A stretch of DNA of 64,000 nucleotides, from positions 248,001 to 312,000 of the forward strand of contig NZ_JABEKS010000003.1 in NCBI RefSeq assembly GCF_012985205.1, written 5' to 3'. The notes below the pieces were generated by a model, which did not search any database, was not told the DNA's origin, and saw only the letters and a program-made list of their open reading frames with translations. A program made the translations under genes and the position numbers. The stretch comes from Planctomonas sp. JC2975 (lineage in GTDB: Bacteria > Actinomycetota > Actinomycetes > Actinomycetales > Microbacteriaceae). Shown piece after piece: positions 1 to 64,000 of this stretch (positions within the stretch are counted from its first letter, which is position 1; each line of letters begins with the position of its first letter).

Positions 1-148
1 GCTGGCATCCTGCAGTCGGATCGCCTGCCGGTGTCGCAGCGGATGCCGGCGCGGCGGACAACAGGCCGATTCCGGTCAGCGCGAGAGCCGAGGACGCGAG
101 GATGCTCACCCCCTTGAACGCGCGACGCGATGGCACGGTGCGACTCAT
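1..148 (-). CDS. N-terminus of a secreted protein (partial)
   Basis: Only the first 49 codons lie in the window; the gene continues past the left edge. The ATG at 148 is preceded by a good ribosome binding site (AAAGGAGAA). The product begins with a basic n-region (MSRTVPSRRAFKG), a hydrophobic stretch and an ASA-like cleavage site near residue 37, so it is a Sec-type signal peptide of an exported protein. Nothing of the mature domain is visible, so the function is unknown. A perfect 11-bp-arm palindrome lies 40 bp upstream and may control it. Confidence 0.75.
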   Translation of the reverse strand, partial: MSRTVPSRRAFKGVSILASSALALTGIGLLSAAPASAATPAGDPTAGCQ

Positions 149-187
149 GCTGGTTCTCCTTTGAACATTCGCCGACGTCAGCAGAAG

Positions 188-211
188 CTGTTACTGACTT
201 GTCAGTAACAG
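188..211. promoter_or_regulatory. TetR-type palindromic operator
   Basis: The arms CTGTTACTGAC (188-198) and GTCAGTAACAG (201-211) are exact inverted complements around a central TT. Size and symmetry are typical of TetR-family operators. It sits 40 bp upstream of the secreted-protein start codon at 148 and beyond the epoxide hydrolase terminator, so it most likely controls the leftward gene. The matching regulator is not evident in this window. Confidence 0.6.
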
Positions 212-269
212 TGGCACGGAGTCGCGGTGCGCGCCACTCTTGTGCGCGACCCTTGCGCGCGACCGACGG

Positions 270-304
270 CGGATCCCCCGAGGCCGCAGCCGTCGGGGGA
301 TCCG
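270..304 (-). terminator. Stem-loop terminator after the epoxide hydrolase gene
   Basis: GGATCCCCCGA (271-281) and TCGGGGGATCC (293-303) form an 11-bp stem, extended by one C-G pair, with an 11-nt loop. It lies 20 bp past the stop codon of the leftward epoxide hydrolase gene. No clear U-tract follows, which is common in GC-rich actinobacteria. Confidence 0.6.
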
Positions 305-324
305 GTTCTGCGCAGCGCTCGCTG

Positions 325-1467
325 TCAGCCCTCCCGCGGCGCGCCGAAGAACGCCCGGATGTCGTCCGCCAGAAGCGCAGGACGCTCCAGCGCCGCGAAG
401 TGGCCGCCCTCCTCCACACGACTCCAGTGCACGATGTTGTCGTTGTCGCGCTCGGCGAACACCCGGATCGTCTGGAAGTCGTCCTTGAAGACCGCGACGC
501 CGGTGCGAGCGTGGTTGATCTGCGGTTCCGTCTGGGCCTGCGCATTGTCGAAGTAGCTGCGGCTCATGCCGCTCGCGGCGTTGGCGAACCAGTTCACGCT
601 GACCTCGAGCAGGATCTTCTCCAGCGGTACGAGAGACGTGCCGTTGCCGAAGCTGTTGAACAGCTCGCTGTAGGCGAGGAGGCCGATCGGGGAATCGCTG
701 AGCCCGACCGAGACGGTCTGCGGACGTGAGGCGTTCATCGTGTTGTATCCACCGACGGACTGGAACCACTGCATGTGCTCGAGGCCGGCGTAGTCGGCCG
801 GTTCGAGCCGCTCGAACTCCGAGGGGTCACCGGAGGGGAACGAGAACAGCTGCAGCACGTGCAGGCCGAGGAATCCGTCGGGGCTCAGGAGTCCCAGCTC
901 CCTGGCGACCATGGCACCGTTGTCCGACCCGTGGATGCCGTAGCTGTCGTATCCGAGTCCGCGCATGAGTGCGTCGTACACCTTCGCGACCCTGGCCGTC
1001 GTCCAGCCGCCCTCGACGACCGGCTGCGAGAAGCCGTAGCCGGGCGCATCGGGGATGACGACGTCGAAGGCATCCTCGGCTCGGCCGCCGTGCGCCTCCG
1101 GGTCGACGAGCAGGTCGATCAGGTCGAGGTAGTCGACGGACGATCCCGGATACGTGTGCGCCAGCAGCAGCGGCGTCGCGCCCTGGTGAGCTGAGCGCAC
1201 GTGAATGAAGTGGATGTCCTGGCCGTCGACCTCCGCGACGAAGTGCGGGAAGGCGTTGATCCGAGCCTCCGCCGCCCGCCAGTCGAACGCACGCCACACC
1301 TCGGTCGCCTCCCGGAGATACGAGTTCGGGGTTCCGGCGCTCCAGTCGTCGGCTGGTGCCGGCTGCGGAAGTCGGGTGCGGGCGAGGCGCTCCTGCAGAT
1401 CGGTGAGCTCCGCATCGCTGACGGAGACGGTGAAGGGACGGATCTCGAGACGTGTCGTGGTGGTCAT
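325..1467 (-). CDS. Epoxide hydrolase (EHN-type alpha/beta hydrolase)
   Basis: 380 aa, the normal length for microsomal-type bacterial epoxide hydrolases, which open epoxides to vicinal diols through a covalent aspartyl ester. The N-terminal EHN region (about residues 5-110, RPFTVSVSDAELTDLQERL) is followed by the hydrolase fold. The nucleophile is Asp182 in HGSDNGAM; the oxyanion motif is HTYPG near residue 104 (HGWPG is usual); the catalytic histidine lies in EEGGHFAALE near the C-terminus. The acid is probably in VFAERD. It is divergent from a WYL regulator across a 66-bp region with an inverted repeat, so that regulator may control it. Substrate unknown. Confidence 0.85.
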   Translation of the reverse strand: MTTTTRLEIRPFTVSVSDAELTDLQERLARTRLPQPAPADDWSAGTPNSYLREATEVWRAFDWRAAEARINAFPHFVAEVDGQDIHFIHVRSAHQGATPLLLAHTYPGSSVDYLDLIDLLVDPEAHGGRAEDAFDVVIPDAPGYGFSQPVVEGGWTTARVAKVYDALMRGLGYDSYGIHGSDNGAMVARELGLLSPDGFLGLHVLQLFSFPSGDPSEFERLEPADYAGLEHMQWFQSVGGYNTMNASRPQTVSVGLSDSPIGLLAYSELFNSFGNGTSLVPLEKILLEVSVNWFANAASGMSRSYFDNAQAQTEPQINHARTGVAVFKDDFQTIRVFAERDNDNIVHWSRVEEGGHFAALERPALLADDIRAFFGAPREG

Positions 1468-1486
1468 GTCTTCAACGTTACGAACG

Positions 1487-1511
1487 TATTAGGTTGATTT
1501 CGTTCCTAATA
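1487..1511. promoter_or_regulatory. Inverted repeat in the epoxide hydrolase/WYL divergent promoter
   Basis: TATTAGG (1487-1493) and CCTAATA (1505-1511) are inverted complements 11 bp apart; GAACG and CGTTC adjoin them. It is AT-rich against a GC-rich background and centred between the two divergent start codons, as expected for the binding site of the adjacent regulator. Confidence 0.45.
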
Positions 1512-1533
1512 ATCACGCCTCTGAAAGGTGGCC

Positions 1534-2508
1534 ATGTCCAGTCCCTCCGCCCGCCTTCTCGCGCTTCTCTCGCTTCTGCAGACCGGCTCGGCGCGAACGG
1601 GCACCGAGCTGGCCGCGCGCCTGGGGGTCAGTGGACGGACGGTGCGCACAGACATCGAGCGCCTGCGCGAACTCGGGTACCCCGTTGATGCCACCCGTGG
1701 CCCTGTCGGCGGGTACCGGCTCGGAGCCGGCGGGCGTCTGCCCCCGCTGCTGCTGGACGACGAAGAGGCGGTCGCCGTCACCGTCGGACTGCAGGTCGCG
1801 GCGGGAGTGACGGGGATCGCGGAGGCCGGCGCCCGTGCCCGCGCCAAGATCGAGCAGGTGCTGCCGACTCGACTGCGGCCGATGGTCCAGGCGCTCGGTT
1901 CCACCATCGACCGGGGCCAGGAGAACATCGACACCGATGCGCCGGATCCCGAAGTCGACGCGGCCGTCCTCGGAGCCGTCGCGGCGGCGATCCGCGATGT
2001 CGAGTGGCTGCGATTCGACTATCAGGAGACCGCTCGGCTGGTCGAGCCGTACCGTCTGCTCAGCTGGCAGCGGCGCTGGCATCTCGTTGCGCGCGATCCG
2101 GAGCTCGGCGAATGGGCGACGTATCGGGTGGACTGGATGTCGCTGCGGATGCCCACCCGGCGCCGGTTCGAACCGCACCCGCTCCCCGGCGGCGACTACA
2201 CAGCGTTCGCGATGCGCACGATCGCCGCCAGCGGATGGGCCGTGCACGCTCGCCTCCGGATCGCTGCCGCCGCCGAGTCCGTGCTCGACCGCATCAATCC
2301 GACGGTCGGCGTGGTCGAACCGATCGACGAGGAGACGTGCGTGCTCGTGACGGGAGCCGACAGCCTGGACACGGTCGCCGCGTATATCGGCATGCTGATG
2401 ATGGACTTCACGGTGGAGTCCCCCGCCGAGCTCGTGCCCAGGCTGCGGCTGCTCTCCGAGCGCTACGCCCGCGCGGTCGCGGGATCCGTCGACGCGAACG
2501 GATCCTGA
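1534..2508 (+). CDS. WYL-domain transcriptional regulator (YafY type)
   Basis: 324 aa from the ATG at 1534, chosen over the GTG at 1528 because AAAGG lies 5 bp before it. The N-terminus is a DeoR/HTH_11-like winged helix (ELAARLGVSGRTVRTDIERL, near residues 25-45), followed by the VGGYRLGAGG wing. The middle and C-terminus form the WYL domain (VEPYRLLSWQRRWHLVARD, with WHL in place of WYL) and a WCX-like end. These proteins bind DNA in response to small ligands or nucleotides. Divergent from the epoxide hydrolase gene, its likely target. Confidence 0.85.
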   Translation: MSSPSARLLALLSLLQTGSARTGTELAARLGVSGRTVRTDIERLRELGYPVDATRGPVGGYRLGAGGRLPPLLLDDEEAVAVTVGLQVAAGVTGIAEAGARARAKIEQVLPTRLRPMVQALGSTIDRGQENIDTDAPDPEVDAAVLGAVAAAIRDVEWLRFDYQETARLVEPYRLLSWQRRWHLVARDPELGEWATYRVDWMSLRMPTRRRFEPHPLPGGDYTAFAMRTIAASGWAVHARLRIAAAAESVLDRINPTVGVVEPIDEETCVLVTGADSLDTVAAYIGMLMMDFTVESPAELVPRLRLLSERYARAVAGSVDANGS

Positions 2509-2581
2509 AGAAGGCCGGTCGCCCGCTGAACCGACGGAGTGCCGTCAGCAACGACCGCGGCCCGGACCGTCGCGATCGCGG

Positions 2582-2968
2582 TCAGTCGAACCAGTCGTCG
2601 TCGACGCTCGCCGACCATTCTCGGAACGCCGTCAGCGTCTCGATGCGGCGAGGGATGTTGTGGGCGACGGCATCCAGGAGAGTGGAGTAGTCCCCCGATG
2701 CGGTGGGCGACTCGAGGATGATCGACAGCCGTCCGGGGGATTCGAACTCGATGTCCGTCGCGATCCGGGCGAGCTCGTCCGCATCGCCGGCCTGCGGATG
2801 CTCCGCGGGCGTTCTGGAGACGTCCTGCAGGCGCAGGAACAGCGCCCGCCGATCGTCAGCGCTCAGCCTTCGGAACGCCGCCACGTGAGCCTCGAGGATC
2901 TGCTCGCGCGAGCCTGTGGTGAGCAGGTACCCGTAGAGGTCGGTCCTGCGGTCGTTGGTCGAGGTCAT
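2582..2968 (-). CDS. Hypothetical protein, 128 aa
   Basis: The start is the ATG at 2968, behind GAAGGA; a longer frame to 3289 looks non-coding (Arg/Cys/Ser-rich translation). The product is soluble and acidic at its end (SASVDDDWFD), with no signal or membrane segment. A helical central part reads like a small globular protein (EQILEAHVAAFRRLSADDRR). I do not recognise the family. It is convergent with the WYL regulator gene (73 bp between stops) and lies downstream of a terminator from the next gene, so it is probably transcribed alone. Confidence 0.65.
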   Translation of the reverse strand: MTSTNDRRTDLYGYLLTTGSREQILEAHVAAFRRLSADDRRALFLRLQDVSRTPAEHPQAGDADELARIATDIEFESPGRLSIILESPTASGDYSTLLDAVAHNIPRRIETLTAFREWSASVDDDWFD

Positions 2969-3075
2969 CGGTACGTCCTTCGCCTGGTCTGTCGGGCGCG
3001 TTCTGCACCCGCATGACCAGTCTTCGCGCTCGCCGGCAGATCCGCAGGCGTAGGAGGTCAGACCAGTCGAAGTAC

Positions 3076-3113
3076 ACGGGACGAGGCCCAGGGAGTCCCT
3101 GGTCTCGTCCCGT
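3076..3113 (-). terminator. Strong stem-loop terminator after the lamin-tail protein gene
   Basis: ACGGGACGAG (3076-3085) pairs with CTCGTCCCGT (3104-3113), and the inner bases CCCAGGGA/TCCCTGG also pair, giving a long near-continuous hairpin. It is 34 bp past the stop of the leftward gene at 3147. Confidence 0.75.
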
Positions 3114-3146
3114 GCCGGGCCGGGCGAGCCCGAAACCCTCAGGCGA

Positions 3147-5810
3147 CTACGCGCGACGCTTGCGTGCGAGGCGGCGAGTGGCGAGCGCCCCGACACCGAG
3201 GAGCAGCAGGGCGGCGCTGCCGAGCAGCATCGGCAGCGGATCGGATCCCGTCGACGCGAGGGATCCGGACGCATCCGCCGATCCCGCACCGCCGGCGGCC
3301 GGATCCTCGACCGTCAGGGGCGCCGACGCGAGGACGGTGTTCGGATCCGCGGCATCGGCGATCGTGATGGTGTGCGCGCCGGGCGCCGTGTCCGCAGGGA
3401 TCGTCCCGGTGAGGCTGAGGGATCCGTCGGTTCCCGCGGACCCGCTGGCGAGCTCGACGGGCGTCGAGTGCAGCGTCACCGTGTACGTCGTCCCTGCGGC
3501 GAGCCCGCTCGCGGTGACGGTGATCGGGTCACCCGGCTTCACCGAGGACGAGCCGATGTTCAGTGCGACGCCGCTGCCGGAGCCGCCCGGCGTGGTGCCC
3601 AGGTCGACGGAAAGCGTGCCCGCCCAGAGCGAGTGGCCGAAGCGGTTGCCGTCATCCGTCCACAGCACCTGGCGCTGTCCGTCGACCGCAGTGGACGCCG
3701 GTGCGACGGCGAAGCCCTCGAGGTTGTAGTTCGGCAGGCCGGCCGGGCGGGCGTAGGTGTGCTCGACGCCGAAGTGGCCGTCGCTGCCGATGCCCAGGAA
3801 AGTGGTCGCGTTGCCGCACGTGTTGTCGCAGTGCGCCCAGATTCCGCCGAGGTCGGCGTCGAACGAGTCGTCCATCACTCCGACGAGCCCGCTGTCGATG
3901 TCGGCGACGCGCGTGTAGGAGTGGTCGGTGTTCAGCACGTAGGCGTGCAGGTGGCCGGTCTTCTCGATGGCGCCGAAGAAGAGTCCCGCTGCAGCCTTGT
4001 GCGGGTAGTCGGCCGGGTTGTAGAGCGTGCCGGCGTCCGTGCGGAAGCCCTGTGCGGTGAGGTAGCTGTCCGGAACGAACGCGACGCCCTCGAAGCCCAG
4101 GTTGGAGTCGGCGGAGTCGGTCGGGGCATAACCCAGGTCATCCGTCAGCACCCACTGGTCCGTCGCGGAGATCGTGGTCGCCGAGGTGGTGGGGTCGAAG
4201 CGAAGGATCGAGTCCAGCGGCACGCTCGACGCGTTGTTGTCGCGCTCGGTCGTAATGTACAGCGCACCGTCGGGGCCGACCGTGATGCCCTCGGAGTCGG
4301 GTGCGCCGGATCCGTTCGGGAAGCGGATGTCCTTGCCATCCGCCCAGCCGTTCGCGGTGTCCTTCACCCAGGTGCCGTTCTCGTTCAGCAGACGCCACAC
4401 GTGGCTCTTGTTCTTCACGGCGTACAGCACGTTCGCATTGGACGGATCGAAGGCGAGGCCGCTGAGGTCCTGTCCGGATTCGCTGGTCACCCACGAGCAC
4501 TGGGCGTCGATCGTTGCGGGGGTGGCGCTGCCCGGCCAGGTCGTGGCATCCGCCGGGACCGTACCGGGGTCGTCGCCGGAGTTCTCGGTCTGGCACGGCG
4601 CCTCTGGCGCGGTGCCGCTGGTCAGCGGCGGCACGCCTGTGGCGCAGGCGGCGGCGTTCGAGGCGCCGAAGCTCGCGGCCGTCACCTCGAGGTAGGTGCT
4701 TCCGCCGTCGGGGCAGCGGGCCAGCGACTTGTACGCGTGATCCGTGTTGACCGTCTCGTCGACGCCGGCCTGGCCGGCCGTCCACTCGACCGAGTCGACG
4801 AGCGTGCCATCCGGCGTGTAGATCTTGACGGCGTCGCCACCGCTGGACAGGCCCTTGGTGGACTGGAACACGCCGTAGCCGCCTGCGGGGATCGTCGTCG
4901 AGAGCACGCCGTTCACATACAGACCGCCGGAGAAGTCCGTCGCGGCGCTGGCCGCGCCGCTGTCGATCTGCTTCCAGCCGGCGAGGCTCACGTCGTGCGT
5001 GCCCTTGTTGTACAGCTCGACGCCGTCGGAGAGTGTGGGCAGCGGGGCGAAGCCGATGCTGTCGTTGTCGGAGGTCACCTCGTTGATGACGATGTCGGCC
5101 CAGTTCGGATCCGTCGCCGGAGGAGTGTCTCCCCCGCCGCCGCTGATCGGAGTGCGCACGGACGACGCGTCCGCGATGCCGAGGCTCGACGTGCCGGGAG
5201 AGCCGATGGATCCTGTCACGCTGGTCCAGCTCTCCTGCTCGTCACCGACGGTGGAGAACGTCCAGCCCGTGGTGTCCGCCTTCGCGCCGACGTGCGCGGC
5301 GTCGACCCACGCGGACTGGCCCTTGCCGCCCGAAAGGAATCCGGAGGCGTACGAGACGGAGTCGACGGTGTTGCCATCCGTATCGAAGAGGTACATCGTC
5401 TTCGGGCCCTTGTTCAGCGTGGTGCTGCCGTCGTTCACCACCTTGACCGAGTCCTTGAGGCCCCAGTCGGCGCGGAACTCGGTGGGAGTGACATCCGTGA
5501 TGATCGCTGACTCTCCGGCGGACAGCGTGCCGAGCCCGGACAGCGAGACGGTGCCGGGCGCGGCGGCCGTGCCGTACGACCATCCGCTCACATCGACGGC
5601 GGATGCGCCGACGTTCGTGACCTCGACGTACTCGCCGTCACCCCCTACGCTCGACCCGCTGATCAGCCCGCCGTAGGCGAACTCCGTGATCGCGACGCTC
5701 GGGGCGGCCGGACTCGCGGATGCTGTTGCCGGAACGGCCACGAGGCCGGCGACAGCGAGAACCAGGGCAGACGCGGTGACGACCGCGGGACGGGTAGCAG
5801 CAAGACGCAC
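3147..5810 (-). CDS. Secreted, sortase-anchored lamin-tail/propeller protein
   Basis: 887 aa. Order of parts: signal peptide (about 1-32, ending ASASP); lamin-tail domain 1 (about 38-150, GEYVEVTNVGASAVDVSGW); lamin-tail domain 2 (about 235-345, DGVELYNKGTHDVSLAGW); a beta-propeller-like region (about 430-740) with YAVKNKSHVWRL and SEGITVGPDGALYITTE motifs; an Ig-like segment (about 745-830); and a sorting signal with LASTG at 851-855, a hydrophobic span and a basic tail (RRLARKRRA). LAXTG is the class E sortase motif of actinobacteria, so the protein should be linked to the wall. The propeller resembles phytase-like or strictosidine-synthase-like domains; substrate unknown. Start is GTG with a weak binding site; monocistronic. 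Confidence 0.8.
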   Translation of the reverse strand: MRLAATRPAVVTASALVLAVAGLVAVPATASASPAAPSVAITEFAYGGLISGSSVGGDGEYVEVTNVGASAVDVSGWSYGTAAAPGTVSLSGLGTLSAGESAIITDVTPTEFRADWGLKDSVKVVNDGSTTLNKGPKTMYLFDTDGNTVDSVSYASGFLSGGKGQSAWVDAAHVGAKADTTGWTFSTVGDEQESWTSVTGSIGSPGTSSLGIADASSVRTPISGGGGDTPPATDPNWADIVINEVTSDNDSIGFAPLPTLSDGVELYNKGTHDVSLAGWKQIDSGAASAATDFSGGLYVNGVLSTTIPAGGYGVFQSTKGLSSGGDAVKIYTPDGTLVDSVEWTAGQAGVDETVNTDHAYKSLARCPDGGSTYLEVTAASFGASNAAACATGVPPLTSGTAPEAPCQTENSGDDPGTVPADATTWPGSATPATIDAQCSWVTSESGQDLSGLAFDPSNANVLYAVKNKSHVWRLLNENGTWVKDTANGWADGKDIRFPNGSGAPDSEGITVGPDGALYITTERDNNASSVPLDSILRFDPTTSATTISATDQWVLTDDLGYAPTDSADSNLGFEGVAFVPDSYLTAQGFRTDAGTLYNPADYPHKAAAGLFFGAIEKTGHLHAYVLNTDHSYTRVADIDSGLVGVMDDSFDADLGGIWAHCDNTCGNATTFLGIGSDGHFGVEHTYARPAGLPNYNLEGFAVAPASTAVDGQRQVLWTDDGNRFGHSLWAGTLSVDLGTTPGGSGSGVALNIGSSSVKPGDPITVTASGLAAGTTYTVTLHSTPVELASGSAGTDGSLSLTGTIPADTAPGAHTITIADAADPNTVLASAPLTVEDPAAGGAGSADASGSLASTGSDPLPMLLGSAALLLLGVGALATRRLARKRRA

Positions 5811-5961
5811 GGGCTACACCGTCCTGGAGGCCGTGGAACGGGAGGTGAACGTCGGGTAGCCGAAGGGGCAATTATGAGGGGTGCTCGTTTAGCGGGCGCC
5901 CCGTTCAGCCCACCGACAACCGCTGTGCGCTCGACCGGCCCACCCGCAGCACCGGACGCCG

Positions 5962-6183
5962 TCAGGCGTTGTGCTTGGCGACGACCTCCGCGCGCGACGG
6001 ATCCTCGCTGGCGAAGACGCCGCCGTTGGCGACGCTGTCCGCGGTGATCTCCTGGAAGACGATGCGGACATCCTGGCGGCGCGCGCCGAGGATCTCGACG
6101 GCGCTCGCCGTGACGGCCTCGGCGAACTCCCGTCGCTGGTCGATCGTGCGGCCCTTCAGCAGCTCGACGGTGATGTTCGGCAT
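5962..6183 (-). CDS. 4-oxalocrotonate tautomerase family protein
   Basis: 73 aa, typical of small tautomerases that use the N-terminal proline freed by Met removal as general base. The sequence starts MPNITVELLKGRTIDQRR, with Pro1 and a conserved basic residue near position 11. AAGGAA precedes the ATG. The gene is 46 bp downstream of the FadR-type regulator gene and co-directional with it and the SDR gene, so it is probably the third gene of that operon. A keto-enol isomerisation step in a small organic-acid pathway is the likely role; the substrate cannot be told. Confidence 0.8.
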   Translation of the reverse strand: MPNITVELLKGRTIDQRREFAEAVTASAVEILGARRQDVRIVFQEITADSVANGGVFASEDPSRAEVVAKHNA

Positions 6184-6229
6184 GGCTTCCTTGCGGGAGA
6201 GGGGCTGATGAGACGGTACCCGGCGTCGA

Positions 6230-7015
6230 TCACTCGTCGATCGGAGCGGAGACGGAGGCACTCGAGCCGCCCATCCCCGGCGGGGACTCCACCATAGCAA
6301 CGCGGTGGGCTCGACCTTGCGGGGCTCTGGTCGACGCGCCCGGGTCGACGATCCGACGCATGAGTCTGGCGGCGCCGTCGCTGTCGCCGGCGGCTATCGC
6401 GTCGGCGACAGCGGAATGGAGTTCGACGCCGCTCGAGGCGACGCTCCACCGGAGATGGTCGTCAGGGACGCGCTCGCGAAGCGCCTCGTCGACGACACCG
6501 GCGAGCCTCGCCAGCATCGCGTTGCCCGCGAGCCTGAGGACCGTGCCGTGGAATCGACGGTCTGCCTCGAAGAATCCGTCCCGATCGCGAGCCGCCGTCG
6601 CCCCGGCCAGCGCCTGCGCCGTCGCCCGGAGTTCGGCGGTCTCTCTTGGCGTTGAATGCGCGGCAGCACGTGCGGCCGCCTCGAGCTCGACGACGAGCCG
6701 GAGGCCGAGGAGGTCGGCGAGCTGCGCTTCGCGGTCCGGCGACTCCAGACGCCACCGGATCACCTGCGGATCCAGCAGATCCCATTCATCCCTGGGGCGT
6801 ACGCGGAGCCCGACCCGACGTCCAGCAGTGAGCATCCCGAGCGAGACCAGCACCCTGGTCGCCTCGCGGACCACGGATCGTGACGCCCCGGTACGTTCGA
6901 CGATGCGATCGACGGTGTCGTCACTGCCCGGCGGCACGTCACCGCCCACGATCGCAAGGCCGAGACCGTCCAGCACACGCCGGAATGCCGCACCGTCGGA
7001 GACCGCCACCGTCAC
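6230..7015 (-). CDS. FadR-subfamily GntR regulator
   Basis: 261 aa from a GTG at 7015 that overlaps the SDR stop as GTGA, so translation is coupled. A winged helix-turn-helix fills residues 1-75 (IVERTGASRSVVREATRVL) and is followed by an all-helical FCD ligand domain (about 85-230) with RFHGTVLRLAGN-type helices and probable metal/ligand His and Asp residues. FadR-type proteins bind short palindromes of the form T-GTA-TAC-A or similar; a perfect 19-bp palindrome with this spacing lies between the SDR genes at 7774. That makes this protein its most probable binder, controlling both directions. Confidence 0.85.
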   Translation of the reverse strand: MTVAVSDGAAFRRVLDGLGLAIVGGDVPPGSDDTVDRIVERTGASRSVVREATRVLVSLGMLTAGRRVGLRVRPRDEWDLLDPQVIRWRLESPDREAQLADLLGLRLVVELEAAARAAAHSTPRETAELRATAQALAGATAARDRDGFFEADRRFHGTVLRLAGNAMLARLAGVVDEALRERVPDDHLRWSVASSGVELHSAVADAIAAGDSDGAARLMRRIVDPGASTRAPQGRAHRVAMVESPPGMGGSSASVSAPIDE

Positions 7016-7743
7016 GCCTGCGAGAGAGGCGAGATCACCAGTTCGTCGAAGCGGACATGCGCTGGCGCGTCGAGAACGAACTGCACAGACCTCGCCACGT
7101 CGGCGGGCGCGAGCATGCGCTGCCGGGCTTCGACGTCGGGCACGTTCGGCCGATGATTCAAGAAGTCCGTGGCGACATCGCCCGGGCAGAGGTGGCAGGC
7201 CCGCACGCCGGCACCGGCCTCCTGTGCATTGAGAGTGCGCGCGAGTTCTGCCAGCCCCTTCTTGCTCGCGCTGTAGGCGACGCCTGCGATCGGGTTGAAC
7301 GCCCACGCCGAATAGGAGGAGATGACGACGACGACACCGGCCCGTTCGCGAAGCTGCGGTAGTGCTGCGTCGATGACCGCGGCCGGCCCGACCAAATTGG
7401 TCTGCAGAATCTCCTCGAACTCGGGCATGTTCTGATCCGACCAGTGCCGACGCGGACTGTTCAGGCCGGCGGCGAGCACGAGTCCGTCGACGCGTCCGAA
7501 GCAGTCGAGAACGAGATCGCGCGCGCGGGCGATGGCCGAACGGTCCCGCACGTCGAGCGGCGCCACCAGCGCTTCGCCGCCGGCCGCACGGATTTCGGCC
7601 GAAACCTCCTCGAGGGCTTCGAGCCGACGTCCGCTCAACGCGACACGCCAGCCGGCGGCCGCCGCGAGGCGCGCAGAAGCCGAACCGATTCCGGATCCCG
7701 CGCCGGTGATCCAGACGACCTTCTCCGAATTGCGCCGGCTCAT
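7012..7743 (-). CDS. Short-chain dehydrogenase/reductase
   Basis: 243 aa. NAD(P)-binding motif TGAGSGIG at residues 14-21, the usual Ser-Tyr-Lys set with ISSYSAW and YSASK (Tyr and Lys four apart) and a PGDVAT loop after strand 6. First gene of a leftward operon with the FadR regulator (overlapping by four bases) and a tautomerase. LVLAAGLN takes the place of the usual NNAG. A dehydrogenase for a hydroxy-acid or sugar-derived substrate is plausible from the neighbours; the exact reaction is not determinable. Confidence 0.85.
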   Translation of the reverse strand: MSRRNSEKVVWITGAGSGIGSASARLAAAAGWRVALSGRRLEALEEVSAEIRAAGGEALVAPLDVRDRSAIARARDLVLDCFGRVDGLVLAAGLNSPRRHWSDQNMPEFEEILQTNLVGPAAVIDAALPQLRERAGVVVVISSYSAWAFNPIAGVAYSASKKGLAELARTLNAQEAGAGVRACHLCPGDVATDFLNHRPNVPDVEARQRMLAPADVARSVQFVLDAPAHVRFDELVISPLSQA

Positions 7744-7773
7744 CGCGTCCTTTCCCTTGGTGATAGGGTCTCG

Positions 7774-7792
7774 CCAATAGTATGACTATTGG
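7774..7792. promoter_or_regulatory. FadR-type operator between divergent SDR genes
   Basis: CCAATAGT (7774-7781), ATG, ACTATTGG (7785-7792): a perfect 8-bp inverted repeat with a 3-bp spacer, the geometry of GntR/FadR operators. Its right edge runs into the GGAGG ribosome binding site of the rightward SDR gene, so bound repressor would cover the transcription start and leader. Confidence 0.75.
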
Positions 7793-7800
7793 AGGCGTCA

Positions 7801-8565
7801 ATGCTGCTCGATCTGTCAGACAAGGTGGTCGTCGTCTCGGGTGGTGGACGCGGTATCGGACGCACGATCGTCGACCGCTTCGTCAGCGAGAAGGCGAAGG
7901 TGGTCGCGATCGACATCGCCTACCCCGATGAGCTCGCGCCCGGCGTCGTTCAGCTCACCGCAGACATCACGGATCCCTCCGCCGTCAAAGCGGCCATCGA
8001 TCGCGTGCTCGAACTCCATGGGCGCGTCGACGTGCTGATCAACAACGCAGGCATCCTGATCGAGGGCCCCATCGAGACCTTCGATCCAGCGCATTGGAAG
8101 GCCACCTTCGACGTCAACGTGCTGGGAACCTTCTTGTTGAGTCAGGCGGTCATCCCCTCCATGAAGGCTGTCGGCGCTGGACGCATCATCAACGCTGCAT
8201 CCTTCGCTGCCATCGTGCCGAGCATCGGTTCGGCAGCGTATGCCGCGTCGAAAGCCGCCGTCGTCCAATTCACGAGAGTCCTGGCCGGCGAGCTCGGCCC
8301 GTGGAACATCACGGTGAACTGCTACGCGCCGGGAATGATCCCCACCGCGATGAACGGATTCGCCGACATGCCGGAAGGTGCGCAGGCACGACTGTTGGAC
8401 ACCCTCTCGTTGCGGCGCTGGGAGCGGGCGGACGACGTGGCAGATCTGCTCTGCTTCCTCGCGAGCGATGCCGCCGGATACATCACAGGGGCGCTGCACG
8501 ACGTCAGCGGAGGCAAGCTGGCGACGCAGATCCCGAGCCGGGCGTACGAGGGACTGTCGGACTGA
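7801..8565 (+). CDS. Short-chain dehydrogenase/reductase
   Basis: 254 aa from the ATG at 7801, six bases after GGAGG; an upstream TTG at 7789 falls inside the operator and is not used. SGGGRGIG is the cofactor motif, NNAG is intact, and the catalytic set is Ser in INAASFAA and YAASK. The C-terminus has GALHDVSGGK where FabG-like proteins have a glycine-rich end. Divergent from the SDR-FadR-tautomerase operon and sharing its operator, so it is likely part of the same catabolic pathway. Confidence 0.85.
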   Translation: MLLDLSDKVVVVSGGGRGIGRTIVDRFVSEKAKVVAIDIAYPDELAPGVVQLTADITDPSAVKAAIDRVLELHGRVDVLINNAGILIEGPIETFDPAHWKATFDVNVLGTFLLSQAVIPSMKAVGAGRIINAASFAAIVPSIGSAAYAASKAAVVQFTRVLAGELGPWNITVNCYAPGMIPTAMNGFADMPEGAQARLLDTLSLRRWERADDVADLLCFLASDAAGYITGALHDVSGGKLATQIPSRAYEGLSD

Positions 8566-8849
8566 CCAGAGCGTGACGACCCGACGAACGTCGAAGAAGC
8601 GCTGCAACGATCACCAACGGGCCGCAGGGCGTGACATCCAACTCGAGGCGCTCAGGAGCGGCCAAGGGCTGAAGAGGACGCCCTGATGCGATAAGCGCGA
8701 CTCGCCGCCAATGCCTGCCATGCACGTGCCTGTGGCGCTCGTTCGTCAGCGCATCTGCTTCACATCGTCGGACGAGTGCACGGCAACGCTCGACTTCGGG
8801 TGAAGGCCGGGTCGACGTGCTCCGTTGCGAAGGCGGCGGGCGGCTTTGC

Positions 8850-9443
8850 TCACACGTTGACGCGATAGCGCAGATGCACTCGCCCGCCAGGCCCTGGCTC
8901 GCACTCCATCAGTTCGAGCTCGTGTCGCTGGGCGACGCCTGCCAGGAGAGGCTCGCCTGCACCCACCACCACGGGGTGCACGATCAGGACCAGTTCGTCG
9001 ATCAGTCCTTCGTCGAGCAGCCTGCGTACCAAAGTGGCGCCTCCGACCACGTAGCCGACTCCTCCTGGTCGCTCTTTGAACTCCCGCAGCTCGTCGATGT
9101 CTCTCACGATTGCGGCGTTCGGCGGCCAGTCGATGCTCTCGAGTGAGGTCGAGACCACCAGGTGCGGAGTCTCGGCAATGAGCCGAGCGGTCTCGATCTC
9201 TCGCGGATACGGAGTACGGCCGAGCATCTCGGCAACCTCGGGCGCGTCGGAGTCGATGGCGCTCCAGTACAGTCCGTAGCCGGGATGCATGCGGCCGCCC
9301 TGGATGAGCGTGTCAACGGGGCCGACGAGTTGGATGGCGTCCGACCAGGAGTCGACCCAGTCCGCGAGGCCGTCCTGCACGCTGAAGCCATCGAGTGTGA
9401 CCTGCATCGCCGTGACGAAACGGCGCGATTCTGATGAGTTCAT
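8850..9443 (-). CDS. Dihydrofolate reductase-like (RibD C-terminal) protein
   Basis: 197 aa with the RibD_C/DHFR fold: an N-terminal strand and loop reading FVTAMQVTLDGFSV, a middle LVVSTSLESIDWP strand, and the nucleotide-binding GVGYVVGGATLVRRLLDEGLIDE segment near residues 125-147, then HPVVVGAGEPL. GGAGGAAG precedes the ATG. Such stand-alone proteins are NADPH-dependent reductases of unassigned substrate, common in actinobacteria. It stands alone, between a 284-bp empty gap and the next leftward gene 171 bp upstream. Confidence 0.8.
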   Translation of the reverse strand: MNSSESRRFVTAMQVTLDGFSVQDGLADWVDSWSDAIQLVGPVDTLIQGGRMHPGYGLYWSAIDSDAPEVAEMLGRTPYPREIETARLIAETPHLVVSTSLESIDWPPNAAIVRDIDELREFKERPGGVGYVVGGATLVRRLLDEGLIDELVLIVHPVVVGAGEPLLAGVAQRHELELMECEPGPGGRVHLRYRVNV

Positions 9444-9614
9444 TACTTCCTCCGAATGATGATCCTGTGGAGCCCGCCTGGTTCCCGAGTGCCGGAATCC
9501 GAGTTTGACGATGTGAGCTGCGCGAACCGTTCTGAACCGTTCGCTCGAGAAGACGCGCCTCCGCGCACGCGTGCACCTTCGTCCGGTCCACGCCGATAGC
9601 GACCACGTGAGTGC

Positions 9615-10316
9615 TCAATAGCCGATGGTGAAGCGGCGCTGTATGTACCTCGGTATTTCCGCCTCATCGAGAACAGCGACCGCCAGGTCCTCGGCTGAAA
9701 TGCGGCTGCGCCCCTCGGCATCCGTTACAGGCTGGTCACCGCCGGACCGGTACCGGCCGGTGCGCTCACCCGGCGCAGTCTCGATGGCGGGACTGAGATA
9801 GGTCCACAGCCGGTTCGAGGTACGGAAGACGTTGAGCGCATCGCCATGACCGCGCATCGCCGCAGCGTAGTCCGGCGGCAAGCCGAAACTGTCGATCGCG
9901 GCATGGAGCAGTTCATCCGAGTCTTGAAACACCAGACCCGGTTCCATCTCGAGACTCGCCGCGCCGCCGACCACGATGAGACGGATGCGAGGAAAGTCGC
10001 ACAAGGCGATGGTCAGCGCGTGCGCCACGCGAACGTAGATGCCCGGGTCCGCGATGCCGAGCGCGACGGCCCGCTCCGGATCCGCGGCTGTGTTGCCCGG
10101 CCCGAATGCGCTGACCAGAAGGTCGAGGCCGGCAATGACCGCGCGAAGGTTCTCGCTGTCGGTGACGTCAACCTCCTTCCACTCGACGTTGTCCCGACCG
10201 TCGTGGATGGCCGAGGCGTCGCGGCTGTACGCAGTGACCCGATGTCCCCGGTCGACGGCCTCCGTGACGACGCGGCTGCCGATCATGCCCGTGCCGCCGA
10301 TGACTCCGATATGCAT
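9615..10316 (-). CDS. NAD(P)-binding oxidoreductase (atypical SDR, NmrA/BVR-B-like)
   Basis: 233 aa. The N-terminus is a Rossmann motif GVIGGTGMIGSRVV with TAYSRD, which favours NADPH. DLLVSAFGPG and RLIVVGGAASLE mark strands 4 and 5. These atypical SDR proteins lack the Tyr-Lys pair in the usual place and act as reductases or redox sensors. Divergent from a TetR gene across 126 bp, so it is probably the repressed target. Confidence 0.75.
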   Translation of the reverse strand: MHIGVIGGTGMIGSRVVTEAVDRGHRVTAYSRDASAIHDGRDNVEWKEVDVTDSENLRAVIAGLDLLVSAFGPGNTAADPERAVALGIADPGIYVRVAHALTIALCDFPRIRLIVVGGAASLEMEPGLVFQDSDELLHAAIDSFGLPPDYAAAMRGHGDALNVFRTSNRLWTYLSPAIETAPGERTGRYRSGGDQPVTDAEGRSRISAEDLAVAVLDEAEIPRYIQRRFTIGY

Positions 10317-10389
10317 GAGTTGCCCCGTTCTGGATTACCCGAGAGAACCGGTCGTATGGCTGACCCGGTGAGGTTACGCCGTGCACAAA

Positions 10390-10404
10390 CTATACGGTGT
10401 ACAG
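10390..10404. promoter_or_regulatory. Possible TetR operator
   Basis: CTATAC-GGT-GTACAG is a 15-bp near-palindrome (five of six arm bases pair) in the AT-rich divergent region between the NAD(P)-binding protein and the TetR gene. A CTATATAG self-complement follows 4 bp later. Tentative, supported mostly by position. Confidence 0.4.
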
Positions 10405-10442
10405 ATTCTATATAGCAAGCACCAATGTCTTAGACTTGTGTC

Positions 10443-11162
10443 GTGACAGCCACAGCGTCCCCGGATCGGCGCGCGCGTCTACGCGCGGCGACGACGGCCG
10501 AGATCAAGCAGGTTGCGCTCGCGCTGATGTCCGTCGGTGGACCGGATGCCATAACGCTGAGGGCGATCGCACGCGAGATGGGCATGACCCCGAACGCTAT
10601 CTACGGTTATTTCGCCACCCGCGACGACCTCGCGACCGAGCTGATCCGGGACGTTTCCACCGATCTGGCCGACGTGCTGGATGCCAGCTGGGCGCGCACG
10701 AAGCGCTCGTCACCCGCCGGACGGATCCGGGCGTGGGCGAACGCTTTCCGGGCGTGGTCGCTCGAGAACCGCGAGGGATTTCGACTTGTGTTCGGAGATC
10801 CGATCCCCGGGTACAAGGCGCCGGAAGGAGGACCCGCGCCCGATGCGATCCGACGCATCTGCCTTGGCCTCACGGGGCTGGCCGCCCTCGCCTGGCCCTA
10901 TGCCGCACCTGGCGCCGACACCGGCACTTTTCGGTGGTCCGATTTCGATCCGCTACTTTGCGATGAGGTTCGCACCGCTTTCCCCGAGCTGCCCCCGGCC
11001 GCGCTCGCGCTCGCTCTGCGCATCCGCTCCCGTCTCCATGGGCTCGTCACTCTGGAGGTGTACGGCCACCTGCAAGGGGTCACTCCCGCGCCCGAGAAGC
11101 TGTTCGACGCCGATGTCGCAGATCTCCTGAACACCCTGCGACTGGGACCTCAGGACTCTTGA
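10443..11162 (+). CDS. TetR-family regulator
   Basis: 239 aa from GTG 10443. The DNA-binding domain spans residues 15-65 (ITLRAIAREMGMTPNAIYGYFATRDDL pattern, with the recognition helix at TPNAIYGYF). The C-terminal half carries a WHG-type ligand domain with LENREGFRLVFGDP. No classic ribosome binding site is seen, so the transcript may be leaderless. It most likely represses the divergent oxidoreductase and itself. Confidence 0.85.
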   Translation: MTATASPDRRARLRAATTAEIKQVALALMSVGGPDAITLRAIAREMGMTPNAIYGYFATRDDLATELIRDVSTDLADVLDASWARTKRSSPAGRIRAWANAFRAWSLENREGFRLVFGDPIPGYKAPEGGPAPDAIRRICLGLTGLAALAWPYAAPGADTGTFRWSDFDPLLCDEVRTAFPELPPAALALALRIRSRLHGLVTLEVYGHLQGVTPAPEKLFDADVADLLNTLRLGPQDS

Positions 11163-11330
11163 CCGCTGGCTGACGGCGGATAAGAACCGGATGCGCACAC
11201 ATGTACTGCGCCGTCGCCGTGACGACCAAGGTCTTGCCGTGGTGAATCCCCGGGGGTGCGTTGGCCGAACCAAGAAGTGGTCTCAGGACGTGCGGCGTAC
11301 CGGCACATGGACCGGCGCACGACGTGCCGA

Positions 11331-12170
11331 CTAGAGGTTCGCCGCAGTGCGCACAAGGTCAGCGACGGCTTTGGACCTGCATTGCGGTGGCCAGGCGATG
11401 ACGGTCGTGACCGCCGGTGCGTCCGGCACGGAAACGACAGCATGATCATCGCCCAGCTGAGCCCCGAGCGATTCGGGCAGGAGCGCACATGCCCTGCCCA
11501 GCGTGATCAGTTGGATCAGCTGCGTATGGTCGCGGACGCGCGGGCCGGGACCGTCGACATAGCTCCCATCCGCTCGGGGCCAACGCGGCAGGGGCGGGTC
11601 GGTCATTGCGTCGACCTCGGCCGCTGACATCTCCGAGCGATGAGCGAGCGGATGCCCTACAGGCAAGACGACGATCTGCCGTTCGGTGTGCAACTCCTCG
11701 GTGTCGAACCCGGTCGTCGCGTCGTACGGTCGCTGGAGCAGTGCGACGTCCGCACGTCCGTTGCGCAGCAGGCTCTCCGCTTCGCTCGGCCCGCACAGTA
11801 CGACCTCGACTTCGACGGCGTCCGGGCGGGCTGCATAGGCATCCAGCAACCGGGACACCAGCTCCTTCGACGCTCCTGCCTTGCTCGCCAGCACCACACC
11901 GGGGCGGCCAGTGGCCGCGCGTCGGGTGCGGCGCTCAGCGGCTTCCACCGCTTCGAGCGCGAACCGCGCCTCGTGCAGGAGCACCGAACCTGCCTCGGTC
12001 AATGCGACCGAGCGGGCGGTGCGGTGCAGCAGGACGACTCCGAGCCGTCGTTCGAGCTGCTGGATGGCGCGCGAGAGCGGTGGTTGCGCGATCGAGAGCC
12101 GTTGCGCGGCGCGCCCGAAGTGCAACTCCTCGGCGACGGCGACGAAGTATCGCATCTCCCTTGTCTCCAC
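11331..12170 (-). CDS. LysR-family regulator
   Basis: 279 aa from the GTG at 12170, which places REMRYFVAVAEELHFGRAA exactly as in other LysR proteins; in-frame starts up to 12392 would add an unlikely tail. Winged helix at residues 1-60 (SIAQPPLSRAIQQLERRLG), then a periplasmic-binding-like sensor domain (VVLASKAGASKELVSRLLD and PVGHPLAHRSEM). Divergent from an SDR and quinone oxidoreductase pair, its likely targets. A near-palindrome CACCCGATCGGTG lies in the gap at 12236-12248 as a candidate binding site. Confidence 0.85.
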   Translation of the reverse strand: METREMRYFVAVAEELHFGRAAQRLSIAQPPLSRAIQQLERRLGVVLLHRTARSVALTEAGSVLLHEARFALEAVEAAERRTRRAATGRPGVVLASKAGASKELVSRLLDAYAARPDAVEVEVVLCGPSEAESLLRNGRADVALLQRPYDATTGFDTEELHTERQIVVLPVGHPLAHRSEMSAAEVDAMTDPPLPRWPRADGSYVDGPGPRVRDHTQLIQLITLGRACALLPESLGAQLGDDHAVVSVPDAPAVTTVIAWPPQCRSKAVADLVRTAANL

Positions 12171-12275
12171 CGGCTCAGGATATTCGGCGCTGACCAGGAC
12201 CGATACCCGTGCGGTATCACCCATCACCCGATCGGTGTTGGACCGTGCAGCTGCAGGAACTGCAGGATCAAGGCC

Positions 12276-13001
12276 GTGAGCAGACAGACGATTGCACTGG
12301 TGACCGGTGCGAACAAGGGAATCGGATACGAGATCGCAGCGGGTCTTGGAGCGCTCGGCTGGCGAATCGTTGTGGGCGCGCGTGATCCGCAACGTCGCGA
12401 CGCCGCCGTGGAGAAACTGCGTGCCGCCGGGGTCGACGCGATCGGCGTGCCACTGGATGTGACCGACGACGCGAGCGTGGCCGCAGCCGCCGAACTGATC
12501 GACACGAATGCCGGAGGACTCGATGTCCTCGTGAACAACGCCGCTATCACCGGCGGCGTGCCGCAGACCCCGACGACGGCCGACCTCGCAACCGTGCGGA
12601 CCGTTGTGGAGACGAACGTGATCGGGGTCATGCGAGTGACCAACGCGATGCTGCCGATGCTCCGCGCATCCGCCTCACCGCGAATCGTCAACATGTCCAG
12701 CAGCGTCGGCTCGCTCACTCTGCACACCACGCCCGGCATCGACATGGGTTCCGTGCCGACGACGTACCTGGCCTCGAAAACCTTCCTCAACGCCCTCACG
12801 ATCCAATACGCCAAGGAACTCAGCGGCACCGACATCCTGATCAACTCCGGCTGCCCAGGATTCACCGCCACCGACCTCAACGGATTCAGCGGCACGCGCA
12901 CGCCCCGACAGGGTGCGGCCATCGCGATTCGGCTGGCCACCCTTCCCGCCGACGGCCCGACCGGGGGATTCTTCGACGACGCCGGAACAGTGCCCTGGTG
13001 A
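12276..13001 (+). CDS. Short-chain dehydrogenase (carbonyl reductase-like)
   Basis: 241 aa from GTG 12276. TGANKGIGYEIA is the cofactor motif typical of the carbonyl-reductase branch, with NNAAI, MSSSVGS and TYLASK (catalytic Tyr and Lys). NSGCPGFTATDLN follows, as in plant and bacterial carbonyl reductases. It precedes a quinone oxidoreductase gene by 72 bp in the same direction; together they look like a LysR-controlled carbonyl/quinone detoxification pair. Confidence 0.85.
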   Translation: MSRQTIALVTGANKGIGYEIAAGLGALGWRIVVGARDPQRRDAAVEKLRAAGVDAIGVPLDVTDDASVAAAAELIDTNAGGLDVLVNNAAITGGVPQTPTTADLATVRTVVETNVIGVMRVTNAMLPMLRASASPRIVNMSSSVGSLTLHTTPGIDMGSVPTTYLASKTFLNALTIQYAKELSGTDILINSGCPGFTATDLNGFSGTRTPRQGAAIAIRLATLPADGPTGGFFDDAGTVPW

Positions 13002-13073
13002 GGCACCAGATCAATGGCCGGCTTTCCCGATCCGCAAACATGCACCGGTCTGCCCTGGAGGAGGGGCACGACA

Positions 13074-13997
13074 ATGACAAAGGCAGTCAGGTACGACGAG
13101 TTCGGCGGAATCGACGTCTTGCGGCTGGACGAGATAGCCCGCCCCGTACCCCAAGACGGGCAGGTCCTCGTGGAGACCAGGGCGGCCGGCATCAACCCCG
13201 GTGAGGCCGCCATCCGAACCGGATCGATGGCCGACATCTTTCCCTCGACCTTTCCATCCGGGCAGGGCAGCGACGTTGCCGGAGTGGTGACAGAGGTCGG
13301 CCTCGGAGTCGACGAGTTCTCAGTCGGCGACGAAATCATCGGATTCTCCAATACCCGCAGCGCCCAGGCCGAACTGGTCGTCGTCGATGTCGACAACCTC
13401 ACACCCAAGCCGCCCAGAGTCTCATGGGAGGTGGCAGGGAGCCTATACGTCGCGGGTTCAGCAGCATGGGGTGCGGTGCATTCCGTCCGACTCCGCAAAG
13501 GCGACACCGTCGTCGTCTCGGCGGCGGCCGGAGGAGTCGGCTCCCTCGTCGTCCAACTCGCCCGCCGAGCCGGAGCCACGGTCATCGGCCTGGCAGGCCG
13601 CAACAACCACGAGTGGCTACGAAGCCACGATGTCATCCCCGTCGAATACGGTGACGGCGTCATCGACCGGATCAGAGACGCCGCACCGAGCGGCATCGAG
13701 GCCTTCATCGACACCCACGGCGGCGGCTACGTCGAACTGGCCTTGGCTCTTGGCATCGACGCCGAGCGGATCGACACCATCGCCGACTTCTCGGCGGCCG
13801 CGAAGCACGGGGTCAAGACCGAACCAGGTCCCGACGCCGAGCCTGGCGCCCAGGTACTCGCCGAACTCGCCGCCCTGATCGCGGAGGGACACCTCGAAGT
13901 CCCGATCGCCAATGTCTACCCGCTGGCCCAGGTCCGACTGGCCTATGCCGAACTGGAACGCCGACACACCCACGGCAAGATCGTGCTCGTGCCATGA
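13074..13997 (+). CDS. Zinc-free medium-chain dehydrogenase (quinone oxidoreductase-like)
   Basis: 307 aa from ATG 13074 behind GGAGGAGGGG. N-terminal GroES-like half (PVPQDGQVLVETRAAGINPGE region, no zinc-binding Cys/His pattern) and Rossmann half with AAAGGVGSLVVQLARRAGA near residues 150-170. The C-terminus ends HTHGKIVLVP as in quinone oxidoreductases. NADPH-dependent reduction of quinones or enones is the expected reaction. Codon choice is slightly more C-ending and regular than neighbours, which may reflect recent joining of this pair. Confidence 0.85.
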   Translation: MTKAVRYDEFGGIDVLRLDEIARPVPQDGQVLVETRAAGINPGEAAIRTGSMADIFPSTFPSGQGSDVAGVVTEVGLGVDEFSVGDEIIGFSNTRSAQAELVVVDVDNLTPKPPRVSWEVAGSLYVAGSAAWGAVHSVRLRKGDTVVVSAAAGGVGSLVVQLARRAGATVIGLAGRNNHEWLRSHDVIPVEYGDGVIDRIRDAAPSGIEAFIDTHGGGYVELALALGIDAERIDTIADFSAAAKHGVKTEPGPDAEPGAQVLAELAALIAEGHLEVPIANVYPLAQVRLAYAELERRHTHGKIVLVP

Positions 13998-14098
13998 GGC
14001 GTTCCCGAACCAAGGCTCGTCCTCGACGGATGCTAGCCTTTCGTGTCCGTCTTCGACGTCACCCGAACCAAGCCCTCGACGACGCCGATCCGTTGCCG

Positions 14099-14115
14099 GA
14101 AACCGTCCCGGTTTC
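14099..14115. terminator. Short hairpin between convergent genes
   Basis: GAAACCG and CGGTTTC pair around a 3-nt loop between the quinone oxidoreductase stop (13997) and the leftward gene's stop (14128). Probably a bidirectional terminator. Confidence 0.45.
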
Positions 14116-14127
14116 TTGCGTGATGAC

Positions 14128-14613
14128 CTACCCCGCTGGGATGCGGAGAACGCGTTGAGACTGTCGCTCGTTCTCCGCCGCTGCCGACCGCACGACGATG
14201 TTGCCCGGGCCGGATAGCGAGAGTCGCGAGACGAATTCGAAGCGCAGAGCCTCACCGGGACCGATCGTCGTCGCTGGAGTGTCGATCTTGAGCCTTTGGC
14301 GATCGAGTTCCGTCAGGCCCTCGACGGAGAGATCGTAGGCAGTGCCCGTCCCCGTGTTGCGAAGCAGCCAGGAATCTGCACCGTCCGCTTCCACTGCCCA
14401 ACGCACCTCGCTCTCCGCCAGTTCTGCGAACCCCACTGCGTTCGGCGCACCCGCGTCAGCAGCAGCGAAACTCGCCCGCTCCTGCGCGTCCTTGGACCGA
14501 CGGTTGTTGATCAACGTGAGCCAGCCGAATATGACAGCAACCGCAACGGCAAGGATCGCCGCGGCCGCCGAGATCCACTGCGTGACCAAGCTCGCGGACT
14601 CGTATGGCGTCAT
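14128..14613 (-). CDS. Single-span membrane protein of unknown function
   Basis: 161 aa if started at the ATG at 14613 (other in-frame ATGs lie at 14643 and 14694). One transmembrane helix near residues 9-32 (WISAAAAILAVAVAVIFGW) is followed by a soluble beta-rich domain with LLRNTGTGTAYDLSVEGL, which resembles proteins that display a beta-sandwich on the cytoplasmic or outer face. A TAACCT box seven bases before 14613 suggests a leaderless transcript. No family recognised; monocistronic. Confidence 0.6.
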   Translation of the reverse strand: MTPYESASLVTQWISAAAAILAVAVAVIFGWLTLINNRRSKDAQERASFAAADAGAPNAVGFAELAESEVRWAVEADGADSWLLRNTGTGTAYDLSVEGLTELDRQRLKIDTPATTIGPGEALRFEFVSRLSLSGPGNIVVRSAAAENERQSQRVLRIPAG

Positions 14614-15029
14614 AGACGTCAGGTTAGAGTCTTGGCCGGGCATGGGCTGACTGTTGTGGTCAGCCGGCCGCCGTCGTGGGTTCGTGCAGGCCATCGGTCT
14701 GCGAAGGTCCTCCCGCCGCTACGGTGGCTTCATGGATCCACTCACCGCTGTGCCGGGACACCGGTCTGCACTCGCTGCGGCGTCTGGATGGATGGGATGA
14801 ACTACGGCCTGCTCGCCGACGAGTGGCCGCCCTAGGGATCGAGTTCCTCGCGATCGCGGTCTGAGGAGTCGAGGCCGAGGAACCGACGCATCAGAGGCCG
14901 GAGTCCCCGAGGGTCCAGGGATTCCATCCTAGGAAGACGGCGAGGCTTCAGCGTCCCGACAGCCTTCGGTTGTGGTTCGCGCAGCCAGTACCCGTACGTT
15001 CTTCGTACAACGACTTGGAAGGAGGATCG
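14614..15029. other. Gap with no supported gene
   Basis: About 415 bp between a leftward membrane protein and a rightward secreted protein. Frames here are short or off-composition. It should hold the promoters of both genes; only the GGAGG before 15030 is clear. Confidence 0.4.
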
Positions 15030-15587
15030 GTGCGGAAGTTGTTCGTCGGCGCGGTGGCGGCCATCGTGCTCGTCCTCGGCGGATGGCTGGCGGTCGTTCT
15101 CATCGCCGGCACCGTGCCCTCGGTGGCGGAGGCGCAGACGTGTCCCGCTGCTACCCCCGCAACGGTCGGCACCATCGTCGTTCCCCGGGGACCTGTCGCC
15201 GGATTCTGTCAGCCGCAGCTGATCATGGCCGCCCACATCATGAACGCCGGCCGCGACCAGGGGCTGGAGACGCGGACCCAGGAGATCGGTGTGATGACGG
15301 CGATCGGCGAGACCGGGCTGCGGAACCTCGACTACGGCGACGCCGCGGGTGCGGACAGTCGCGGCCTGTTCCAGCAACGGGACAACGGCGCATGGGGAAC
15401 GCTCGCCGACCGGATGGATCCGTACACCGCCGCATCCAACTTCTTCAAGAAGCTCATCACCGTCGACGGCTGGCGGACGATGGATCCCAGCGACCTGGCG
15501 CACGCCGTGCAGGTGAACGCCGACTCCGGCTACTACTCGCAGTTCTGGACTCGGGCCCAGACCATCGTCACGGCTCTGGACGGCTGA
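15030..15587 (+). CDS. Membrane-anchored lysozyme-like protein
   Basis: 185 aa from GTG 15030, right after GGAGGATCG. A signal anchor covers residues 4-30 (LFVGAVAAIVLVLGGWLAV). The extracellular domain carries TAIGETGLRNLDYGD (a candidate catalytic Glu), DSRGLFQQRDNGAWGT and MDPYTAASNFFKKL, the pattern seen in actinobacterial lysozyme/transglycosylase-like domains, often attached to NlpC/P60 or M23 peptidases in conjugation and phage proteins. Here it stands alone. Muralytic activity is an inference; no neighbours suggest a conjugation system. Confidence 0.65.
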   Translation: MRKLFVGAVAAIVLVLGGWLAVVLIAGTVPSVAEAQTCPAATPATVGTIVVPRGPVAGFCQPQLIMAAHIMNAGRDQGLETRTQEIGVMTAIGETGLRNLDYGDAAGADSRGLFQQRDNGAWGTLADRMDPYTAASNFFKKLITVDGWRTMDPSDLAHAVQVNADSGYYSQFWTRAQTIVTALDG

Positions 15588-15654
15588 CCCGCGCCGCTCC
15601 TACGTGTACCGGCGCCCGCTGCGGACGACCGGGCCGGCCACCGCCTCCGGATCA

Positions 15655-15765
15655 CTACCGGTGCATCCAGTCCTCCAACCAGGACAAAAGGAACGGCAGG
15701 GCGAACGCCCCCACGATGAGACCACCTGCGAGTTCGAGCGAATTCGCCGAATCCGTCCACACCAT
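15655..15765 (-). CDS. Possible 36-aa membrane protein
   Basis: A short frame from ATG 15765 behind GAGGGGG (6-bp spacing). The product is one hydrophobic helix (LAGGLIVGAFALPFLLSWL) flanked by acidic residues at the start and EDWMHR at the end. Such a sequence is not expected by chance in GC-rich DNA, but there is no homologue evidence. Lies 230 bp downstream of the GH84 terminator, so it needs its own promoter. Confidence 0.4.
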   Translation of the reverse strand: MVWTDSANSLELAGGLIVGAFALPFLLSWLEDWMHR

Positions 15766-15993
15766 CAGGCGCCCCCTCGCCAGTCGATGCGCGTCAACAC
15801 TGACGCGGCCCCACCGCTGTGGCCGGAGTGTGGCAAGTGAGGCCACCCCGCCCCACGCGCCCTGCCGTCCCCTCTGCAGTGCACCCGAGCGGAAGCGTAC
15901 GGAGTCGATCTCCAGAAACCTCCCAGGATTCGATCGTCGCCGAAGAATCGGCCTCGTGGATGCACGGCCCCGACCAGACATCCCCACGGCAGC

Positions 15994-16041
15994 CGAAGGG
16001 CCGGGCGCCCTGGCGTGAACGTCCAGGATCCCGGCCCTTCG
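15994..16041 (-). terminator. Terminator after the GH84 gene
   Basis: CGAAGGGCCGGG (15994-16005) pairs with CCCGGCCCTTCG (16030-16041); inside the loop CTGG and CCAG pair too. It lies 14 bp past the GH84 stop codon at 16056. Confidence 0.75.
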
Positions 16042-16055
16042 GGCGGCGCCGCCTC

Positions 16056-18059
16056 CTAGGGAAGCAGGCCCGGCGCCTGGGCGATGAACGTGTCGAGCAC
16101 GCCGTCGGCCACCTTGACTTTGCCTTGCGGCCGAGTGGTGCCGGGGATGGTCGTGATCGCGCTCGCCTGGGATGCGAGCGCTGCTGCCCGATCGAAGTAC
16201 GGCTGGCCGGCACCGTGCTGTCCTGCCTTCAGACCGGCCATGGTGTTCTGGAACGCCTGACCCCACAGTGTCAAGGCATCCAGCCACGGCTTGGTCTCCG
16301 CGAGGAACGCCTGGTCCTTCACACCGGCGCGGATCTGCGCCGGCGCCGCCGCGAGCTCGTCGGCGTGGGCGCTCAGGGCACGAAGCGCTGCCTGTCGCTG
16401 CGCCGGGTCACCGCTTGACCAACCCGCCTTGAACGCGGCGATCCGTGCAGCCAGAACCGGAGCCTGCGGTTGCCAGTTCGTCGTGCCGAAGGTCGGTGCG
16501 AGGTGCTCGACATCGACCAGCGCGAGGAGCGCATCCGCCGTCTTCTGGTCGCCGCCCGCCATGTACTGCGCTGCAGCATGCATGTTCTGATCCGGGTTGT
16601 ACGCCTCGTCGTTCCAGGCGAACGACGCGCCACCGAAGAGGGCGAACTTGCTGGCTGCGGCTTGCTGCATCGGGTTGAGCACGATGCCGGCGAGCTGCGT
16701 GTGCAGTCCCGCTTCGCGATCCGCGTAAGGCGCCAGCAACAGTCGTCCGGTGGTCTGGCTGTAGTCGTCAACCGGATAGTTGTCCCAGAGGAAGACCTTG
16801 CGTCTCCACACATCCGATGCGGCCTGAGCGTCCGCCACGCTGATGGACGGAGGCACCACCGCAGTGCCGGTCCACTGCACGATGATCCGCGGGTCGAGCT
16901 GCTGGCGAAGGATGCTCTTGTACGGCGAGTCGGCCGTGTCGGAGTACTCCGTCGGCACCATCTCGAGCGGCGAGGTTCCAGCATGCTTGTCGAGGAAGTC
17001 GTGCTGAATGGTGTTCAGCAGGTCGGCCTGCGCCTGGCCGGCACTCGCCTGGCCCGGGTTGCCGTACTTCGTCTGGTCGGCCGTGCAGTTCCACTTCGTG
17101 TAGCTGATGTCGTCGAGCGAGATGTAGAAACTGCGACCGCCGATATCGTAGATCGACTGCAGCTTCGACTCCAGGGCGGCGATGTCGCTCGGGTCGCTGT
17201 AACAGATCGACAGTCCCGGAGCCAACGCGTACGTGAAGTGCACGTGGTGGGCTGTGGCCGATGTGATGAGCTGCTTCAGATCGGCGAGGTCTGCGGCGGG
17301 GTACGGATCGCGCCATTCGTCACGGAGGTACACGTCGTCCTTCGGCGTGTAGATGTAGGTGTTCGCCTTGACGTCGCCGTAGAACGCGAGCTGGTCGAGC
17401 CGGTCCGACTGCGACCAAGGCGCGCCGTAGAACCCCTCGATGGCTCCACGCAGAGGCATGCTGGGATAGTCGACGATGGTCGCGGCGGCGATGGTCTGCC
17501 TGCCGGGAGTGACGAGCTGGCGAAGGGTCTGCGCCGCGTAGTACACCCCGTCTCCGTCGTTCCCAGCGAGGACGACGCTCCCGCCATTGGCCCGAGCCTT
17601 GGAAGCCAGGGAGTATCCCTCGGCGGGGAGTGTGGACGGAACCGATCCGCCCGTGGATCGGAGCGCATCGGCGACGTCCTGGTCCTGGATCGACCCGACG
17701 ACGACGGTCAGCGCGGTCCGGTGCGCGGCGAACGCACCTGCGCTGATGTCGGACTGCACGATGCTGCGCACGCCCGCCGCGGTCAAGGCGGCCTTGATGA
17801 CGTCGATGGTCGAAGCATCGACCGACGACCCCGTCAGCACTTGCGCAGTGTGCGGCACGTGCAACGCCGCACCGGCTGCCGCGATCTGCTGCGGAGTGGG
17901 CGTGATCACCGGCAGGCCGCTCGACGTCGACGAGGCGGGAGCGGCGGCGGCGTGAGTCGCCGCGTTCGCCGGTGCGGAACTCAGCAATCCAGCACCGAGA
18001 ACCGCCGCGGCGACGACGCCGACGACGGGTACGGAGATCTTCCTTGATGGGTGGGGCAT
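16056..18059 (-). CDS. Secreted GH84 beta-N-acetylhexosaminidase
   Basis: 667 aa. Signal peptide about 1-33 (ending APANA), an N-terminal hexosaminidase-like alpha/beta domain (about 48-195, EGYSLASKA and GVYYAAQTLRQL), then the GH84 barrel from RGAIEGFYGAPWS (204-216). The adjacent catalytic aspartates are Asp316-Asp317 in YISLDDISY, as in NagJ-type enzymes using the substrate acetamido group. A helical C-terminal part follows (about 500-660). It should remove terminal beta-GlcNAc from glycans outside the cell. Divergent from a GH5 gene, with three CTAGACC-type sites and one shared 16-bp operator between them; adjacent GH85 and GH5 genes suggest N-glycan use. Confidence 0.9.
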   Translation of the reverse strand: MPHPSRKISVPVVGVVAAAVLGAGLLSSAPANAATHAAAAPASSTSSGLPVITPTPQQIAAAGAALHVPHTAQVLTGSSVDASTIDVIKAALTAAGVRSIVQSDISAGAFAAHRTALTVVVGSIQDQDVADALRSTGGSVPSTLPAEGYSLASKARANGGSVVLAGNDGDGVYYAAQTLRQLVTPGRQTIAAATIVDYPSMPLRGAIEGFYGAPWSQSDRLDQLAFYGDVKANTYIYTPKDDVYLRDEWRDPYPAADLADLKQLITSATAHHVHFTYALAPGLSICYSDPSDIAALESKLQSIYDIGGRSFYISLDDISYTKWNCTADQTKYGNPGQASAGQAQADLLNTIQHDFLDKHAGTSPLEMVPTEYSDTADSPYKSILRQQLDPRIIVQWTGTAVVPPSISVADAQAASDVWRRKVFLWDNYPVDDYSQTTGRLLLAPYADREAGLHTQLAGIVLNPMQQAAASKFALFGGASFAWNDEAYNPDQNMHAAAQYMAGGDQKTADALLALVDVEHLAPTFGTTNWQPQAPVLAARIAAFKAGWSSGDPAQRQAALRALSAHADELAAAPAQIRAGVKDQAFLAETKPWLDALTLWGQAFQNTMAGLKAGQHGAGQPYFDRAAALASQASAITTIPGTTRPQGKVKVADGVLDTFIAQAPGLLP

Positions 18060-18125
18060 GGCACCTCCAGGATGTGGACCAACGGAAAGAAGCGATTCGC
18101 ATGCTGGCCCCAGACTCCTGGGTCT

Positions 18126-18171
18126 CGGTCTAGCTCCCCCGATGCCTAGACCAACATCTATACCGGTCTAG
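18126..18171. promoter_or_regulatory. Three CTAGACC/GGTCTAG sites upstream of GH84
   Basis: CGGTCTAG (18126-18133), CCTAGACC (18145-18152) and CCGGTCTAG (18163-18171) alternate in orientation about 66-112 bp before the GH84 start codon. Spaced copies in both orientations suggest cooperative binding by a regulator, which the sequence does not identify. Confidence 0.5.
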
Positions 18172-18256
18172 TACTCACAGCAAACCGAAATCAACTGTTT
18201 GGTCCATTCATCCTGATTCGCCAGGAAAATGGATCACCATCCCAGGTTCCCGCCAT

Positions 18257-18272
18257 CCTAAATCGCTATAGT
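18257..18272. promoter_or_regulatory. Shared 16-bp operator, copy A
   Basis: CCTAAATCGCTATAGT matches copies B and C upstream of GH85 in the pattern CTAAA-N4-TATAG. It lies 54 bp before the GH5 start codon and 198 bp before the GH84 start codon. The near-palindromic shape centred on CG is like LacI-family operators; the adjacent LacI gene (19678-20733) is the best candidate binder. Confidence 0.6.
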
Positions 18273-18325
18273 AATCGAGTGATTCTCATCCCTGCTTCCC
18301 CCGTGCGCGACTGCGAGAGCGGCCG

Positions 18326-19630
18326 TTGACCGCGCCTCCTGCCGGGTCGCCGAGATTCGGCGTCAACTACACGCCCTCACGCGACTGGATGCACTCGTGG
18401 CTCTCCCTGTCGGTCGATGACGTGCGACGCGACTTCTCCCAGATCGCGGAGCTGGGGCTCGATCACGTGCGGGTCTTCCCGCTCTGGCCCTTGCTTCAGC
18501 CGAACCGGACGTTGATCCGCGAACGGGCGCTGGACGACGTGCGAACGGTCGTCGACACGGCCGCCGAGTTCGGGCTGGACGCCAGTGTCGACGTGATCCA
18601 GGGACACCTCTCCAGCTTCGACTTCGTGCCATCGTGGCTGGCGACGTGGCACAACCGCAACATGTTCACCGATCCGGATGCCGTGGCCGCCCAGCTCGCA
18701 CTCGTCTCGGCCCTTGGCGGCAGGCTGGCGGACGCCGGCAACTTCATCGGGCTCACTCTGGGAAACGAGGTGAACCAGTTCTCCGGCGCTCCGCATCCGT
18801 CTCCGTGGCCGATCGGCACGCCAGAGGCGGAAGCCTGGCTCACGGCGCTGCTCGGTGCGGCGGAGGCCGCGGCGCCCGGACGGCTCAACGTGCACGCGCC
18901 GTACGACGCCGTCTGGTACCTGGACGGGCATCCCTTCACGCCGACGCAGGCCAGCCGCATCGGTGACGCCTCCGTCGTGCACTCGTGGATCTTCAACGGC
19001 ACAGCGCAGAAGTACGGCGGCCGCTCGGTGGCAGCGGATCGGCACGCCGAGTACCTGATCGAACTCGCCCGTGCCTTCGCGCCCGGTCCGCACCGACCCG
19101 TCTGGCTTCAGGAAGTGGGGGCGCCGTCGAACTGTCTCGAAGAGTCGGACATCCCGGGTTTCGTGGAAGCGACGCTGCGCTCGGCCGCGCGATGCCAGGA
19201 TCTGTGGGGCATCACCTGGTGGTGCTCGCACGACGTCGACCGGCGTCTGGCGGACTTCCCCGACCTCGAGTATTCGCTGGGGCTGATCCGTTCCGATGGG
19301 TCGGTGAAGCCTTCGGGACGACGATTCAGCGAGGTCGCCGCAGAGCTGAGGAACGGCAGCGCCACCGCGACACGCTCGACGGGGATCGTCATCGACGTGG
19401 ACGACGATGAACTGCCCGTCCGCCGTGCTGCGCTGTCTCCCCGTGGTGCGGTGTTCCAGACCTGGGTCGATCTGTGCACGGACGGCGTCGATCCTGCACT
19501 GGTCACGAGCAAGGACGCCGCCGATCCGGCAGCCCTCGCAGCACGCGGGATCACGTCGCTCGTGCGGCCGGATCCCGCGCGTGCCACCGACGAGGCGTAT
19601 TCGTCGGCGAACACGGTCGTGGAGCCGTAG
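18326..19630 (+). CDS. GH5 beta-mannosidase-like enzyme (GH5_18 type)
   Basis: 434 aa from TTG 18326 (no other in-frame start nearby). No signal peptide, so cytoplasmic. Starts [15 protein letters not shown], with [16 protein letters not shown] and [10 protein letters not shown] motifs; acid/base Glu148 in LGNEVNQF and nucleophile Glu263 in LQEVGAPS mark clan GH-A. The pattern resembles GH5_18 enzymes such as the Bifidobacterium beta-mannosidase that splits Man-beta-1,4-GlcNAc from the N-glycan core; I recall that resemblance rather than having computed it. It fits the neighbouring GH85 and GH84 genes. Convergent with LacI, with a hairpin between. Confidence 0.75.
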
Positions 19631-19636
19631 CCCTCA

Positions 19637-19660
19637 CCGGGTCCATTCGGTACGACCCGG
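19637..19660. terminator. Bidirectional hairpin between GH5 and LacI genes
   Basis: CCGGGTC (19637-19643) and GACCCGG (19654-19660) pair around a 10-nt loop in the 47-bp gap between two convergent stop codons. Confidence 0.55.
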
Positions 19661-19677
19661 CTCGGGGTCGATTCAGG

Positions 19678-20733
19678 TCAGCTCGGGCCGGGGCGGCTCG
19701 GATCCGAACCCGCCCCCGGCCGCGCCGTGCTCTCGCGCACGCTGAGGCTCGGTACGGGGCCCCGCACGCCGGGAAGCGGCTCATCCGAGTCGAGTTGGGC
19801 GAGCAGAAGCGTCGCTGCCTTCTCGCCGAGGTCGAAGGTGTCCCTCGTCAGGCTGGTGATCGAGGGGTGCATCAGCTCGGAGATGATCGAGTCGTCGAAC
19901 GCCGCGACCGAAACCTCACCCGGCACCCGAATGCCCATCTCCTGCGTGACCCGCATGCCTGCGACGGCCATGACTTCGTTGTCGTAGACGATCGCGGTCG
20001 GGCGGTCCGTCCTACTGAGCACGCGTCGCGTCGCCGCGGCCGCTGCTGCGGGAGCGAAATCGGTCGCGAAGGTCTCAACGGTGATCCCGCGGCCGGCCAA
20101 CGACTCGAGCGTCGAAACGCGCATCCGGGTGTGCTGGAATTCGGCCGGGCCCGTCACGTAGGCGATGGCGCGATGCCCGAGCGCCGCCAGGTAGTCGAAC
20201 AACTCGTGCCCGGCTTGGTCGTCGTCGATCCACACGCTGGTGTGCCCATCGGGCGCGAGCGGGGTGCTCCCGATCAGGACGACCGGCAACCCGAGGTCTT
20301 CGAGCAGAGTCAGCCGTGGATCGTCGTCGCGCGGGTCGAGAAGGATGACGCCATCCACCTGGTGGGAGCCGCTCCACGACCGGTAGGCACCGAGCTCGTC
20401 ATCGAGGTCGTGCACGACCCGCAGGAGCATGGATGCGTTCACGGCGCTCAGCCCGGACTGGATGCCGGAGATCAGGTCGGCGAAGAACGCTTCGCTCCCG
20501 AGCGACCGCGCGGGCCGCTGCACGGCCAGACCGACGACGCCGAGCCTGGATCCGCTCAGCGCCCTGGCCGCCTGACTCGGCTGCCAGTTGTGCTCTCTCG
20601 CGACCGCGAGGATGCGCTCCCTGGTCTCCTTGCTCACACCTGGCCGGTCGTTGAGCGCGAATGACACCGCACCCGGTGAGACGCCGGCGATGCGAGCGAT
20701 CTCGGCGATCGTCATGCGCTTGCGAACGGCCAT
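19678..20733 (-). CDS. LacI-family regulator (glycan cluster)
   Basis: 351 aa from ATG 20733, with GAGGAG 11-12 bp upstream. Helix-turn-helix at residues 6-30 (TIAEIARIAGVSPGAVSFAL), hinge with QAARALSG, then a sugar-binding domain with VDGVILLDPR, AYVTGP and SVAAFDDS motifs. LacI regulators release DNA on binding a sugar. It sits between GH84/GH5 and GH85, whose promoters share the 16-bp operator, so it is the probable controller of this N-glycan regulon. Ligand unknown; a Man-GlcNAc-type product is an inference. Confidence 0.85.
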   Translation of the reverse strand: MAVRKRMTIAEIARIAGVSPGAVSFALNDRPGVSKETRERILAVAREHNWQPSQAARALSGSRLGVVGLAVQRPARSLGSEAFFADLISGIQSGLSAVNASMLLRVVHDLDDELGAYRSWSGSHQVDGVILLDPRDDDPRLTLLEDLGLPVVLIGSTPLAPDGHTSVWIDDDQAGHELFDYLAALGHRAIAYVTGPAEFQHTRMRVSTLESLAGRGITVETFATDFAPAAAAAATRRVLSRTDRPTAIVYDNEVMAVAGMRVTQEMGIRVPGEVSVAAFDDSIISELMHPSITSLTRDTFDLGEKAATLLLAQLDSDEPLPGVRGPVPSLSVRESTARPGAGSDPSRPGPS

Positions 20734-20900
20734 CGGATGCCACACTCCTCAACGGCAGAAGTGGTTGCCTGCGCAATGCGCACCTGCTTCCACGAAGATA
20801 CCTGCTGACCGATCAGGCGAGGTACAGGCGAAGCGGGGACATCGGCTCCCCGCTTCGCCTGTACCCGGATCTCACGCAGTGCTTCCGACCCGCAACCGCG

Positions 20901-23237
20901 TCACGACCATCGCAGCGCGACGGTCGACGGCGACGACTCAGTGCCGTCCGCGCTGATCGCGCTCACGCCGATGAGGGTGGTGGCCGCGGCTCCAGCCCTC
21001 TCCAGGCCGTCGATGTAGGCGCAGTCGCCGTTGACCCGGGCGAGCCAGCTGCGCGCGCTGCCGGACAGGCTGTACACGTCGTAGTACCAGGCATCCGGCA
21101 CGGCGTTCCAGGTCAGGCGCACCTGGGCGCTCTCGGAGACGATGGCACTCGCCTCGATGCGCAGGCCCCTGGGCGCACCGACGTGCTGAGGGCCGCCGGC
21201 GTACGCGCGGATCTCGCCGATCGCGTAGTCCACGTCGGCCGCCTGCGCCGCATCCGCTCTGATGACGCCCAGGGAGATAGACGTGATGGTGCCGCTCGAG
21301 TCGCGAGCGAGGCGACCGATGTCTGCCGTCGCCGTGCGCCAGCCCGAGCGGCCGAGCGGCCGGTCGTGCGTCGGGACATCCGCGAGCTGAAGCCCAAGGG
21401 CGGAGAGGCCCTTCGTGGAGTTCGCGATCGGAATCCAGGTGATCGTGGCGCCGTTCCCGTCGAACGTCAGACCGAGCAGGAGCGTGGCAGGTGCCGAGCC
21501 CGTTCGGTACGTGACGTCGATCTCCGGAGCCCGCCCGTGAACGTCGAGCGGCAGGTGCGTCTTGTACAACCGGAAGCCCTCCCCCTGCGCCGAGTCGAGG
21601 GTTCCCGAGAGCTTCAGCGATGAGCCACCGTCGTAGGCGATCGAGTCGTCGAATCGCGCCGCGAGCGAGCCGCTTGCTCCCGAATCGCCGATGGGCACGT
21701 TCCACCACTGCCAGGTCGGCAGGATGTCCTGCGCACCGATGTTGAACCACGGCGCATCGCTTACCTCGAGGCCGTCGGCGAAGAACGTGCCGCCGACTCC
21801 CGTGTTGAAGCGGGTCACGAACGGATACTCGCCGATGACCGACCGTTCTGCGATGAAGTCCGAGACACCGCAGGTCTGGGCTGCCGGGGATCCGGCGGCC
21901 GCCGGGTTGCCGGAGGCGCCGGACCAGAAGACCGACTCGCGCTGATAGACGCTCGCTGCGACATCCGCCAGAGACGTGGGATCGCTCGCCTTCGCGCGGC
22001 CGGTGAGGACCATCTGGTGCTCAGGATCGAACAGGGCGAGCGAAGCGACGGGTGCCGCACTGCCATCCGTCGGCACGACCAGGGGCGCGTGGACATTGAG
22101 CCCCGTGTTGTAGTTCGACGCGCTTCCCTCCATCTCGATCCCGAAGAAGACGGACTCGAATTCGTCGATTCCGAGCGTTTTCGCGTATGCGGTGCTCTGG
22201 TTCACCTGCGACGTGCTCCACCAGTAATTCAGGAAGATGGAGTCGCAGTCCCCGAACGCAGGGTCGATCCACGGCGCGTTCGCCGAGTCCAGCTGGTTCT
22301 GGTACGAGAGGCTGCCGGACGTCGTCAGCCCGTCGTACCACTGCAGGTCGAAGTGCGAGAGCTTCAGCTTCGCCGCGTACTGCTTGGCATAGCGGCAGAA
22401 GGCCGCGAGCTTGGCCACCTGATCGGTACTCGCCGACTGCTCGATGTTGAAGAAGTATCCGTCGAATCCGAAGTACTCTGCCGCCTCGACAAGGCGCTCG
22501 GCGACCGTGAAGTGGCCGTTCGCATCCTGAATCAGGATGTCGTGCGCGCTGTCTCCCGCCGCCGAATTCATGATCGGATGATCGATCACGCCGTACGAGA
22601 GCGCCCCGTTGCGGTGCGCCACATCGATGTACGCCGGATTCGGGATCAGCGGAACGGGCTCGTACCACGCGGACCACGCCGCCTGGATGTCGGTGAAGGC
22701 GTGCACGCGGGGGATGTGGACGTCCTGGCTGCGTCCGTACGGGAAGTACTGGAACTCGGCAGCGACGTCGTCGTGCTCGGCGGCGACGGTGTACTGACCG
22801 CCGCCGACGGAGTAGCGGTCCTGATCGCTGAGGAGGGGCTTGTAGTACTGGCAATAAGTCGCCAGTTTCGGCGTCGTGCTGAGGGCGGGCTGCGCTTGCA
22901 GAGCACTGGTGAGCGGGATTCTCTGCCGAATCGGAACGGCGGACTTGAAGTACTTCGCATCGCCGTCGGCGGCCGGATTCCACGCGATGAACGCGTCGAC
23001 CGCGTCGCTGGACTGCAGCGTCCACGCAGGGAACCCCTGCGCGGAGCCGGGTGCCCTGGGGATCCCCGAGGCTGCGGCCGACGGCGCTGCGGCCCCGGTT
23101 CTCCCGACGGGCCCGAAGGCCGGTGAGGCGCTGGCGACCGCGGGAACGGCGAGCGCCGCCGCAACGCCTCCCACGGCGCCCCCGAGCAGGGACCGCCGGG
23201 TCACGCCGGAACTGATGGACGACTTTCGGTCTGCCAT
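20901..23237 (-). CDS. Tat-exported GH85 endo-beta-N-acetylglucosaminidase
   Basis: 778 aa from ATG 23237 behind GGAGGT; a longer frame to 23342 lacks signal features before it. Residues 1-38 form a Tat signal (VTRRSLLGGAVGG). The GH85 barrel covers about 85-440, with FQYFPYGRSQDVHIPRVHAF, then Asn264 and Glu266 in FDGYFFNIEQ, the pair used in acetamido-assisted cleavage of the chitobiose core of N-glycans. C-terminal beta-sandwich and fibronectin-like domains follow (about 500-778). It should cut whole N-glycans from glycoproteins, leaving one GlcNAc on the protein. Two shared operators lie 131 and 210 bp upstream. Confidence 0.9.
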   Translation of the reverse strand: MADRKSSISSGVTRRSLLGGAVGGVAAALAVPAVASASPAFGPVGRTGAAAPSAAASGIPRAPGSAQGFPAWTLQSSDAVDAFIAWNPAADGDAKYFKSAVPIRQRIPLTSALQAQPALSTTPKLATYCQYYKPLLSDQDRYSVGGGQYTVAAEHDDVAAEFQYFPYGRSQDVHIPRVHAFTDIQAAWSAWYEPVPLIPNPAYIDVAHRNGALSYGVIDHPIMNSAAGDSAHDILIQDANGHFTVAERLVEAAEYFGFDGYFFNIEQSASTDQVAKLAAFCRYAKQYAAKLKLSHFDLQWYDGLTTSGSLSYQNQLDSANAPWIDPAFGDCDSIFLNYWWSTSQVNQSTAYAKTLGIDEFESVFFGIEMEGSASNYNTGLNVHAPLVVPTDGSAAPVASLALFDPEHQMVLTGRAKASDPTSLADVAASVYQRESVFWSGASGNPAAAGSPAAQTCGVSDFIAERSVIGEYPFVTRFNTGVGGTFFADGLEVSDAPWFNIGAQDILPTWQWWNVPIGDSGASGSLAARFDDSIAYDGGSSLKLSGTLDSAQGEGFRLYKTHLPLDVHGRAPEIDVTYRTGSAPATLLLGLTFDGNGATITWIPIANSTKGLSALGLQLADVPTHDRPLGRSGWRTATADIGRLARDSSGTITSISLGVIRADAAQAADVDYAIGEIRAYAGGPQHVGAPRGLRIEASAIVSESAQVRLTWNAVPDAWYYDVYSLSGSARSWLARVNGDCAYIDGLERAGAAATTLIGVSAISADGTESSPSTVALRWS

Positions 23238-23367
23238 GGCGACAGCACCTCCACTATGAGATGGGACGATCGGCTCGTTCAGCGGCGGCAGAGCTTGAAT
23301 TCCCGTGAAGACCGGGGTTCCGTGCCTGATCCGATCCGACACTCCGACCGCTCGCGGCGAGCCCGAA

Positions 23368-23383
23368 ACTATATCGCTTTAGT
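23368..23383. promoter_or_regulatory. Shared 16-bp operator, copy B
   Basis: ACTATATCGCTTTAGT is the best palindrome of the three (ACTA arms, CG centre) and lies 131 bp before the GH85 start. Its complement aligns with copy C at ACTAAAG-N3-TATAG. Confidence 0.65.
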
Positions 23384-23446
23384 TCAGTTCGCAGACTAGC
23401 GCCGCCTGAAACGCGGCCGCAAGCGTCGGTTCGGATGGATCGAGGC

Positions 23447-23462
23447 ACTAAAGGTCTATAGC
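23447..23462. promoter_or_regulatory. Shared 16-bp operator, copy C
   Basis: ACTAAAGGTCTATAGC, 79 bp from copy B (start to start, about seven and a half helical turns), could allow looping or cooperative binding by a LacI-type repressor. It also lies 212 bp before the acyl-CoA dehydrogenase gene. Confidence 0.6.
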
Positions 23463-23567
23463 GCTGGGATCGGATCGACGGCGATCGACGCACGTGCATC
23501 CGAAACGGTCGACATCGACGTGCTCTCGACGACCACGGCGACGAGCCGCGGGCGCGCCGATCCAACA

Positions 23568-23580
23568 CGAAACGCTTTCG
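23568..23580. promoter_or_regulatory. LacI-like palindrome before the acyl-CoA dehydrogenase gene
   Basis: CGAAA-CGC-TTTCG has 5-bp arms around a CG-containing centre, a common LacI operator layout. It lies 94 bp before the start codon. It does not match the 16-bp shared operator. Confidence 0.4.
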
Positions 23581-23600
23581 AACCTTCCGTTGGAGCGCCA

Positions 23601-23627
23601 GAGGCGGATGATCGAGACATCCGCCTC
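23601..23627. promoter_or_regulatory. Leader stem-loop before the acyl-CoA dehydrogenase gene
   Basis: GAGGCGGATG (23601-23610) and CATCCGCCTC (23618-23627) form a perfect 10-bp stem with a 7-nt loop, 46 bp before the start codon. There is no rightward gene upstream that needs a terminator, so it may be an operator or a transcript-end or attenuating structure. Confidence 0.45.
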
Positions 23628-23673
23628 ACAAGGGCGCACCACGGTAGTAAGCCGCACCGACAAGGAGCTCAGC

Positions 23674-24828
23674 ATGACCGCCACGTACTCACTCAGCGAT
23701 GAAGAGAAGGAATTCGCGCACATGGTGCGCCAATTCGCCGACGACGTCGTCGCGCCGAAGGCCTACGAGGCCGACCGCACGAAGACGCTTCCTCTCGACG
23801 TCGTACGGCAGATGGGGGAACTGGGCTTGTTCGGCCTCCCGTTCCCCGAGGAGTACGGCGGGCAAGGCGGAGACTACTTCGCGCTCTGCCTCGCGATCGA
23901 AGCCCTCGCACGAGTCGACCAGTCCATCGCCATCACACTCGAGGCCGGCATCGGGCTCGGCGCGATGCCCGTCTTCCTCTTCGGCACCGAGGAGCAGAAG
24001 CAGGAGCTGCTGCCCGAACTCCTCGCCGGCCACGCGCTCGCCGGTTTCGGTCTCACCGAGCCGGGGGCCGGATCCGACGCTGGCGCGACTCGCACCACCG
24101 CACGCTTGCAGGACGGCGAATGGGTGCTGAACGGCGCGAAGCAGTTCATCACCAACTCGGGGACCGCCATCACCCGGTTCGTGACCATCACGGCGGTCAC
24201 CGGCGAAACGGATGGACGCAAGGAGATCTCGACGATCATCGTGCCCAACGGCACCCCGGGTTTCACCGTGGAGCCTGGCTACGACAAGGTCGGCTGGCAC
24301 GCATCCGACACGCATCCGCTGACATTCGTGGACGCGCGCGTGCCGGAGGCGAACCTGCTCGGGCAGCGCGGTCGCGGGTACGCGAACTTCCTCCACATCC
24401 TCGACGAGGGGCGCATCGCCATCGCGGCCCTGTCGACCGGTGCAGCAGAAGGCTGCCTGGAAGCCGCTGTCGACTACGCCAAGACGAGGCTCGTGTTCGG
24501 CGAGCCCCTCGCTTCCCGACAGAACACGCAGTTCGTCCTCGCCCGCATGCACCTGCGCGTGCACAACGCGCGGCTCGCCTGGCACTACGCCGCCCGACTG
24601 AGGGATGCAGGCCAATCGTTCAAGACCGCGGCGGCCATCGCGAAGCTCACGGCCAGCGACGCCGCCATGGACAACGCTCGCGACGCGACCCAGATCTTCG
24701 GCGGCAACGGGTTCATGAACGAGTACCCGGTCGCACGTCACTTCAGGGACTCGAAGATCCTCGAGATCGGTGAGGGGACCAACGAGGTCCAGTTGCTCGT
24801 CATCGCGCGAGCCCTGGGCATCGCGTAG
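23674..24828 (+). CDS. Acyl-CoA dehydrogenase
   Basis: 384 aa from ATG 23674 behind AAGGAG. Typical FAD flavoenzyme: N-terminal helical domain, middle beta domain with GFGLTEPGAGSDAGA (about residues 125-140) and FITNSG, C-terminal helical domain with QIFGGNGFMNEYPV and the catalytic Glu in EIGEGTNEVQ near residue 371. It oxidises an acyl-CoA to the enoyl-CoA, probably a short or branched chain. No electron-transfer or thiolase genes are adjacent, and its link to the glycan genes is not evident. Confidence 0.9.
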   Translation: MTATYSLSDEEKEFAHMVRQFADDVVAPKAYEADRTKTLPLDVVRQMGELGLFGLPFPEEYGGQGGDYFALCLAIEALARVDQSIAITLEAGIGLGAMPVFLFGTEEQKQELLPELLAGHALAGFGLTEPGAGSDAGATRTTARLQDGEWVLNGAKQFITNSGTAITRFVTITAVTGETDGRKEISTIIVPNGTPGFTVEPGYDKVGWHASDTHPLTFVDARVPEANLLGQRGRGYANFLHILDEGRIAIAALSTGAAEGCLEAAVDYAKTRLVFGEPLASRQNTQFVLARMHLRVHNARLAWHYAARLRDAGQSFKTAAAIAKLTASDAAMDNARDATQIFGGNGFMNEYPVARHFRDSKILEIGEGTNEVQLLVIARALGIA

Positions 24829-24961
24829 GCAGCGCCGGCGAGATGCCCGGCCGAGGGTCGCCTCTGCACCGGCCAGGGCGGCCATGCGTGCGACCCCGAA
24901 CCGGATCGTACGGACGGCCTCTGGGCCGCTACCGTGGGGAGACAATTCCTGAGGAGGCCCG

Positions 24962-25993
24962 ATGACGAAGCGCGCCAGCATGAGCGATGTCGCTCGCGCG
25001 GCAGGCGTCTCCCTGACGACGGCTTCGCGCGCGCTAGGAGGCGTCGGGCGGGTCTCACCGGAAACCCGCGCCAAGGTCATCGAGACGGCCGAGCGCCTCC
25101 AGTTCCAGCCCGACATGATCGCACGATCGTTCGTCACCGGCCGCAGCTTCATCGTCGGTGTGCTTGCCGAAGCCGCGTCCGGTCGATTCAGCATGCCACT
25201 CCTTCTCGGAGCGACCGATTACCTCGGTCGCGAGAACATCGCGGCCGTGACGCTCGATGCACAAGGTCGCCCGCGCATGCTGACCGAGTACCTGAAGCGA
25301 CTCCGTTCGCGCCGCATCGACGGCGTGCTGGTGGTCGGAGACGACCCCAACCGTGCAAGCCTGGTCCTCTCCGAAGACTTCTCGGTTCCCGTCGTCTTCG
25401 CCTCGTCTTCCGCGACACCCGAGACGGACTTCGTCGTGGCTCCGGACAACCGCGGGGCCGGGCGAGCCGCCGCGGAGCATCTGATCGGCCTCGGCCGACG
25501 CTCGATCGCGCACGTCACGGCGGCCGTGCACGAGCCAGCGGTGGACGCCCGCGCGGCAGGCTTCGCGGAGGGGATGGCGGCTGCCGGGATGTCGACCGCG
25601 CTGGGCGGGCCCCTCTACGGCAGTTACAAGCAGCGTTGGGGCACCGACGCCGCTGAACGCATCATCGCAAGCGGCGAACCAGTAGATGCCATCTTTGCGG
25701 CCAACGACGAGATCGCCATCGGCCTGTTCGCGACGTTCCACCGGCACGGCATCCGCGTTCCCGACGACATCGCGATAGTCGGATACGACAACCGGCTCGC
25801 CGGCGTCGATCGTCCCGACCACCCTCTGACCACCTTCGACCCTGAGCTCGGTGCGGTGGGTGCGCGTGCTGCGGAACGCCTGCTGGCGGCCATCGCCGGG
25901 GACAGCGAGCCCGGGGTGGAGTACGTGCAGCCCCGGTTCATCGAGGGCCGGTCGACCGTCGGCCCGACGATCGACCCGTACGACGTGCTCTGA
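24962..25993 (+). CDS. LacI-family regulator (GH130 side)
   Basis: 343 aa from ATG 24962 behind GAGGAGG. Helix-turn-helix at residues 7-30 (SMSDVARAAGVSLTTASRAL), hinge, and a periplasmic-binding-like effector domain with RIDGVLVVGDD, IAHVTAAVHEP and VGYDNRLAGVD. Convergent with the GH130 gene (98 bp apart). A GCAATCGATTGC palindrome in the GH130/GH-A divergent promoter is a plausible operator for it. Confidence 0.85.
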   Translation: MTKRASMSDVARAAGVSLTTASRALGGVGRVSPETRAKVIETAERLQFQPDMIARSFVTGRSFIVGVLAEAASGRFSMPLLLGATDYLGRENIAAVTLDAQGRPRMLTEYLKRLRSRRIDGVLVVGDDPNRASLVLSEDFSVPVVFASSSATPETDFVVAPDNRGAGRAAAEHLIGLGRRSIAHVTAAVHEPAVDARAAGFAEGMAAAGMSTALGGPLYGSYKQRWGTDAAERIIASGEPVDAIFAANDEIAIGLFATFHRHGIRVPDDIAIVGYDNRLAGVDRPDHPLTTFDPELGAVGARAAERLLAAIAGDSEPGVEYVQPRFIEGRSTVGPTIDPYDVL

Positions 25994-26091
25994 CGGCGGG
26001 TGCGTCCTGCGGAGGGTGCCGAGCCTGCTCGGTGGCGTCCGCTCTGGAGTCAGCGACGGACGACAGTCGAGCATCGGGATGCGGGCAGTCG

Positions 26092-27084
26092 TCACCCCAC
26101 CGAGCTGCGGGCGGGGCGGAACGTCGCGACACCGACGGTCGTGTCGCACTGCCCGTAATAGGCGAGCCAGGCGTCGCGGAACCAGACCAGTCCTTCGACG
26201 AAGGTCACATTCGGGGACAAACCGCCCCTGTCTTCCTTCGCGGTCGGCTCGAGCCAGGGCTCCAGCAACGCGGCAACGGGCACGGTGGGCCGGGCGGGAT
26301 CGAACAGCACCTGTCCGCTCGAGTAGTAGAATCCGCCCTCCGGGGGATGGATGGCGCTGTTGTGCACGAGCAAGATGTGGCCGGTCCGCGTGATCAGCGG
26401 CTGCGGTCCGGTCTCGACCAGGCCGCCCATGAACGTGCCGGGTCGCGGGACGAGCACCGGCTCCGAATCGGCGACCCGCCAGTGCAACAGGTCTTCGGAC
26501 TCCGCGAGATAGACGTTGCCCTCCCCGACGTACATGAGATAGCGGCCGTCGATAGGAGTCTCGAGGATGACACCGCCTTTGCTCCACTCGTCGACCGGCG
26601 GCTGTCGCCTGCCGCCGAACGTGTCGAGCCCGGGCAGGATCGGGCCGTGCTTGGTCCAGGTGCGCAGGTCGGTCGAGGTCGCCAGGCACAGGCGCGCCGT
26701 CGTCCGATCCCAACCGGTGTACGTGAGGTAGAACGTCTCGTCGATCATCACGACCCGCGGATCCTCACAGCCGAAGCGCTCGTACGCATGCTCGGGCACG
26801 AGCACCGGCTCCGCATCCCGCTCGAAGTTCAGACCGTCGTCGCTCTGCGCGTAACCGATCGATGAGACGAGGTCGTCTGAGTGCGCCCGATAGAGCAACA
26901 CGACCTGGTCGTCGCGCACGATCGCTGCCGGGTTGTAGACGTTGGTGGACTCCCACGCGCGCGGCCCCGGCCGAAGGACCGGGTTGGCCGACGAGGGGGT
27001 GAACGGTCCGAACGGATAGTCGATGGGTGGATGGGTGGCAGACCTGGTCGGGTCGAGGGACGGGGTGGTGTCGCGGGCGGTCAT
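26092..27084 (-). CDS. GH130 family glycoside phosphorylase or hydrolase
   Basis: 330 aa, cytoplasmic five-bladed propeller. FGCEDPR at residues 104-110 holds the catalytic Asp108, the hallmark of GH130; other family parts are NPVLRPGPRAWES near 34, VYNPAA near 49 and YTGWDRTTARL near 122. GH130 enzymes phosphorolyse or hydrolyse beta-1,4 or beta-1,2 mannosides, including Man-GlcNAc from N-glycans. Which subfamily this is cannot be told by eye. GGAAGGA precedes the ATG. Divergent from the secreted GH-A glycosidase and convergent with LacI. Confidence 0.8.
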   Translation of the reverse strand: MTARDTTPSLDPTRSATHPPIDYPFGPFTPSSANPVLRPGPRAWESTNVYNPAAIVRDDQVVLLYRAHSDDLVSSIGYAQSDDGLNFERDAEPVLVPEHAYERFGCEDPRVVMIDETFYLTYTGWDRTTARLCLATSTDLRTWTKHGPILPGLDTFGGRRQPPVDEWSKGGVILETPIDGRYLMYVGEGNVYLAESEDLLHWRVADSEPVLVPRPGTFMGGLVETGPQPLITRTGHILLVHNSAIHPPEGGFYYSSGQVLFDPARPTVPVAALLEPWLEPTAKEDRGGLSPNVTFVEGLVWFRDAWLAYYGQCDTTVGVATFRPARSSVG

Positions 27085-27217
27085 GTGTCCTTCCGGATGT
27101 GATGGTGCGGGCGTCTGGGAGGAAGCGTCGAGGGACGGGCTTCGGTTCGTTCATGTTCGTGAGCCCTGAGTTCGTCCGGACGCGCAGCCCATTGTGGTGG
27201 CCATTCTTCGAGAGGCA

Positions 27218-27229
27218 GCGCAATCGATT
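27218..27229. promoter_or_regulatory. LacI operator in the GH130/GH-A divergent promoter
   Basis: GCAATCGATTGC is a perfect 12-bp palindrome with the central CG typical of LacI/GalR sites. It is 134 bp before the GH130 start and 165 bp before the rightward glycosidase start. Confidence 0.65.
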
Positions 27230-27305
27230 GCACTCCTAAGAATGAAGCCTTTCGGACGCCGCGCGCAAGCGATCGGAGCGCACAGCGTCCGCGAGGAGTC
27301 GACCG

Positions 27306-27335
27306 TTGACAGCACGGGCGTAGCGGGCCTACGCT
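27306..27335 (+). promoter_or_regulatory. Sigma-70-type promoter for the secreted glycosidase
   Basis: TTGACA (27306-27311), 18-bp spacer, TACGCT (27330-27335), placing the start of transcription about 50 bp before the GTG at 27394. Confidence 0.6.
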
Positions 27336-27393
27336 GGCCGGGCCGCGCGACGCTGCGCGTTTTCGATCCGATTTCGAACGATGGAGTTCAGCT

Positions 27394-29715
27394 GTGAAGA
27401 TTCGAACGGTATCCATCGCAACCGCGCTCGTTCTCCTCGGCGCCGTTGTCTTGCCGACCAGTGCGCAAGCAATTGCGCACTCGACGGACGGAAGTAGCGC
27501 GGCCCAATCGCGCGCGTCCGCTCCCGCAGTGTGTCCGGCCGTGACGCCCAACATCACCTCCGACAACGTGACTGATTACCGACTCGATTCCAATCTGGTG
27601 AGCGCCGGCCACTGGTCGTACGAGGCGATCGACGGAAACACGGTCGGGCTGCTCCAGAAGGGCGGCACCGGTGCTTTCGCCGCCGACGAATGGGCGGCCG
27701 CACTCGACAAGCCGGAGCACGCGTGGTTCGTGAAGGCCGACGGCGAGATCGGCACCGACTACCGCCAGATCGCCGAGACCTACACCGTCCCGGATGAAGC
27801 CGACGGCAAGAACGTGCACATCACGGGCAGCTTCACGTCGCCGGGCGGACGGTTCCGTGTACTCCTCTCGCACGACGGAGACGCGACCTCGATCGGGAGC
27901 CCGAGCGCGTTCACGCAGCTGTACACGTACACCGGGACAGCGACCACGTTCGACCTCAACGTCACGGCGGCCAAGGGGGACGACCTTCTGTTCGTGGACG
28001 ACGGCGTGTCGACCTGGTGGGTGCCCGGTCAGCTGAAGGCCACCGTCACAAGCGAGCTCGCGACACCGCCCGCCGTGGTCTCCGCCACCCCCGGCCCCGG
28101 TTCGATCGACGTCGGCGACTCCGTCAAGCTCGTCAGCGCGACGGCCGGCGCCTGCATCGCGTACACGACCGACGGCAGCGATCCGACGACCTCGAAGACC
28201 GCAGCGGCGTACGGCAAGCCGATCACGATCACGGCCGACACGGACATCAAGGCCGTCGCCATCGCCAAGAACGGCACGCCAAGCGCGGTGACCGACCTCC
28301 CGTTCGTGTTGAACGAGCCGTTCCGGGCCTTCGCCGGCGCCAACCAGGCCGGCATCGACGGGCTCGTCTCGAATCTCCAGTGGTCGCGCGAGGACGTCAG
28401 CTGGAACGGCATCGAACCCGCGAAGGGACAGATCGATCAGGCAGCACTCGCCGAGTACGTGCGCCAGTTCACCGAGGCCAAGGCGCACGGGGAGACCATC
28501 TTGCCGGTGCTCGACTACACAGCCGATTGGGCCGCCAACCGCACCGGCTACTCCTTCGACTTCCACGGCCAGACCTACGTCTACGGCCCCGTGCTTTCGA
28601 CCCAGAACGGCCAGTTCACGCAGGTGCTGACGACCAAGGACGCGAAGGGGAAGGTGATCTCATCGCAGACGGTGCAGACCGACATCAGCCGCACCCCACC
28701 GCAGGACCCGGCCGACTTTGCGAACTTCGCGAAGATCGTGGTCAAGGCACTCCGGCCGCTGGGCATCAGCTACTACCAGGTCTGGAACGAGGCCTACCCG
28801 GGCTCCGGCTTCTGGGACGGTGGCATGGACCAGTACATGCAGTACATCCAGCTCCCGGCCGCCAACGCCATCCATGACGCAGGCGGCAAGGTCGTGTACG
28901 GCGGATGGATCTGCGGCGCTCCCCTCAGCGAGTTCATCGCACTGCTCGACAAGTGGAACGCCTGGAAGAGCATCGACGTCTACGACATGCACTACATGCC
29001 GATCGGGACCATGCAGACGATCTACGCTGCCGCCCAGAAGCGGGGGATCAAGAACCCCTCCGTGTGGCAGACCGAAATCGGGTTCACGACCGAGGACAAG
29101 TTCTTCGCCGACATCTACCCGCGCGTATTCGAGTGGGCATTGTCGAAGGGAGGCACGAACCTCGACCAGTTCAAGCTGCTGTACTTCGCCAACTGGACGC
29201 CGAACGATCCATCGGCGTTCGGATACAACCGCACCATCTACAGCGGCTCCGACTTGACCACGAAGGGCAGAACACTGGTGACCCTGGCAAGCCTGCTGCG
29301 GGGCACGAAGGCCGAGCCTTACACGGACTTCACGACTTCACCTGGCCTCAAGCCGGAGATGAACGAGGCGCTCTCGACCGCCAATGGCTTCCGGCTGGAC
29401 GGCAACCGCGTCGTTCTCGCCATCGACCTGAAGCGGCAGAACCAGGCCGACATCTTCGAAGACCAGAACACGGGTGACACCATCCACCTGAACTTCGGTA
29501 ATCCGACGATCACGGTCACGCTTCGCAACGTCACCGACGTGAAGTCCCTCGACCGGGTCGACCTGTTCGGCAACAAGACCCCGCTCACGTGGAAGAGTAC
29601 GGGCCGGAACACCATCCAGGTGCAGGTGCCCATCATCGACGCCGACCCGACTGTGCACGACCTCAACCAGACCGAGAACGAGGACGTGTTCTACCTCTCG
29701 CTTCAGGAGCGCTGA
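27394..29715 (+). CDS. Secreted clan GH-A glycosidase
   Basis: 773 aa from GTG 27394 (GGAG seven bases upstream). Signal peptide about 1-26 (LPTSAQA), an N-terminal beta-sandwich (about 50-215), a chitobiase-like Ig segment with YTTDGSDPTTS near 255, then a TIM barrel (about 300-640) with acid/base Glu466 in VWNEAYPG and nucleophile Glu561 in WQTEIGF, 95 residues apart as in GH39/GH5-like enzymes. A C-terminal beta domain ends the protein. The family is closest to GH39-like by motif, but I am not certain. Its position opposite GH130 suggests it releases a substrate for cytoplasmic use. Confidence 0.75.
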   Translation: MKIRTVSIATALVLLGAVVLPTSAQAIAHSTDGSSAAQSRASAPAVCPAVTPNITSDNVTDYRLDSNLVSAGHWSYEAIDGNTVGLLQKGGTGAFAADEWAAALDKPEHAWFVKADGEIGTDYRQIAETYTVPDEADGKNVHITGSFTSPGGRFRVLLSHDGDATSIGSPSAFTQLYTYTGTATTFDLNVTAAKGDDLLFVDDGVSTWWVPGQLKATVTSELATPPAVVSATPGPGSIDVGDSVKLVSATAGACIAYTTDGSDPTTSKTAAAYGKPITITADTDIKAVAIAKNGTPSAVTDLPFVLNEPFRAFAGANQAGIDGLVSNLQWSREDVSWNGIEPAKGQIDQAALAEYVRQFTEAKAHGETILPVLDYTADWAANRTGYSFDFHGQTYVYGPVLSTQNGQFTQVLTTKDAKGKVISSQTVQTDISRTPPQDPADFANFAKIVVKALRPLGISYYQVWNEAYPGSGFWDGGMDQYMQYIQLPAANAIHDAGGKVVYGGWICGAPLSEFIALLDKWNAWKSIDVYDMHYMPIGTMQTIYAAAQKRGIKNPSVWQTEIGFTTEDKFFADIYPRVFEWALSKGGTNLDQFKLLYFANWTPNDPSAFGYNRTIYSGSDLTTKGRTLVTLASLLRGTKAEPYTDFTTSPGLKPEMNEALSTANGFRLDGNRVVLAIDLKRQNQADIFEDQNTGDTIHLNFGNPTITVTLRNVTDVKSLDRVDLFGNKTPLTWKSTGRNTIQVQVPIIDADPTVHDLNQTENEDVFYLSLQER

Positions 29716-29728
29716 CGTCGCTCGGGCC

Positions 29729-29775
29729 GTCACAAAGCGGGACCGTCTCCATGGGAGGCGGCCCCGCTTTGTGAC
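29729..29775 (+). terminator. Strong terminator after the GH-A glycosidase gene
   Basis: GTCACAAAGCGGG (29729-29741) and CCCGCTTTGTGAC (29763-29775) are exact complements; the inner bases CTCC and GGGAG extend the stem. It starts 14 bp past the stop codon. Confidence 0.85.
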
Positions 29776-29948
29776 AGCCAAGTGAAGCCGCGAGAGTCGA
29801 GGTGGTGGAGACCGAGCGCGCGGACCCGTCACAAACGTGGGGACGGATGGAGGTGATCACGACAGCGCGAGCCGCTCACATGCGCGCCCCGTAACGCCCT
29901 GTTCACACTCCGCCCATATGTTCTTGATGTTGGGGAAAGGGGTCAAAC

Positions 29949-30302
29949 GTGTCCGAACCCGTGATCGATCTCATGCACGCGAACCTGCATCGCGTCTTCG
30001 ACGAGCGCGACGATGCCGCCCGTCGGAGTGCCATCGATGCGACGTACAGCGTCGATGTCTCATTCACCGATCCGGAAGGGACCGTGGTCGGCGTCGAGGC
30101 GCTCGACGCGAAGGCCCGCGCCCTCCTCGAGCGCTTCCCCGGATTCCACTTCAGCGAGGCGGGTCCCATGCGCGAGAGCGGCTCGCTCGGATACGCGCCC
30201 TGGAACTTCGGACCGGCTGACGGCGATCCGGTGGTGAGGGGCGTGGACATCGCGCTCATCCGCGACAGCAGGATCACCGAACTGCACACCTTCGTCTTCT
30301 GA
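29949..30302 (+). CDS. SnoaL-like/NTF2-fold protein
   Basis: 117 aa from GTG 29949, with GGGGAAAGGGG upstream. A small cone-shaped NTF2-like protein: an N-terminal helix ([17 protein letters not shown]), [22 protein letters not shown] and strands ending [13 protein letters not shown]. Such proteins act as isomerases, cyclases or ligand binders. It is 50 bp before a chloroperoxidase-like hydrolase in the same direction, so the two probably share a transcript. Confidence 0.7.
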
Positions 30303-30352
30303 CCAGCACGACCACACCGAACCGCCGCAGTGCGGACCGTAAGGAGCACCAG

Positions 30353-31177
30353 ATGAGCACGATCACCACGGATGACGGCACCGAGATCTTCTACAAGGAC
30401 TGGGGTCAGGGTCAGCCCATCGTCTTCAGCCACGGCTGGCCGCTCTCGGCGGACGACTGGGACACCCAGCTGCTGTTCTTCCTGAGCAAGGGCTACCGGG
30501 TGATCGCTCATGACCGCCGCGGGCACGGTCGTTCCACGCAGACATCCGATGGCCACGACATGGACCACTACGCCGCGGACCTCGCCGCACTGACCGCTCA
30601 CCTCGATCTGCACGACGCCATCCACATCGGACACTCGACCGGCGGCGGCGAAGTCGCCCACTACATTGCGCAGTACGGCGAGGAGCGCGTTGCGCGAGCC
30701 GTGCTGATCAGCGCTGTTCCGCCGATCATGGTGCAGACGGAGAGCAACCCCGGCGGTCTGCCGAAGAGCGTCTTCGACGGTCTGCAGGCCCAGCTCGCTG
30801 CGAACCGCTCGAACTTCTACCGCGCGCTTCCCTCCGGCCCGTTCTACGGGTTCAACCGGCCGGGAGTCGAGGCATCCGAGGCGATCATCGAGAACTGGTG
30901 GCGGCAGGGGATGATGGGCGGCGCGAAGGCTCACTACGACGGAATCGTGGCGTTCTCGCAGACCGACTTCACCGAAGACCTGAAGAAGATCAGCGTTCCG
31001 ACCCTCGTCATGCACGGGGAGGACGACCAGATCGTGCCGTTCGCCGACGCGGGTGCGCTGTCGGTGAAGCTCGTGCAGAACGGCACGCTCAAGGCCTACC
31101 CGGGATTCCCGCACGGCATGCCGACGACGCAGGCCGACGTCATCAACGCCGACATCCTGGAGTGGCTCCAGGCCTGA
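30353..31177 (+). CDS. Alpha/beta hydrolase, cofactor-free chloroperoxidase type
   Basis: 274 aa, the normal length. Ser nucleophile in GHSTGGGEV (near residue 99), oxyanion region [13 protein letters not shown], acid Asp in [12 protein letters not shown], and His in GFPHGMPTT. The HGWPL and DRRGHGRS motifs place it with non-haem chloroperoxidases/perhydrolases, which form peracids from acetate and peroxide but often act as esterases. AAGGAG precedes the ATG. Followed by two strong hairpins. Confidence 0.85.
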
Positions 31178-31187
31178 TCCGGCCGTA

Positions 31188-31225
31188 CGGCGGGTGCGAC
31201 GCTGCATGGTGTGCCGCACCCGCCG
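31188..31225. terminator. Bidirectional terminator
   Basis: CGGCGGGTGCG (31188-31198) and CGCACCCGCCG (31215-31225) pair exactly; a second hairpin, CTGCCGG (31227-31233) with CCGGCAG (31240-31246), follows. Both lie between the convergent hydrolase and SulP stop codons. Confidence 0.75.
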
Positions 31226-31270
31226 GCTGCCGGCTCGACCCGGCAGGCCGTCGAGCGGACCGCTGCGGGC

Positions 31271-32791
31271 TCAGGGCGCGTTGAGCGAACCGGTCAGCCT
31301 GCCGTGGAAGGCCCGGCTGTTCTCGTTCAGGCCGGTCAGCTCCACGACAGCGTCGAGCGCCGCGTACTTCGTCTCAACCGCATCGAGGGCGGCCACGCTG
31401 GAGGCATCCCAGACGTGCGATCCGCTCAGGTCGATGACCACACGCGGTGGATCGTCCGCATAGGAGAACTGGTCGACCAAGTCGTTGCTCGACGCGAAGA
31501 AGAGCGGCCCGTGAACCCGATAGCGCGCGACCGTGCCGTCGACCGAGACGTCACGACTCACCTTGACCACTCGCGTGATCCGGCGTGCGAACAGAACGAG
31601 AGCGAGGAGCACGCCCACCCCGACTCCGGTCGCCAGGTTGTTCGTCGCGACCACCACACCGACGGTGACCAGCATCACGAGAGTCTCCGAAACGGGCATC
31701 CTGCGCAGGGTGGCAGGTCGAACGCTGTGCCAGTCGATCGTGCGCAGTGCGACGACCATCATCACCGCGGCGAGCGCCGCCATGGGAATCGCTGCCATCA
31801 CCGGGGACAGCACGGCGACCAGGAGCAGCAGGAAGAGCCCGGCGACGAGCGTCGAGACGCGGGTGCGCGCCCGGCCGATCTGCACGTTCACGACGGTCTG
31901 ACCGATCATCGCGCATCCGGCGACGCCACCCCACAGGCCGGCGAGGATGTTCGCGACGCCCAGCCCCAACGACTCGCGCGCCTTGCTGGACCTGCTGTCG
32001 GTGAGCTCGTCGACGAGCTTGGCCGTCAGCAGGCTCTCCAGGAGTCCGACGAGCGCGGCGGCGAACGCGGTCGGCGCAACGATCCGCAGGGTGTGGAGAT
32101 CGAACGGCACCGTCCACGCCGTCAGTCCGGGCAGACCTCCGCTCACCGAGCCCTCGTCCCCCACCGTCGGCACGTTCAGCCCGAACACGAACGCGGCAGC
32201 GGTGACCAGCACGATCGCGACGAGAGGCGCAGGTACGGCCTTCGTCAGCCTGGGCAGGAACACCACGATCAGGATCGTCACCGCGAACAGCGGGTAGACC
32301 TGCCATGGCACGTTCACGATGTGCTGCACCTGCGCCACGAAGATCAGCACGCCCAGCGCGTTCACGAAGCCGATCATCACCGATCGCGGGATGTACCGCA
32401 CCAGCCGGGCGAGCCCGGCCGCACCGAACGCGATCTGGATGACACCGGTCAAGAGCACCGTCGGCAGCACGTACGCCGTCCCGTGCGCGTGCACCATCGG
32501 CGCCAGCACGAGCGCCACGGATCCGGCCGCCGCTGACACCATGGCCGGCCGGCCGCCGATGAACGACATGACGACCGCGAGCACCACCGACGAGACCAGT
32601 GCCACGTCCGGACCGACGCCGGAGATGAGCGAGAACGAGATGACCTCGGGGATCAGCGCGAGCGTCGTCACCATCCCGGCCAGCACCTCGGTCGTCAGCA
32701 GTCGTGGCCTTCTGAGCACGGCAGAAACGGGGATCTGACCGTTCCGGAGGCGGAGCGCGGCGATATCCGGGACAGAACGGGAGGCAGACAT
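31271..32791 (-). CDS. SulP-family anion transporter with STAS domain
   Basis: 506 aa. About 11-14 membrane spans (residues 30-400), starting with the TTEVLAGMVTTLALIPEVISFS signature and including GGRPAMVSAAAGSVALV. A cytoplasmic STAS domain covers about 410-500 (VIDLSGSHVWDASSVAALDAV). SulP proteins carry sulfate, bicarbonate or dicarboxylates. Compared with plant-type SulPs the protein is short at its N-terminus, like bacterial YchM/BicA-like forms. Monocistronic with only a weak ribosome binding site. Confidence 0.85.
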   Translation of the reverse strand: MSASRSVPDIAALRLRNGQIPVSAVLRRPRLLTTEVLAGMVTTLALIPEVISFSLISGVGPDVALVSSVVLAVVMSFIGGRPAMVSAAAGSVALVLAPMVHAHGTAYVLPTVLLTGVIQIAFGAAGLARLVRYIPRSVMIGFVNALGVLIFVAQVQHIVNVPWQVYPLFAVTILIVVFLPRLTKAVPAPLVAIVLVTAAAFVFGLNVPTVGDEGSVSGGLPGLTAWTVPFDLHTLRIVAPTAFAAALVGLLESLLTAKLVDELTDSRSSKARESLGLGVANILAGLWGGVAGCAMIGQTVVNVQIGRARTRVSTLVAGLFLLLLVAVLSPVMAAIPMAALAAVMMVVALRTIDWHSVRPATLRRMPVSETLVMLVTVGVVVATNNLATGVGVGVLLALVLFARRITRVVKVSRDVSVDGTVARYRVHGPLFFASSNDLVDQFSYADDPPRVVIDLSGSHVWDASSVAALDAVETKYAALDAVVELTGLNENSRAFHGRLTGSLNAP

Positions 32792-32961
32792 GACGGGGGC
32801 GCCGAACGGCCGCGCAGGACCGCGCGGCAGTCCTTTCGGCGGCGGGGAGAGTGCGCGCGCAAGGCGGCGGCACCGAACGAGCCTATCCGCTGCGCGCGAC
32901 GCCCTCCGTCGAGGAAGTGCGGGTGAGCGCGGGTAGCCGTTGCCGGATTATCGCCGCCCGT

Positions 32962-33057
32962 GTGGCAGTGACGGATTCTCTCCTCACTCCGCTGGACGGC
33001 CCCGCCGCGCTCGTCGACGAGCTGCAGCGCCGCCGCGAGGTGGCCGGCTTCAGCTAG
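32962..33057 (+). pseudogene. Tail of a luciferase-like oxidoreductase (remnant)
   Basis: The frame reads LDGPAALVDELQRRREVAGFS and then a TAG. Luciferase-like F420/FMN monooxygenases often end with such a DELQRRREE-GFSY segment, and the stop replaces the expected Tyr codon. Nothing recognisable lies upstream, so this is read as a decayed 3' end, overlapping the hydrolase stop on the other strand by four bases. Weak evidence. Confidence 0.35.
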
Positions 33058-33869
33058 TTCGTGTTCGGCGCGGGGTTCGCGCAACGAGAAGGTGACGCGT
33101 CCGCGCCCACGAGGAAGTCGACGACGATGGTGTTGACGAGGTCGGGGCGCTCCATCATCACGAGGTGGGTGGCCCCAGGCACGATGCAGAGCTGCGCGCC
33201 TCGGATGTTCTTCGCGATCGCGACCGTGTGCTCGATCCTGATGGAGTCCGCGTCGCCTGCCATGATCAGCGCGGGACACTTCACCTGTCGGAGATCGCCG
33301 AGCGGAATGTGCGGCTCGTCCTGCCACAGCCGCGCCAGCTTCTCGCGCACCAGCTCCGCGTGCACGGGTCCGTCCGGACTCAGTTGTTCGTAGTCCGTTT
33401 GCATCTGCTCCTCGATCCGACGCACCAGGCTGGTCGAGTCGCCTGATGCGTCGGGGAGGCCCGACTTGCTGCCGACGCCCTCTGCCTCGTCGATCAGCCC
33501 TTCGGGGTCCGTGTTGGATCCGATCGCGACGAGCGAGCGAACGCGATCCGGATAGTCGATCGCGAGCATCAGAGCCGCGATGCCGCCGTCGCTGAATCCG
33601 AGCACGTGGGCGTCCTCGAGCCCGAGCGCATCCAGGTAGTCGACGGTGTCAGCGACGATGTCGTCGTAGGTGAAGGGGCCTTCGCGGTCGACGCTGCGTC
33701 CGTGGCCCGGCCGCTCCATGGCGTGCACGCGATATCGGGTGGCAAGGCATTCGAGCTGCGGCCGCATGGTCTCGAGCGAGCAGAAGCCGCCGTGGAGGAG
33801 CACCACCGGCTCGCCGGATCCGACCACCTCGTGATAGACCTCTGCCCTCGGCAGGGAGATGTACGGCAT
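33054..33869 (-). CDS. Alpha/beta hydrolase
   Basis: 271 aa. Nucleophile Ser in LGFSDGGIAAL (near residue 94), oxyanion HGGFCS, MERPGHGRS, acid Asp in MAGDADSIR and His in PGATHLVMMERP. It follows the family-5 ABC importer operon by six bases, so it is the last gene of the GH27-ABC unit. It may act on an imported ester, for instance deacetylating a sugar; that role is an inference. Length and motifs are standard for the fold. Confidence 0.8.
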   Translation of the reverse strand: MPYISLPRAEVYHEVVGSGEPVVLLHGGFCSLETMRPQLECLATRYRVHAMERPGHGRSVDREGPFTYDDIVADTVDYLDALGLEDAHVLGFSDGGIAALMLAIDYPDRVRSLVAIGSNTDPEGLIDEAEGVGSKSGLPDASGDSTSLVRRIEEQMQTDYEQLSPDGPVHAELVREKLARLWQDEPHIPLGDLRQVKCPALIMAGDADSIRIEHTVAIAKNIRGAQLCIVPGATHLVMMERPDLVNTIVVDFLVGADASPSRCANPAPNTN

Positions 33870-33875
33870 GAGGGT

Positions 33876-34904
33876 CTACCGCACCGCTCTGGCCTGGTCG
33901 GCCGGCGAGACCGGGGTGACGACACCGGATCCCACGACACGCGCCGGCAGCGGATGGTGGCAGGCCACCTGCCGGCCGTCGATCGGTCGGAGCAACGGTC
34001 TTTCCGTGTGGCAGATTCCGGTTGCTGCCGGGCAGCGCGGGTGGAACGGGCATCCGGCTGGGCGGTTCGCCGGACTCGGAACGTCCCCGCTGAGCACGAT
34101 CCGTTCACGTTCCTTCCCGCCGGCGCCATCCACCTGGGGGATCGCCGACAGCAGCGCCGCCGTGTACGGGTGAGCCGGAGACGCGTACAGCTCCTCGGCA
34201 TCCGCGAGTTCGACCAGGTCGCCGAGGTACATGACGGCGACCCGGTCGGACACATGTTCCACGACGCCGAGATCGTGAGCGATGAACACGTAGGTGAGTC
34301 CGTACTCGTCCTGCAGATCCGCCAGCAGGTTCAGCACCTGAGCCTGGACCGACACATCGAGCGCCGAGACCGGCTCATCGGCGACGAGCACGCTCGGGTT
34401 GAGGGCAAGGGCCCGTGCAATGCCGATGCGCTGACGCTGCCCCCCTGAGAACTCGTGCGGATAGCGGCCGGCCATGCTGGGGTCGAATCCGACGCGTTCG
34501 AGCAGGAATGCGACTCGGTCGTCGATGCCGCGTCGATCCGCGGTTCTGTGGATGCGCAGCGGTTCGGCGACGATGTCCTCGACCCGCATACGGGGATTCA
34601 GCGACGAGTACGGATCCTGGAACACCATCTGCAGCCTGCGGCGCACCGGACGGAGCGCTCGGCGGCTCAGCCGTGAGATGTCGCGGCCCTCGAACTCGAC
34701 GGAGCCGGAGGTGACATCGATGAGCCGCGTGAGGCACTGGCCGAACGTGGACTTGCCGCACCCGGACTCTCCGACGATGCCGAGCGTCTCGCCGGCCTTC
34801 ACCTCGAGGCTCACTCCGTTGACGGCGGTGACCGCACCCTTCTGCTTGCCGCGAAGCGCGTAGGTCTTCACCACGTTCTCCGCCTTGAGCACGACCTCGC
34901 TCAC
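33876..34904 (-). CDS. ABC importer ATPase 2 (OppF/DppF type)
   Basis: 342 aa from the GTG at 34904, which overlaps the preceding stop as GTGA. Walker [10 protein letters not shown] (residues 43-51), signature FSGGQRQR, Walker B VLVADEP, switch His in [12 protein letters not shown]. The C-terminal oligopeptide-type domain has [14 protein letters not shown], which binds a metal or cluster in family-5 importers. Works as a heterodimer with the ATPase encoded just upstream. Neighbouring GH27 suggests oligosaccharide rather than peptide import. Confidence 0.9.
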
Positions 34905-35929
34905 GCGATCTCCCTCCTGAGCTCCTCGCGCACATCGCCTGGCAACCAGCACGCATCCAGGTGGTTCGGCCTATCGCCGGTCGCGCTCAACGCAGGGAGG
35001 GTGGCGCACTGGTCCATGGCGAACCGGCAGCGAGGCATGAACGGGCATCCCGTAGGGCGTTCCCCGGCACCCGGCGGGAGCCCGGGGATGGTGGCCAGAC
35101 GCTGCTTGCGCTGCCCCGGCTTCGGAATGGCGCCCAGCAGTCCCCACGTGTACGGATGCCGCGGCGAGCGCACCACGGTCGACTCCTCACCCATCTCGAC
35201 GGCGCATCCGGCGTACATGACGATGACGCGGTCGGCGACCTCGGAGATGACGCCCATGTCATGCGTGATCATGATCACCGACGACCCGTATCGCACCTGC
35301 AGGTCGCCGATCAGTTCGAGGATCTGCCGCTGGGTCGTCACGTCGAGCGCGGTCGTCGGCTCGTCGGCGATGAGCAGCGACGGATGACACGCCAACGCCA
35401 TTGCGATCATGACCCGTTGCCGCATTCCTCCGGAGAACTCGTGGGGATACGACTTCGCCCGCCGCGCAGCGTCGGGGATGCCCACCTCATCGAGCAGCTG
35501 GATCGCACGCTTCCAGGCGGCGGCCTTCGTGACGCTCTCGTGGTTCTTGATCGCCTCGACGATCTGCCAGCCCACTGTGTAAACCGGGGTGAGCGCGGTC
35601 ATCGGGTCCTGGAAGATCATGGCGATCTTCTTGCCGCGGATGTGGTTGAGTCGCTTCGTCGGCATTCCGATGAGTTCGGATCCGTCGAAGCGCGCCGAAC
35701 CGGTGACCGCGACGTTCGGGTTGTCGAGCAACCCCATCATCGAGTACATCGAGACGCTCTTGCCCGAGCCCGACTCCCCGACGATGCCGAGGACTTCGCC
35801 CCGGCCGACGTCGAACGAGAGTCCGTCGACCGCCTTGACGGCGCCTGAACGGGTGCGGAAGGTGACGCGAAGGTCGTCGACAGTGAGAAGCGGAGTGGAT
35901 GCGATGGCATCCGTCGGATAATCAGGCAC
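34901..35929 (-). CDS. ABC importer ATPase 1 (OppD/DppD type)
   Basis: 342 aa from the GTG at 35929, behind AAGGGTG; the gene overlaps the permease stop by eight bases. Walker [11 protein letters not shown]-loop in [13 protein letters not shown], signature FSGGMRQR, Walker [16 protein letters not shown] switch, and a C-terminal [14 protein letters not shown] four-cysteine motif. Partner of the following ATPase. Confidence 0.9.
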
Positions 35930-36887
35930 GGCGCACCCTTGGGTCGATGGCGGCATAGAGAAGGTCGACCACGGCGTTCGCCGCGACGACGAAGAACGCC
36001 GCGTACAGCACGCACGCCATGATCACGGGCAGGTCGAGGTTCTGCAGCGAGTCCCAGGTGAGCTTGCCGATGCCGGGGAGTCCGAAGACGACCTCCGTGA
36101 GCAGGGCGGCTCCGCCGACCAGCGAGCCGAAGTCGAGGCCGAAGAGGGAGACCACCGGCGACAGCGACCCGCGGAGCGCGTGCCGCCACAGGATGCGCCG
36201 CTCGGACAAGCCCTTCGCGCGACACGTGCGGACGTAGTCCTCCGACATCGCGTTCACGAGCTCGGAGCGCAGCACTCTCGCGTAGATGCCGCCGTAGAGC
36301 AGGGCCAGGGTGAGCCAGGGGAACAGCAGGTGCAGTGCCCATTGGGCGGGATCCTGCGTCAGGGGCACGTAGCCGAGCGGAGGAACCCACGAGAACACGG
36401 AATCGTGCAGTTGGTCCTGGGTCACCAGATTCACCACTTCACCGACCCAGTAGGCGGGGAGCGAGATGGCGGCGATCCCGATGATCATGAGGATCGGATC
36501 GACGACGGATCCCCTGAAACGGGTCGCGAGGATGCCTCCGCCGAGCCCGAAGACGATCCAGATGACCGCGGCGCCCAGCACGAGCGACAGCGTCACCGGC
36601 GCCGCCTGCATGATCTGCGGCACCACCCTGTCGCCGATGTTCACATACGAGGTGAGGTCCTGCGTCACGAAGAGGTGACTCATCATGAGCACGTAGCGCA
36701 TCGGCAGAGGCTGATCGAATCCGAACTCGTGCTGCACCTGCGCGAGCACGTCCGGCGAAGCGCCGCGACCGGCGATCCGTGCTGCCGGATCCACACCGGG
36801 TGTTGCGAAGAAGATCAGGAACACCACGACACTGATGGCGAACATGACGAGCACGGCCGACCCCAGCCGCTTGATCGCGTACATCAT
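35922..36887 (-). CDS. ABC importer permease 1 (OppB/DppB type)
   Basis: 321 aa, six membrane helices. N-terminal MMYAIKRLGSAVLVMFAISVVVF region, the ATPG-D-A loop and a cytoplasmic EAA-like loop RTCRAKGLSERRILWRHALRGSL near residue 235 that docks on the ATPase. Start ATG overlaps the previous stop as ATGA. Confidence 0.9.
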   Translation of the reverse strand: MMYAIKRLGSAVLVMFAISVVVFLIFFATPGVDPAARIAGRGASPDVLAQVQHEFGFDQPLPMRYVLMMSHLFVTQDLTSYVNIGDRVVPQIMQAAPVTLSLVLGAAVIWIVFGLGGGILATRFRGSVVDPILMIIGIAAISLPAYWVGEVVNLVTQDQLHDSVFSWVPPLGYVPLTQDPAQWALHLLFPWLTLALLYGGIYARVLRSELVNAMSEDYVRTCRAKGLSERRILWRHALRGSLSPVVSLFGLDFGSLVGGAALLTEVVFGLPGIGKLTWDSLQNLDLPVIMACVLYAAFFVVAANAVVDLLYAAIDPRVRRA

Positions 36888-37918
36888 GCTGCGCCCCGCA
36901 GCTTCGCCTTCGGGTCGAGCGCGTCACGCACGGCGTCACCGAAGAGGTTGAGGGCGACAGCGGTCACGACCAGCATGACGCCGGGGGCAAGGGCGACGAC
37001 CGGCCGGGTGTAGAGCAGGTCGAGACCGTCATTGATGATGGTTCCCCAACTCGCGTTCGGTGGTTGCACCCCGATGGAGAGGAACGAGAGCGCCGACTCG
37101 GTGAGCATGTTGAGCGCGGCCATCAGGGGAATGAACACGATCACGGTGGGCAGCACGTTCCGCAGGATCTCTCGCCGAAGGATGCGCCAATCGCTCGCGC
37201 CAAGCCCGACGGACGCCTTCACGAACTCCCGGTTCCTCAACGACAGCACCTGGCCGCGGAGAGGTCGCGCCACATACGGCACGTAGATGAGGGCGATGAT
37301 GCCGATGGGCAGCAGCAGGTTGCCGGGGCCGATCACGACCGGCCCGATCCGCAGCCCGTCGGTGAGCAGGACAACGGAGAGCGAGATCGCCAGGAGGTAG
37401 ACGGGGAACGCCCACACGATGTCCATGAGCCGCGAGAGCACCCAGTCGATGGGACCGCCGAAGTAGCCGGCGACGACTCCGACCAGGGCTCCGGCCGCGC
37501 AACACAGCACAGCGGAGGTGAACCCGATCACCAGAGTGGTCAGCCCGCCGTAGAGCAGCCGGGCGAACACGTCGCGACCCTGTCCGTCTGCGCCGAGGAA
37601 GTAGCCGCCCAGGTTCCAGGTCGGCCCGATCGGCTCGACTCCCAGCTTGAGGCCCGTCGTCGACTGCTGCAGCACCGCCACCCGCTGCCCGTCCACCATC
37701 GTGTGCCCGTTGACGTTCGACTGGAACGGATCCGTGTGGGCGACGTACTGCGCGTACAGCGGCGCGGCCAGGCACAGCAGGATGATCGCGATCAGGATCG
37801 CGCCGGAGACCACGGCGACCGGATTGTGCACGATCTGCGTGAACGCGATCCGCCACGGTCCAGGTGGTCGCTCGGTGCGGCTGCGACCGCGAGGGGCCGC
37901 AGCCGCCGAGACGCTCAC
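36884..37918 (-). CDS. ABC importer permease 2 (OppC/DppC type)
   Basis: 344 aa from the GTG at 37918 (GTGA overlap with the lipoprotein gene stop). N-terminal cytoplasmic arm with a proline, then helix 1 (VVSGAILIAIILLCLAAPLYA), an LGADGQGRDVFARLLYGG loop, and the EAA-like loop KASVGLGASDWRILRREILRN. Longer periplasmic loop than many OppC proteins (about residues 55-105). Confidence 0.9.
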   Translation of the reverse strand: MSVSAAAAPRGRSRTERPPGPWRIAFTQIVHNPVAVVSGAILIAIILLCLAAPLYAQYVAHTDPFQSNVNGHTMVDGQRVAVLQQSTTGLKLGVEPIGPTWNLGGYFLGADGQGRDVFARLLYGGLTTLVIGFTSAVLCCAAGALVGVVAGYFGGPIDWVLSRLMDIVWAFPVYLLAISLSVVLLTDGLRIGPVVIGPGNLLLPIGIIALIYVPYVARPLRGQVLSLRNREFVKASVGLGASDWRILRREILRNVLPTVIVFIPLMAALNMLTESALSFLSIGVQPPNASWGTIINDGLDLLYTRPVVALAPGVMLVVTAVALNLFGDAVRDALDPKAKLRGAA

Positions 37919-39603
37919 TTCAACCACAGCTGGTCCACGAGCATGTAGTACTGGTCGCTGAACTGGTAGTTCTTCACCCGCGACGACGTGAAGTCGATCA
38001 GCTTGGGGTTGAACAGCGGCACCAGCGGCGATTGCGCCATGAACTGCTGGTCGAGGTCGCCCCACTGCTGGTCTGCTGTCGCCTGGTCGGTGAGGCCGAG
38101 GGCATCCGCGCTCGCCATCTTCGCGTCGAGGTCCTTGTTGCAGTAGCCGGCGATGTTGATCGAGCTGTCGCTGTTCGGGTGGAACGAGGCGCACGACAGC
38201 AGAACCTGAAGGAAGTCGGATGCCGCCGGGTAGTCCTGATACCACTGCGTCAGGCTGATCTGCACGTTGTTCTTCGTGTTCTGGATGTAGTTGTACTGGA
38301 TGTTGTTCGACAGCGGCTTCAGCGTCGCCTTGTACCCGAGCTCGTTCAGCATGCTCACCAGGTAGAGTCCGATGCCCTTGTTGACGCTGTCGTTCTGCAC
38401 GACGACGCCGACCGCCTGCCCAGCCGTTCCCGACTGCTGAACGAGCTGCTTCGCCGTGGCGAGGTCGGGCGCGCTCCACGTGCTCCCGCCGTCCTTGGTG
38501 TAGTCGCAGAAGTCCTTGTGGCCGGGGAAGTCGGGCGGCAGGATCGTGCACGCCGGCGAGGCCAGCGAGCTCCCGCCGTACAGCTTCACGACGGATGCCC
38601 TGTCGACCGCCCAGTTGATGGCTTGTCGTGCGTCCTGGTTGTTGAACGGAGCCAGGTTCGTGTTCAGCGCCAGATACCACATGGCCGTCAGCGGAGTCAC
38701 GTGCACCTGCGAGGAGTACTTCGACGAGATCTCGGAGAGCCGGTCCGACGGCGGGGTGTCGTACATCCAGTCGATCTGCGAGTTCTCCACGGAGGTCACC
38801 TCCGCCTCGGCGGTGAGCCCGAACGTCTCGTCGATCTCGTCCGGATAACCGACGGGCGCCGCCTGCTTCGACCACGAGTGGAAGTACTTGTTGCGCTTCA
38901 TCACGAGCGCCTTCGTCGGCGAGTAGCTGGCGAAGTAGTAAGGCCCGGTGGTGGGGATCGGGGCGGTGCCAGAGTCCTTGGGCGCGGTCTTGGCCGGCAG
39001 AACCGATGCGAAAGGCATCGATAACTGCGCTTCGAACTCAGGGTCGGACTGCGTGAGGTGGAACGTGACGGTGTTCGTCGAGGAGTCGGCGACGACTCCG
39101 CCGTCGAGCGTGCAAGTCGTCGGCGTCGCGAGACACGCATCCGCCCCGACGATCACGTTGTACCAGGACCCGGCATTCGGGCTCGAGACCTTGAACAGCC
39201 GCTGGAACGACGCGACGACATCGTCGGTGGTGACGCTCGCCCCGTTGGAGAACTTGACGCCCTTCCGGAGCTGGAACGTGTATGTCTTGCCGTCGCTCGA
39301 GATGGTCGGCATGGCCGTCGCAAGGTCGGGCACGATCCTTTCCGACCCCGTTCCTCCCACTCTCGCGTAGGTGAGCAGCCCGTCATAGGCGCCCTGGTAC
39401 AGCTGCCAGTACTGCAGCGTGTAGTTCACCTGCGGATCAAGGGTGCCGCCGGCGGACTGGGCAGCCAGGTGAAGGGTGCCGCCCTGATGTGCGCCGTCAG
39501 ACGCGTCAGCTGCGTCGGTGTTCGTGGTGCTTCCGCATGCAGAGAGGGTCAAGAGCGAGGCGAGCGCGGCGACGCTGAGCAGCGCCTTCGTGGTGGTGCG
39601 CAT
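37915..39603 (-). CDS. Family-5 solute-binding lipoprotein
   Basis: 562 aa. Lipobox LSAC with Cys23. The family-5 fold shows YDGLLTYAR, TYTFQLRKGVKFSNGASVTTDDVV (positions about 113-136) and the C-terminal VPLFNPKLI. Family-5 proteins bind peptides, nickel, or oligosaccharides; in Sinorhizobium the AgpA protein of this family binds alpha-galactosides. The gene is 61 bp downstream of GH27 and begins the importer run, so alpha-galactosides are a reasonable ligand guess. Confidence 0.85.
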   Translation of the reverse strand: MRTTTKALLSVAALASLLTLSACGSTTNTDAADASDGAHQGGTLHLAAQSAGGTLDPQVNYTLQYWQLYQGAYDGLLTYARVGGTGSERIVPDLATAMPTISSDGKTYTFQLRKGVKFSNGASVTTDDVVASFQRLFKVSSPNAGSWYNVIVGADACLATPTTCTLDGGVVADSSTNTVTFHLTQSDPEFEAQLSMPFASVLPAKTAPKDSGTAPIPTTGPYYFASYSPTKALVMKRNKYFHSWSKQAAPVGYPDEIDETFGLTAEAEVTSVENSQIDWMYDTPPSDRLSEISSKYSSQVHVTPLTAMWYLALNTNLAPFNNQDARQAINWAVDRASVVKLYGGSSLASPACTILPPDFPGHKDFCDYTKDGGSTWSAPDLATAKQLVQQSGTAGQAVGVVVQNDSVNKGIGLYLVSMLNELGYKATLKPLSNNIQYNYIQNTKNNVQISLTQWYQDYPAASDFLQVLLSCASFHPNSDSSINIAGYCNKDLDAKMASADALGLTDQATADQQWGDLDQQFMAQSPLVPLFNPKLIDFTSSRVKNYQFSDQYYMLVDQLWLK

Positions 39604-39664
39604 TTCGTCCTTCTTCGTATCGGGTCGTGCCGTTCGGGTTGAGAGAGGGGTGGTCGCTTCGCGG

Positions 39665-42280
39665 TCAGACCGCAGCGTGGGAGCTCCAGCGCACCGGAGG
39701 GTCGATCGCTGTCACAGAGCTCGTGGTTCCGTTCGGTGCGAAGACTGCGACGCGGCCCTGAAGGTCGACACCGACGCACTCCGAGGCCGTCGGACAGGAC
39801 ACGGCCCGTAGGCCCGATCCGGTATCCACGGTCCGCGCAGCGCCGCTGATCGCCCCGGTGGTCGGGTCGAAGGTGACGGCCTTTCCGTTGAGGTCGACGC
39901 CCGTGCACTGTCCGGTGGATACGCAGTCGACGGAGGTGAGCACGCCGAGTCCGGCGGCCAGGTCGGCACCCTCGAGCGGCGTCACCCCGCCGGCGTCGAC
40001 GGCACCGGTGCGCGTGGCGAACGAGACCTCGTTGCCCGATCCGTCCACGACGGTGCAGGAGTCGGCTGACGGACAGCTGACCGAGGACACGCCGTTCACG
40101 GTCTGGTCGTCGATCGCGGTGACGCCTGCGGGTCCGACCGTTCCGCTGCGCGGGTCGAATGCGACCTCGGTGTCACCGTTGTTGCCGCCGCCCCCTGCTG
40201 CTGTGCACTGCGCCGCGGACGGACACGAGACCGCGGCGAGATATGTCGACGGATCGACCGCCGCCCTTCGCGTCACGTGCGAGGTGCCGGGCACGAACGT
40301 GACCTCGACGCCCTTGCCGTCGACCAGCGTGCACTGAGTCGCCGAGACGCAGTCGACGGCTGTGGGCTGACCGCCCGGATCGATCGAGTGGGACGAAGAC
40401 CCGCCATGGCCCGAGATCGGGAACGTGACGGCCCATCCTGCCGTGTCGATCGCGGTGCACGAGGTCGAGCCGGAGACGCACGACACGGAGACGAGCGTGC
40501 GCCCGGAGTCGATCGAGAGGCGCTGCGCCTTCTGCGGATGCCGCGGATCGAAGACGACGGCCGCCCCGAACTCGTCGACAGCCGCACACGCGGTTGCCGT
40601 CGCGCACGACACCGACTCGAGGGCCGAGGGGATGGTGGCCGTTGTCGCCGAGCTGCGCGTGGCGTTCGAGTTCTCCGGCGCCGAGGATGTCGGCAGCGTG
40701 GGTGCCGGTGACTCCGACGGGGTCGCCGAGCTTCTGGACGGGTCGGAGTTCCCTGCCGACGGCGAGGAGCCGAGCGGCGTGATCCGGTACATCACGGTCT
40801 CGGTCGGAGCCACCGAAGCCGAGATCGGTCCCTGCGTGGTGGTGGTCGCACCCGTCCACAGGTCCTGCACGCGATAGCCCGACGCCGCGGGCAGGCCGAG
40901 GTCGGCCGCGGTCGCCGACATGGTGGCGGCATCCGTGGTGCTCTCGTTGAAGAGAGTCACCGCCACGTCGCCGTTCTTCAGCTGTCTGGTCATCACGAGA
41001 TGGGTTCCGTCGAACGTGCCGACGATGTGCGCGGGCGAGCCGAGCGCGTCCTGGTCCACCGCGATCACTCGCTTGTTGCCGAAGACGGAGACCGCCAGAT
41101 CGAGCTGCGCCTTCGTCGCGGGCGTCGTGTCGGGCCCGCAGTCCGCCGCGCACAGGTTGGTCGACATGAGCAATGGTTCGGCCATCTCGGAGAACATCGA
41201 CATCTCGGACCTGTCCTCGGTCGGGGTCAGCGATCCGTTGCCCACCTCCATCGCGTCCGGGTCGATCCAGTGTCCCGGGCCGGTCAGCGGCTCGTACAGC
41301 TGAGCATCCGCATTGACGATGCCGACGACGCTCCCCGCGGCGTGCTTGCCCGTCGTGGTGAAGTTCGCGTTCGCGTCGCCGGTCGGACGATCCAGCTCGG
41401 CGATCGGCAGGCCCCACAGCTGCGAGGCGATCGTTCCGGCACCTGCGATGCTCACGGTGATCGGACGCTTTTGCGCACGGATGGCGTCGACGAGCGCGGA
41501 GTACATCTTCACCTGAGTGGTCTGCTGATCGGTGTCGTACGCTGAGTTCGTCGAGAACGTCGGACCGCCGAATCCCTGGTTTCCGGTGTCGGCGTCGATC
41601 CCGGTGTATCCGGCAGGGGCATTGCTCGCCGGCGGCACGAGGGAGTCGCCGCAGCCCCAGTCGATCTTCACGTAGTCCGCACGCCATTTCGCCAGGGTCG
41701 CGGCATCCGTGGAGTCGAATCCGTAGCTGCCGGGTATCTCCTCGCAGTTCCAGTTGTTGCCGGCGTCGAGATAGAGGCCGAGCTTCAGGCCGAGGGAATG
41801 CAGATCCTGGCCGACGAGAGCGAAGCCGTCGTTGGCGCAGGGCGAGCTCGGCGGGAACGCGTACGAGTTCACGTACAGCTCCCCGTTCGGAAGCCGGCCG
41901 TTGATCGCTCCGCAGCTCTCGGGATCCTGCGCGGTCGGTGCCGTGATTCCGTAGGTGTTCGGGCTGCCGAGGCCCTCGTTGTCGTCGTAGCAGCCGTCGC
42001 TGTTCACGTAGGTGTAGCCGTCGGCCTCCAGGCCGGAGTCGTGGATGAACTTCGCGACCGCCTCCATGTTCTGCGACCCGTTGTCGCAGGCGTAGGCGTT
42101 GTAGCTGTTCCACCCCATCGGAGGCGTGGATGCCCGGGTGTGCGCTGCAGAGGCGTCCGTACCGGCGCTCGCGACGGTCTTGGCCGGTTCGGCAGCCGTG
42201 GCCGTAGCTGCCGATCCGACGGCAGCCGCCACAGCGATCACCGCCGTGGCAATGATGTTCATAGACGTACGGACGCGCAT
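39665..42280 (-). CDS. Secreted GH27 alpha-galactosidase with seven-repeat C-terminal domain
   Basis: 871 aa. Signal peptide about 1-30; GH27 barrel about 50-410 (PPMGWNSYNAY, nucleophile Asp207 in YVKIDWGCGD, GPGHWIDPDAMEVGN); C-terminal beta domain to about 505; a Ser/Thr/Pro linker (505-550); then seven repeats (about 555-871), each with V/A-S/D-C-x5/6-x-C followed by a V-x-D-x-x-G strand and a VxFDP strand. Cys pairs sit at 559/565, 601/608, 644/650, 686/692, 736/742, 786/792 and 829/835. The repeats look like a seven-bladed propeller, likely for carbohydrate binding. First gene of the importer operon. Confidence 0.9.
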   Translation of the reverse strand: MRVRTSMNIIATAVIAVAAAVGSAATATAAEPAKTVASAGTDASAAHTRASTPPMGWNSYNAYACDNGSQNMEAVAKFIHDSGLEADGYTYVNSDGCYDDNEGLGSPNTYGITAPTAQDPESCGAINGRLPNGELYVNSYAFPPSSPCANDGFALVGQDLHSLGLKLGLYLDAGNNWNCEEIPGSYGFDSTDAATLAKWRADYVKIDWGCGDSLVPPASNAPAGYTGIDADTGNQGFGGPTFSTNSAYDTDQQTTQVKMYSALVDAIRAQKRPITVSIAGAGTIASQLWGLPIAELDRPTGDANANFTTTGKHAAGSVVGIVNADAQLYEPLTGPGHWIDPDAMEVGNGSLTPTEDRSEMSMFSEMAEPLLMSTNLCAADCGPDTTPATKAQLDLAVSVFGNKRVIAVDQDALGSPAHIVGTFDGTHLVMTRQLKNGDVAVTLFNESTTDAATMSATAADLGLPAASGYRVQDLWTGATTTTQGPISASVAPTETVMYRITPLGSSPSAGNSDPSRSSATPSESPAPTLPTSSAPENSNATRSSATTATIPSALESVSCATATACAAVDEFGAAVVFDPRHPQKAQRLSIDSGRTLVSVSCVSGSTSCTAIDTAGWAVTFPISGHGGSSSHSIDPGGQPTAVDCVSATQCTLVDGKGVEVTFVPGTSHVTRRAAVDPSTYLAAVSCPSAAQCTAAGGGGNNGDTEVAFDPRSGTVGPAGVTAIDDQTVNGVSSVSCPSADSCTVVDGSGNEVSFATRTGAVDAGGVTPLEGADLAAGLGVLTSVDCVSTGQCTGVDLNGKAVTFDPTTGAISGAARTVDTGSGLRAVSCPTASECVGVDLQGRVAVFAPNGTTSSVTAIDPPVRWSSHAAV

Positions 42281-42344
42281 TCTCGGGTTCCCGTCTTCTC
42301 ATCGTCGAGAGAGCAAGCAGGCTCAACGGAGGGTTCGAATCAAA

Positions 42345-42358
42345 TGTGTACGTTCACA
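42345..42358. promoter_or_regulatory. GalR-like operator before GH27
   Basis: TGTGTACGTTCACA: a near-perfect 14-bp palindrome centred on CG (one mismatched pair), a shape known for LacI/GalR operators of actinobacterial sugar genes. It lies 65 bp before the GH27 start. A second partial site, AAACGTTCAC, is at 42468-42478. Confidence 0.65.
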
Positions 42359-42588
42359 CGGTAGGTGTCAAGAGAAAGGTTGTCCAGAAGGATTTGCGCT
42401 CGATTCGATCGAAAAGTCCGCATATCATGGGGAAATCGAACGGACTCGCCAGGCTCTGGCAGGAAAGGAAACGTTCACTTGATGAGAACGAGGCAACGAC
42501 TAGCCGGAACACGACGCCCGGGTCGGACACGATTCGCTGCGCCGGCATCGCCACTCGTCTTGCACCTTTCCGCCACGATGGGGCATCG

Positions 42589-43656
42589 ATGACGTCGGAG
42601 AACGGGGCACCAGATCCGGAACGGCTTCCGTCCTCCCGGAGCGGGCGGCCACCGTCCATCGTCGACGTGGCGGCATTGGCCGGGGTCTCCTACCAGACGG
42701 TCTCCCGCGTGCTCAACGAGCATCCCAGCGTGCGGCCCGCCACGCGGCTCGCCGTGCTCGGGGCCGTCGACGAGCTCGGCTACCGTCCGAGCAACGCCGC
42801 GCGGACCCTGGTCACCGGGCGATCCCGCACGCTCGGCGTGCTCGTGCTCGACATCGCTGACAGCGAGGGTCTCACGCCTCTGTACGGCATAGAGCACAGT
42901 GCGAGGGAACTCGGCTACTTCGTCGGCATCGGCGCCGTCGACTCCATCGACCGCACCTCAGTGCAGGCGACGATCGGCCGGTTGGCCGAGCAGTCGATCG
43001 CAGGTCTCCTGGTGATCGCGCCCGTCGAGGCGACGCAGGATGCCTTGGCCTCGGTGCCGTCCCACCTGCCTGTCGTCGCCATCGAGGGGGACGCCGGAGG
43101 CGCCATCTCCACGATCGGTGTCGACCAGGCTGCCGGCGCCCGCTCGGCCGTCGACCACCTGCTCGCACTCGGTCACGAGACCGTCTTCCATGTGCGCGGC
43201 CCTTCCGACTGGATGCAGACCGCGGACCGCATGACAGGGTGGCGCACGTCGCTCGAAGCGGTCGGCGCCGAAACTCCCATGCCGCTCGCCGGCGACTGGA
43301 CTGCCAAGTCCGGCTACGAGGCCGGACAGGTGCTCGCGCGCATCCCGGAGCTCACGGCCGTCTTCGCCGGAAACGATCAGATGGCGCTCGGACTGATGCT
43401 CGCCTTCAGCGAGCGCGGCATCTCGGTTCCGCGCGACGTGAGCATCGTCGGCTTCGACGACGGCGACGACGCGCCGTACTACAACCCGCCGTTGACCACG
43501 GTGCGGCAAGACTTCCGCGCCGTTGGCCGCCGCGCCATCGAGATGCTGGTCGGACGCATCGAGGGAGGAACGACCGACGTCGAGCACGTCGTGCTCGCGC
43601 CTGAATTCATCGAGCGCAAGAGCACCCGATCCCCCTCGCCCCGCAAACCCGCGTAG
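42589..43656 (+). CDS. LacI-family regulator (alpha-galactoside unit)
   Basis: 355 aa from ATG 42589; an upstream in-frame extension to 42346 has no domain features. Helix-turn-helix at residues 22-45 (SIVDVAALAGVSYQTVSRVL), then the binding domain with VFHVRGPSDWMQTADR and SIVGFDDGDDAPYY. Divergent from GH27 across 308 bp containing the TGTG-type palindrome, so it most likely controls the GH27-ABC operon in response to galactose or melibiose-type sugars. Confidence 0.85.
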   Translation: MTSENGAPDPERLPSSRSGRPPSIVDVAALAGVSYQTVSRVLNEHPSVRPATRLAVLGAVDELGYRPSNAARTLVTGRSRTLGVLVLDIADSEGLTPLYGIEHSARELGYFVGIGAVDSIDRTSVQATIGRLAEQSIAGLLVIAPVEATQDALASVPSHLPVVAIEGDAGGAISTIGVDQAAGARSAVDHLLALGHETVFHVRGPSDWMQTADRMTGWRTSLEAVGAETPMPLAGDWTAKSGYEAGQVLARIPELTAVFAGNDQMALGLMLAFSERGISVPRDVSIVGFDDGDDAPYYNPPLTTVRQDFRAVGRRAIEMLVGRIEGGTTDVEHVVLAPEFIERKSTRSPSPRKPA

Positions 43657-43745
43657 ACAGGGCTCGGACGAGGAAGGGCCGGGTGTCAATCAACGGACCG
43701 CGCGGACTGGAGTAATCCAGCGAAGGACCGGTCTCCTTGGCGTCC

Positions 43746-44252
43746 TCAGGGTCGTAGGGGCTGGAGCAGCCGGTGCGGTTCCTGCAGCGCGACGGCAAAG
43801 GCGTCCTTCGGCAACGGGGTTGCCTTCTGAACCATCACCTCGGATGCGTCAGGGATCTCACCGCACACGGAACAGGATCCATTGGCGTTCAGCTCGCCGC
43901 CGTCGGCTCGATGCTTGTACCCCATGCGCCGCTCGGGTTCGACATAGTTCGCGTTGCCCCACTGGGCCAGCCCGCAGACCACCGGCCAGAGGCCTTCGCC
44001 CTTCGGCGTCAGCCTGTACTCGTCGCGGGCGCCTTCACCCGGGATGCGCTCGACGACGTCCTCTTCGACCAGATGGTTGAGCCGGTCGGTGAGGGTTGCC
44101 GGCGGCAGGCCGATGTGCTTTCGCAGCTCGTTGTAGCGGCGGATCCCGTAGAAGAGATCGCGGACGATCAGCAGTGTCCACCGCTCCCCCACCACCTCGA
44201 GAGAGCGCGCGACCGCGCAGTCTTGATTCGTGTAGTCCGTTCCCAAAGGCAT
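43746..44252 (-). CDS. HxlR-family regulator
   Basis: 168 aa. HxlR winged helix in the first 105 residues, with CAVARSLEVVGERWTLLIVRD, FYGIRRYNELRKHIGLPPATLTDRL and RDEYRLTPKGEGLWPV. The last 55 residues are an extra segment with Asn/Gly and CSVCGE (a Cys-x-x-Cys), absent from short HxlR proteins, which may sense thiols or metal. Divergent from an MFS gene, with a pair of 14-bp direct repeats in the gap. Confidence 0.85.
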   Translation of the reverse strand: MPLGTDYTNQDCAVARSLEVVGERWTLLIVRDLFYGIRRYNELRKHIGLPPATLTDRLNHLVEEDVVERIPGEGARDEYRLTPKGEGLWPVVCGLAQWGNANYVEPERRMGYKHRADGGELNANGSCSVCGEIPDASEVMVQKATPLPKDAFAVALQEPHRLLQPLRP

Positions 44253-44272
44253 GCCTACAGATTAGTACTCGA

Positions 44273-44308
44273 TTCAACCATTGATGCTTGTAAGTTCAAT
44301 CATTGATG
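44273..44308. repeat. Direct repeats, candidate HxlR sites
   Basis: TTCAACCATTGATG (44273-44286) and TTCAATCATTGATG (44295-44308) differ at one base, with a 22-bp period, two helical turns apart. HxlR of Bacillus is known to bind tandem direct repeats. They sit between the HxlR start and the MFS start. Confidence 0.6.
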
Positions 44309-44322
44309 TGCATACTGAGCTC

Positions 44323-45609
44323 ATGACCGAAACACCCACTCACCCGGGGGCGAGATCGTCGGCCGTCCGGAGCGGCGGACGGGCCTTCGGCGTCTCCCGT
44401 ACCGCGGGCTTCGTCGCGATGTCGGCGTCGCTGCTGGCGTTCTTCGTTGCGGCGGGCGCCCCGACCCCGTTGCTGCCCATCTACGAGGCGGAGTGGCACT
44501 TCGCTCCCTCGGTTCTGACCATCGCCTTCGGCGTCTACGCGTTCGCCATGATTGCCGCCCTCCTGGTGGCAGGCTCGCTATCCGACTACATCGGACGACG
44601 ACCCGTGCTGATCGGAGCGCTCGCTCTCGAGCTGGCGGCGATGGCGGTGTTCCTGTTCGCCGGCGACATCGCCTGGATCGTCTTCGGTCGGGTGCTGCAG
44701 GGGATCGCCACCGGTGTCGCGGCGAGCACGTTCGGCGCCGCGATCGTCGAACTCGCCCCCGGGGCGCGCAAGAAGCTCGGCGCCGTCATGTCGAGCCTCG
44801 CGACAACGGCCGGGCTCGGTATCGGTGCCCTGTTCTCGGGACTTGTCGCCCTGGCGATCCCGGCTGCGGCGGCGACCACGGTCTGGGTCGTGCTCGCTCT
44901 GGTGATGGCGATCGGCGTCACGTTCGCGATCCTCACCCCGGAGACCTCGACGCGGCGCCCGGGAGCGCTGCGATCCCTACTCCCCCGCGTCGCCGTGCCG
45001 GTGACGGTTCGGCGCCTGTTCGTGGCGACCACGCCGAGCATCGTGGCCGTGTTTCTGGAAACCGCGTTCTTCCTCGGGCTGCTCCCGCTGATCCTCGCGT
45101 CGCGATTCGAGGTGAGCACACCGATCATCGGCGGCCTGCTGAACTTCGTCATGTTCACGTCGGCGACCATCGCAGCCGCTGCGACGAGCAGCATCCACCC
45201 GCACCGCCTCAAGATGTGGGGGAACCTCGGCATCGCCGTCGGCACTCTCGCGCTGCTCGGGGCGCTCGCAACCGGGTCGATGGTCCTGATCTGGGCGTCG
45301 GCCGTCATCGCCGGCGGTGGGATGGGCGCCGTGTTCTCGGGCAGCATTCGCGGCCTGGTCCCTGAGGTAGAACCGCATCAGCGCGCCGCCCTGTTCGCAG
45401 CGATCTTCACGGTGGCGTACCTGACCTTTGGAGGATCCGCCATCCTCGCCGGTTTCATCGCAGCCGTCACGGGCCTTACCGCGATGGCGGTCGGATTCGG
45501 CATCGTGATGGGACTGTCCGCCCTCGTCGGCATCGCGCTCAGCGCCGGCCTGCTTTCCCGCAATCGGTCCGCGTCCACACATCCAACGGCATCCGACAGA
45601 GTCGTTTGA
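44323..45609 (+). CDS. MFS efflux transporter
   Basis: 428 aa from ATG 44323; an ATG-like start at 44281 would lie inside the direct repeats. Twelve membrane helices; helix 1 region with FVAMSASLLAFFVAAGAPTPLLPIY, loop 2-3 signature GSLSDYIGRRPVLI, and a second-half start at ATTPSIVAVFLETAFFLG. Probably drug or metabolite export under HxlR control. Weak ribosome binding site (GAGC). Confidence 0.85.
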   Translation: MTETPTHPGARSSAVRSGGRAFGVSRTAGFVAMSASLLAFFVAAGAPTPLLPIYEAEWHFAPSVLTIAFGVYAFAMIAALLVAGSLSDYIGRRPVLIGALALELAAMAVFLFAGDIAWIVFGRVLQGIATGVAASTFGAAIVELAPGARKKLGAVMSSLATTAGLGIGALFSGLVALAIPAAAATTVWVVLALVMAIGVTFAILTPETSTRRPGALRSLLPRVAVPVTVRRLFVATTPSIVAVFLETAFFLGLLPLILASRFEVSTPIIGGLLNFVMFTSATIAAAATSSIHPHRLKMWGNLGIAVGTLALLGALATGSMVLIWASAVIAGGGMGAVFSGSIRGLVPEVEPHQRAALFAAIFTVAYLTFGGSAILAGFIAAVTGLTAMAVGFGIVMGLSALVGIALSAGLLSRNRSASTHPTASDRVV

Positions 45610-45693
45610 CCTATCTCACTTCGCGACATGGGCGCAGGGTGTCCGCTGGAGGGGCCGGTACCAACCCCGATACGCGTTGCCGCGGGTATCCAC

Positions 45694-46755
45694 TCACAGA
45701 CCCTGGGTCACGAGCTTTTTGACCGTGTACTCCTCGACCGCTTCCCGGCCACCCTCCGAGCCGAATCCGGACTTCTTGCGCCCACCGAAGAAGGTGTCAC
45801 GGGCACCGACTCCGAAGCGATTGATCGTGACCATCCCGACGTCGAGACGACGAGGCAGACGGAGCACCCGATCCGCCGATGCCGTGAAGAGATAGGCGGC
45901 GAGGCCGAACTCGACGTCGTTGGCGCGGGCCACCACCTCCTCCTCGTCCTCGAACGTCGTCGTGACAGCGATCGGACCGAACGGTTCGACCTTCATGAGG
46001 TCCGCGTCGTCGGGGACATCGGCAAGGAGCGTCGGACGCCAGTAATAGCCGACACTGTCATCGCCCGTTCCGCCGGCTGCGAGGGTCGCCCCCTTCGTGA
46101 TCGCGTCGTCGATAAGGGGCTTCATCGCGTCGAACCTCCGGCGCCCAGCGAGCGGGCCCATCTCCGTCGCCGGATCCAGGCCGCTGCCGACCCGTGCCGC
46201 ATCGAGAGCTGCTGCATAGCGGGCGACGAACTCGTCATGGATCGAACTGTGCACGAAGAAGCGGATGGGTGATCCGCACGACTGCCCGGTGTTGTGCAGC
46301 TTGCTGCCGACGGCCCCGGCGACGAGCTCGTCGAGATCCGCATCCTCGAACACGATCACGGGCGCGTGGCCGCCGAGCTCGAGCATGATGGGTTTCACCT
46401 CCTCGGCTGCGGCCAGCGCGAGCTGACGCCCGACCGCGAGGGATCCGGTGAACGAGACCTTGCGGATGAGCGGCGAGGAGATCAGGGCCGACGAGATCGC
46501 CACCGGATCGCCGAACACCATGTTGACGACCCCGGCAGGCAGCCCGGCATCGTCGAGCGCTCGAGCCAAGGCCACCGCGCTTGCGGGAGTCTCCTCAGCG
46601 GACTTGATCACGACCGTGCAGCCCGCGGCGAGCGCCGCCGCGACCTTCCGTCCCGGGACGGTCAACGGATAATTCCACGTCGTGAACGTTGCGACCGGAC
46701 CGACGGGCTCCTCAATGACCGTAGTGCTGCCGTCGACGAGTGCCGTTGGAAGCAC
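45694..46755 (-). pseudogene. Aldehyde dehydrogenase, 5'-truncated
   Basis: 353 aa remain of a roughly 480-aa family; the first 120 or so are missing. What remains is intact: VATFTTWNYPLTVPGRK, ELGGHAPVIVFEDAD (catalytic Glu), NTGQSCGSPIRFF (catalytic Cys), EPFGPIAVTTTF and GGRKKSGFGSEGG. GTG 46755 can open the frame but there is no binding site. Coding stops matching just where a plus-strand ABC permease fragment begins, so this is a recombination end. Probably inactive. Confidence 0.8.
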
Positions 46756-46770
46756 GTCGTACTCTGCTTC

Positions 46771-46862
46771 CTCATCCCGTTCGACGCCCTTGCCGTGCCG
46801 CTGGCAGATCTGTTCAAGGACTGGAACCTCTGGAACAGCTACGCGGGGCTCATCCTGCAGCC
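46771..46862 (+). pseudogene. Fragment of a sugar ABC permease (MalG type)
   Basis: The frame reads LIPFDALAVPLADLFKDWN and then LWNSYAGLILQ, matching helices 3-4 of CUT1 permeases such as MalG (P-x-x-x-x-A-V-P-L-y-x-L-F, x-L-N-t-Y-x-G-L-I). Only about 92 bp are left between the headless aldehyde dehydrogenase and the headless ribokinase. Confidence 0.6.
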
Positions 46863-46865
46863 AGG

Positions 46866-47549
46866 GGTATCAACACAAGCTGGACCGTCGAAGTCGCAGA
46901 CTGCCCAACCGGTACTGCATCGATCACCGTGGACAAACACGGTGAAAACACCATCCTGATCGACGCCGGCGCCAACGCTGCGCTCGAGCCGGACACGCTC
47001 CACGCGGAGCAATTCTCCGACGCTAGCGCCCTTCTGCTAACCCTGGAGGTACCCGACCGAGTGCTGCTTGCTGCACTACGAATGGCAAAAGCACACTCCG
47101 TTCCCACCATCCTCAACCTGTCACCGCTCCGCGGGCACGCCCCAGAGATCCTCAGCAGCATCGACATTCTCATCGTCAACAACGAAGAATTCACATCTGT
47201 GGCATCCCCGGATGGCCCGGACGTGGCATCGACGCAAGAGGCCGCAAACCGGCTCGGGCCACCCGTCGTGGTCGTCACACGCGGCGGCCAAGGCGCCATC
47301 GTCCTGCAGTGCGCCTCGGATGAACGCATGGCTCGGGTGCCCAGCGTGCAAGTCGCCGCCGTTGACACCACAGGATGCGGAGACGCCTTCGCCGGTGCGC
47401 TTGCTGCACGACTCTCCGCGTCAGAATCCCTCCTGAACGCTGCCAGGTTCGCTGCCAGCTATGCCGCGCTCGTCGCAACGAAACAGGGCGCCCAAGTCTC
47501 ATACCCGCATCTCGCCGAATACGAGGCGTGGACCCTAAGAACTCATTGA
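46866..47549 (+). pseudogene. Ribokinase/PfkB sugar kinase, 5'-truncated
   Basis: About 228 residues, starting at GINTSWTVEVADCPTGTASI, which corresponds to residue 80 or so of ribokinase, so the first quarter (with the substrate GG motif) is missing. The C-terminal motif is VAAVDTTGCGDAFAGALAA with the catalytic Asp; the usual A of GAGD is C here. NLSPLRG, IVNNEEF and VVVTRGGQGA are also typical. No credible start codon of its own, so likely not functional. Confidence 0.75.
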
Positions 47550-47764
47550 CAAGCGACCCGACGTCGGCAACCCATATCCGTTGGCCACCCGACTCGTCAC
47601 ATAGATGATGAGCTCTCGGCCGATCGTGCATATCACCGCCCGAGCAACCTGCGCGCCGTTGACGGTAGTGGTACCCATGGTGTTTGGGAGCCCTAGAGCC
47701 CGGCACACAGCGGGATCGATTCCGGGCAACGGCCGAGTTCAGCGTGGTCTATAGGGTTGCGATC

Positions 47765-48739
47765 GTGACTGTCGAATTACAGAACCTTGTGTGGCGTCCG
47801 CTGGCCGTGTCCGACGGCGCCGCCATGGCAGACCTGCTGAACGCGATCGACGCGGAGGACCATGTCTGGGGTCAGTACACCGTGGAAGACGCCACCGAGG
47901 AGCTTGACTCACCGGTCGACGACCTTCCGACCACCACTCTTGCAGTGTTCGACGGCGCGACAATGCTCGGCTTCTCAGCGGTCCACTACAAACCGACCGC
48001 CGAGATCGTTCACCGCGTCCAGGCGGCCGGTGCCGTCCGCCCCAGCCACCGGCGCCTGGGACTCGGGACGAAGCTCATGCAGCACGGGCTGGCCACGGCC
48101 GAAACTCTCCACGCTCTGCATCACCCCACGCTCCGACTGATTGTCGAATCCATCTACGGCGAACATGTCCAGGGGGCCGTCGCCCTGTACCGCGCGGCAG
48201 GCATGACGGCGACGAACTGGGTGCGGCACATGAGACATCCGCTCGGCGCCGCCATTCCGGACGCTCCTGTTCCCGACGGCCTGCAATTCGAGCGCTACAC
48301 CACCGCGACCGACGAGGAATTCCGCGCGGTCCGTAACGAGGCCGTCCAAGACGACCCAGGCAGGTCGCAGCTCAGCGTCGAGGAGTGGAAGGTCTGGGCC
48401 GTCAACGCAAGCTTCCGACCCAGGTTGAGCTTTCTGCTCCGCGACGTCAAGACGGGCACCGCGGCCGGGGTCGTACTGGTCGTCTCATGGGAGGCAGAAA
48501 CGGCCACGACGGGAGTACGTGACGCGTACTTCAGGATCATTGCCACACGGCCTGCATACACGGAGCGCGGGGTGACCGAAGCCCTGATGTCGCACACGCT
48601 TCGCGCCGCACATAACCAGGGCTACGGACGGGCCAGCCTCAGGGTCGATGCCGATGCCTCGAGCAAAGAGCTCGCAACGTTCGAGCGTGCCGGATTTGTC
48701 ACCCAAGACACCCAGGTCCACTACTGCGTCCAACTCTGA
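47765..48739 (+). CDS. GNAT acetyltransferase with two GNAT domains
   Basis: 324 aa from GTG 47765; a TATAGGGT box just upstream suggests a leaderless or very short leader. The N-terminal GNAT domain (about 1-155) has VRPSHRRLGLGTKLMQHGL, the acetyl-CoA pyrophosphate loop; the C-terminal domain (about 165-324) has a weaker loop in TERGVTEALMSHTL and FERAGFVTQD. The layout resembles mycothiol synthase or tandem-GNAT antibiotic acetyltransferases. Substrate unknown. It is intact although both flanks are broken genes. Confidence 0.8.
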   Translation: MTVELQNLVWRPLAVSDGAAMADLLNAIDAEDHVWGQYTVEDATEELDSPVDDLPTTTLAVFDGATMLGFSAVHYKPTAEIVHRVQAAGAVRPSHRRLGLGTKLMQHGLATAETLHALHHPTLRLIVESIYGEHVQGAVALYRAAGMTATNWVRHMRHPLGAAIPDAPVPDGLQFERYTTATDEEFRAVRNEAVQDDPGRSQLSVEEWKVWAVNASFRPRLSFLLRDVKTGTAAGVVLVVSWEAETATTGVRDAYFRIIATRPAYTERGVTEALMSHTLRAAHNQGYGRASLRVDADASSKELATFERAGFVTQDTQVHYCVQL

Positions 48740-48773
48740 CGCATCCCCACCGCGGGAGCCGGCTGCCGCAGCG

Positions 48774-49064
48774 ATCGGATCCTGCGCCCCGTCCCACGCC
48801 TGGCGGGACACCTGCACCGAGCTTGGCATCAAGGCGAAGAAGACCCGACCCTACCGGCCGCAGACCAACGGCAAGATCGAGCGATTCCATCGGACGATGG
48901 CCGACGGCTGGGCCTTCTCAAAGCACTACAACTCCGAATCAGCACGCCGCAACGCGCTCCCCGCCTGGCTGCACTTCTACAATCACCACAGGCCCCACAC
49001 CGCCATCGGCAAAATCGCACCCATCAACCGAATCTCAAACAACCTCCCTGGGCACTACAGCTAG
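48774..49064 (+). pseudogene. 3' end of an IS481-type transposase
   Basis: 96 residues ending YNHHRPHTAIG and LPGHYS. KTRPYRPQTNGKIERFHRTM and the DE-type integrase end with LPAWLHFYNHHRPH are the C-terminal third of IS481-family DDE transposases; the preceding catalytic Asp residues are missing because homology starts abruptly at about 48774, 34 bp after the GNAT stop. No inverted repeat could be matched. The stop overlaps the MerR stop. Confidence 0.8.
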
Positions 49065-49441
49065 TCCCGGGGGGAGCGGGCGAAGTCAGAGCACTGCGGA
49101 CAGTCATCTGCGAGCGGATGACGGCATTGGGTGAGGTGACCCAAGTAGTCTGCCGCACGCTGGAGTCGCGCAATGGTGCACTCGACGGCGGCGCGTCGTT
49201 CGTCGATGATCGCGGTGCGGTCGGCGCTGCCTGCCGGTGCGAGGGAGCGAATATCGGCGAGGGAGAGTCCCGCGCGTTGACATCGCCGGATAATCCGGCC
49301 TCGCGTGACCGCTTCATGGTTATAGACCCGTTGGCCGCTGGGGCTGCGCTGCGGAATCAGGACACCGACGTCTTCCCAATGCCGCAGCACGTGCGTCTCC
49401 ACCCCGATGGCACCAGCCACTTCTCCGATTCTGAGGCCCAC
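49061..49441 (-). CDS. MerR-family regulator with C-terminal cysteines
   Basis: 126 aa from the GTG at 49441, eight bases after GGAGGAG. Winged helix at residues 3-70 (RIGEVAGAIGVETHVLRHWEDVGVL, then a helix-coil SGQRVYNHEAV), dimer helix, and a tail LTQCRHPLADDCPQCSDF with three Cys that might bind metal or respond to oxidants. It is divergent from an MBL-fold gene whose promoter has the MerR-type long spacer with a palindrome. Confidence 0.85.
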   Translation of the reverse strand: MGLRIGEVAGAIGVETHVLRHWEDVGVLIPQRSPSGQRVYNHEAVTRGRIIRRCQRAGLSLADIRSLAPAGSADRTAIIDERRAAVECTIARLQRAADYLGHLTQCRHPLADDCPQCSDFARSPRD

Positions 49442-49475
49442 GCCCGATCTCCTCCCGCCCCACCCGAATCCACCC

Positions 49476-49506
49476 TTGACTTCAGGTCGACCTGAAGAAT
49501 TAGCGT
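49476..49506 (+). promoter_or_regulatory. MerR-type promoter with 19-bp spacer
   Basis: TTGACT (49476-49481), 19-bp spacer, TAGCGT (49501-49506). The palindrome CTTCAGGTCGACCTGAAG (49480-49497) sits in the spacer. Long spacers with internal dyads are the hallmark of MerR-activated promoters, where the regulator untwists the DNA. The start of transcription should fall at or next to the ATG at 49514, so the transcript may be leaderless. Confidence 0.75.
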
Positions 49507-49513
49507 GCCAGAC

Positions 49514-50509
49514 ATGACAGCAACCCGTCCGAACTCGAGCGCTGGCGGCGCCCCAGATATTTCGGCGCGTGGACGCCTGTTCCCCAGTTTGCTCACGGTC
49601 GCCGGTGCGATGGCGGATGTGATGACCGGCGCCATCCGGCCGCATCGTCAAACTCTCGCCCGCAGCAGCGGCGCTGCTGGCCTTCCGGCAGCTCGCGAGA
49701 CGGTCACACTCACCGCTTTCCGGCAAGTGCGACGCGAGGTGGCGACTCCTACGGTCGCCGACGGTCTCCGGCATCCAGCGCGGGTCGGAAATGCGATGAC
49801 GAGCTTCCTTGTGCGGCATCCCGACGCGAACATCCTGGTGGATCCGGCCATCTGCGACGACGTCCATCACCGGGTCCTTCCGCAACTACCGGCTCCTCTT
49901 CGCGCGTTGGTCGCCCCGCCAGCATCCGTCGCCAGCACGCAGTCTTCATTGCGGGACGCCGGCCTCTCATTCGCGGACATCGAGTTCGCGCTCCCCACTC
50001 ATTTGCACTGGGATCACGTATCAGGGCTCGTGGATGCACCCGAGATCCCGATCCGGGTTACCGAGCGCGAATGGCGCTGGGCGATGGCGGGCGTGCTGGC
50101 ACCGGCCGGTGTCGCGCGTCGTGCCCTCGTCGGCCGGGAAGTCGACTACTACGACCTCGACGGGCCTCCGCTGCTCGGATTCGCCCGCAGCCACGACCTG
50201 TTTGGTGATGGATCCGTTACCGTCCTCGACATGTCCGGCCATACTCCGGGCAGCGTCGGTTTCCTGCTGCATCTGGACGACGGACGAGGAACCGGGCGTC
50301 CGCATTGGGCACTTCTGGTCGGCGATGCTGCATGGCACACCGTCCAGGTCACCAACGTCAGGGGCAAAGGCCTCGCCCGGGCCTTCGACAGCGACCGATC
50401 TGGCGCGCTGGAGGTGATCCGCACACTATCGGAGCTCGACGAGTCGATCGCGATCGTGCCGAGCCACGACGCCGAGGCGGCCGTCCGCTTCTTCCCATCC
50501 GCGAACTGA
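49514..50509 (+). CDS. Metallo-beta-lactamase-fold hydrolase
   Basis: 331 aa from ATG 49514. Metal ligands in PTHLHWDHVSGL (HxHxDH near residues 157-162), GHTPGSVG, LVGDAAW and PSHDAEAA (last His). This is an MBL-fold enzyme of the lactonase/glyoxalase II type. An N-terminal extension of about 60 residues is rich in Ala and Arg. It is followed 32 bp later by a SnoaL-like gene and is controlled by the divergent MerR regulator. Confidence 0.85.
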   Translation: MTATRPNSSAGGAPDISARGRLFPSLLTVAGAMADVMTGAIRPHRQTLARSSGAAGLPAARETVTLTAFRQVRREVATPTVADGLRHPARVGNAMTSFLVRHPDANILVDPAICDDVHHRVLPQLPAPLRALVAPPASVASTQSSLRDAGLSFADIEFALPTHLHWDHVSGLVDAPEIPIRVTEREWRWAMAGVLAPAGVARRALVGREVDYYDLDGPPLLGFARSHDLFGDGSVTVLDMSGHTPGSVGFLLHLDDGRGTGRPHWALLVGDAAWHTVQVTNVRGKGLARAFDSDRSGALEVIRTLSELDESIAIVPSHDAEAAVRFFPSAN

Positions 50510-50541
50510 ACACCGTCGATCAACCAGGAAGGACCAACCGC

Positions 50542-50955
50542 ATGGATGTGATCGAGATACAGCAACGCGTCCATGAGGCGTGGACGCAGCAACGCTGGGA
50601 CGACTGGGCCCGAACATGCGCTAACGGCTACCAGTTCCGCCTCTACCCGACCACTCGACTCGACCTCGAACAGACCCTCACGTGGAGCCGAGCATGGTTC
50701 ACGGCATTCCCCGACTACCGCGACGAAGTGGCCGCGGTCTACGTGTCCAACTCAGCTGTCGCGTACGAGCTACTAAACGCCGGAACCTCACGCGCCGACC
50801 TGCTCCTGTTCGGAAACACCGTCGCACCGCACACACCCGGACGTCGCATCCGACTGCGATACGTCAAAGTCCTGGACCTCAACGCCGACGGCCAAGTCGT
50901 CCAGGATAGGCAATACCTCGACCCGAATACGCTGGTCGCTCAACTTGCTCCGTGA
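50542..50955 (+). CDS. SnoaL-like polyketide cyclase family protein
   Basis: 137 aa from ATG 50542 behind GGAAGGA. NTF2-like fold with VHEAWTQQRWDDWARTC, WSRAWFTAFPDYRDEV and GRRIRLRYVKVLDLNADGQV. The SnoaL/ester-cyclase family acts on polyketide-like rings, though many members have other substrates. It is in the MBL operon and likely MerR-controlled. Confidence 0.75.
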   Translation: MDVIEIQQRVHEAWTQQRWDDWARTCANGYQFRLYPTTRLDLEQTLTWSRAWFTAFPDYRDEVAAVYVSNSAVAYELLNAGTSRADLLLFGNTVAPHTPGRRIRLRYVKVLDLNADGQVVQDRQYLDPNTLVAQLAP

Positions 50956-51103
50956 CATTCATACCCGCCAACCCAATCAGGTATGCGGCGTGCCGGACTC
51001 CGCCAGCCAGCGGATGACCCAAGTGGTTCCCCGGGTCGTCCGTTGGAATCGTGCTGCTCTCACTGGAGAGCGAGGTACAGGGTCGCCGTGCGACTTGGCA
51101 CAC

Positions 51104-51217
51104 GACGCGGCCAGTGTGCTCCACATCGACGCACCGACCTTGATCGGCGATGCCCCCCCGATGTTCTTCTTCGACGATCCCTTCGGCAACGTTCTCGCAT
51201 ATATCCAGGAAGACTGA
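51104..51217 (+). pseudogene. C-terminal end of a VOC/glyoxalase protein
   Basis: The frame reads DAPPMFFFDDPFGNVLAYIQED, shortened here; PPMFFF-DP-GN-L-YI is the last beta-alpha-beta of the VOC fold, with a metal Glu in YIQE. No N-terminal part is found upstream, and the intervening frame from 50945 does not match VOC. It is a truncated remnant. Confidence 0.55.
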
Positions 51218-51721
51218 ACCCGGATCGCGAGTCGAGCAGGAGCCGCACGCAAGAAGGGACCGCCTGTGGGTCGGGAATCGCGTCATGGTGCGCGGGTGTC
51301 TCTGGCCGCCGAGCGGTATGACCGGTTTGCGTTGCACGCGTCCCTTGATTCACGGCGAATCGAGCTCGGTCTGCACTGGGCTGGGGCGGCTCAAGAGATC
51401 TGGGACCAGTCGGCCGGGCTCAACGCACGGCGCCGGAGTGATCACCCGTTCAGTGCCTGCTCTCTTCACCGGCTGTGCGAACACGGGACCGCAAGCTGCC
51501 AGCACACCCTTCTCATGCTGTGGTGGCTGGGCCGCCCCCAGAAGAGTTCGTGCGGAATGCGGACCCCGCCAGTGATCAAGAGTTCCGGAATGGGCGGCAC
51601 AGGGCCCTCTCCCAGAAGATCTGATCTGCTCACGTGAACTGCGGTCTCACCGTTCTCGGGCGCCAATCAGCTGACCATCGCCGCTGCTCGAGACGCGCGC
51701 GATTGAGGAGAAGTTGGATGC
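51218..51721. other. Gap with no supported gene
   Basis: 504 bp between the VOC remnant and the AhpD-like gene. Short frames exist on both strands (for example 51266-51637 plus and 51466-51666 minus), but none has a recognised domain and they overlap each other. Probably eroded DNA at the edge of the scarred region. Confidence 0.4.
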
Positions 51722-52438
51722 CTACTCGACTGGCGGCGTGGGCTCTCCGAGGGAGAGCATCAGCCGGTTCGCCCAGTTGAAGAACGCCGCACCGTGGATG
51801 ACGTCGGCGATGGCCAGCTCATCGAGGCCGGACTCGCGCAGTTGCCGCACGTGCTCCGCACTGAACTCGATCGGCGTCGCGGTGAGCGCGACGGACGCGT
51901 CGATGGTGGCTCGCCACTGCGGATCGTCCTGCCTGGCCGTCGTGCCGTCGTCAAGGAGTCTCTGCACGTCGTCGGGGCGCTTCGACTTCTGCGACGCGAA
52001 CCGCGAATGCACAGACGCGCAGAACAGGCATCCATTGGTGCGGGATGCCGCCGCGGCGGACAGCTCCCGCTGAGCACGAATCAGGCCGCCCTTCTCGTTG
52101 TAGAAGATGTCATTGTCGGTGCGAGTGCGGGCGCCGAGGATATCGGGATCCCGCACCAGCAGCCGGAAGTAAGGGCTGTTCGCGCGGCCCTTATCGACGA
52201 GTCCCTCGTAGTGCCGCTCGGTCAGCTGCTCCATCGGCAGCGGCTCCAGCCAGGCCTCCCAGCCGAGTTGCTCCTGCGTGAACGCATTCGGGCCGCTGAA
52301 CGTGTGGCGGATGACTCGCCCACCTGCCCTTTCCTCGGGCGCTGGGTCGATCGATAGGGAGTCGCCGGGGCGGAGGCTTTCGGTCGTTGCTTGGGATGCT
52401 GCTTCCTGCGCTGCTTCTACTGCTGTTTTCTCGCTCAT
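51722..52438 (-). CDS. AhpD-like alkylhydroperoxidase-domain protein (Avi_7169 type)
   Basis: 238 aa from ATG 52438 (GGGAG upstream; start overlaps the next gene's stop as ATGA). The AhpD core is GCLFCASVHSR with Cys137, Cys140 and His144, the redox-active CxxC-x3-H pattern, followed by VHGAAFFNWANRL. The pattern resembles the family annotated as alkylhydroperoxidase domain protein Avi_7169, which travels with a second CMD protein and a luciferase-like monooxygenase, as here. Last gene of the seven-gene operon; role in peroxide or intermediate handling is inferred. Confidence 0.8.
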   Translation of the reverse strand: MSEKTAVEAAQEAASQATTESLRPGDSLSIDPAPEERAGGRVIRHTFSGPNAFTQEQLGWEAWLEPLPMEQLTERHYEGLVDKGRANSPYFRLLVRDPDILGARTRTDNDIFYNEKGGLIRAQRELSAAAASRTNGCLFCASVHSRFASQKSKRPDDVQRLLDDGTTARQDDPQWRATIDASVALTATPIEFSAEHVRQLRESGLDELAIADVIHGAAFFNWANRLMLSLGEPTPPVE

Positions 52439-53022
52439 CGCAGTTCTCCCTTCAGAACCGTGAGCCCGGCGACCACCCGGAGCTGGAAGTTGAGGAACGA
52501 CACGAGCTGCGAGAGCGTGACGATTCCGGTCGTGTCCCAGCCGGCATTCAGCAGGGTTTGCAGCGCGTCCGCAGACGCGTCGCGCGGGCGATACGTGAGC
52601 AGGTGGGTGTGCTCGAGGGCCGCCGTGAGCCGGATGCCCAGTGCCGCGGTGAGCTCGGGCGAGGCGGTCCAGTGCAACCCATCCACGTTCTCCACGGTGA
52701 GCGGGCCCTTCGGGTAGTCGCCGTACGGGCCGGTGGTCACGGCGTCGGACAAGGCGGCCTCCAGTGCTGCGATCGTCTGCGGCGACTCGGCGGCGAGCAG
52801 CTTGCCGTAGTGCGCGGCTGTGTTGCTGTGGGCGAGGGCGACTGCCCAGTAGGCGATGGCGAGGCGCTCGAGCCGGCTCACGTGCTTCAGCTCGTCCGAG
52901 GAGAAGAGCGCGTCGTAACTCGACTGGGCGTTCCGTTTCGCTTCGGGCCGCTGGAGGCGCAGCGCGAAGACCGGATCGCCCTCCTGCACGCCGACCAGGT
53001 GGTCGATGACGTCGATGGGCAT
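52435..53022 (-). CDS. CMD-fold protein (Avi_7170 type)
   Basis: 195 aa. Carboxymuconolactone decarboxylase-like helical bundle without the CxxC; RLERLAIAYWAVALAHSNTAAHY (positions about 50-72) holds His residues in place. TVENVDGLHW and LEHTHLLTYRPRDASADAL are typical of the Avi_7170-like family, always next to Avi_7169-like genes. Gene overlaps its neighbour by four bases. Confidence 0.75.
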   Translation of the reverse strand: MPIDVIDHLVGVQEGDPVFALRLQRPEAKRNAQSSYDALFSSDELKHVSRLERLAIAYWAVALAHSNTAAHYGKLLAAESPQTIAALEAALSDAVTTGPYGDYPKGPLTVENVDGLHWTASPELTAALGIRLTAALEHTHLLTYRPRDASADALQTLLNAGWDTTGIVTLSQLVSFLNFQLRVVAGLTVLKGELR

Positions 53023-53112
53023 GTGAATTCCTCTCTGCTTGGGTGCGTTTTCGGCGGGCCAGCCGGGCGGTGCAACCCTGGTTTCGACGGGCCCAACCGG
53101 CGGTGGGCCGGT

Positions 53113-54135
53113 TCAGCCAGCGGTGGCGAGGGCCGTGGCAGGCACCCATCCGAGTTCGGGCGCGACGCGATCGGTCGTGAGCTCGAGGGAGCGGAGCACC
53201 ACCTCGTGCGGCGGGTCGACCGGATGCGGCTGGAATACGATGTCCGTCGCCAGCGGCAGGATCGGGTCGTCGTGCAGCGTCGCCAGCACCTGATCCGACG
53301 TTCCGATGTGCAGATCCAGGTAGGCAGCGAGCTCGAGCTCGTCGGCATCCGCGGGGATGACGAGGCCCTGAGCCTGCAGCGAGGGCAGGGATCGGGCGAT
53401 GCCCTCTGCGCGCCAGCGTGCGGTATCCGCTTCGGTGTCGGTGACGAGCACGGAACGGGAGGCCATGATCCGTGGCTCGACGTCGTCTGGAAGAGCCGAG
53501 GTGTACGCCTGAACGATGGCGACCTGGTCGACGGCGGAGCCGTGACCGGTGTACTCCGTGCGCGGCTGCGTGCGAGAGAGCATCAGCCCGTGGCCCTCGC
53601 GGCCGATGCGCTCGGCTCCCGACGCGGAGAACGTCGCCTCCCAGAGCGTGTCCGCCAACTGCGGGGCCGGCGGGTAGAGCGCTCCGCCGTCGCTCGTGAG
53701 GACCTCGCCGTTCAGCGCGCGCAGCAGCGTCTGCTTGTGCGCGGCGTAGATAGCGGAACGGTCGGCCGGATCGTGACCGAACGGCGGGAACGAGGACGAG
53801 GTGCCACCGGATCCGATGCCCACCTCGAGGCGTCCCTCGGAGAGCAGCCAAAGCACCGCCGCGTCTTCGGCGACCCGCAGCGGCGCCTCCAGCGGCAGTG
53901 TGACAATGCCCGTGGCGAGCACGATCCGTGAGGTCTTCGCCGCCGCCTGCGCGAGCAGAACGAACGGCGACGGCAGGCCGCCCTCGTCCCGGTGGAAGTG
54001 GTGCTGCGCCACCCACGCCGTGTCGAAGCCGAGCTCCTCGGCACGCACGAACTGGGCGATCGCGTTGCGGTAGCGGTCGACCGGCGACGCGTCGTCGAGG
54101 AGGCGAGTGAAGAATCCGAGCCGAGGTGTCGTCAT
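53113..54135 (-). CDS. Luciferase-like FMN monooxygenase (KPN_01858 type)
   Basis: 340 aa, TIM barrel of the bacterial luciferase family. N-terminal PRLGFFTRLLDD, AEELGFDTAWVAQHHFHRDEGGLPSP near residues 31-56, ATGIVTLPLEAPLRVAEDAAVL and GRLEVGIGSGGTSSSF, then GLMLSRTQPR. I match these to the putative FMN monooxygenase family KPN_01858, which co-occurs with the two CMD proteins. It should insert oxygen into an imported small molecule using reduced FMN. Starts with an ATGA overlap onto livF. Confidence 0.85.
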   Translation of the reverse strand: MTTPRLGFFTRLLDDASPVDRYRNAIAQFVRAEELGFDTAWVAQHHFHRDEGGLPSPFVLLAQAAAKTSRIVLATGIVTLPLEAPLRVAEDAAVLWLLSEGRLEVGIGSGGTSSSFPPFGHDPADRSAIYAAHKQTLLRALNGEVLTSDGGALYPPAPQLADTLWEATFSASGAERIGREGHGLMLSRTQPRTEYTGHGSAVDQVAIVQAYTSALPDDVEPRIMASRSVLVTDTEADTARWRAEGIARSLPSLQAQGLVIPADADELELAAYLDLHIGTSDQVLATLHDDPILPLATDIVFQPHPVDPPHEVVLRSLELTTDRVAPELGWVPATALATAG

Positions 54136-54863
54136 TGCGTGTTTCCCTTTCCGAGGTAGGCCTCTTGGATCTCCGGGTTGTCGAGCAGTTCGCGTGCGGT
54201 GCCTGCGAGCACGATCGCTCCGGTCGCCAGCACATAGCCGCGCGATGCGATGGAGAGAGCGAGCTCCGCCTGCTGCTCCACGAAGAGCACCGCGACGCCG
54301 AGCTCCGAGTTGATGCGAACGATCTCGTCGAGCACCTGGTCGACGAGCTTGGGCGAGAGACCCATCGTGGGCTCGTCCATGCAGATCAACTTTGGCCGGC
54401 TCATCAGGGCGCGGGCGAAGGCCAGCATCTGCTGCTCTCCACCGGAGAGGGTGCCGGCCTCCTGGTGGCGGCGTTCGGCCAGGCGCGGGAAGTGCTCGCG
54501 CATCCGCTCCAGGTCGTCCTGGACGCCCGCCCGATCCGACCGCGTGTACGCCCCGGTCAGGAGGTTCTCGTCGACCGTCAGCTGCGGGAACACGCGTCGC
54601 GCCTCCGGCACCGACGCGATACCGGCCTTGATACGGTGCCGGGTCGACGCTCTGGTGATGTCGCGCCCGGCGAAGTGGACGGACCCCGACTTCACCGGGG
54701 TGAGGCCGAGGATGATCTTCATCGTCGTGGACTTGCCGCTCGCGTTGCCGCCGAGCAGCGATACGATCTCGCCCTCGCCGACGGTGAGCGTGTTGCCCCG
54801 CAGCGCGTGGAACGGCCCGTAGTAGACGTTCACGTCGTCGAGTCGTAGCAGGTCGTTCGTCAT
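54132..54863 (-). CDS. livF: Branched-chain-type ABC ATPase LivF
   Basis: 243 aa. Walker A GGNASGKST (LivF usually GANGAGKTT, so this is a variant but keeps GxxxxGK[ST]), Walker B LICMDEP, signature LSGGEQQM, VEQQAELAL switch. PEARRVFPQLTVDENLLTGAY is a LivF-specific segment. Pairs with LivG to power the LivHM permease. Confidence 0.9.
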   Translation of the reverse strand: MTNDLLRLDDVNVYYGPFHALRGNTLTVGEGEIVSLLGGNASGKSTTMKIILGLTPVKSGSVHFAGRDITRASTRHRIKAGIASVPEARRVFPQLTVDENLLTGAYTRSDRAGVQDDLERMREHFPRLAERRHQEAGTLSGGEQQMLAFARALMSRPKLICMDEPTMGLSPKLVDQVLDEIVRINSELGVAVLFVEQQAELALSIASRGYVLATGAIVLAGTARELLDNPEIQEAYLGKGNTQ

Positions 54864-55723
54864 TTCAGGTCCTCTCCGCCGAGCCCACGTCGTCGCCCGA
54901 GGTACGCCTCGATGACGGCCGGATCGCGGCGCACGGCATCCGGCCGTCCCTCGGCGATGATGCGGCCGCCGTCCATCACGATGATTCGGTCGGAGACCGT
55001 CATGACGAGGTCGAGCTTGTGCTCAACCAGCAGGATCGCCTGGCCGTCCGCCTTCAGCTCCAGCAGCTGCTCCAGCACCTCGGCCGTCTCGGACTGGTTC
55101 ATGCCGGCCGTCGGCTCGTCGAGCACGAGCAGTTTCGGCTTCAGCGCCAACGCCCTGGCGATCTCGGTGCGCCGCCGGTTCGCGTAGCTCAGCGTGTAGG
55201 CCGGGTCATCGCGTCGGGGACCGAGTCGTGCCTCGAAGCGGTCGATCTCCTCCGCGATCGTCGCGTCGATGAGCTTGCGCTCACGCCGCGCGCCTGGTGA
55301 TCCGAAGATCGCCACGACGAGTTCGGCGAGCAGCGGGATCCAGCGCAGCAGGAAGAGGTGCGAGAGCCGCCGGAACGGGCGGCTGGCGCGCAGCGTGGAG
55401 TGGATGCCCACCTCGATGTTGTCCGCGACCGAGAGCGTCGCGAACACGCGTCCGTTCTGGAAGGTGCGGGCGATGCCGTCCTCGGCGATGCGAGCGGTGT
55501 CGGCGTGGCCGATGTCGCGTCCGTCGAGCAGGATCCGGCCGCCGTTCGCCTTGATCGTGCCCGTAACGAGGTTCAGCGTCGTCGTCTTGCCTGACCCGTT
55601 CGGCCCGATGATCGAGACCACCTCGTGCGGCGCGACGGTGAACGATATGCCGTCGACGGCCTTGAGGCCCTCGAAGTGCCGCGCGAGATCGGTGACCTGT
55701 AGCAGCGTCTGGTCGTCGCTCAT
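54860..55723 (-). CDS. livG: Branched-chain-type ABC ATPase LivG
   Basis: 287 aa from ATG 55723 (ATGA overlap with the permease stop). Walker A GPNGSGKTT, Walker B LLVLDEP, and signature LSYANRRRTEIARAL, where LSYAN replaces the usual LSYGQ. An insertion of about 35 residues (HLFLLRWIPLLAELVVAIFG near 140) is hydrophobic and unusual for LivG, placed between the Q-loop and the signature. Forms a dimer with LivF. Confidence 0.9.
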   Translation of the reverse strand: MSDDQTLLQVTDLARHFEGLKAVDGISFTVAPHEVVSIIGPNGSGKTTTLNLVTGTIKANGGRILLDGRDIGHADTARIAEDGIARTFQNGRVFATLSVADNIEVGIHSTLRASRPFRRLSHLFLLRWIPLLAELVVAIFGSPGARRERKLIDATIAEEIDRFEARLGPRRDDPAYTLSYANRRRTEIARALALKPKLLVLDEPTAGMNQSETAEVLEQLLELKADGQAILLVEHKLDLVMTVSDRIIVMDGGRIIAEGRPDAVRRDPAVIEAYLGRRRGLGGEDLK

Positions 55724-57522
55724 GAGTTCCTCACCAGGATTCCGCCGGGCCGGAACCTCACGACGAGGATGAGCACGAGGCCGTAGACGATGATGCGCAG
55801 CTCGTCGGTGAAGCGCAGCGCCTCGAGCCCGCCGATCAGGATGATCGCGCCGACGACCGCCCCGTACGGCAGGTTCACGCCGCCGAGGATGACGATGGTC
55901 ACGACGAGCAGTGACATCATCATCGAGAAGATCGACGTGTCGATGTATGTGTACTGGTGCGCGAGCAGCGACCCGCCGATGCCGGCGAAGAACGCCGACA
56001 CGGCGAACGCGAGAGCCTTGTAGTCCCGAACCCGCACGCCGGACGCCAACGCCGCGATCTCGTCGGCACCGACGGACGAGATGACGCGGCCGAGATGCGA
56101 GCGCCTGATCCGCCACATCACCAGCAGCGTCAGCACGAGAACGCCGAAGTCGATGAAGTAGAAGTCCTGCGCTGAGAACAGCTGGATGTCGCCGATCGTG
56201 GGCCATGGGATCCCCTGAATGCCCATCGGGATGATCAGCTGAATGATCGCCACGATCACGATCCCGATGCCGAGCGTAGCGATCGAGATGTAGTGACCCT
56301 TCACACCCCAGATCGGCGAGGCGATGATCGAGGCGATGATCGCGGCGACGAGTCCGGCGATCGGCAGCGCGAGCCAGAACGACACGTGCAGGTACAGCGT
56401 GATCAGCGCCGACGTATACGCGCCGATCGCGATGGGCCCGGCTTGTCCGAGTGCCATGACGCCGGCCTGTCCGGCTGTGACCGTGAACCCTGCGGCGATG
56501 ATCGCGTAAACGAGCACTTGAGTGCCCGTGCTGAGGATGTAGTCGTTGGACACCAGCGGGATCACGATGCCGCCGATCACGAACGCGATCGGCCACACCC
56601 ACTTCGGGATCCGGAACGGGCGACCCTTGCCGAGGAAGGTCCCCGTCAGCGGCTCGCTGGAGATGAGCGGAACCTTGCCGAGCAGCCCGCCCGGCCTGAT
56701 GGTGAGCACCGCGATCAGGATGAAGAACACGATGATCTGGTCGGAGCTGCCACCGAAGAGGTAGATGCCGAACGACTCCAGGACGCCGAGCACGAATCCG
56801 CCGATGACCGCGCCGAGCAGGGATCCGAGGCCGCCGAGCGTCGCCGCGACGAACGCCGTCATCCCGGTGTTGATTCCGGATGTCGGATCCGCCACCCCCA
56901 CGTAGAGCGCGATGAAGATGCCGGCGAGACCGCCCAACGCCGACGCGATCACGAACGATAGGTTCTGCACCGCGCCGACGGGGATGCCCATCTGCAGGGC
57001 GGCTTCCTGATCCTGCGCGGTGGCGCGGATCCCGCGTCCGACCTTGCCGTATTTGAGGAACAGGGACATGACGACCATGACGGAGGCGGTGATGCCGAGC
57101 ATCACGATGTCTGCGGTGCCGAACCTCATGCTGCCGATGTGAAGGTTGGAGGTCGGCAGCACCGTCGGGAATACCCTCGAGTTAGCGCCGAACAGGGTCT
57201 GCGACGTGTTGTCGAGAATGAGCGATACCGCGTAGGTGGACAGCATGGCCGCCAGCGGCAGGTACTTCGCGAGCGGCCGCACGACGGCCACGTTGATCAG
57301 CAGACCGAGCACCGCGCAGATGATCAGCACGAGCGGCAGCGACAGCCAGAACGACAGTCCCAGCTGGGCGACGAAGAACCAGGTGAGCATGGCGCCCAGC
57401 CCGAAGAACGAGAACTGGGCGAAGTTGACGACGTTCATGACGCCGAAGACAAGAGAGATACCGACGGCTCCGAGGGCGTAGACGTTCCCTCGGAGCACGC
57501 CGGCTATGAGCGTGTCAAGCAT
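55720..57522 (-). CDS. Fused LivH-LivM permease
   Basis: 600 aa: an LivH-like half (about 1-290, GISLVFGVMNVVNFAQFSFFGLGA and GRGIRATAQDQEAALQMGIPV) joined to a LivM-like half (about 300-600, AGFTVTAGQAGVMALGQAGPIAIGAY, GRVISSVGADEIAALASGV). About 18 membrane helices. Fusion removes the need for a heterodimer partner; it is known in some actinobacteria and rhizobia. The gene starts 25 bp after the lipoprotein gene. Confidence 0.9.
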   Translation of the reverse strand: MLDTLIAGVLRGNVYALGAVGISLVFGVMNVVNFAQFSFFGLGAMLTWFFVAQLGLSFWLSLPLVLIICAVLGLLINVAVVRPLAKYLPLAAMLSTYAVSLILDNTSQTLFGANSRVFPTVLPTSNLHIGSMRFGTADIVMLGITASVMVVMSLFLKYGKVGRGIRATAQDQEAALQMGIPVGAVQNLSFVIASALGGLAGIFIALYVGVADPTSGINTGMTAFVAATLGGLGSLLGAVIGGFVLGVLESFGIYLFGGSSDQIIVFFILIAVLTIRPGGLLGKVPLISSEPLTGTFLGKGRPFRIPKWVWPIAFVIGGIVIPLVSNDYILSTGTQVLVYAIIAAGFTVTAGQAGVMALGQAGPIAIGAYTSALITLYLHVSFWLALPIAGLVAAIIASIIASPIWGVKGHYISIATLGIGIVIVAIIQLIIPMGIQGIPWPTIGDIQLFSAQDFYFIDFGVLVLTLLVMWRIRRSHLGRVISSVGADEIAALASGVRVRDYKALAFAVSAFFAGIGGSLLAHQYTYIDTSIFSMMMSLLVVTIVILGGVNLPYGAVVGAIILIGGLEALRFTDELRIIVYGLVLILVVRFRPGGILVRNS

Positions 57523-57547
57523 GGAGGAGCTGGCCGGTCAGTCGAGA

Positions 57548-58708
57548 TCAGCCGTTGTAGACAACCCACTTGCCACCCTTGAGGGTGGTAGGGGTCAGCT
57601 TGGGGGATGCCACGCGGCGGGTGTTGGGGTCGAACGTGATCTTGCCGTACACGACACTCGGCACATTCTTGATCTCGCTGAATCCCTTGAGGATTCCCTC
57701 GCGCGTGATCCCACCTTTCTCGGCCGCAGCGACAGCGACGTTCAGGGCGTCGTACGCGCCGGCCTCGAAGCTCGTCACGTCGGTCTCCTTGGGGTACTTC
57801 TTCGTGAACGCCTTGACGAACGCCTTCACGTTCGGAGCGGAGCTGGTCTCGACGAACTCGCTGCCGTTGACGGCACCTTCGGCTGCCGACGTGCCATCGA
57901 ACGACTCTTCGTCCTGACCGCCGTAGAACGTGCCGTCGTAGCCGATGGAGCGCAGCTGGCTGACGATCTTTGCGGCGTCAGGTCCATATCCGATGTGCAC
58001 GAAGGCTTGCGGCTTGTCCGCCACCGCCTTGATGAGCGACGGCTTGTAGTCGTCAGAGGTGTCGAGCACACCCTCAGCATCCGTGATCTTCAGGCCGACC
58101 TTCTTGGCCTCGGCCTGGAACGCCTGGTAGGCGGGGATGCCCCAGTCTGCGGTGTTGAGATATGTCACGCCGACCGACTTGATGCCCTGCTTCTTGATGT
58201 AATCGGCTGTCCAGCTATACGTGGCCGCGGTGGTGATCGAAGACGACCACTGGTACTGGGTGCCCTTGGCCGTGAAGTCGGGGTTGGAGTTGTTGAACCC
58301 GTACTGCAGCAGCTTGCCCGCGGTGTAGATGGGCGACGCCGGGATGGACGCTGCCGACGAGTAGTCTCCGAAGACGAGCACGACGCTCGAGTCGCCTACG
58401 AACTTCTGTGCGACGGGGACGGACTGCTTGGGGTCGGACTGCGAGTCCTCATACTTGAGGGCGACGGGATGCCCGTTGATGCCGCCGTTCGCGTTCACCT
58501 GCTCGGCAGCGAGGTCGAATGCCTCCTTGAACTGCTGACCGTACTGCGCGTACGGGCCGGTTTCGGCGGCGGAGACACCGAAGTAGACGGTGCTCTTGGC
58601 GTCGGACCCGCCGGTCGACGCGGAGGCAGCCCCGCTGCACGCGGACAGGCCGAGTGCCATGAAGCCGGCGACGGAGACGATGGCTGCGCGTTGAAGGACC
58701 TTCTTCAT
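57548..58708 (-). CDS. Branched-chain-type solute-binding lipoprotein
   Basis: 386 aa. Lipobox LSAC with Cys24. Type I periplasmic-binding fold: VYFGVSAAETGPYAQYGQQF, HPVALKYEDSQSDPKQSVP, and VHIGYGPDAAKIVSQLRSIGYDG. First gene of the operon, behind GAGGT. With the monooxygenase and CMD genes downstream, the ligand is probably an aromatic, amide or sulfur-containing compound rather than an amino acid; that is inference only. Confidence 0.85.
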   Translation of the reverse strand: MKKVLQRAAIVSVAGFMALGLSACSGAASASTGGSDAKSTVYFGVSAAETGPYAQYGQQFKEAFDLAAEQVNANGGINGHPVALKYEDSQSDPKQSVPVAQKFVGDSSVVLVFGDYSSAASIPASPIYTAGKLLQYGFNNSNPDFTAKGTQYQWSSSITTAATYSWTADYIKKQGIKSVGVTYLNTADWGIPAYQAFQAEAKKVGLKITDAEGVLDTSDDYKPSLIKAVADKPQAFVHIGYGPDAAKIVSQLRSIGYDGTFYGGQDEESFDGTSAAEGAVNGSEFVETSSAPNVKAFVKAFTKKYPKETDVTSFEAGAYDALNVAVAAAEKGGITREGILKGFSEIKNVPSVVYGKITFDPNTRRVASPKLTPTTLKGGKWVVYNG

Positions 58709-59313
58709 GGTGATTACCTCTTCGAGTCGGATGGAACTGCTGTGGTGGAAGCGTGCGGGATCGCCCATAGGGTCCCGGCGCGGGCGATCAGCGTGACGTG
58801 ACGCAGGTCGCTGAAAGTGGGAGAGGGCTGCCCGACGCGACGGTGCGTCCCCGCTCCGGCTGGTGCACGGCCAAGCGGGTAGCGCCACAGTAGTGGCTGC
58901 CAAGCGGACTTCGACAGGCTCCCAGTAACACTCGGGAACCGTTCGCAACAGAGCTACGCAATCCGCAATCTGCGCCAGGTTCCGGGCCGCGCAGCGTTCA
59001 GGTATGCGCGCCCCCGGTGCTGCCATTCGGCGAGTCACACTCGCGAACTTCCCGCGAATGAAACCCACTGGCGCAAAGTGACGCACCACCGCTCCGCGGC
59101 TGTCGAGGCAGATTCAGGCACGGTGGAGGACCTGCTTTGGGCCCAGAAGATTGGATGTCAGTTGCCGGTACCTCCGACCCAGGGGTAGGTCCCGCTCCCG
59201 CCGGCGTGAGAAGGACGTCACGCGCCCGCGGAACTGATTGCCTCAGTGGCCGTTCATGGCCGCCGCGTGATCGCCGACATCCACGAGCAGGTCACGGCCC
59301 GCGCCGTGAATGA
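58709..59313. other. 600-bp gap upstream of the Liv operon
   Basis: No gene is supported. A short plus frame at about 59242-59317 looks accidental. The right end must hold the promoter of the Liv-type operon; no clear palindrome or riboswitch-like structure was found by eye. Confidence 0.4.
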
Positions 59314-59892
59314 CTAGCTGAGACTGGCGCTCGCCTCGCGGAGCGAGTCCAAAGCAGCGACCGCGAACGACCCGAAGCCCGACCCATCGTCCTCTTGCGC
59401 GTCGACCCAGGCGGCGTACCCCTGCTTGAACGCGAGCACCCCCAGCTCGGCTGCGACGTGCGCGACCGGCTCCGCAACCCCGCGAGCGGTGAGTGCCTCG
59501 GACATCGCGACGGAGAGGCCGATGCGCTTCAGCGCCTCGCGCTCCTGCAGCTCGATGCTCGACGCGATCGCCGCCGTCATCTGCGGCGCGATCTCGCGAT
59601 TCATCGGCCCGAAGCCCTCGCCTGCCCGTTCGAGCCCGGCGGCGACGGCCTCCAGCGGTGTGGCGTCGACGGGAGCCTGCGTGATGCCCTCGGCGAGCAG
59701 TCGGCTGAGCAGCTCTTGGCCTGCGGAGAGCAGCTCGCGCTTGTCGGGGAAGTACCGGAAGAAGGTGCTCTTGGTGACGCCGGCTCGCTCCGCGATCTCG
59801 GTGACGGTGGTGGCGTCATAGCCCTGGTCGGCGAAGAGTTCGACGGCGGCGACCACGAGCCGCTCACGTGCTCCGGGTTCCCAGCGTCCCAT
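59314..59892 (-). CDS. TetR-family regulator
   Basis: 192 aa. TetR helix-turn-helix at residues 10-55 (TVTEIAERAGVTKSTFFRYFPDKRELL), effector domain after. It is divergent from an epimerase/dehydrogenase across 85 bp that hold two perfect inverted repeats, so it probably represses that gene and itself. Confidence 0.85.
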   Translation of the reverse strand: MGRWEPGARERLVVAAVELFADQGYDATTVTEIAERAGVTKSTFFRYFPDKRELLSAGQELLSRLLAEGITQAPVDATPLEAVAAGLERAGEGFGPMNREIAPQMTAAIASSIELQEREALKRIGLSVAMSEALTARGVAEPVAHVAAELGVLAFKQGYAAWVDAQEDDGSGFGSFAVAALDSLREASASLS

Positions 59893-59895
59893 GGA

Positions 59896-59910
59896 ATCAT
59901 CTTAGATGAT
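59896..59910. promoter_or_regulatory. Small palindrome near the TetR start
   Basis: ATCATCT-T-AGATGAT, 7-bp arms, begins four bases from the TetR start codon. It could be a second binding site. Confidence 0.45.
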
Positions 59911-59917
59911 GGCACCT

Positions 59918-59949
59918 TTGTCTCATCACCTGCTATCGTGATGAGACAA
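59918..59949. promoter_or_regulatory. TetR operator between TetR and epimerase genes
   Basis: TTGTCTCATCA (59918-59928) and TGATGAGACAA (59939-59949) are exact complements with a 10-bp spacer. The operator covers the divergent promoter region. Confidence 0.7.
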
Positions 59950-59977
59950 CAGTCCCATCACTTGGAGGTTCACGCTC

Positions 59978-60859
59978 ATGGATGTGTTCGTCACCGGCGC
60001 GACCGGCAACATCGGCTCAGCGGTCGTCGCAGAACTCCTCGCCAATGGCCATACCGTCGTCGGACTCGCCCGCTCTGACACCTCGGCCGCGAAGCTCGAC
60101 GCGGTCGGCGCAGCGTCAGTCCGCGGCGATCTCGCCGACCTCGACGTCATCCGCGCCGCCGCCGCAGTGGCCGACGGGGTCATTCACCTCGCCTTCAGCA
60201 ACGACTTCACGAGCTTCGAGGCGGTGGCCGCAGGCGTCGCCGAGGAGACCGCCGCAATCACCGCGATCGGTGATGCGTTGGTCGGCACCGGCAAGCCGTT
60301 CGTGATCTGCTCCGGCACACCGTGGGTGGACGGCCGCACCTCGCTTGAGAGCGACCCGCTGCCGACCGAAGGCCCGGTCGGTGGCCGGGCGGTGACCGTC
60401 AACCGCACGCTGGACCTGGCTTCGCGGGGAGTGCGCGCGTCGGCCGTACGACTCCCTCGTACCGTCCACCGGAACGGCGACGGGGGCTTCGCCGGTCTCC
60501 TCACCCAGGTCGCCCGTACGAGCGGAGTGTCGGGCTACCCGAGCGACGGAACGCAGCGGTGGCCCGCCGTGCACGCCGCCGACGCCGCGTCGCTGTTCCG
60601 CCTGGCGCTGGAGAAGGCGCCCGGCGGCACGTCCTGGCACGCCGTCGGCGACGAGGGCGATCCTGTTCGCGACATCGCCGCGGTGATCGGCCGGCGGCTC
60701 GGAGTGCCGGTGCAGCAGGTCCCCGAGGAGACCTACGGACCGCTCGGCGCAATCTTCGCCATGGACCAGCCCTCCTCGAGTGCACACACAAGAAAGGCAC
60801 TGGGCTGGACACCCAACCACCCGTCACTGCTCGAGGACCTCGAGCTGATCCAGCCCTGA
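59978..60859 (+). CDS. NAD-dependent epimerase/dehydratase-like protein
   Basis: 293 aa, extended-SDR-like. VTGATGNIGSAVVAELLANGH is the Rossmann motif; GLARSDTSAAKLDAVGA and PFVICSGTPWVDGR follow. TVNRTLDLASRGVRASAVRLP replaces the usual YxxxK region, so catalysis is uncertain. The C-terminus has an Ala-Glu-rich GTSWHAVGDEG strand. GGAGG precedes the ATG. Under control of the divergent TetR. Confidence 0.75.
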   Translation: MDVFVTGATGNIGSAVVAELLANGHTVVGLARSDTSAAKLDAVGAASVRGDLADLDVIRAAAAVADGVIHLAFSNDFTSFEAVAAGVAEETAAITAIGDALVGTGKPFVICSGTPWVDGRTSLESDPLPTEGPVGGRAVTVNRTLDLASRGVRASAVRLPRTVHRNGDGGFAGLLTQVARTSGVSGYPSDGTQRWPAVHAADAASLFRLALEKAPGGTSWHAVGDEGDPVRDIAAVIGRRLGVPVQQVPEETYGPLGAIFAMDQPSSSAHTRKALGWTPNHPSLLEDLELIQP

Positions 60860-61008
60860 ACCCGCTCCTCGGATGAGGCCGCGACGCACATAGCCCCTAT
60901 TGTCCGACCGGACTCACCACACAAATGCCGCACCGCCCTCACGATCCTGAACCTCCGCAGAGGGATCCGCTAGCTCGCGGTGCTTCTTAGCGCTGGACAG
61001 CGGGTCTG

Positions 61009-61620
61009 TCAGACTGCGGTGCGGGGTCGGAAGATGTTGATGGCTTCGCGGATCGCGTAGTAGACGATGAGGAGGGTTGCGGCCGAGTCTGCCCACCACC
61101 AGCCGAGGGCCGTGTTCAGCAGCACACCGAGCAGGACGGCGCAGGCAAGAAGCCCGTCGATCATGGTCACGTGGCCTTCCGTTCGCAGCACGGGGTTGCC
61201 CAGTTCCGTGCCGGTGCGCGTCTTCATGGCGGCGAGGGCGAACATGCAGGTGGCGGTGATGGCGGTCCAGATGATGCCGCCGATGCTGCCGTCGGGCCGG
61301 TGACCGGTGGTGAGTGCCATGGCGGTCTGGATCAGGAGGTATCCGGCGAGAGCGATGAACGCGGCACCGATAAGCCGCAGGGCGATCTTCTGCCGATGTT
61401 CCCCGGTGCCGGACAGTTCCCAGATGACGACCGTGCTGGCGCCGATCTCGATCAGCGAGTCCAGTCCGAAACCGGCCAACGCGATGGATCCGGAGGCGAT
61501 GGCTAGGGCGGCGAGGATGATGACGCCGGCGATGTTCCAGGCCAGCGTGATCCATTCCAGAACGAATCCGGTGCGCAGGAGATGACGTCGTCGCACCCCG
61601 AGGTCGTGTCCTTCGTCCAT
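61009..61620 (-). CDS. CDF-like cation transporter
   Basis: 203 aa from ATG 61620. Six membrane segments, without the cytoplasmic domain of classic CDF proteins. Intramembrane acidic motifs DSLIE (helix 2) and ADSAA (helix 5) stand where CDF proteins bind metal. It is the last gene of the ArsR-CDF operon, 20 bp downstream of the MhuD-like gene, and probably exports a divalent metal. Confidence 0.75.
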   Translation of the reverse strand: MDEGHDLGVRRRHLLRTGFVLEWITLAWNIAGVIILAALAIASGSIALAGFGLDSLIEIGASTVVIWELSGTGEHRQKIALRLIGAAFIALAGYLLIQTAMALTTGHRPDGSIGGIIWTAITATCMFALAAMKTRTGTELGNPVLRTEGHVTMIDGLLACAVLLGVLLNTALGWWWADSAATLLIVYYAIREAINIFRPRTAV

Positions 61621-61640
61621 GGTCACCGGTATCGGGCGGG

Positions 61641-61928
61641 TCAGAGGTCGACGACTTCGAATTCGAGGAGGTCGGCGCCGGTGGCGACGGGGTTGGTTCC
61701 GCCGTGGGTCGCGCCGGCCCGTCCTTCGCGCCATGCCTGGTAGTCGGCTTCGCTTGCCCAGGTGCTGACGACGAAGTAGCGGTCTTCTCCCTTGACGGGG
61801 CGCAGCAGTTGGAAGCTTTCGAAGCCGATGTGCTGGTCGACGTCGTGTGCGCGACCAGCGAATCGGGCTTCCAGGTCAGCGCCGCGACCTTCGGGGACGT
61901 TGATGGCGTTGATCTTCACAACAGACAT
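61641..61928 (-). CDS. mhuD: MhuD-like haem-degrading monooxygenase
   Basis: 95 aa, ABM ferredoxin-like fold. It starts SVVKINAINVPEG and ends NPVATGADLLEFEVV, matching the Mycobacterium MhuD pattern I know. Asn7, Phe23, Trp66 and the haem-ligand His75 all fall at the MhuD positions. MhuD binds two haems and cleaves them to mycobilins and iron. It sits in an ArsR-controlled metal-efflux operon rather than with haem-uptake genes, which is unusual. Confidence 0.8.
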   Translation of the reverse strand: MSVVKINAINVPEGRGADLEARFAGRAHDVDQHIGFESFQLLRPVKGEDRYFVVSTWASEADYQAWREGRAGATHGGTNPVATGADLLEFEVVDL

Positions 61929-61959
61929 GGGTGGTTCCTTTCTTAGGTGGCCTGGAGGG

Positions 61960-63006
61960 TTAGTGCCCGGCGTTCACAGGAGTGACGAGGAAGTCGTCGA
62001 GATTCGGGAGTTCCCGACGGACTTGCCCTGCAGCGTGCTCGGCGACATGGGTGGCGTCGTGCAGACTGACGGCCTCAGTGATGATGGTGGCGGCGCCGAG
62101 GAGTCGGTGCCCGGACCAGCGCAGTTTCACGTGCTGCACGCCGGTGACGCCGGTGGTGTGTTCCAGGGTGTGTTCGACGCGTTCGATCAGCCGCGAGTCG
62201 ACGGCATCCATGAGGCGTGCCCCGACTGACTTCACCGTCCCCCACAGCAGGATCAGGATCGAGATCGCGATAAGCAGACCGATGATCGGATCCGCGAGCG
62301 GGAATCCGAGCAGCACCCCGATCGCACCAAGAACCACGGACAACGATGTGATGCCGTCCAATCGGGCGTGCACCCCGTCGGCGACGAGGGCGGCGGATCC
62401 GATCTTCCGCCCGACGCGGATGCGGTAGATCGCCACGATCTCGTTGCCGGCGAACCCGATCAGACCGGCTGCGATCAACCACCACGCGTTCTCCACCGGA
62501 CGCGGATGGATGAACCGGTCGATAGCTTCCCATCCGGCAATCACTGCCGAGAGGGCGACGACGAAGATGATGAACAGCCCGGCGAGGTCTTCCGCCCGCC
62601 CGTACCCATACGTGTAGCGGCGAGTCGCGATCCGACGACCAAGCACGAACGCGATCCACAGCGGGACGGCAGTCAGCGCGTCGGCGAAGTTGTGGATCGT
62701 GTCGGCCAGTAGAGCTACCGAACCGGTGAAGAGCACAAACCCGAACTGCAATAACGTCGTGCCCAAAAGCACGAACATCGAGACCTTAACGGCCGTGACT
62801 CCCGCTCTACTCGCCTCCAGAGAATCATCCACTGCATCGGCGGCGTCATGCGTGTGCGGCACGAACAGGTCGTACAAGAACCCCTTCACACCGCCATGCG
62901 GATGTGAATGCTCGTGATCTTGATCGCCGTCGGCACGAGCATGGTCATGGGCGTGCTCGTGGGAATGCTCGTGGACGTGACCCTTGTCGGTGTGCTGGTG
63001 CGTCAC
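61960..63006 (-). CDS. CDF-family metal exporter with His-rich N-terminus
   Basis: 348 aa. The first 52 residues carry about 14 His in HxH repeats, a metal-binding tail. Six-helix core with HxxxD sites, ADTIHNFADAL (helix 2) and VADGVHARLDGI (helix 5), that bind zinc-class ions, then a cytoplasmic ferredoxin-like domain with VKLRWSGHRL. Start is three bases after the ArsR stop; export of Zn, Co or Ni. Confidence 0.9.
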   Translation of the reverse strand: MTHQHTDKGHVHEHSHEHAHDHARADGDQDHEHSHPHGGVKGFLYDLFVPHTHDAADAVDDSLEASRAGVTAVKVSMFVLLGTTLLQFGFVLFTGSVALLADTIHNFADALTAVPLWIAFVLGRRIATRRYTYGYGRAEDLAGLFIIFVVALSAVIAGWEAIDRFIHPRPVENAWWLIAAGLIGFAGNEIVAIYRIRVGRKIGSAALVADGVHARLDGITSLSVVLGAIGVLLGFPLADPIIGLLIAISILILLWGTVKSVGARLMDAVDSRLIERVEHTLEHTTGVTGVQHVKLRWSGHRLLGAATIITEAVSLHDATHVAEHAAGQVRRELPNLDDFLVTPVNAGH

Positions 63007-63009
63007 GAT

Positions 63010-63372
63010 CTACGCCTCGGCTTGTGCGTGGTGATGGCGGGGCGTACCGCCGAGAGAGTGCTCGGCCTGGAAGATCGCGTCGGTCACCAGCTGCTTCGCG
63101 TGCTCGTTCTCCAACCGGTAGAACACCCGCTGACCGTCCTGCCGGGTCGCCACGATCCGTGCCAGGCGCAACTTCGCCAAATGCTGCGACACCGCAGACG
63201 GCTGCTTATCGAGGATGTCCGCCAAATGGTTCACCGACAGCTCCTCAACATCCCGCAACGCGAGAATGATCCGCACCCGTGTCGCATCCGCGAGCATCGA
63301 GAACACCTCGACAGCCAGCTCCACATATTGGCTGTCCGGCTCACGCCCACATATCGGCTTATCTGCATCCAT
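63010..63372 (-). CDS. ArsR-family metal repressor
   Basis: 120 aa. Winged helix with NHLADILDKQPSAVSQHLAKLRLARIV (residues about 48-74) and RVFYRLENEH wing. Possible metal ligands are Cys8 in ICGREPD and the C-terminal His cluster RHHHAQ, similar to NmtR/KmtR-type Ni/Co sensors. It leads the CDF-MhuD-CDF operon and its start codon lies inside a dyad, pointing to autorepression. Confidence 0.85.
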   Translation of the reverse strand: MDADKPICGREPDSQYVELAVEVFSMLADATRVRIILALRDVEELSVNHLADILDKQPSAVSQHLAKLRLARIVATRQDGQRVFYRLENEHAKQLVTDAIFQAEHSLGGTPRHHHAQAEA

Positions 63373-63381
63373 ACGCAGATA
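63360..63381. promoter_or_regulatory. ArsR operator overlapping the arsR start
   Basis: TATCTGC (63360-63366) and GCAGATA (63375-63381) are inverted complements, 8 bp apart, and contain the ATG (63372-63370). Binding would block both transcription and translation. Confidence 0.6.
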
Positions 63382-63446
63382 CTAGCGACCCTGCTTGGTC
63401 GCGGCGTGCGCAAGCCGGTCCGCTGGGTGCTGTTCCTGAAACGACT

Positions 63447-63533
63447 CTAGGAATCAGGGTGGGGGTCGGACACAATCGGGAACTCCAGTTCGAACACGGC
63501 GCCCCTTGACGACGTGCTCACGAGCCTGGCGGT
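63447..63533 (-). pseudogene. C-terminal scrap of a sensor histidine kinase
   Basis: About 28 codons reading TARLVSTSSRGAVFELEFP then a short tail, the typical final strand (GAxFxLxFP) of histidine kinases. Upstream in the same frame is not kinase-like. It is a remnant or chance; weak evidence. Confidence 0.3.
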
Positions 63534-63548
63534 CGGTCGACGGAAGCG

Positions 63549-63670
63549 TTTCTCGAAGCAAGGGAGACGGATGAAGGAACGAAAAATGAAGTAGGCGGAC
63601 AGGAGACAGAAAATGGAGAAGGGAGAGGGGCAGGACAGACGAAGGATCAAGGAAATCTAAGGGACAAAGT
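63549..63670 (+). other. Purine-rich, lower-GC tract
   Basis: About 120 bases with roughly 80% purines on the plus strand, including repeated GGA/GAA words, unlike the rest of the window. No gene is supported; it adjoins the integrase fragment. Confidence 0.4.
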
Positions 63671-63703
63671 TGCTAATGTACGCAGGCACTTTGCCGTGGG
63701 GGG

Positions 63704-64000
63704 CGTGCTCTCGTCTACGTCCTTGCGTACACCGGGCTGCGCTGGGGTGAGACCATCGGGCTTCGTGCAAAGGACATCGACCTAAGAACTCGACGCATCA
63801 ACGTCGTCGTCAACGCGGTCGAGGTCGGCAGCTACATCGAGATCGGCACGCCCAAGACCCACAAACGACGAGCTGTCGCCTTCCCCGAATTCCTGCTGCC
63901 GATGCTGAAGGACCAGGTCCAAGGCAAGGCACCTGATGACCTGGTCTTCCCTGGACCCAACGGGTTCCATATGCGCCGCACCCGAGTCAGCGCCGGGTCC
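63704..64000 (+). CDS. Tyrosine recombinase (integrase), partial
   Basis: 99 residues run off the right edge. AYTGLRWGETIGLRAKDIDL holds the first catalytic Arg (TGLRxGE); KTHKRRAVAFPEFLL and the rest lead toward the later H-R-Y residues beyond the window. Coding before TGLR is cut short: there is no SAM-like N-terminal domain in frame, so the 5' part is missing or shifted. Likely an integrase of a mobile element. Confidence 0.7.

Follow-up and report, generated by a model that had tools for sequence, protein, structure and literature searches.

The locus around the GH5_18 gene of Planctomonas sp. JC2975 is, with good confidence, a reduced N-glycan utilisation unit in which GH130 would stand apart and the GH38 and import functions would be encoded elsewhere in the genome. 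A small, apparently co-regulated set of enzymes very probably cuts the sugar chains of glycoproteins and digests their core, and gene company and operator distribution support the view that GH85, GH84 and GH5_18 form an N-glycan unit under one LacI-type regulator (LacI1). The four enzymes and two LacI-type regulators lie where the original prediction had placed them (Table 1), as judged from the open reading frames and Pfam profiles of the window (the whole 64,000-nucleotide stretch of DNA analysed) and from PDB matches.

Table 1. Features of the locus in window coordinates, with the basis of each assignment.
Feature	Position	Strand	Basis
GH84 beta-N-acetylglucosaminidase	16056..18059	-	Pfam PF07555, GH84 structures
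Candidate LacI1 operator CTATACCGGTCTAG, one mismatch to CTAWANCGNTWTAG, 99 bp before GH84	18158..18171	.	Motif scan
Exact match CTAAATCGCTATAG, candidate LacI1 operator 55 bp upstream of GH5_18	18258..18271	.	Motif scan
GH5_18, predicted exo-beta-1,4-mannosidase	18326..19630	+	PDB matches
LacI1, putative regulator of the GH84/GH5_18/GH85 unit	19678..20745	-	Pfam LacI and Peripla_BP_3
Perfect 18-bp inverted repeat (loop of 7 bases) separating the GH85 stop from the LacI1 start	20822..20864	.	
GH85 endo-beta-N-acetylglucosaminidase	20901..23342 (GTG 23342; likelier ATG 23237)	-	Pfam
Exact match CTATATCGCTTTAG, candidate LacI1 operator 132 bp upstream of the GH85 ATG and 27 bp upstream of the GTG	23369..23382	.	
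Acyl-CoA dehydrogenase, apparently unrelated gene within the stretch	23494..24828	+	Pfam, NCBIfam
LacI2, second regulator	24962..25993	+	Pfam
GH130, predicted beta-1,2-mannosidase, outside the N-glycan unit	26092..27084	-	NF058598, 5a7v
Secreted protein; CHB_HEX_C domain, C-terminal part resembling glycosidases in motifs picked out by eye	27394..29715	+	

An acyl-CoA dehydrogenase gene and LacI2 stand between GH130 and the remaining enzymes, and strands alternate; the stretch is therefore not one operon. On gene order, alternating strands and operator distribution, a single operon or regulon across the whole of it was rejected. As had been anticipated, neither an alpha-mannosidase nor a dedicated importer is adjacent among the window genes scanned; the closest transporter genes seen there form an oligopeptide-type set (33876-39603). 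Scans of the sequence called no promoter (mean of 0.8 in shuffles) and a single terminator (mean of 3.7 in shuffles). The inverted repeat behind GH85 was not called as a terminator and has no T run, and 80 bases around it fold at -54 kcal/mol; it may limit read-through from GH85 to LacI1.

GH5_18 is predicted to cleave Man-beta-1,4-GlcNAc, in line with the original description of a GH5 enzyme resembling beta-mannosidases active on this linkage: its product matches PDB entries 9y4v (3e-200), 7lr7 (ScGH5_18, 8e-151) and BlGH5_18 (3e-142), as well as the exo-beta-1,4-mannosidase 6gvb (2e-103), and has no Pfam match at E 0.001 (Cellulase appears at E 0.04). Two glutamates, E148 and E263, which we take to be the catalytic acid/base and nucleophile, are invariant in 9 of 9 sequences. 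GH85 is identified by Pfam PF03644 (E 1e-58) and GH85_C (5e-9) and by the structures 2w91 (endoglucosaminidase D) and 3fha, and its N299-x-E301 motif, presumably the catalytic pair, is retained in all 29 relatives aligned. GH84 matches PF07555 (NAGidase, E 3e-106) and the NagJ/BT_4395 structures, with the Asp pair D316-D317, again presumably catalytic, retained in 4 of 4 relatives. By visual inspection, the GH85 N-terminus carries a Tat-type motif (TRRSLL) and that of GH84 looks like a Sec signal peptide, suggestive of export, and no signal peptide is visible in GH5_18.

The relatives used for comparison are 80 named actinobacterial GH5_18 loci, the best 80 of 579. Within this sample of the best 80 of 579, GH38 (72/80) and an ABC permease (70/80) are the usual company of GH5_18, GH85 (29/80) and GH84 (4/80) are rarer, and 71 of the 80 hold a match to LacI1, a probable orthologue; where it is present in named loci of Microbacterium and Arthrobacter, identity is 54-64%. 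Identity between the host GH85 and its counterparts in the GH5_18 loci examined reaches only 26-36%, and a search of genome contigs for relatives of this GH85 itself confirmed none; GH84 is ~48% identical to its counterpart in three Nonomuraea GH5_18 loci and 42% in Streptacidiphilus.

Candidate operators were sought as the palindrome CTAWANCGNTWTAG with at most one mismatch, the reversed pattern serving as control. The 80 loci contain 139 such sites in 69 loci, against none for the control, and a single one of the 139 falls inside a gene matched by the queries; 11 loci have no site. Within two mismatches, CTAAAGCGCTTTAG has 83 matches, whereas 57 control palindromes whose half-sites were shuffled have a median of 0 and a maximum of 17. 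The entire host genome (4.36 Mb) holds three CTAWANCGNTWTAG sites (control, 0), all at the locus, two in the GH84/GH5_18 intergenic region and one before GH85, with a weaker copy (two mismatches) at 23448. When the window was dinucleotide-shuffled 100 times, no shuffle contained a site. In the relatives, a site lies at most 400 bp upstream of GH5_18 in 30/80, of GH85 in 8/29 and of GH84 in 0/4 cases, and a literature search for four exact forms of the palindrome returned no match. This distribution suggests a LacI1 regulon comprising GH84, GH5_18 and GH85, with GH130 excluded.

The same sites bear on the idea that the locus is a remnant, in which GH38 and the importer were lost from an ancestral locus and what is left is decaying or is used on other substrates containing GlcNAc or mannose. 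In Humibacter albus, the 20 kb surrounding GH5_18, with no match to LacI1, GH38 or GH85 and no operator site, would fit such a loss, as would the presence of GH85 in only one of five Humibacter genomes, but in the host the expected catalytic residues and the three operators are intact and the genome's three sites precede GH84, GH5_18 and GH85; the remnant reading is unlikely.

Actinobacterial N-glycan core loci were reportedly described by Higgins et al. in 2021. The combination of GH5_18, LacI, GH38 and an ABC importer is found in Microbacterium, Arthrobacter, Streptomyces, Nonomuraea and others, and the host shares GH5_18 and LacI1 with them. It differs from these loci in that GH84 is divergent from GH5_18 and in that GH38 and the importer lie outside both the locus and operator control, so that the four components do not form one locus, the GH38 genes and importers being on another contig. 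Unlike those of the relatives, the host regulon has neither a GH38 nor an importer that could be found, and this counts against our explanation, as do the low identity of the host GH85 to its counterparts, the 11 loci free of sites, the share of relatives with a site close before GH84, GH85 or GH5_18, and the poor matches of the solute-binding proteins beside the host GH38 genes (see below). Passages of PMC6160142 describe a GH38/GH5_18/GH20 locus in Cutibacterium acnes, likewise with a GH5_18 beta-mannosidase that serves the N-glycan core in the cytoplasm; there, the neighbours of GH5_18 are GH38 and GH20, whereas in the host they are GH85 and GH84. For soil actinobacteria, the pathway in general has been published before; the operator and the split layout are new, as far as the literature consulted extends.

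The suspicion that the set is incomplete is borne out at the locus and less so genome-wide, since two GH38 genes are present on another contig (C1), each with a ROK regulator and an ABC importer next to it. Of the three families thought to be worth seeking elsewhere in the genome, GH38 is accordingly represented twice, and GH92 and GH125 were not found in the host genome. Both GH38 genes are candidates for the missing mannosidase. The one at C1:1.45 Mb nests among GH5_18-adjacent GH38s of Microbacteriaceae and two Arthrobacter (SH-aLRT 98) in a tree that samples GH5_18 loci plus the two host genes, with GH38s of other roles absent, and in which both host sequences (L042 and L043) were flagged as long branches with an uncertain position. 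The second gene, L043, sits in an unresolved fork beside L037, and because L037 comes from a GH5_18 locus, L043 may also be the GH38 partner of the N-glycan unit. The 19.9-kb stretches around the two genes contain no CTAWANCGNTWTAG site even at two mismatches. The solute-binding proteins beside them have no match to those of loci L034-L041 at E 1e-8, and the one beside L042 matches 4 of the 80 named loci at 24-26% identity.

GH130 (Pfam E 1e-49) probably belongs to a separate unit acting on beta-1,2-mannosides. It matches structure 5a7v (5e-53, 40% identity in the alignment), which we take to be BT3780, and scores 205 bits against NCBIfam NF058598 (BT3780), below the curated cut-off of 550, which makes it a BT3780 relative rather than a certified equivalog. 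Ten checked residues of 5a7v agree with the BT3780 numbering in the relevant passages of PMC4599007, and nine of the ten are retained in GH130. Its E188 and E224 align with E227 and E268 of BT3780, and two glutamates replace the phosphate-binding residues in BT3780-type hydrolases according to the same passages. Unlike BT3780, GH130 has no visible signal peptide, and its Arg159 aligns (MAFFT) with Lys199, which is said to set beta-1,2 specificity, although there is a Lys ten residues further along and the gap could be placed differently.

That arginine might speak for a GH130 that cleaves Man-beta-1,4-GlcNAc of the N-glycan core alongside GH5_18, and the family is one of three with members acting on this bond (passages of PMC10154615). 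This role, implied for GH130 in the original proposal, is rejected here as highly improbable: the models and structures that GH130 matches best belong to beta-1,2 enzymes, both hydrolase glutamates are present, BT3780 had no activity on Man-beta-1,4-GlcNAc in the passages of PMC4599007 concerned, and GH5_18 already supplies that step. Judged from NCBIfam and PDB matches and the alignment, the best matches and phosphate-site residues are likewise those of beta-1,2 hydrolases and not of a GH130_2 Man-beta-1,4-GlcNAc phosphorylase.

It is also unlikely that the whole stretch including GH130 is a fungal mannoprotein system, in which GH85 would free N-linked mannan, GH130 would remove beta-1,2-mannose caps and GH5_18 would finish the core. 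GH130 does lie <3 kb from GH85, its nearest enzyme type acts on Candida mannan in the source passages, and BT3780-type GH130s are rare in Microbacteriaceae (the next best match by E-value is 37% identical over a partial length). Yet there is no operator of the LacI1 unit at GH130, the dehydrogenase gene intervenes, GH130 occurs in 0/80 of the best 80 of 579 GH5_18 loci, and neither a signal peptide in GH130 nor GH92 or GH125 genes in the host genome were seen. The proposal of an N-glycan core set under LacI control thus stands for GH85, GH84, GH5_18 and LacI1 and falls for GH130.

LacI2 is only 24-31% identical to LacI1-like regulators from seven Microbacteriaceae loci, and our guess is that it controls GH130 and the divergent gene at 27394..29715. 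A candidate site, GCAATCGATTGC at 27220, occurs once and is weak as a LacI2 operator, because such a site also turns up in 16 of 100 shuffles. For the C-terminal part of the 27394 gene product, single-sequence structure prediction gave a mean pLDDT of 40. A tblastn search of plasmid records returned 44 records for GH130 (the best among those listed being Hymenobacter, Spirosoma, Bacteroides and Parabacteroides), 4 for GH85 and 1 for the 27394 gene, all with <60% identity.

Under our preferred reading of a reduced N-glycan unit, LacI1 would bind the three CTAWANCGNTWTAG operators and keep GH84, GH5_18 and GH85 repressed as long as the putative inducer, a sugar released in N-glycan breakdown, is absent. 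The presumably exported GH85 would free the glycan by cutting the chitobiose core, and GH84 would trim accessible GlcNAc from antennae or stub. An ABC transporter from another part of the genome would take up the freed glycan, a GH38 from the other contig would strip alpha-mannose, and GH5_18 would cleave the last Man-beta-1,4-GlcNAc in the cytoplasm. On a broader view, for which we see an even chance, CTAWANCGNTWTAG and its LacI represent an undescribed N-glycan regulon spanning orders of Actinomycetes, from Microbacterium to Streptomyces and Actinoplanes, that has contracted in the host to the release of the glycan and the cleavage of its last bond (GH85, GH84 and GH5_18), import and alpha-mannose removal having passed to ROK-flanked genes elsewhere.

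For annotation, a GH130 beside a GH85 is by itself no evidence of core N-glycan cleavage. Soil glycoprotein digesters recycle fungal, plant and animal N-glycans, and if the operator is real, the N-glycan genes of an actinobacterium could be predicted from sequence alone; the genome-wide count would then suggest a regulon as small as three promoter sites at one locus.

For GH85, GH84, and GH5_18, the original prediction of an N-glycan degradation locus has good support; as a core enzyme, GH130 is not supported. In the host genome (4.36 Mb, 11 contigs, completeness given as 100; the window being bases 248001-312000 of contig C3), genes were called by codon-position GC and identified by Pfam, NCBIfam, and PDB matches, which confirmed GH84, GH5_18, LacI, GH85, a second LacI, and GH130 as claimed. 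The GH5_18 protein has no Pfam match at E 0.001; in the PDB, it matches GH5_18 structures carrying Streptomyces and Bifidobacterium names, as well as the exo-beta-1,4-mannosidase 6gvb. The GH85 ORF is listed with a GTG start at 23342; the likelier start is the ATG at 23237, which precedes TRRSLL, judged by eye to be a Tat-type signal. An acyl-CoA dehydrogenase gene (Pfam) separates GH85 from LacI2. Elsewhere in the window, an alpha-galactosidase and a third LacI gene adjoin oligopeptide-type ABC transporter genes, and 33876-43656 is possibly a galactoside uptake unit.

Features of the locus and other genes in the window (window positions)
Feature	Position	Strand	Remarks
887-aa protein	3147-5810		Lamin-tail domains, phytase-like domain
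GH84	16056-18059	-	
GH5_18	18326-19630	+	
LacI1	19678-20745	-	
Hairpin	20822-20864		Perfect, 18 bp, between GH85 and LacI1, without T run
GH85	20901-23342	-	
Acyl-CoA dehydrogenase	23494-24828	+	
LacI2	24962-25993	+	
GH130	26092-27084	-	
Secreted protein	27394-29715	+	773 aa, CHB_HEX_C/Fn3_assoc domain
Oligopeptide-type ABC transporter genes	33876-36887		
Binding protein	37915-39603		
Alpha-galactosidase	39665-42280		Melibiase domains
Third LacI	42346-43656		

A search with a GH5_18 alignment gave at least 579 confirmed loci. The 80 best, from named actinobacteria, were analysed further, a set biased toward close relatives and including loci that stop at contig ends. Among these best 80, tblastn (E 1e-6, at least 100 residues) placed GH38 near GH5_18 in 72 and a LacI1 match in 71; an ABC permease was near in 70 (27%–33% to the host's own one, making the label generic), GH85 in 29, GH84 in four, and GH130 in none. 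Among the genera represented are Microbacterium, Arthrobacter, Streptomyces, Kitasatospora, Nonomuraea, Actinoplanes, Isoptericola, and Cellulomonas. These results make the module a common actinobacterial one, with LacI1 as its usual neighbour. Three Nonomuraea loci (L085, L086, and L089) contain a GH84 about 48% identical to that of the window, and GH84 is therefore an occasional partner. Within the family (Microbacteriaceae), strong GH5_18 matches (E < 1e-100) occur in 8 of 150 genomes; at E 0.001 there are 25, 17 of them weak and partial. In the named records, a GH5_18 match at 69% is in Humibacter albus DSM 18994 (NZ_ATXT01000014.1). GH85 was found in 1/150 genomes of the family and 5/198 of the order (Pfam model) and in 1/5 of the genus (protein query), counts that include the host and are samples, as the named record Microbacterium sp. 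MAH-37 (L055) has GH85 too.

The most useful new result is a candidate operator, which LacI1 is predicted to bind. Palindromes were sought by reading intergenic stretches, and the motif CTAWANCGNTWTAG was derived from the window plus a single Microbacterium site and tested afterwards. Allowing up to one mismatch, there are 139 sites in the 1.54 Mb of the 80 loci, spread over 69 of them, with one site inside a query-matched gene (the only genes mapped); a reversed-pattern control gave no site in these loci, and base shuffling of half of them gave one in 0.76 Mb. Sites lie at most 400 bp before LacI1 (57/71), GH38 (33/72), GH5_18 (30/80), GH85 (8/29), and all four matched solute-binding protein genes, and before none of the 4 GH84 or 70 permease genes in these loci; the permease, we infer, usually comes after another importer gene. 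In L055, the importer, GH5_18, LacI1, GH38, and GH85 occur together with three sites. Sites are present in 64 of the 71 loci with LacI1 vs. five of the nine without (Fisher p 0.018), eight of the nine being 4.9 to 13 kb and cut by contig ends. The ninth, from Humibacter albus (L053, 21 kb examined), has no operator and no LacI1, GH38, or GH85 match near GH5_18. An exact GCAACCTAGGTTGC palindrome lies upstream of its GH5_18 gene (10001-11275). In the host genome, the motif (at most one mismatch) occurs at three places, all in this locus (control: 0), and 0/100 dinucleotide shuffles of the window contain a site. Four exact forms of the palindrome had no match in the literature searched, where other notations or papers outside the search would escape.

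The best NCBIfam models for the GH130 protein, both below their cut-offs, are the beta-1,2-mannosidase BT3780 and a beta-1,2-mannobiose phosphorylase. Compared to structure 5a7v, which we take to be BT3780 (ten checked residues agree with the published numbering), nine of ten residues are kept (N51, R66, E107, D108, E188, E224, Y254, F295, and D314), and K199 aligns with R159. The BT3780 study describes this lysine as setting beta-1,2 specificity, and its Table 2 gives no activity on Man-beta-1,4-GlcNAc (PMC4599007). Because of this inactivity and the missing operator, we place GH130 outside the N-glycan unit; together with LacI2 and the divergent secreted protein at 27394, it may constitute a separate unit, a guess based on gene positions. 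The C-terminal part of the latter has glycosidase-like motifs without a family match; the protein has only a weak PDB match (a beta-glucosidase, E 0.002) and one 26% match in a plasmid record labelled E. coli. GH130 matches at E 0.001 occur in 48 of the 150 family genomes, the next best by E-value after its own reaching 37% identity over residues 22-206 only, and GH130 of this type has no close relative among them.

Alpha-mannosidases were sought elsewhere in the host genome, which has two GH38 genes, both on contig C1, and no detected GH92 or GH125. Both adjoin genes for a solute-binding protein, permeases (some by similarity only), and a ROK regulator. The GH38 at C1:1.45 Mb shares 59%–60% identity with the GH5_18-adjacent GH38s of three loci (L039-L041) and, in a tree of 72 GH38s, nests with these and with Microbacterium and Arthrobacter GH38s (SH-aLRT 98). 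The second (L043) falls outside that clade and shares an unresolved fork with the L037 GH38, another one taken from a GH5_18 locus; the tree tool flagged both own GH38s as long branches of unsure place, and joins with L043 are possibly false. Either could thus serve the pathway, with that at C1:1.45 Mb the better candidate. The operator is absent from both GH38 loci, even at two mismatches, and import and alpha-mannose removal would therefore be under other control, if these genes serve the pathway. Overall, the locus belongs to a kind already known from actinobacteria, and its split layout is unusual.
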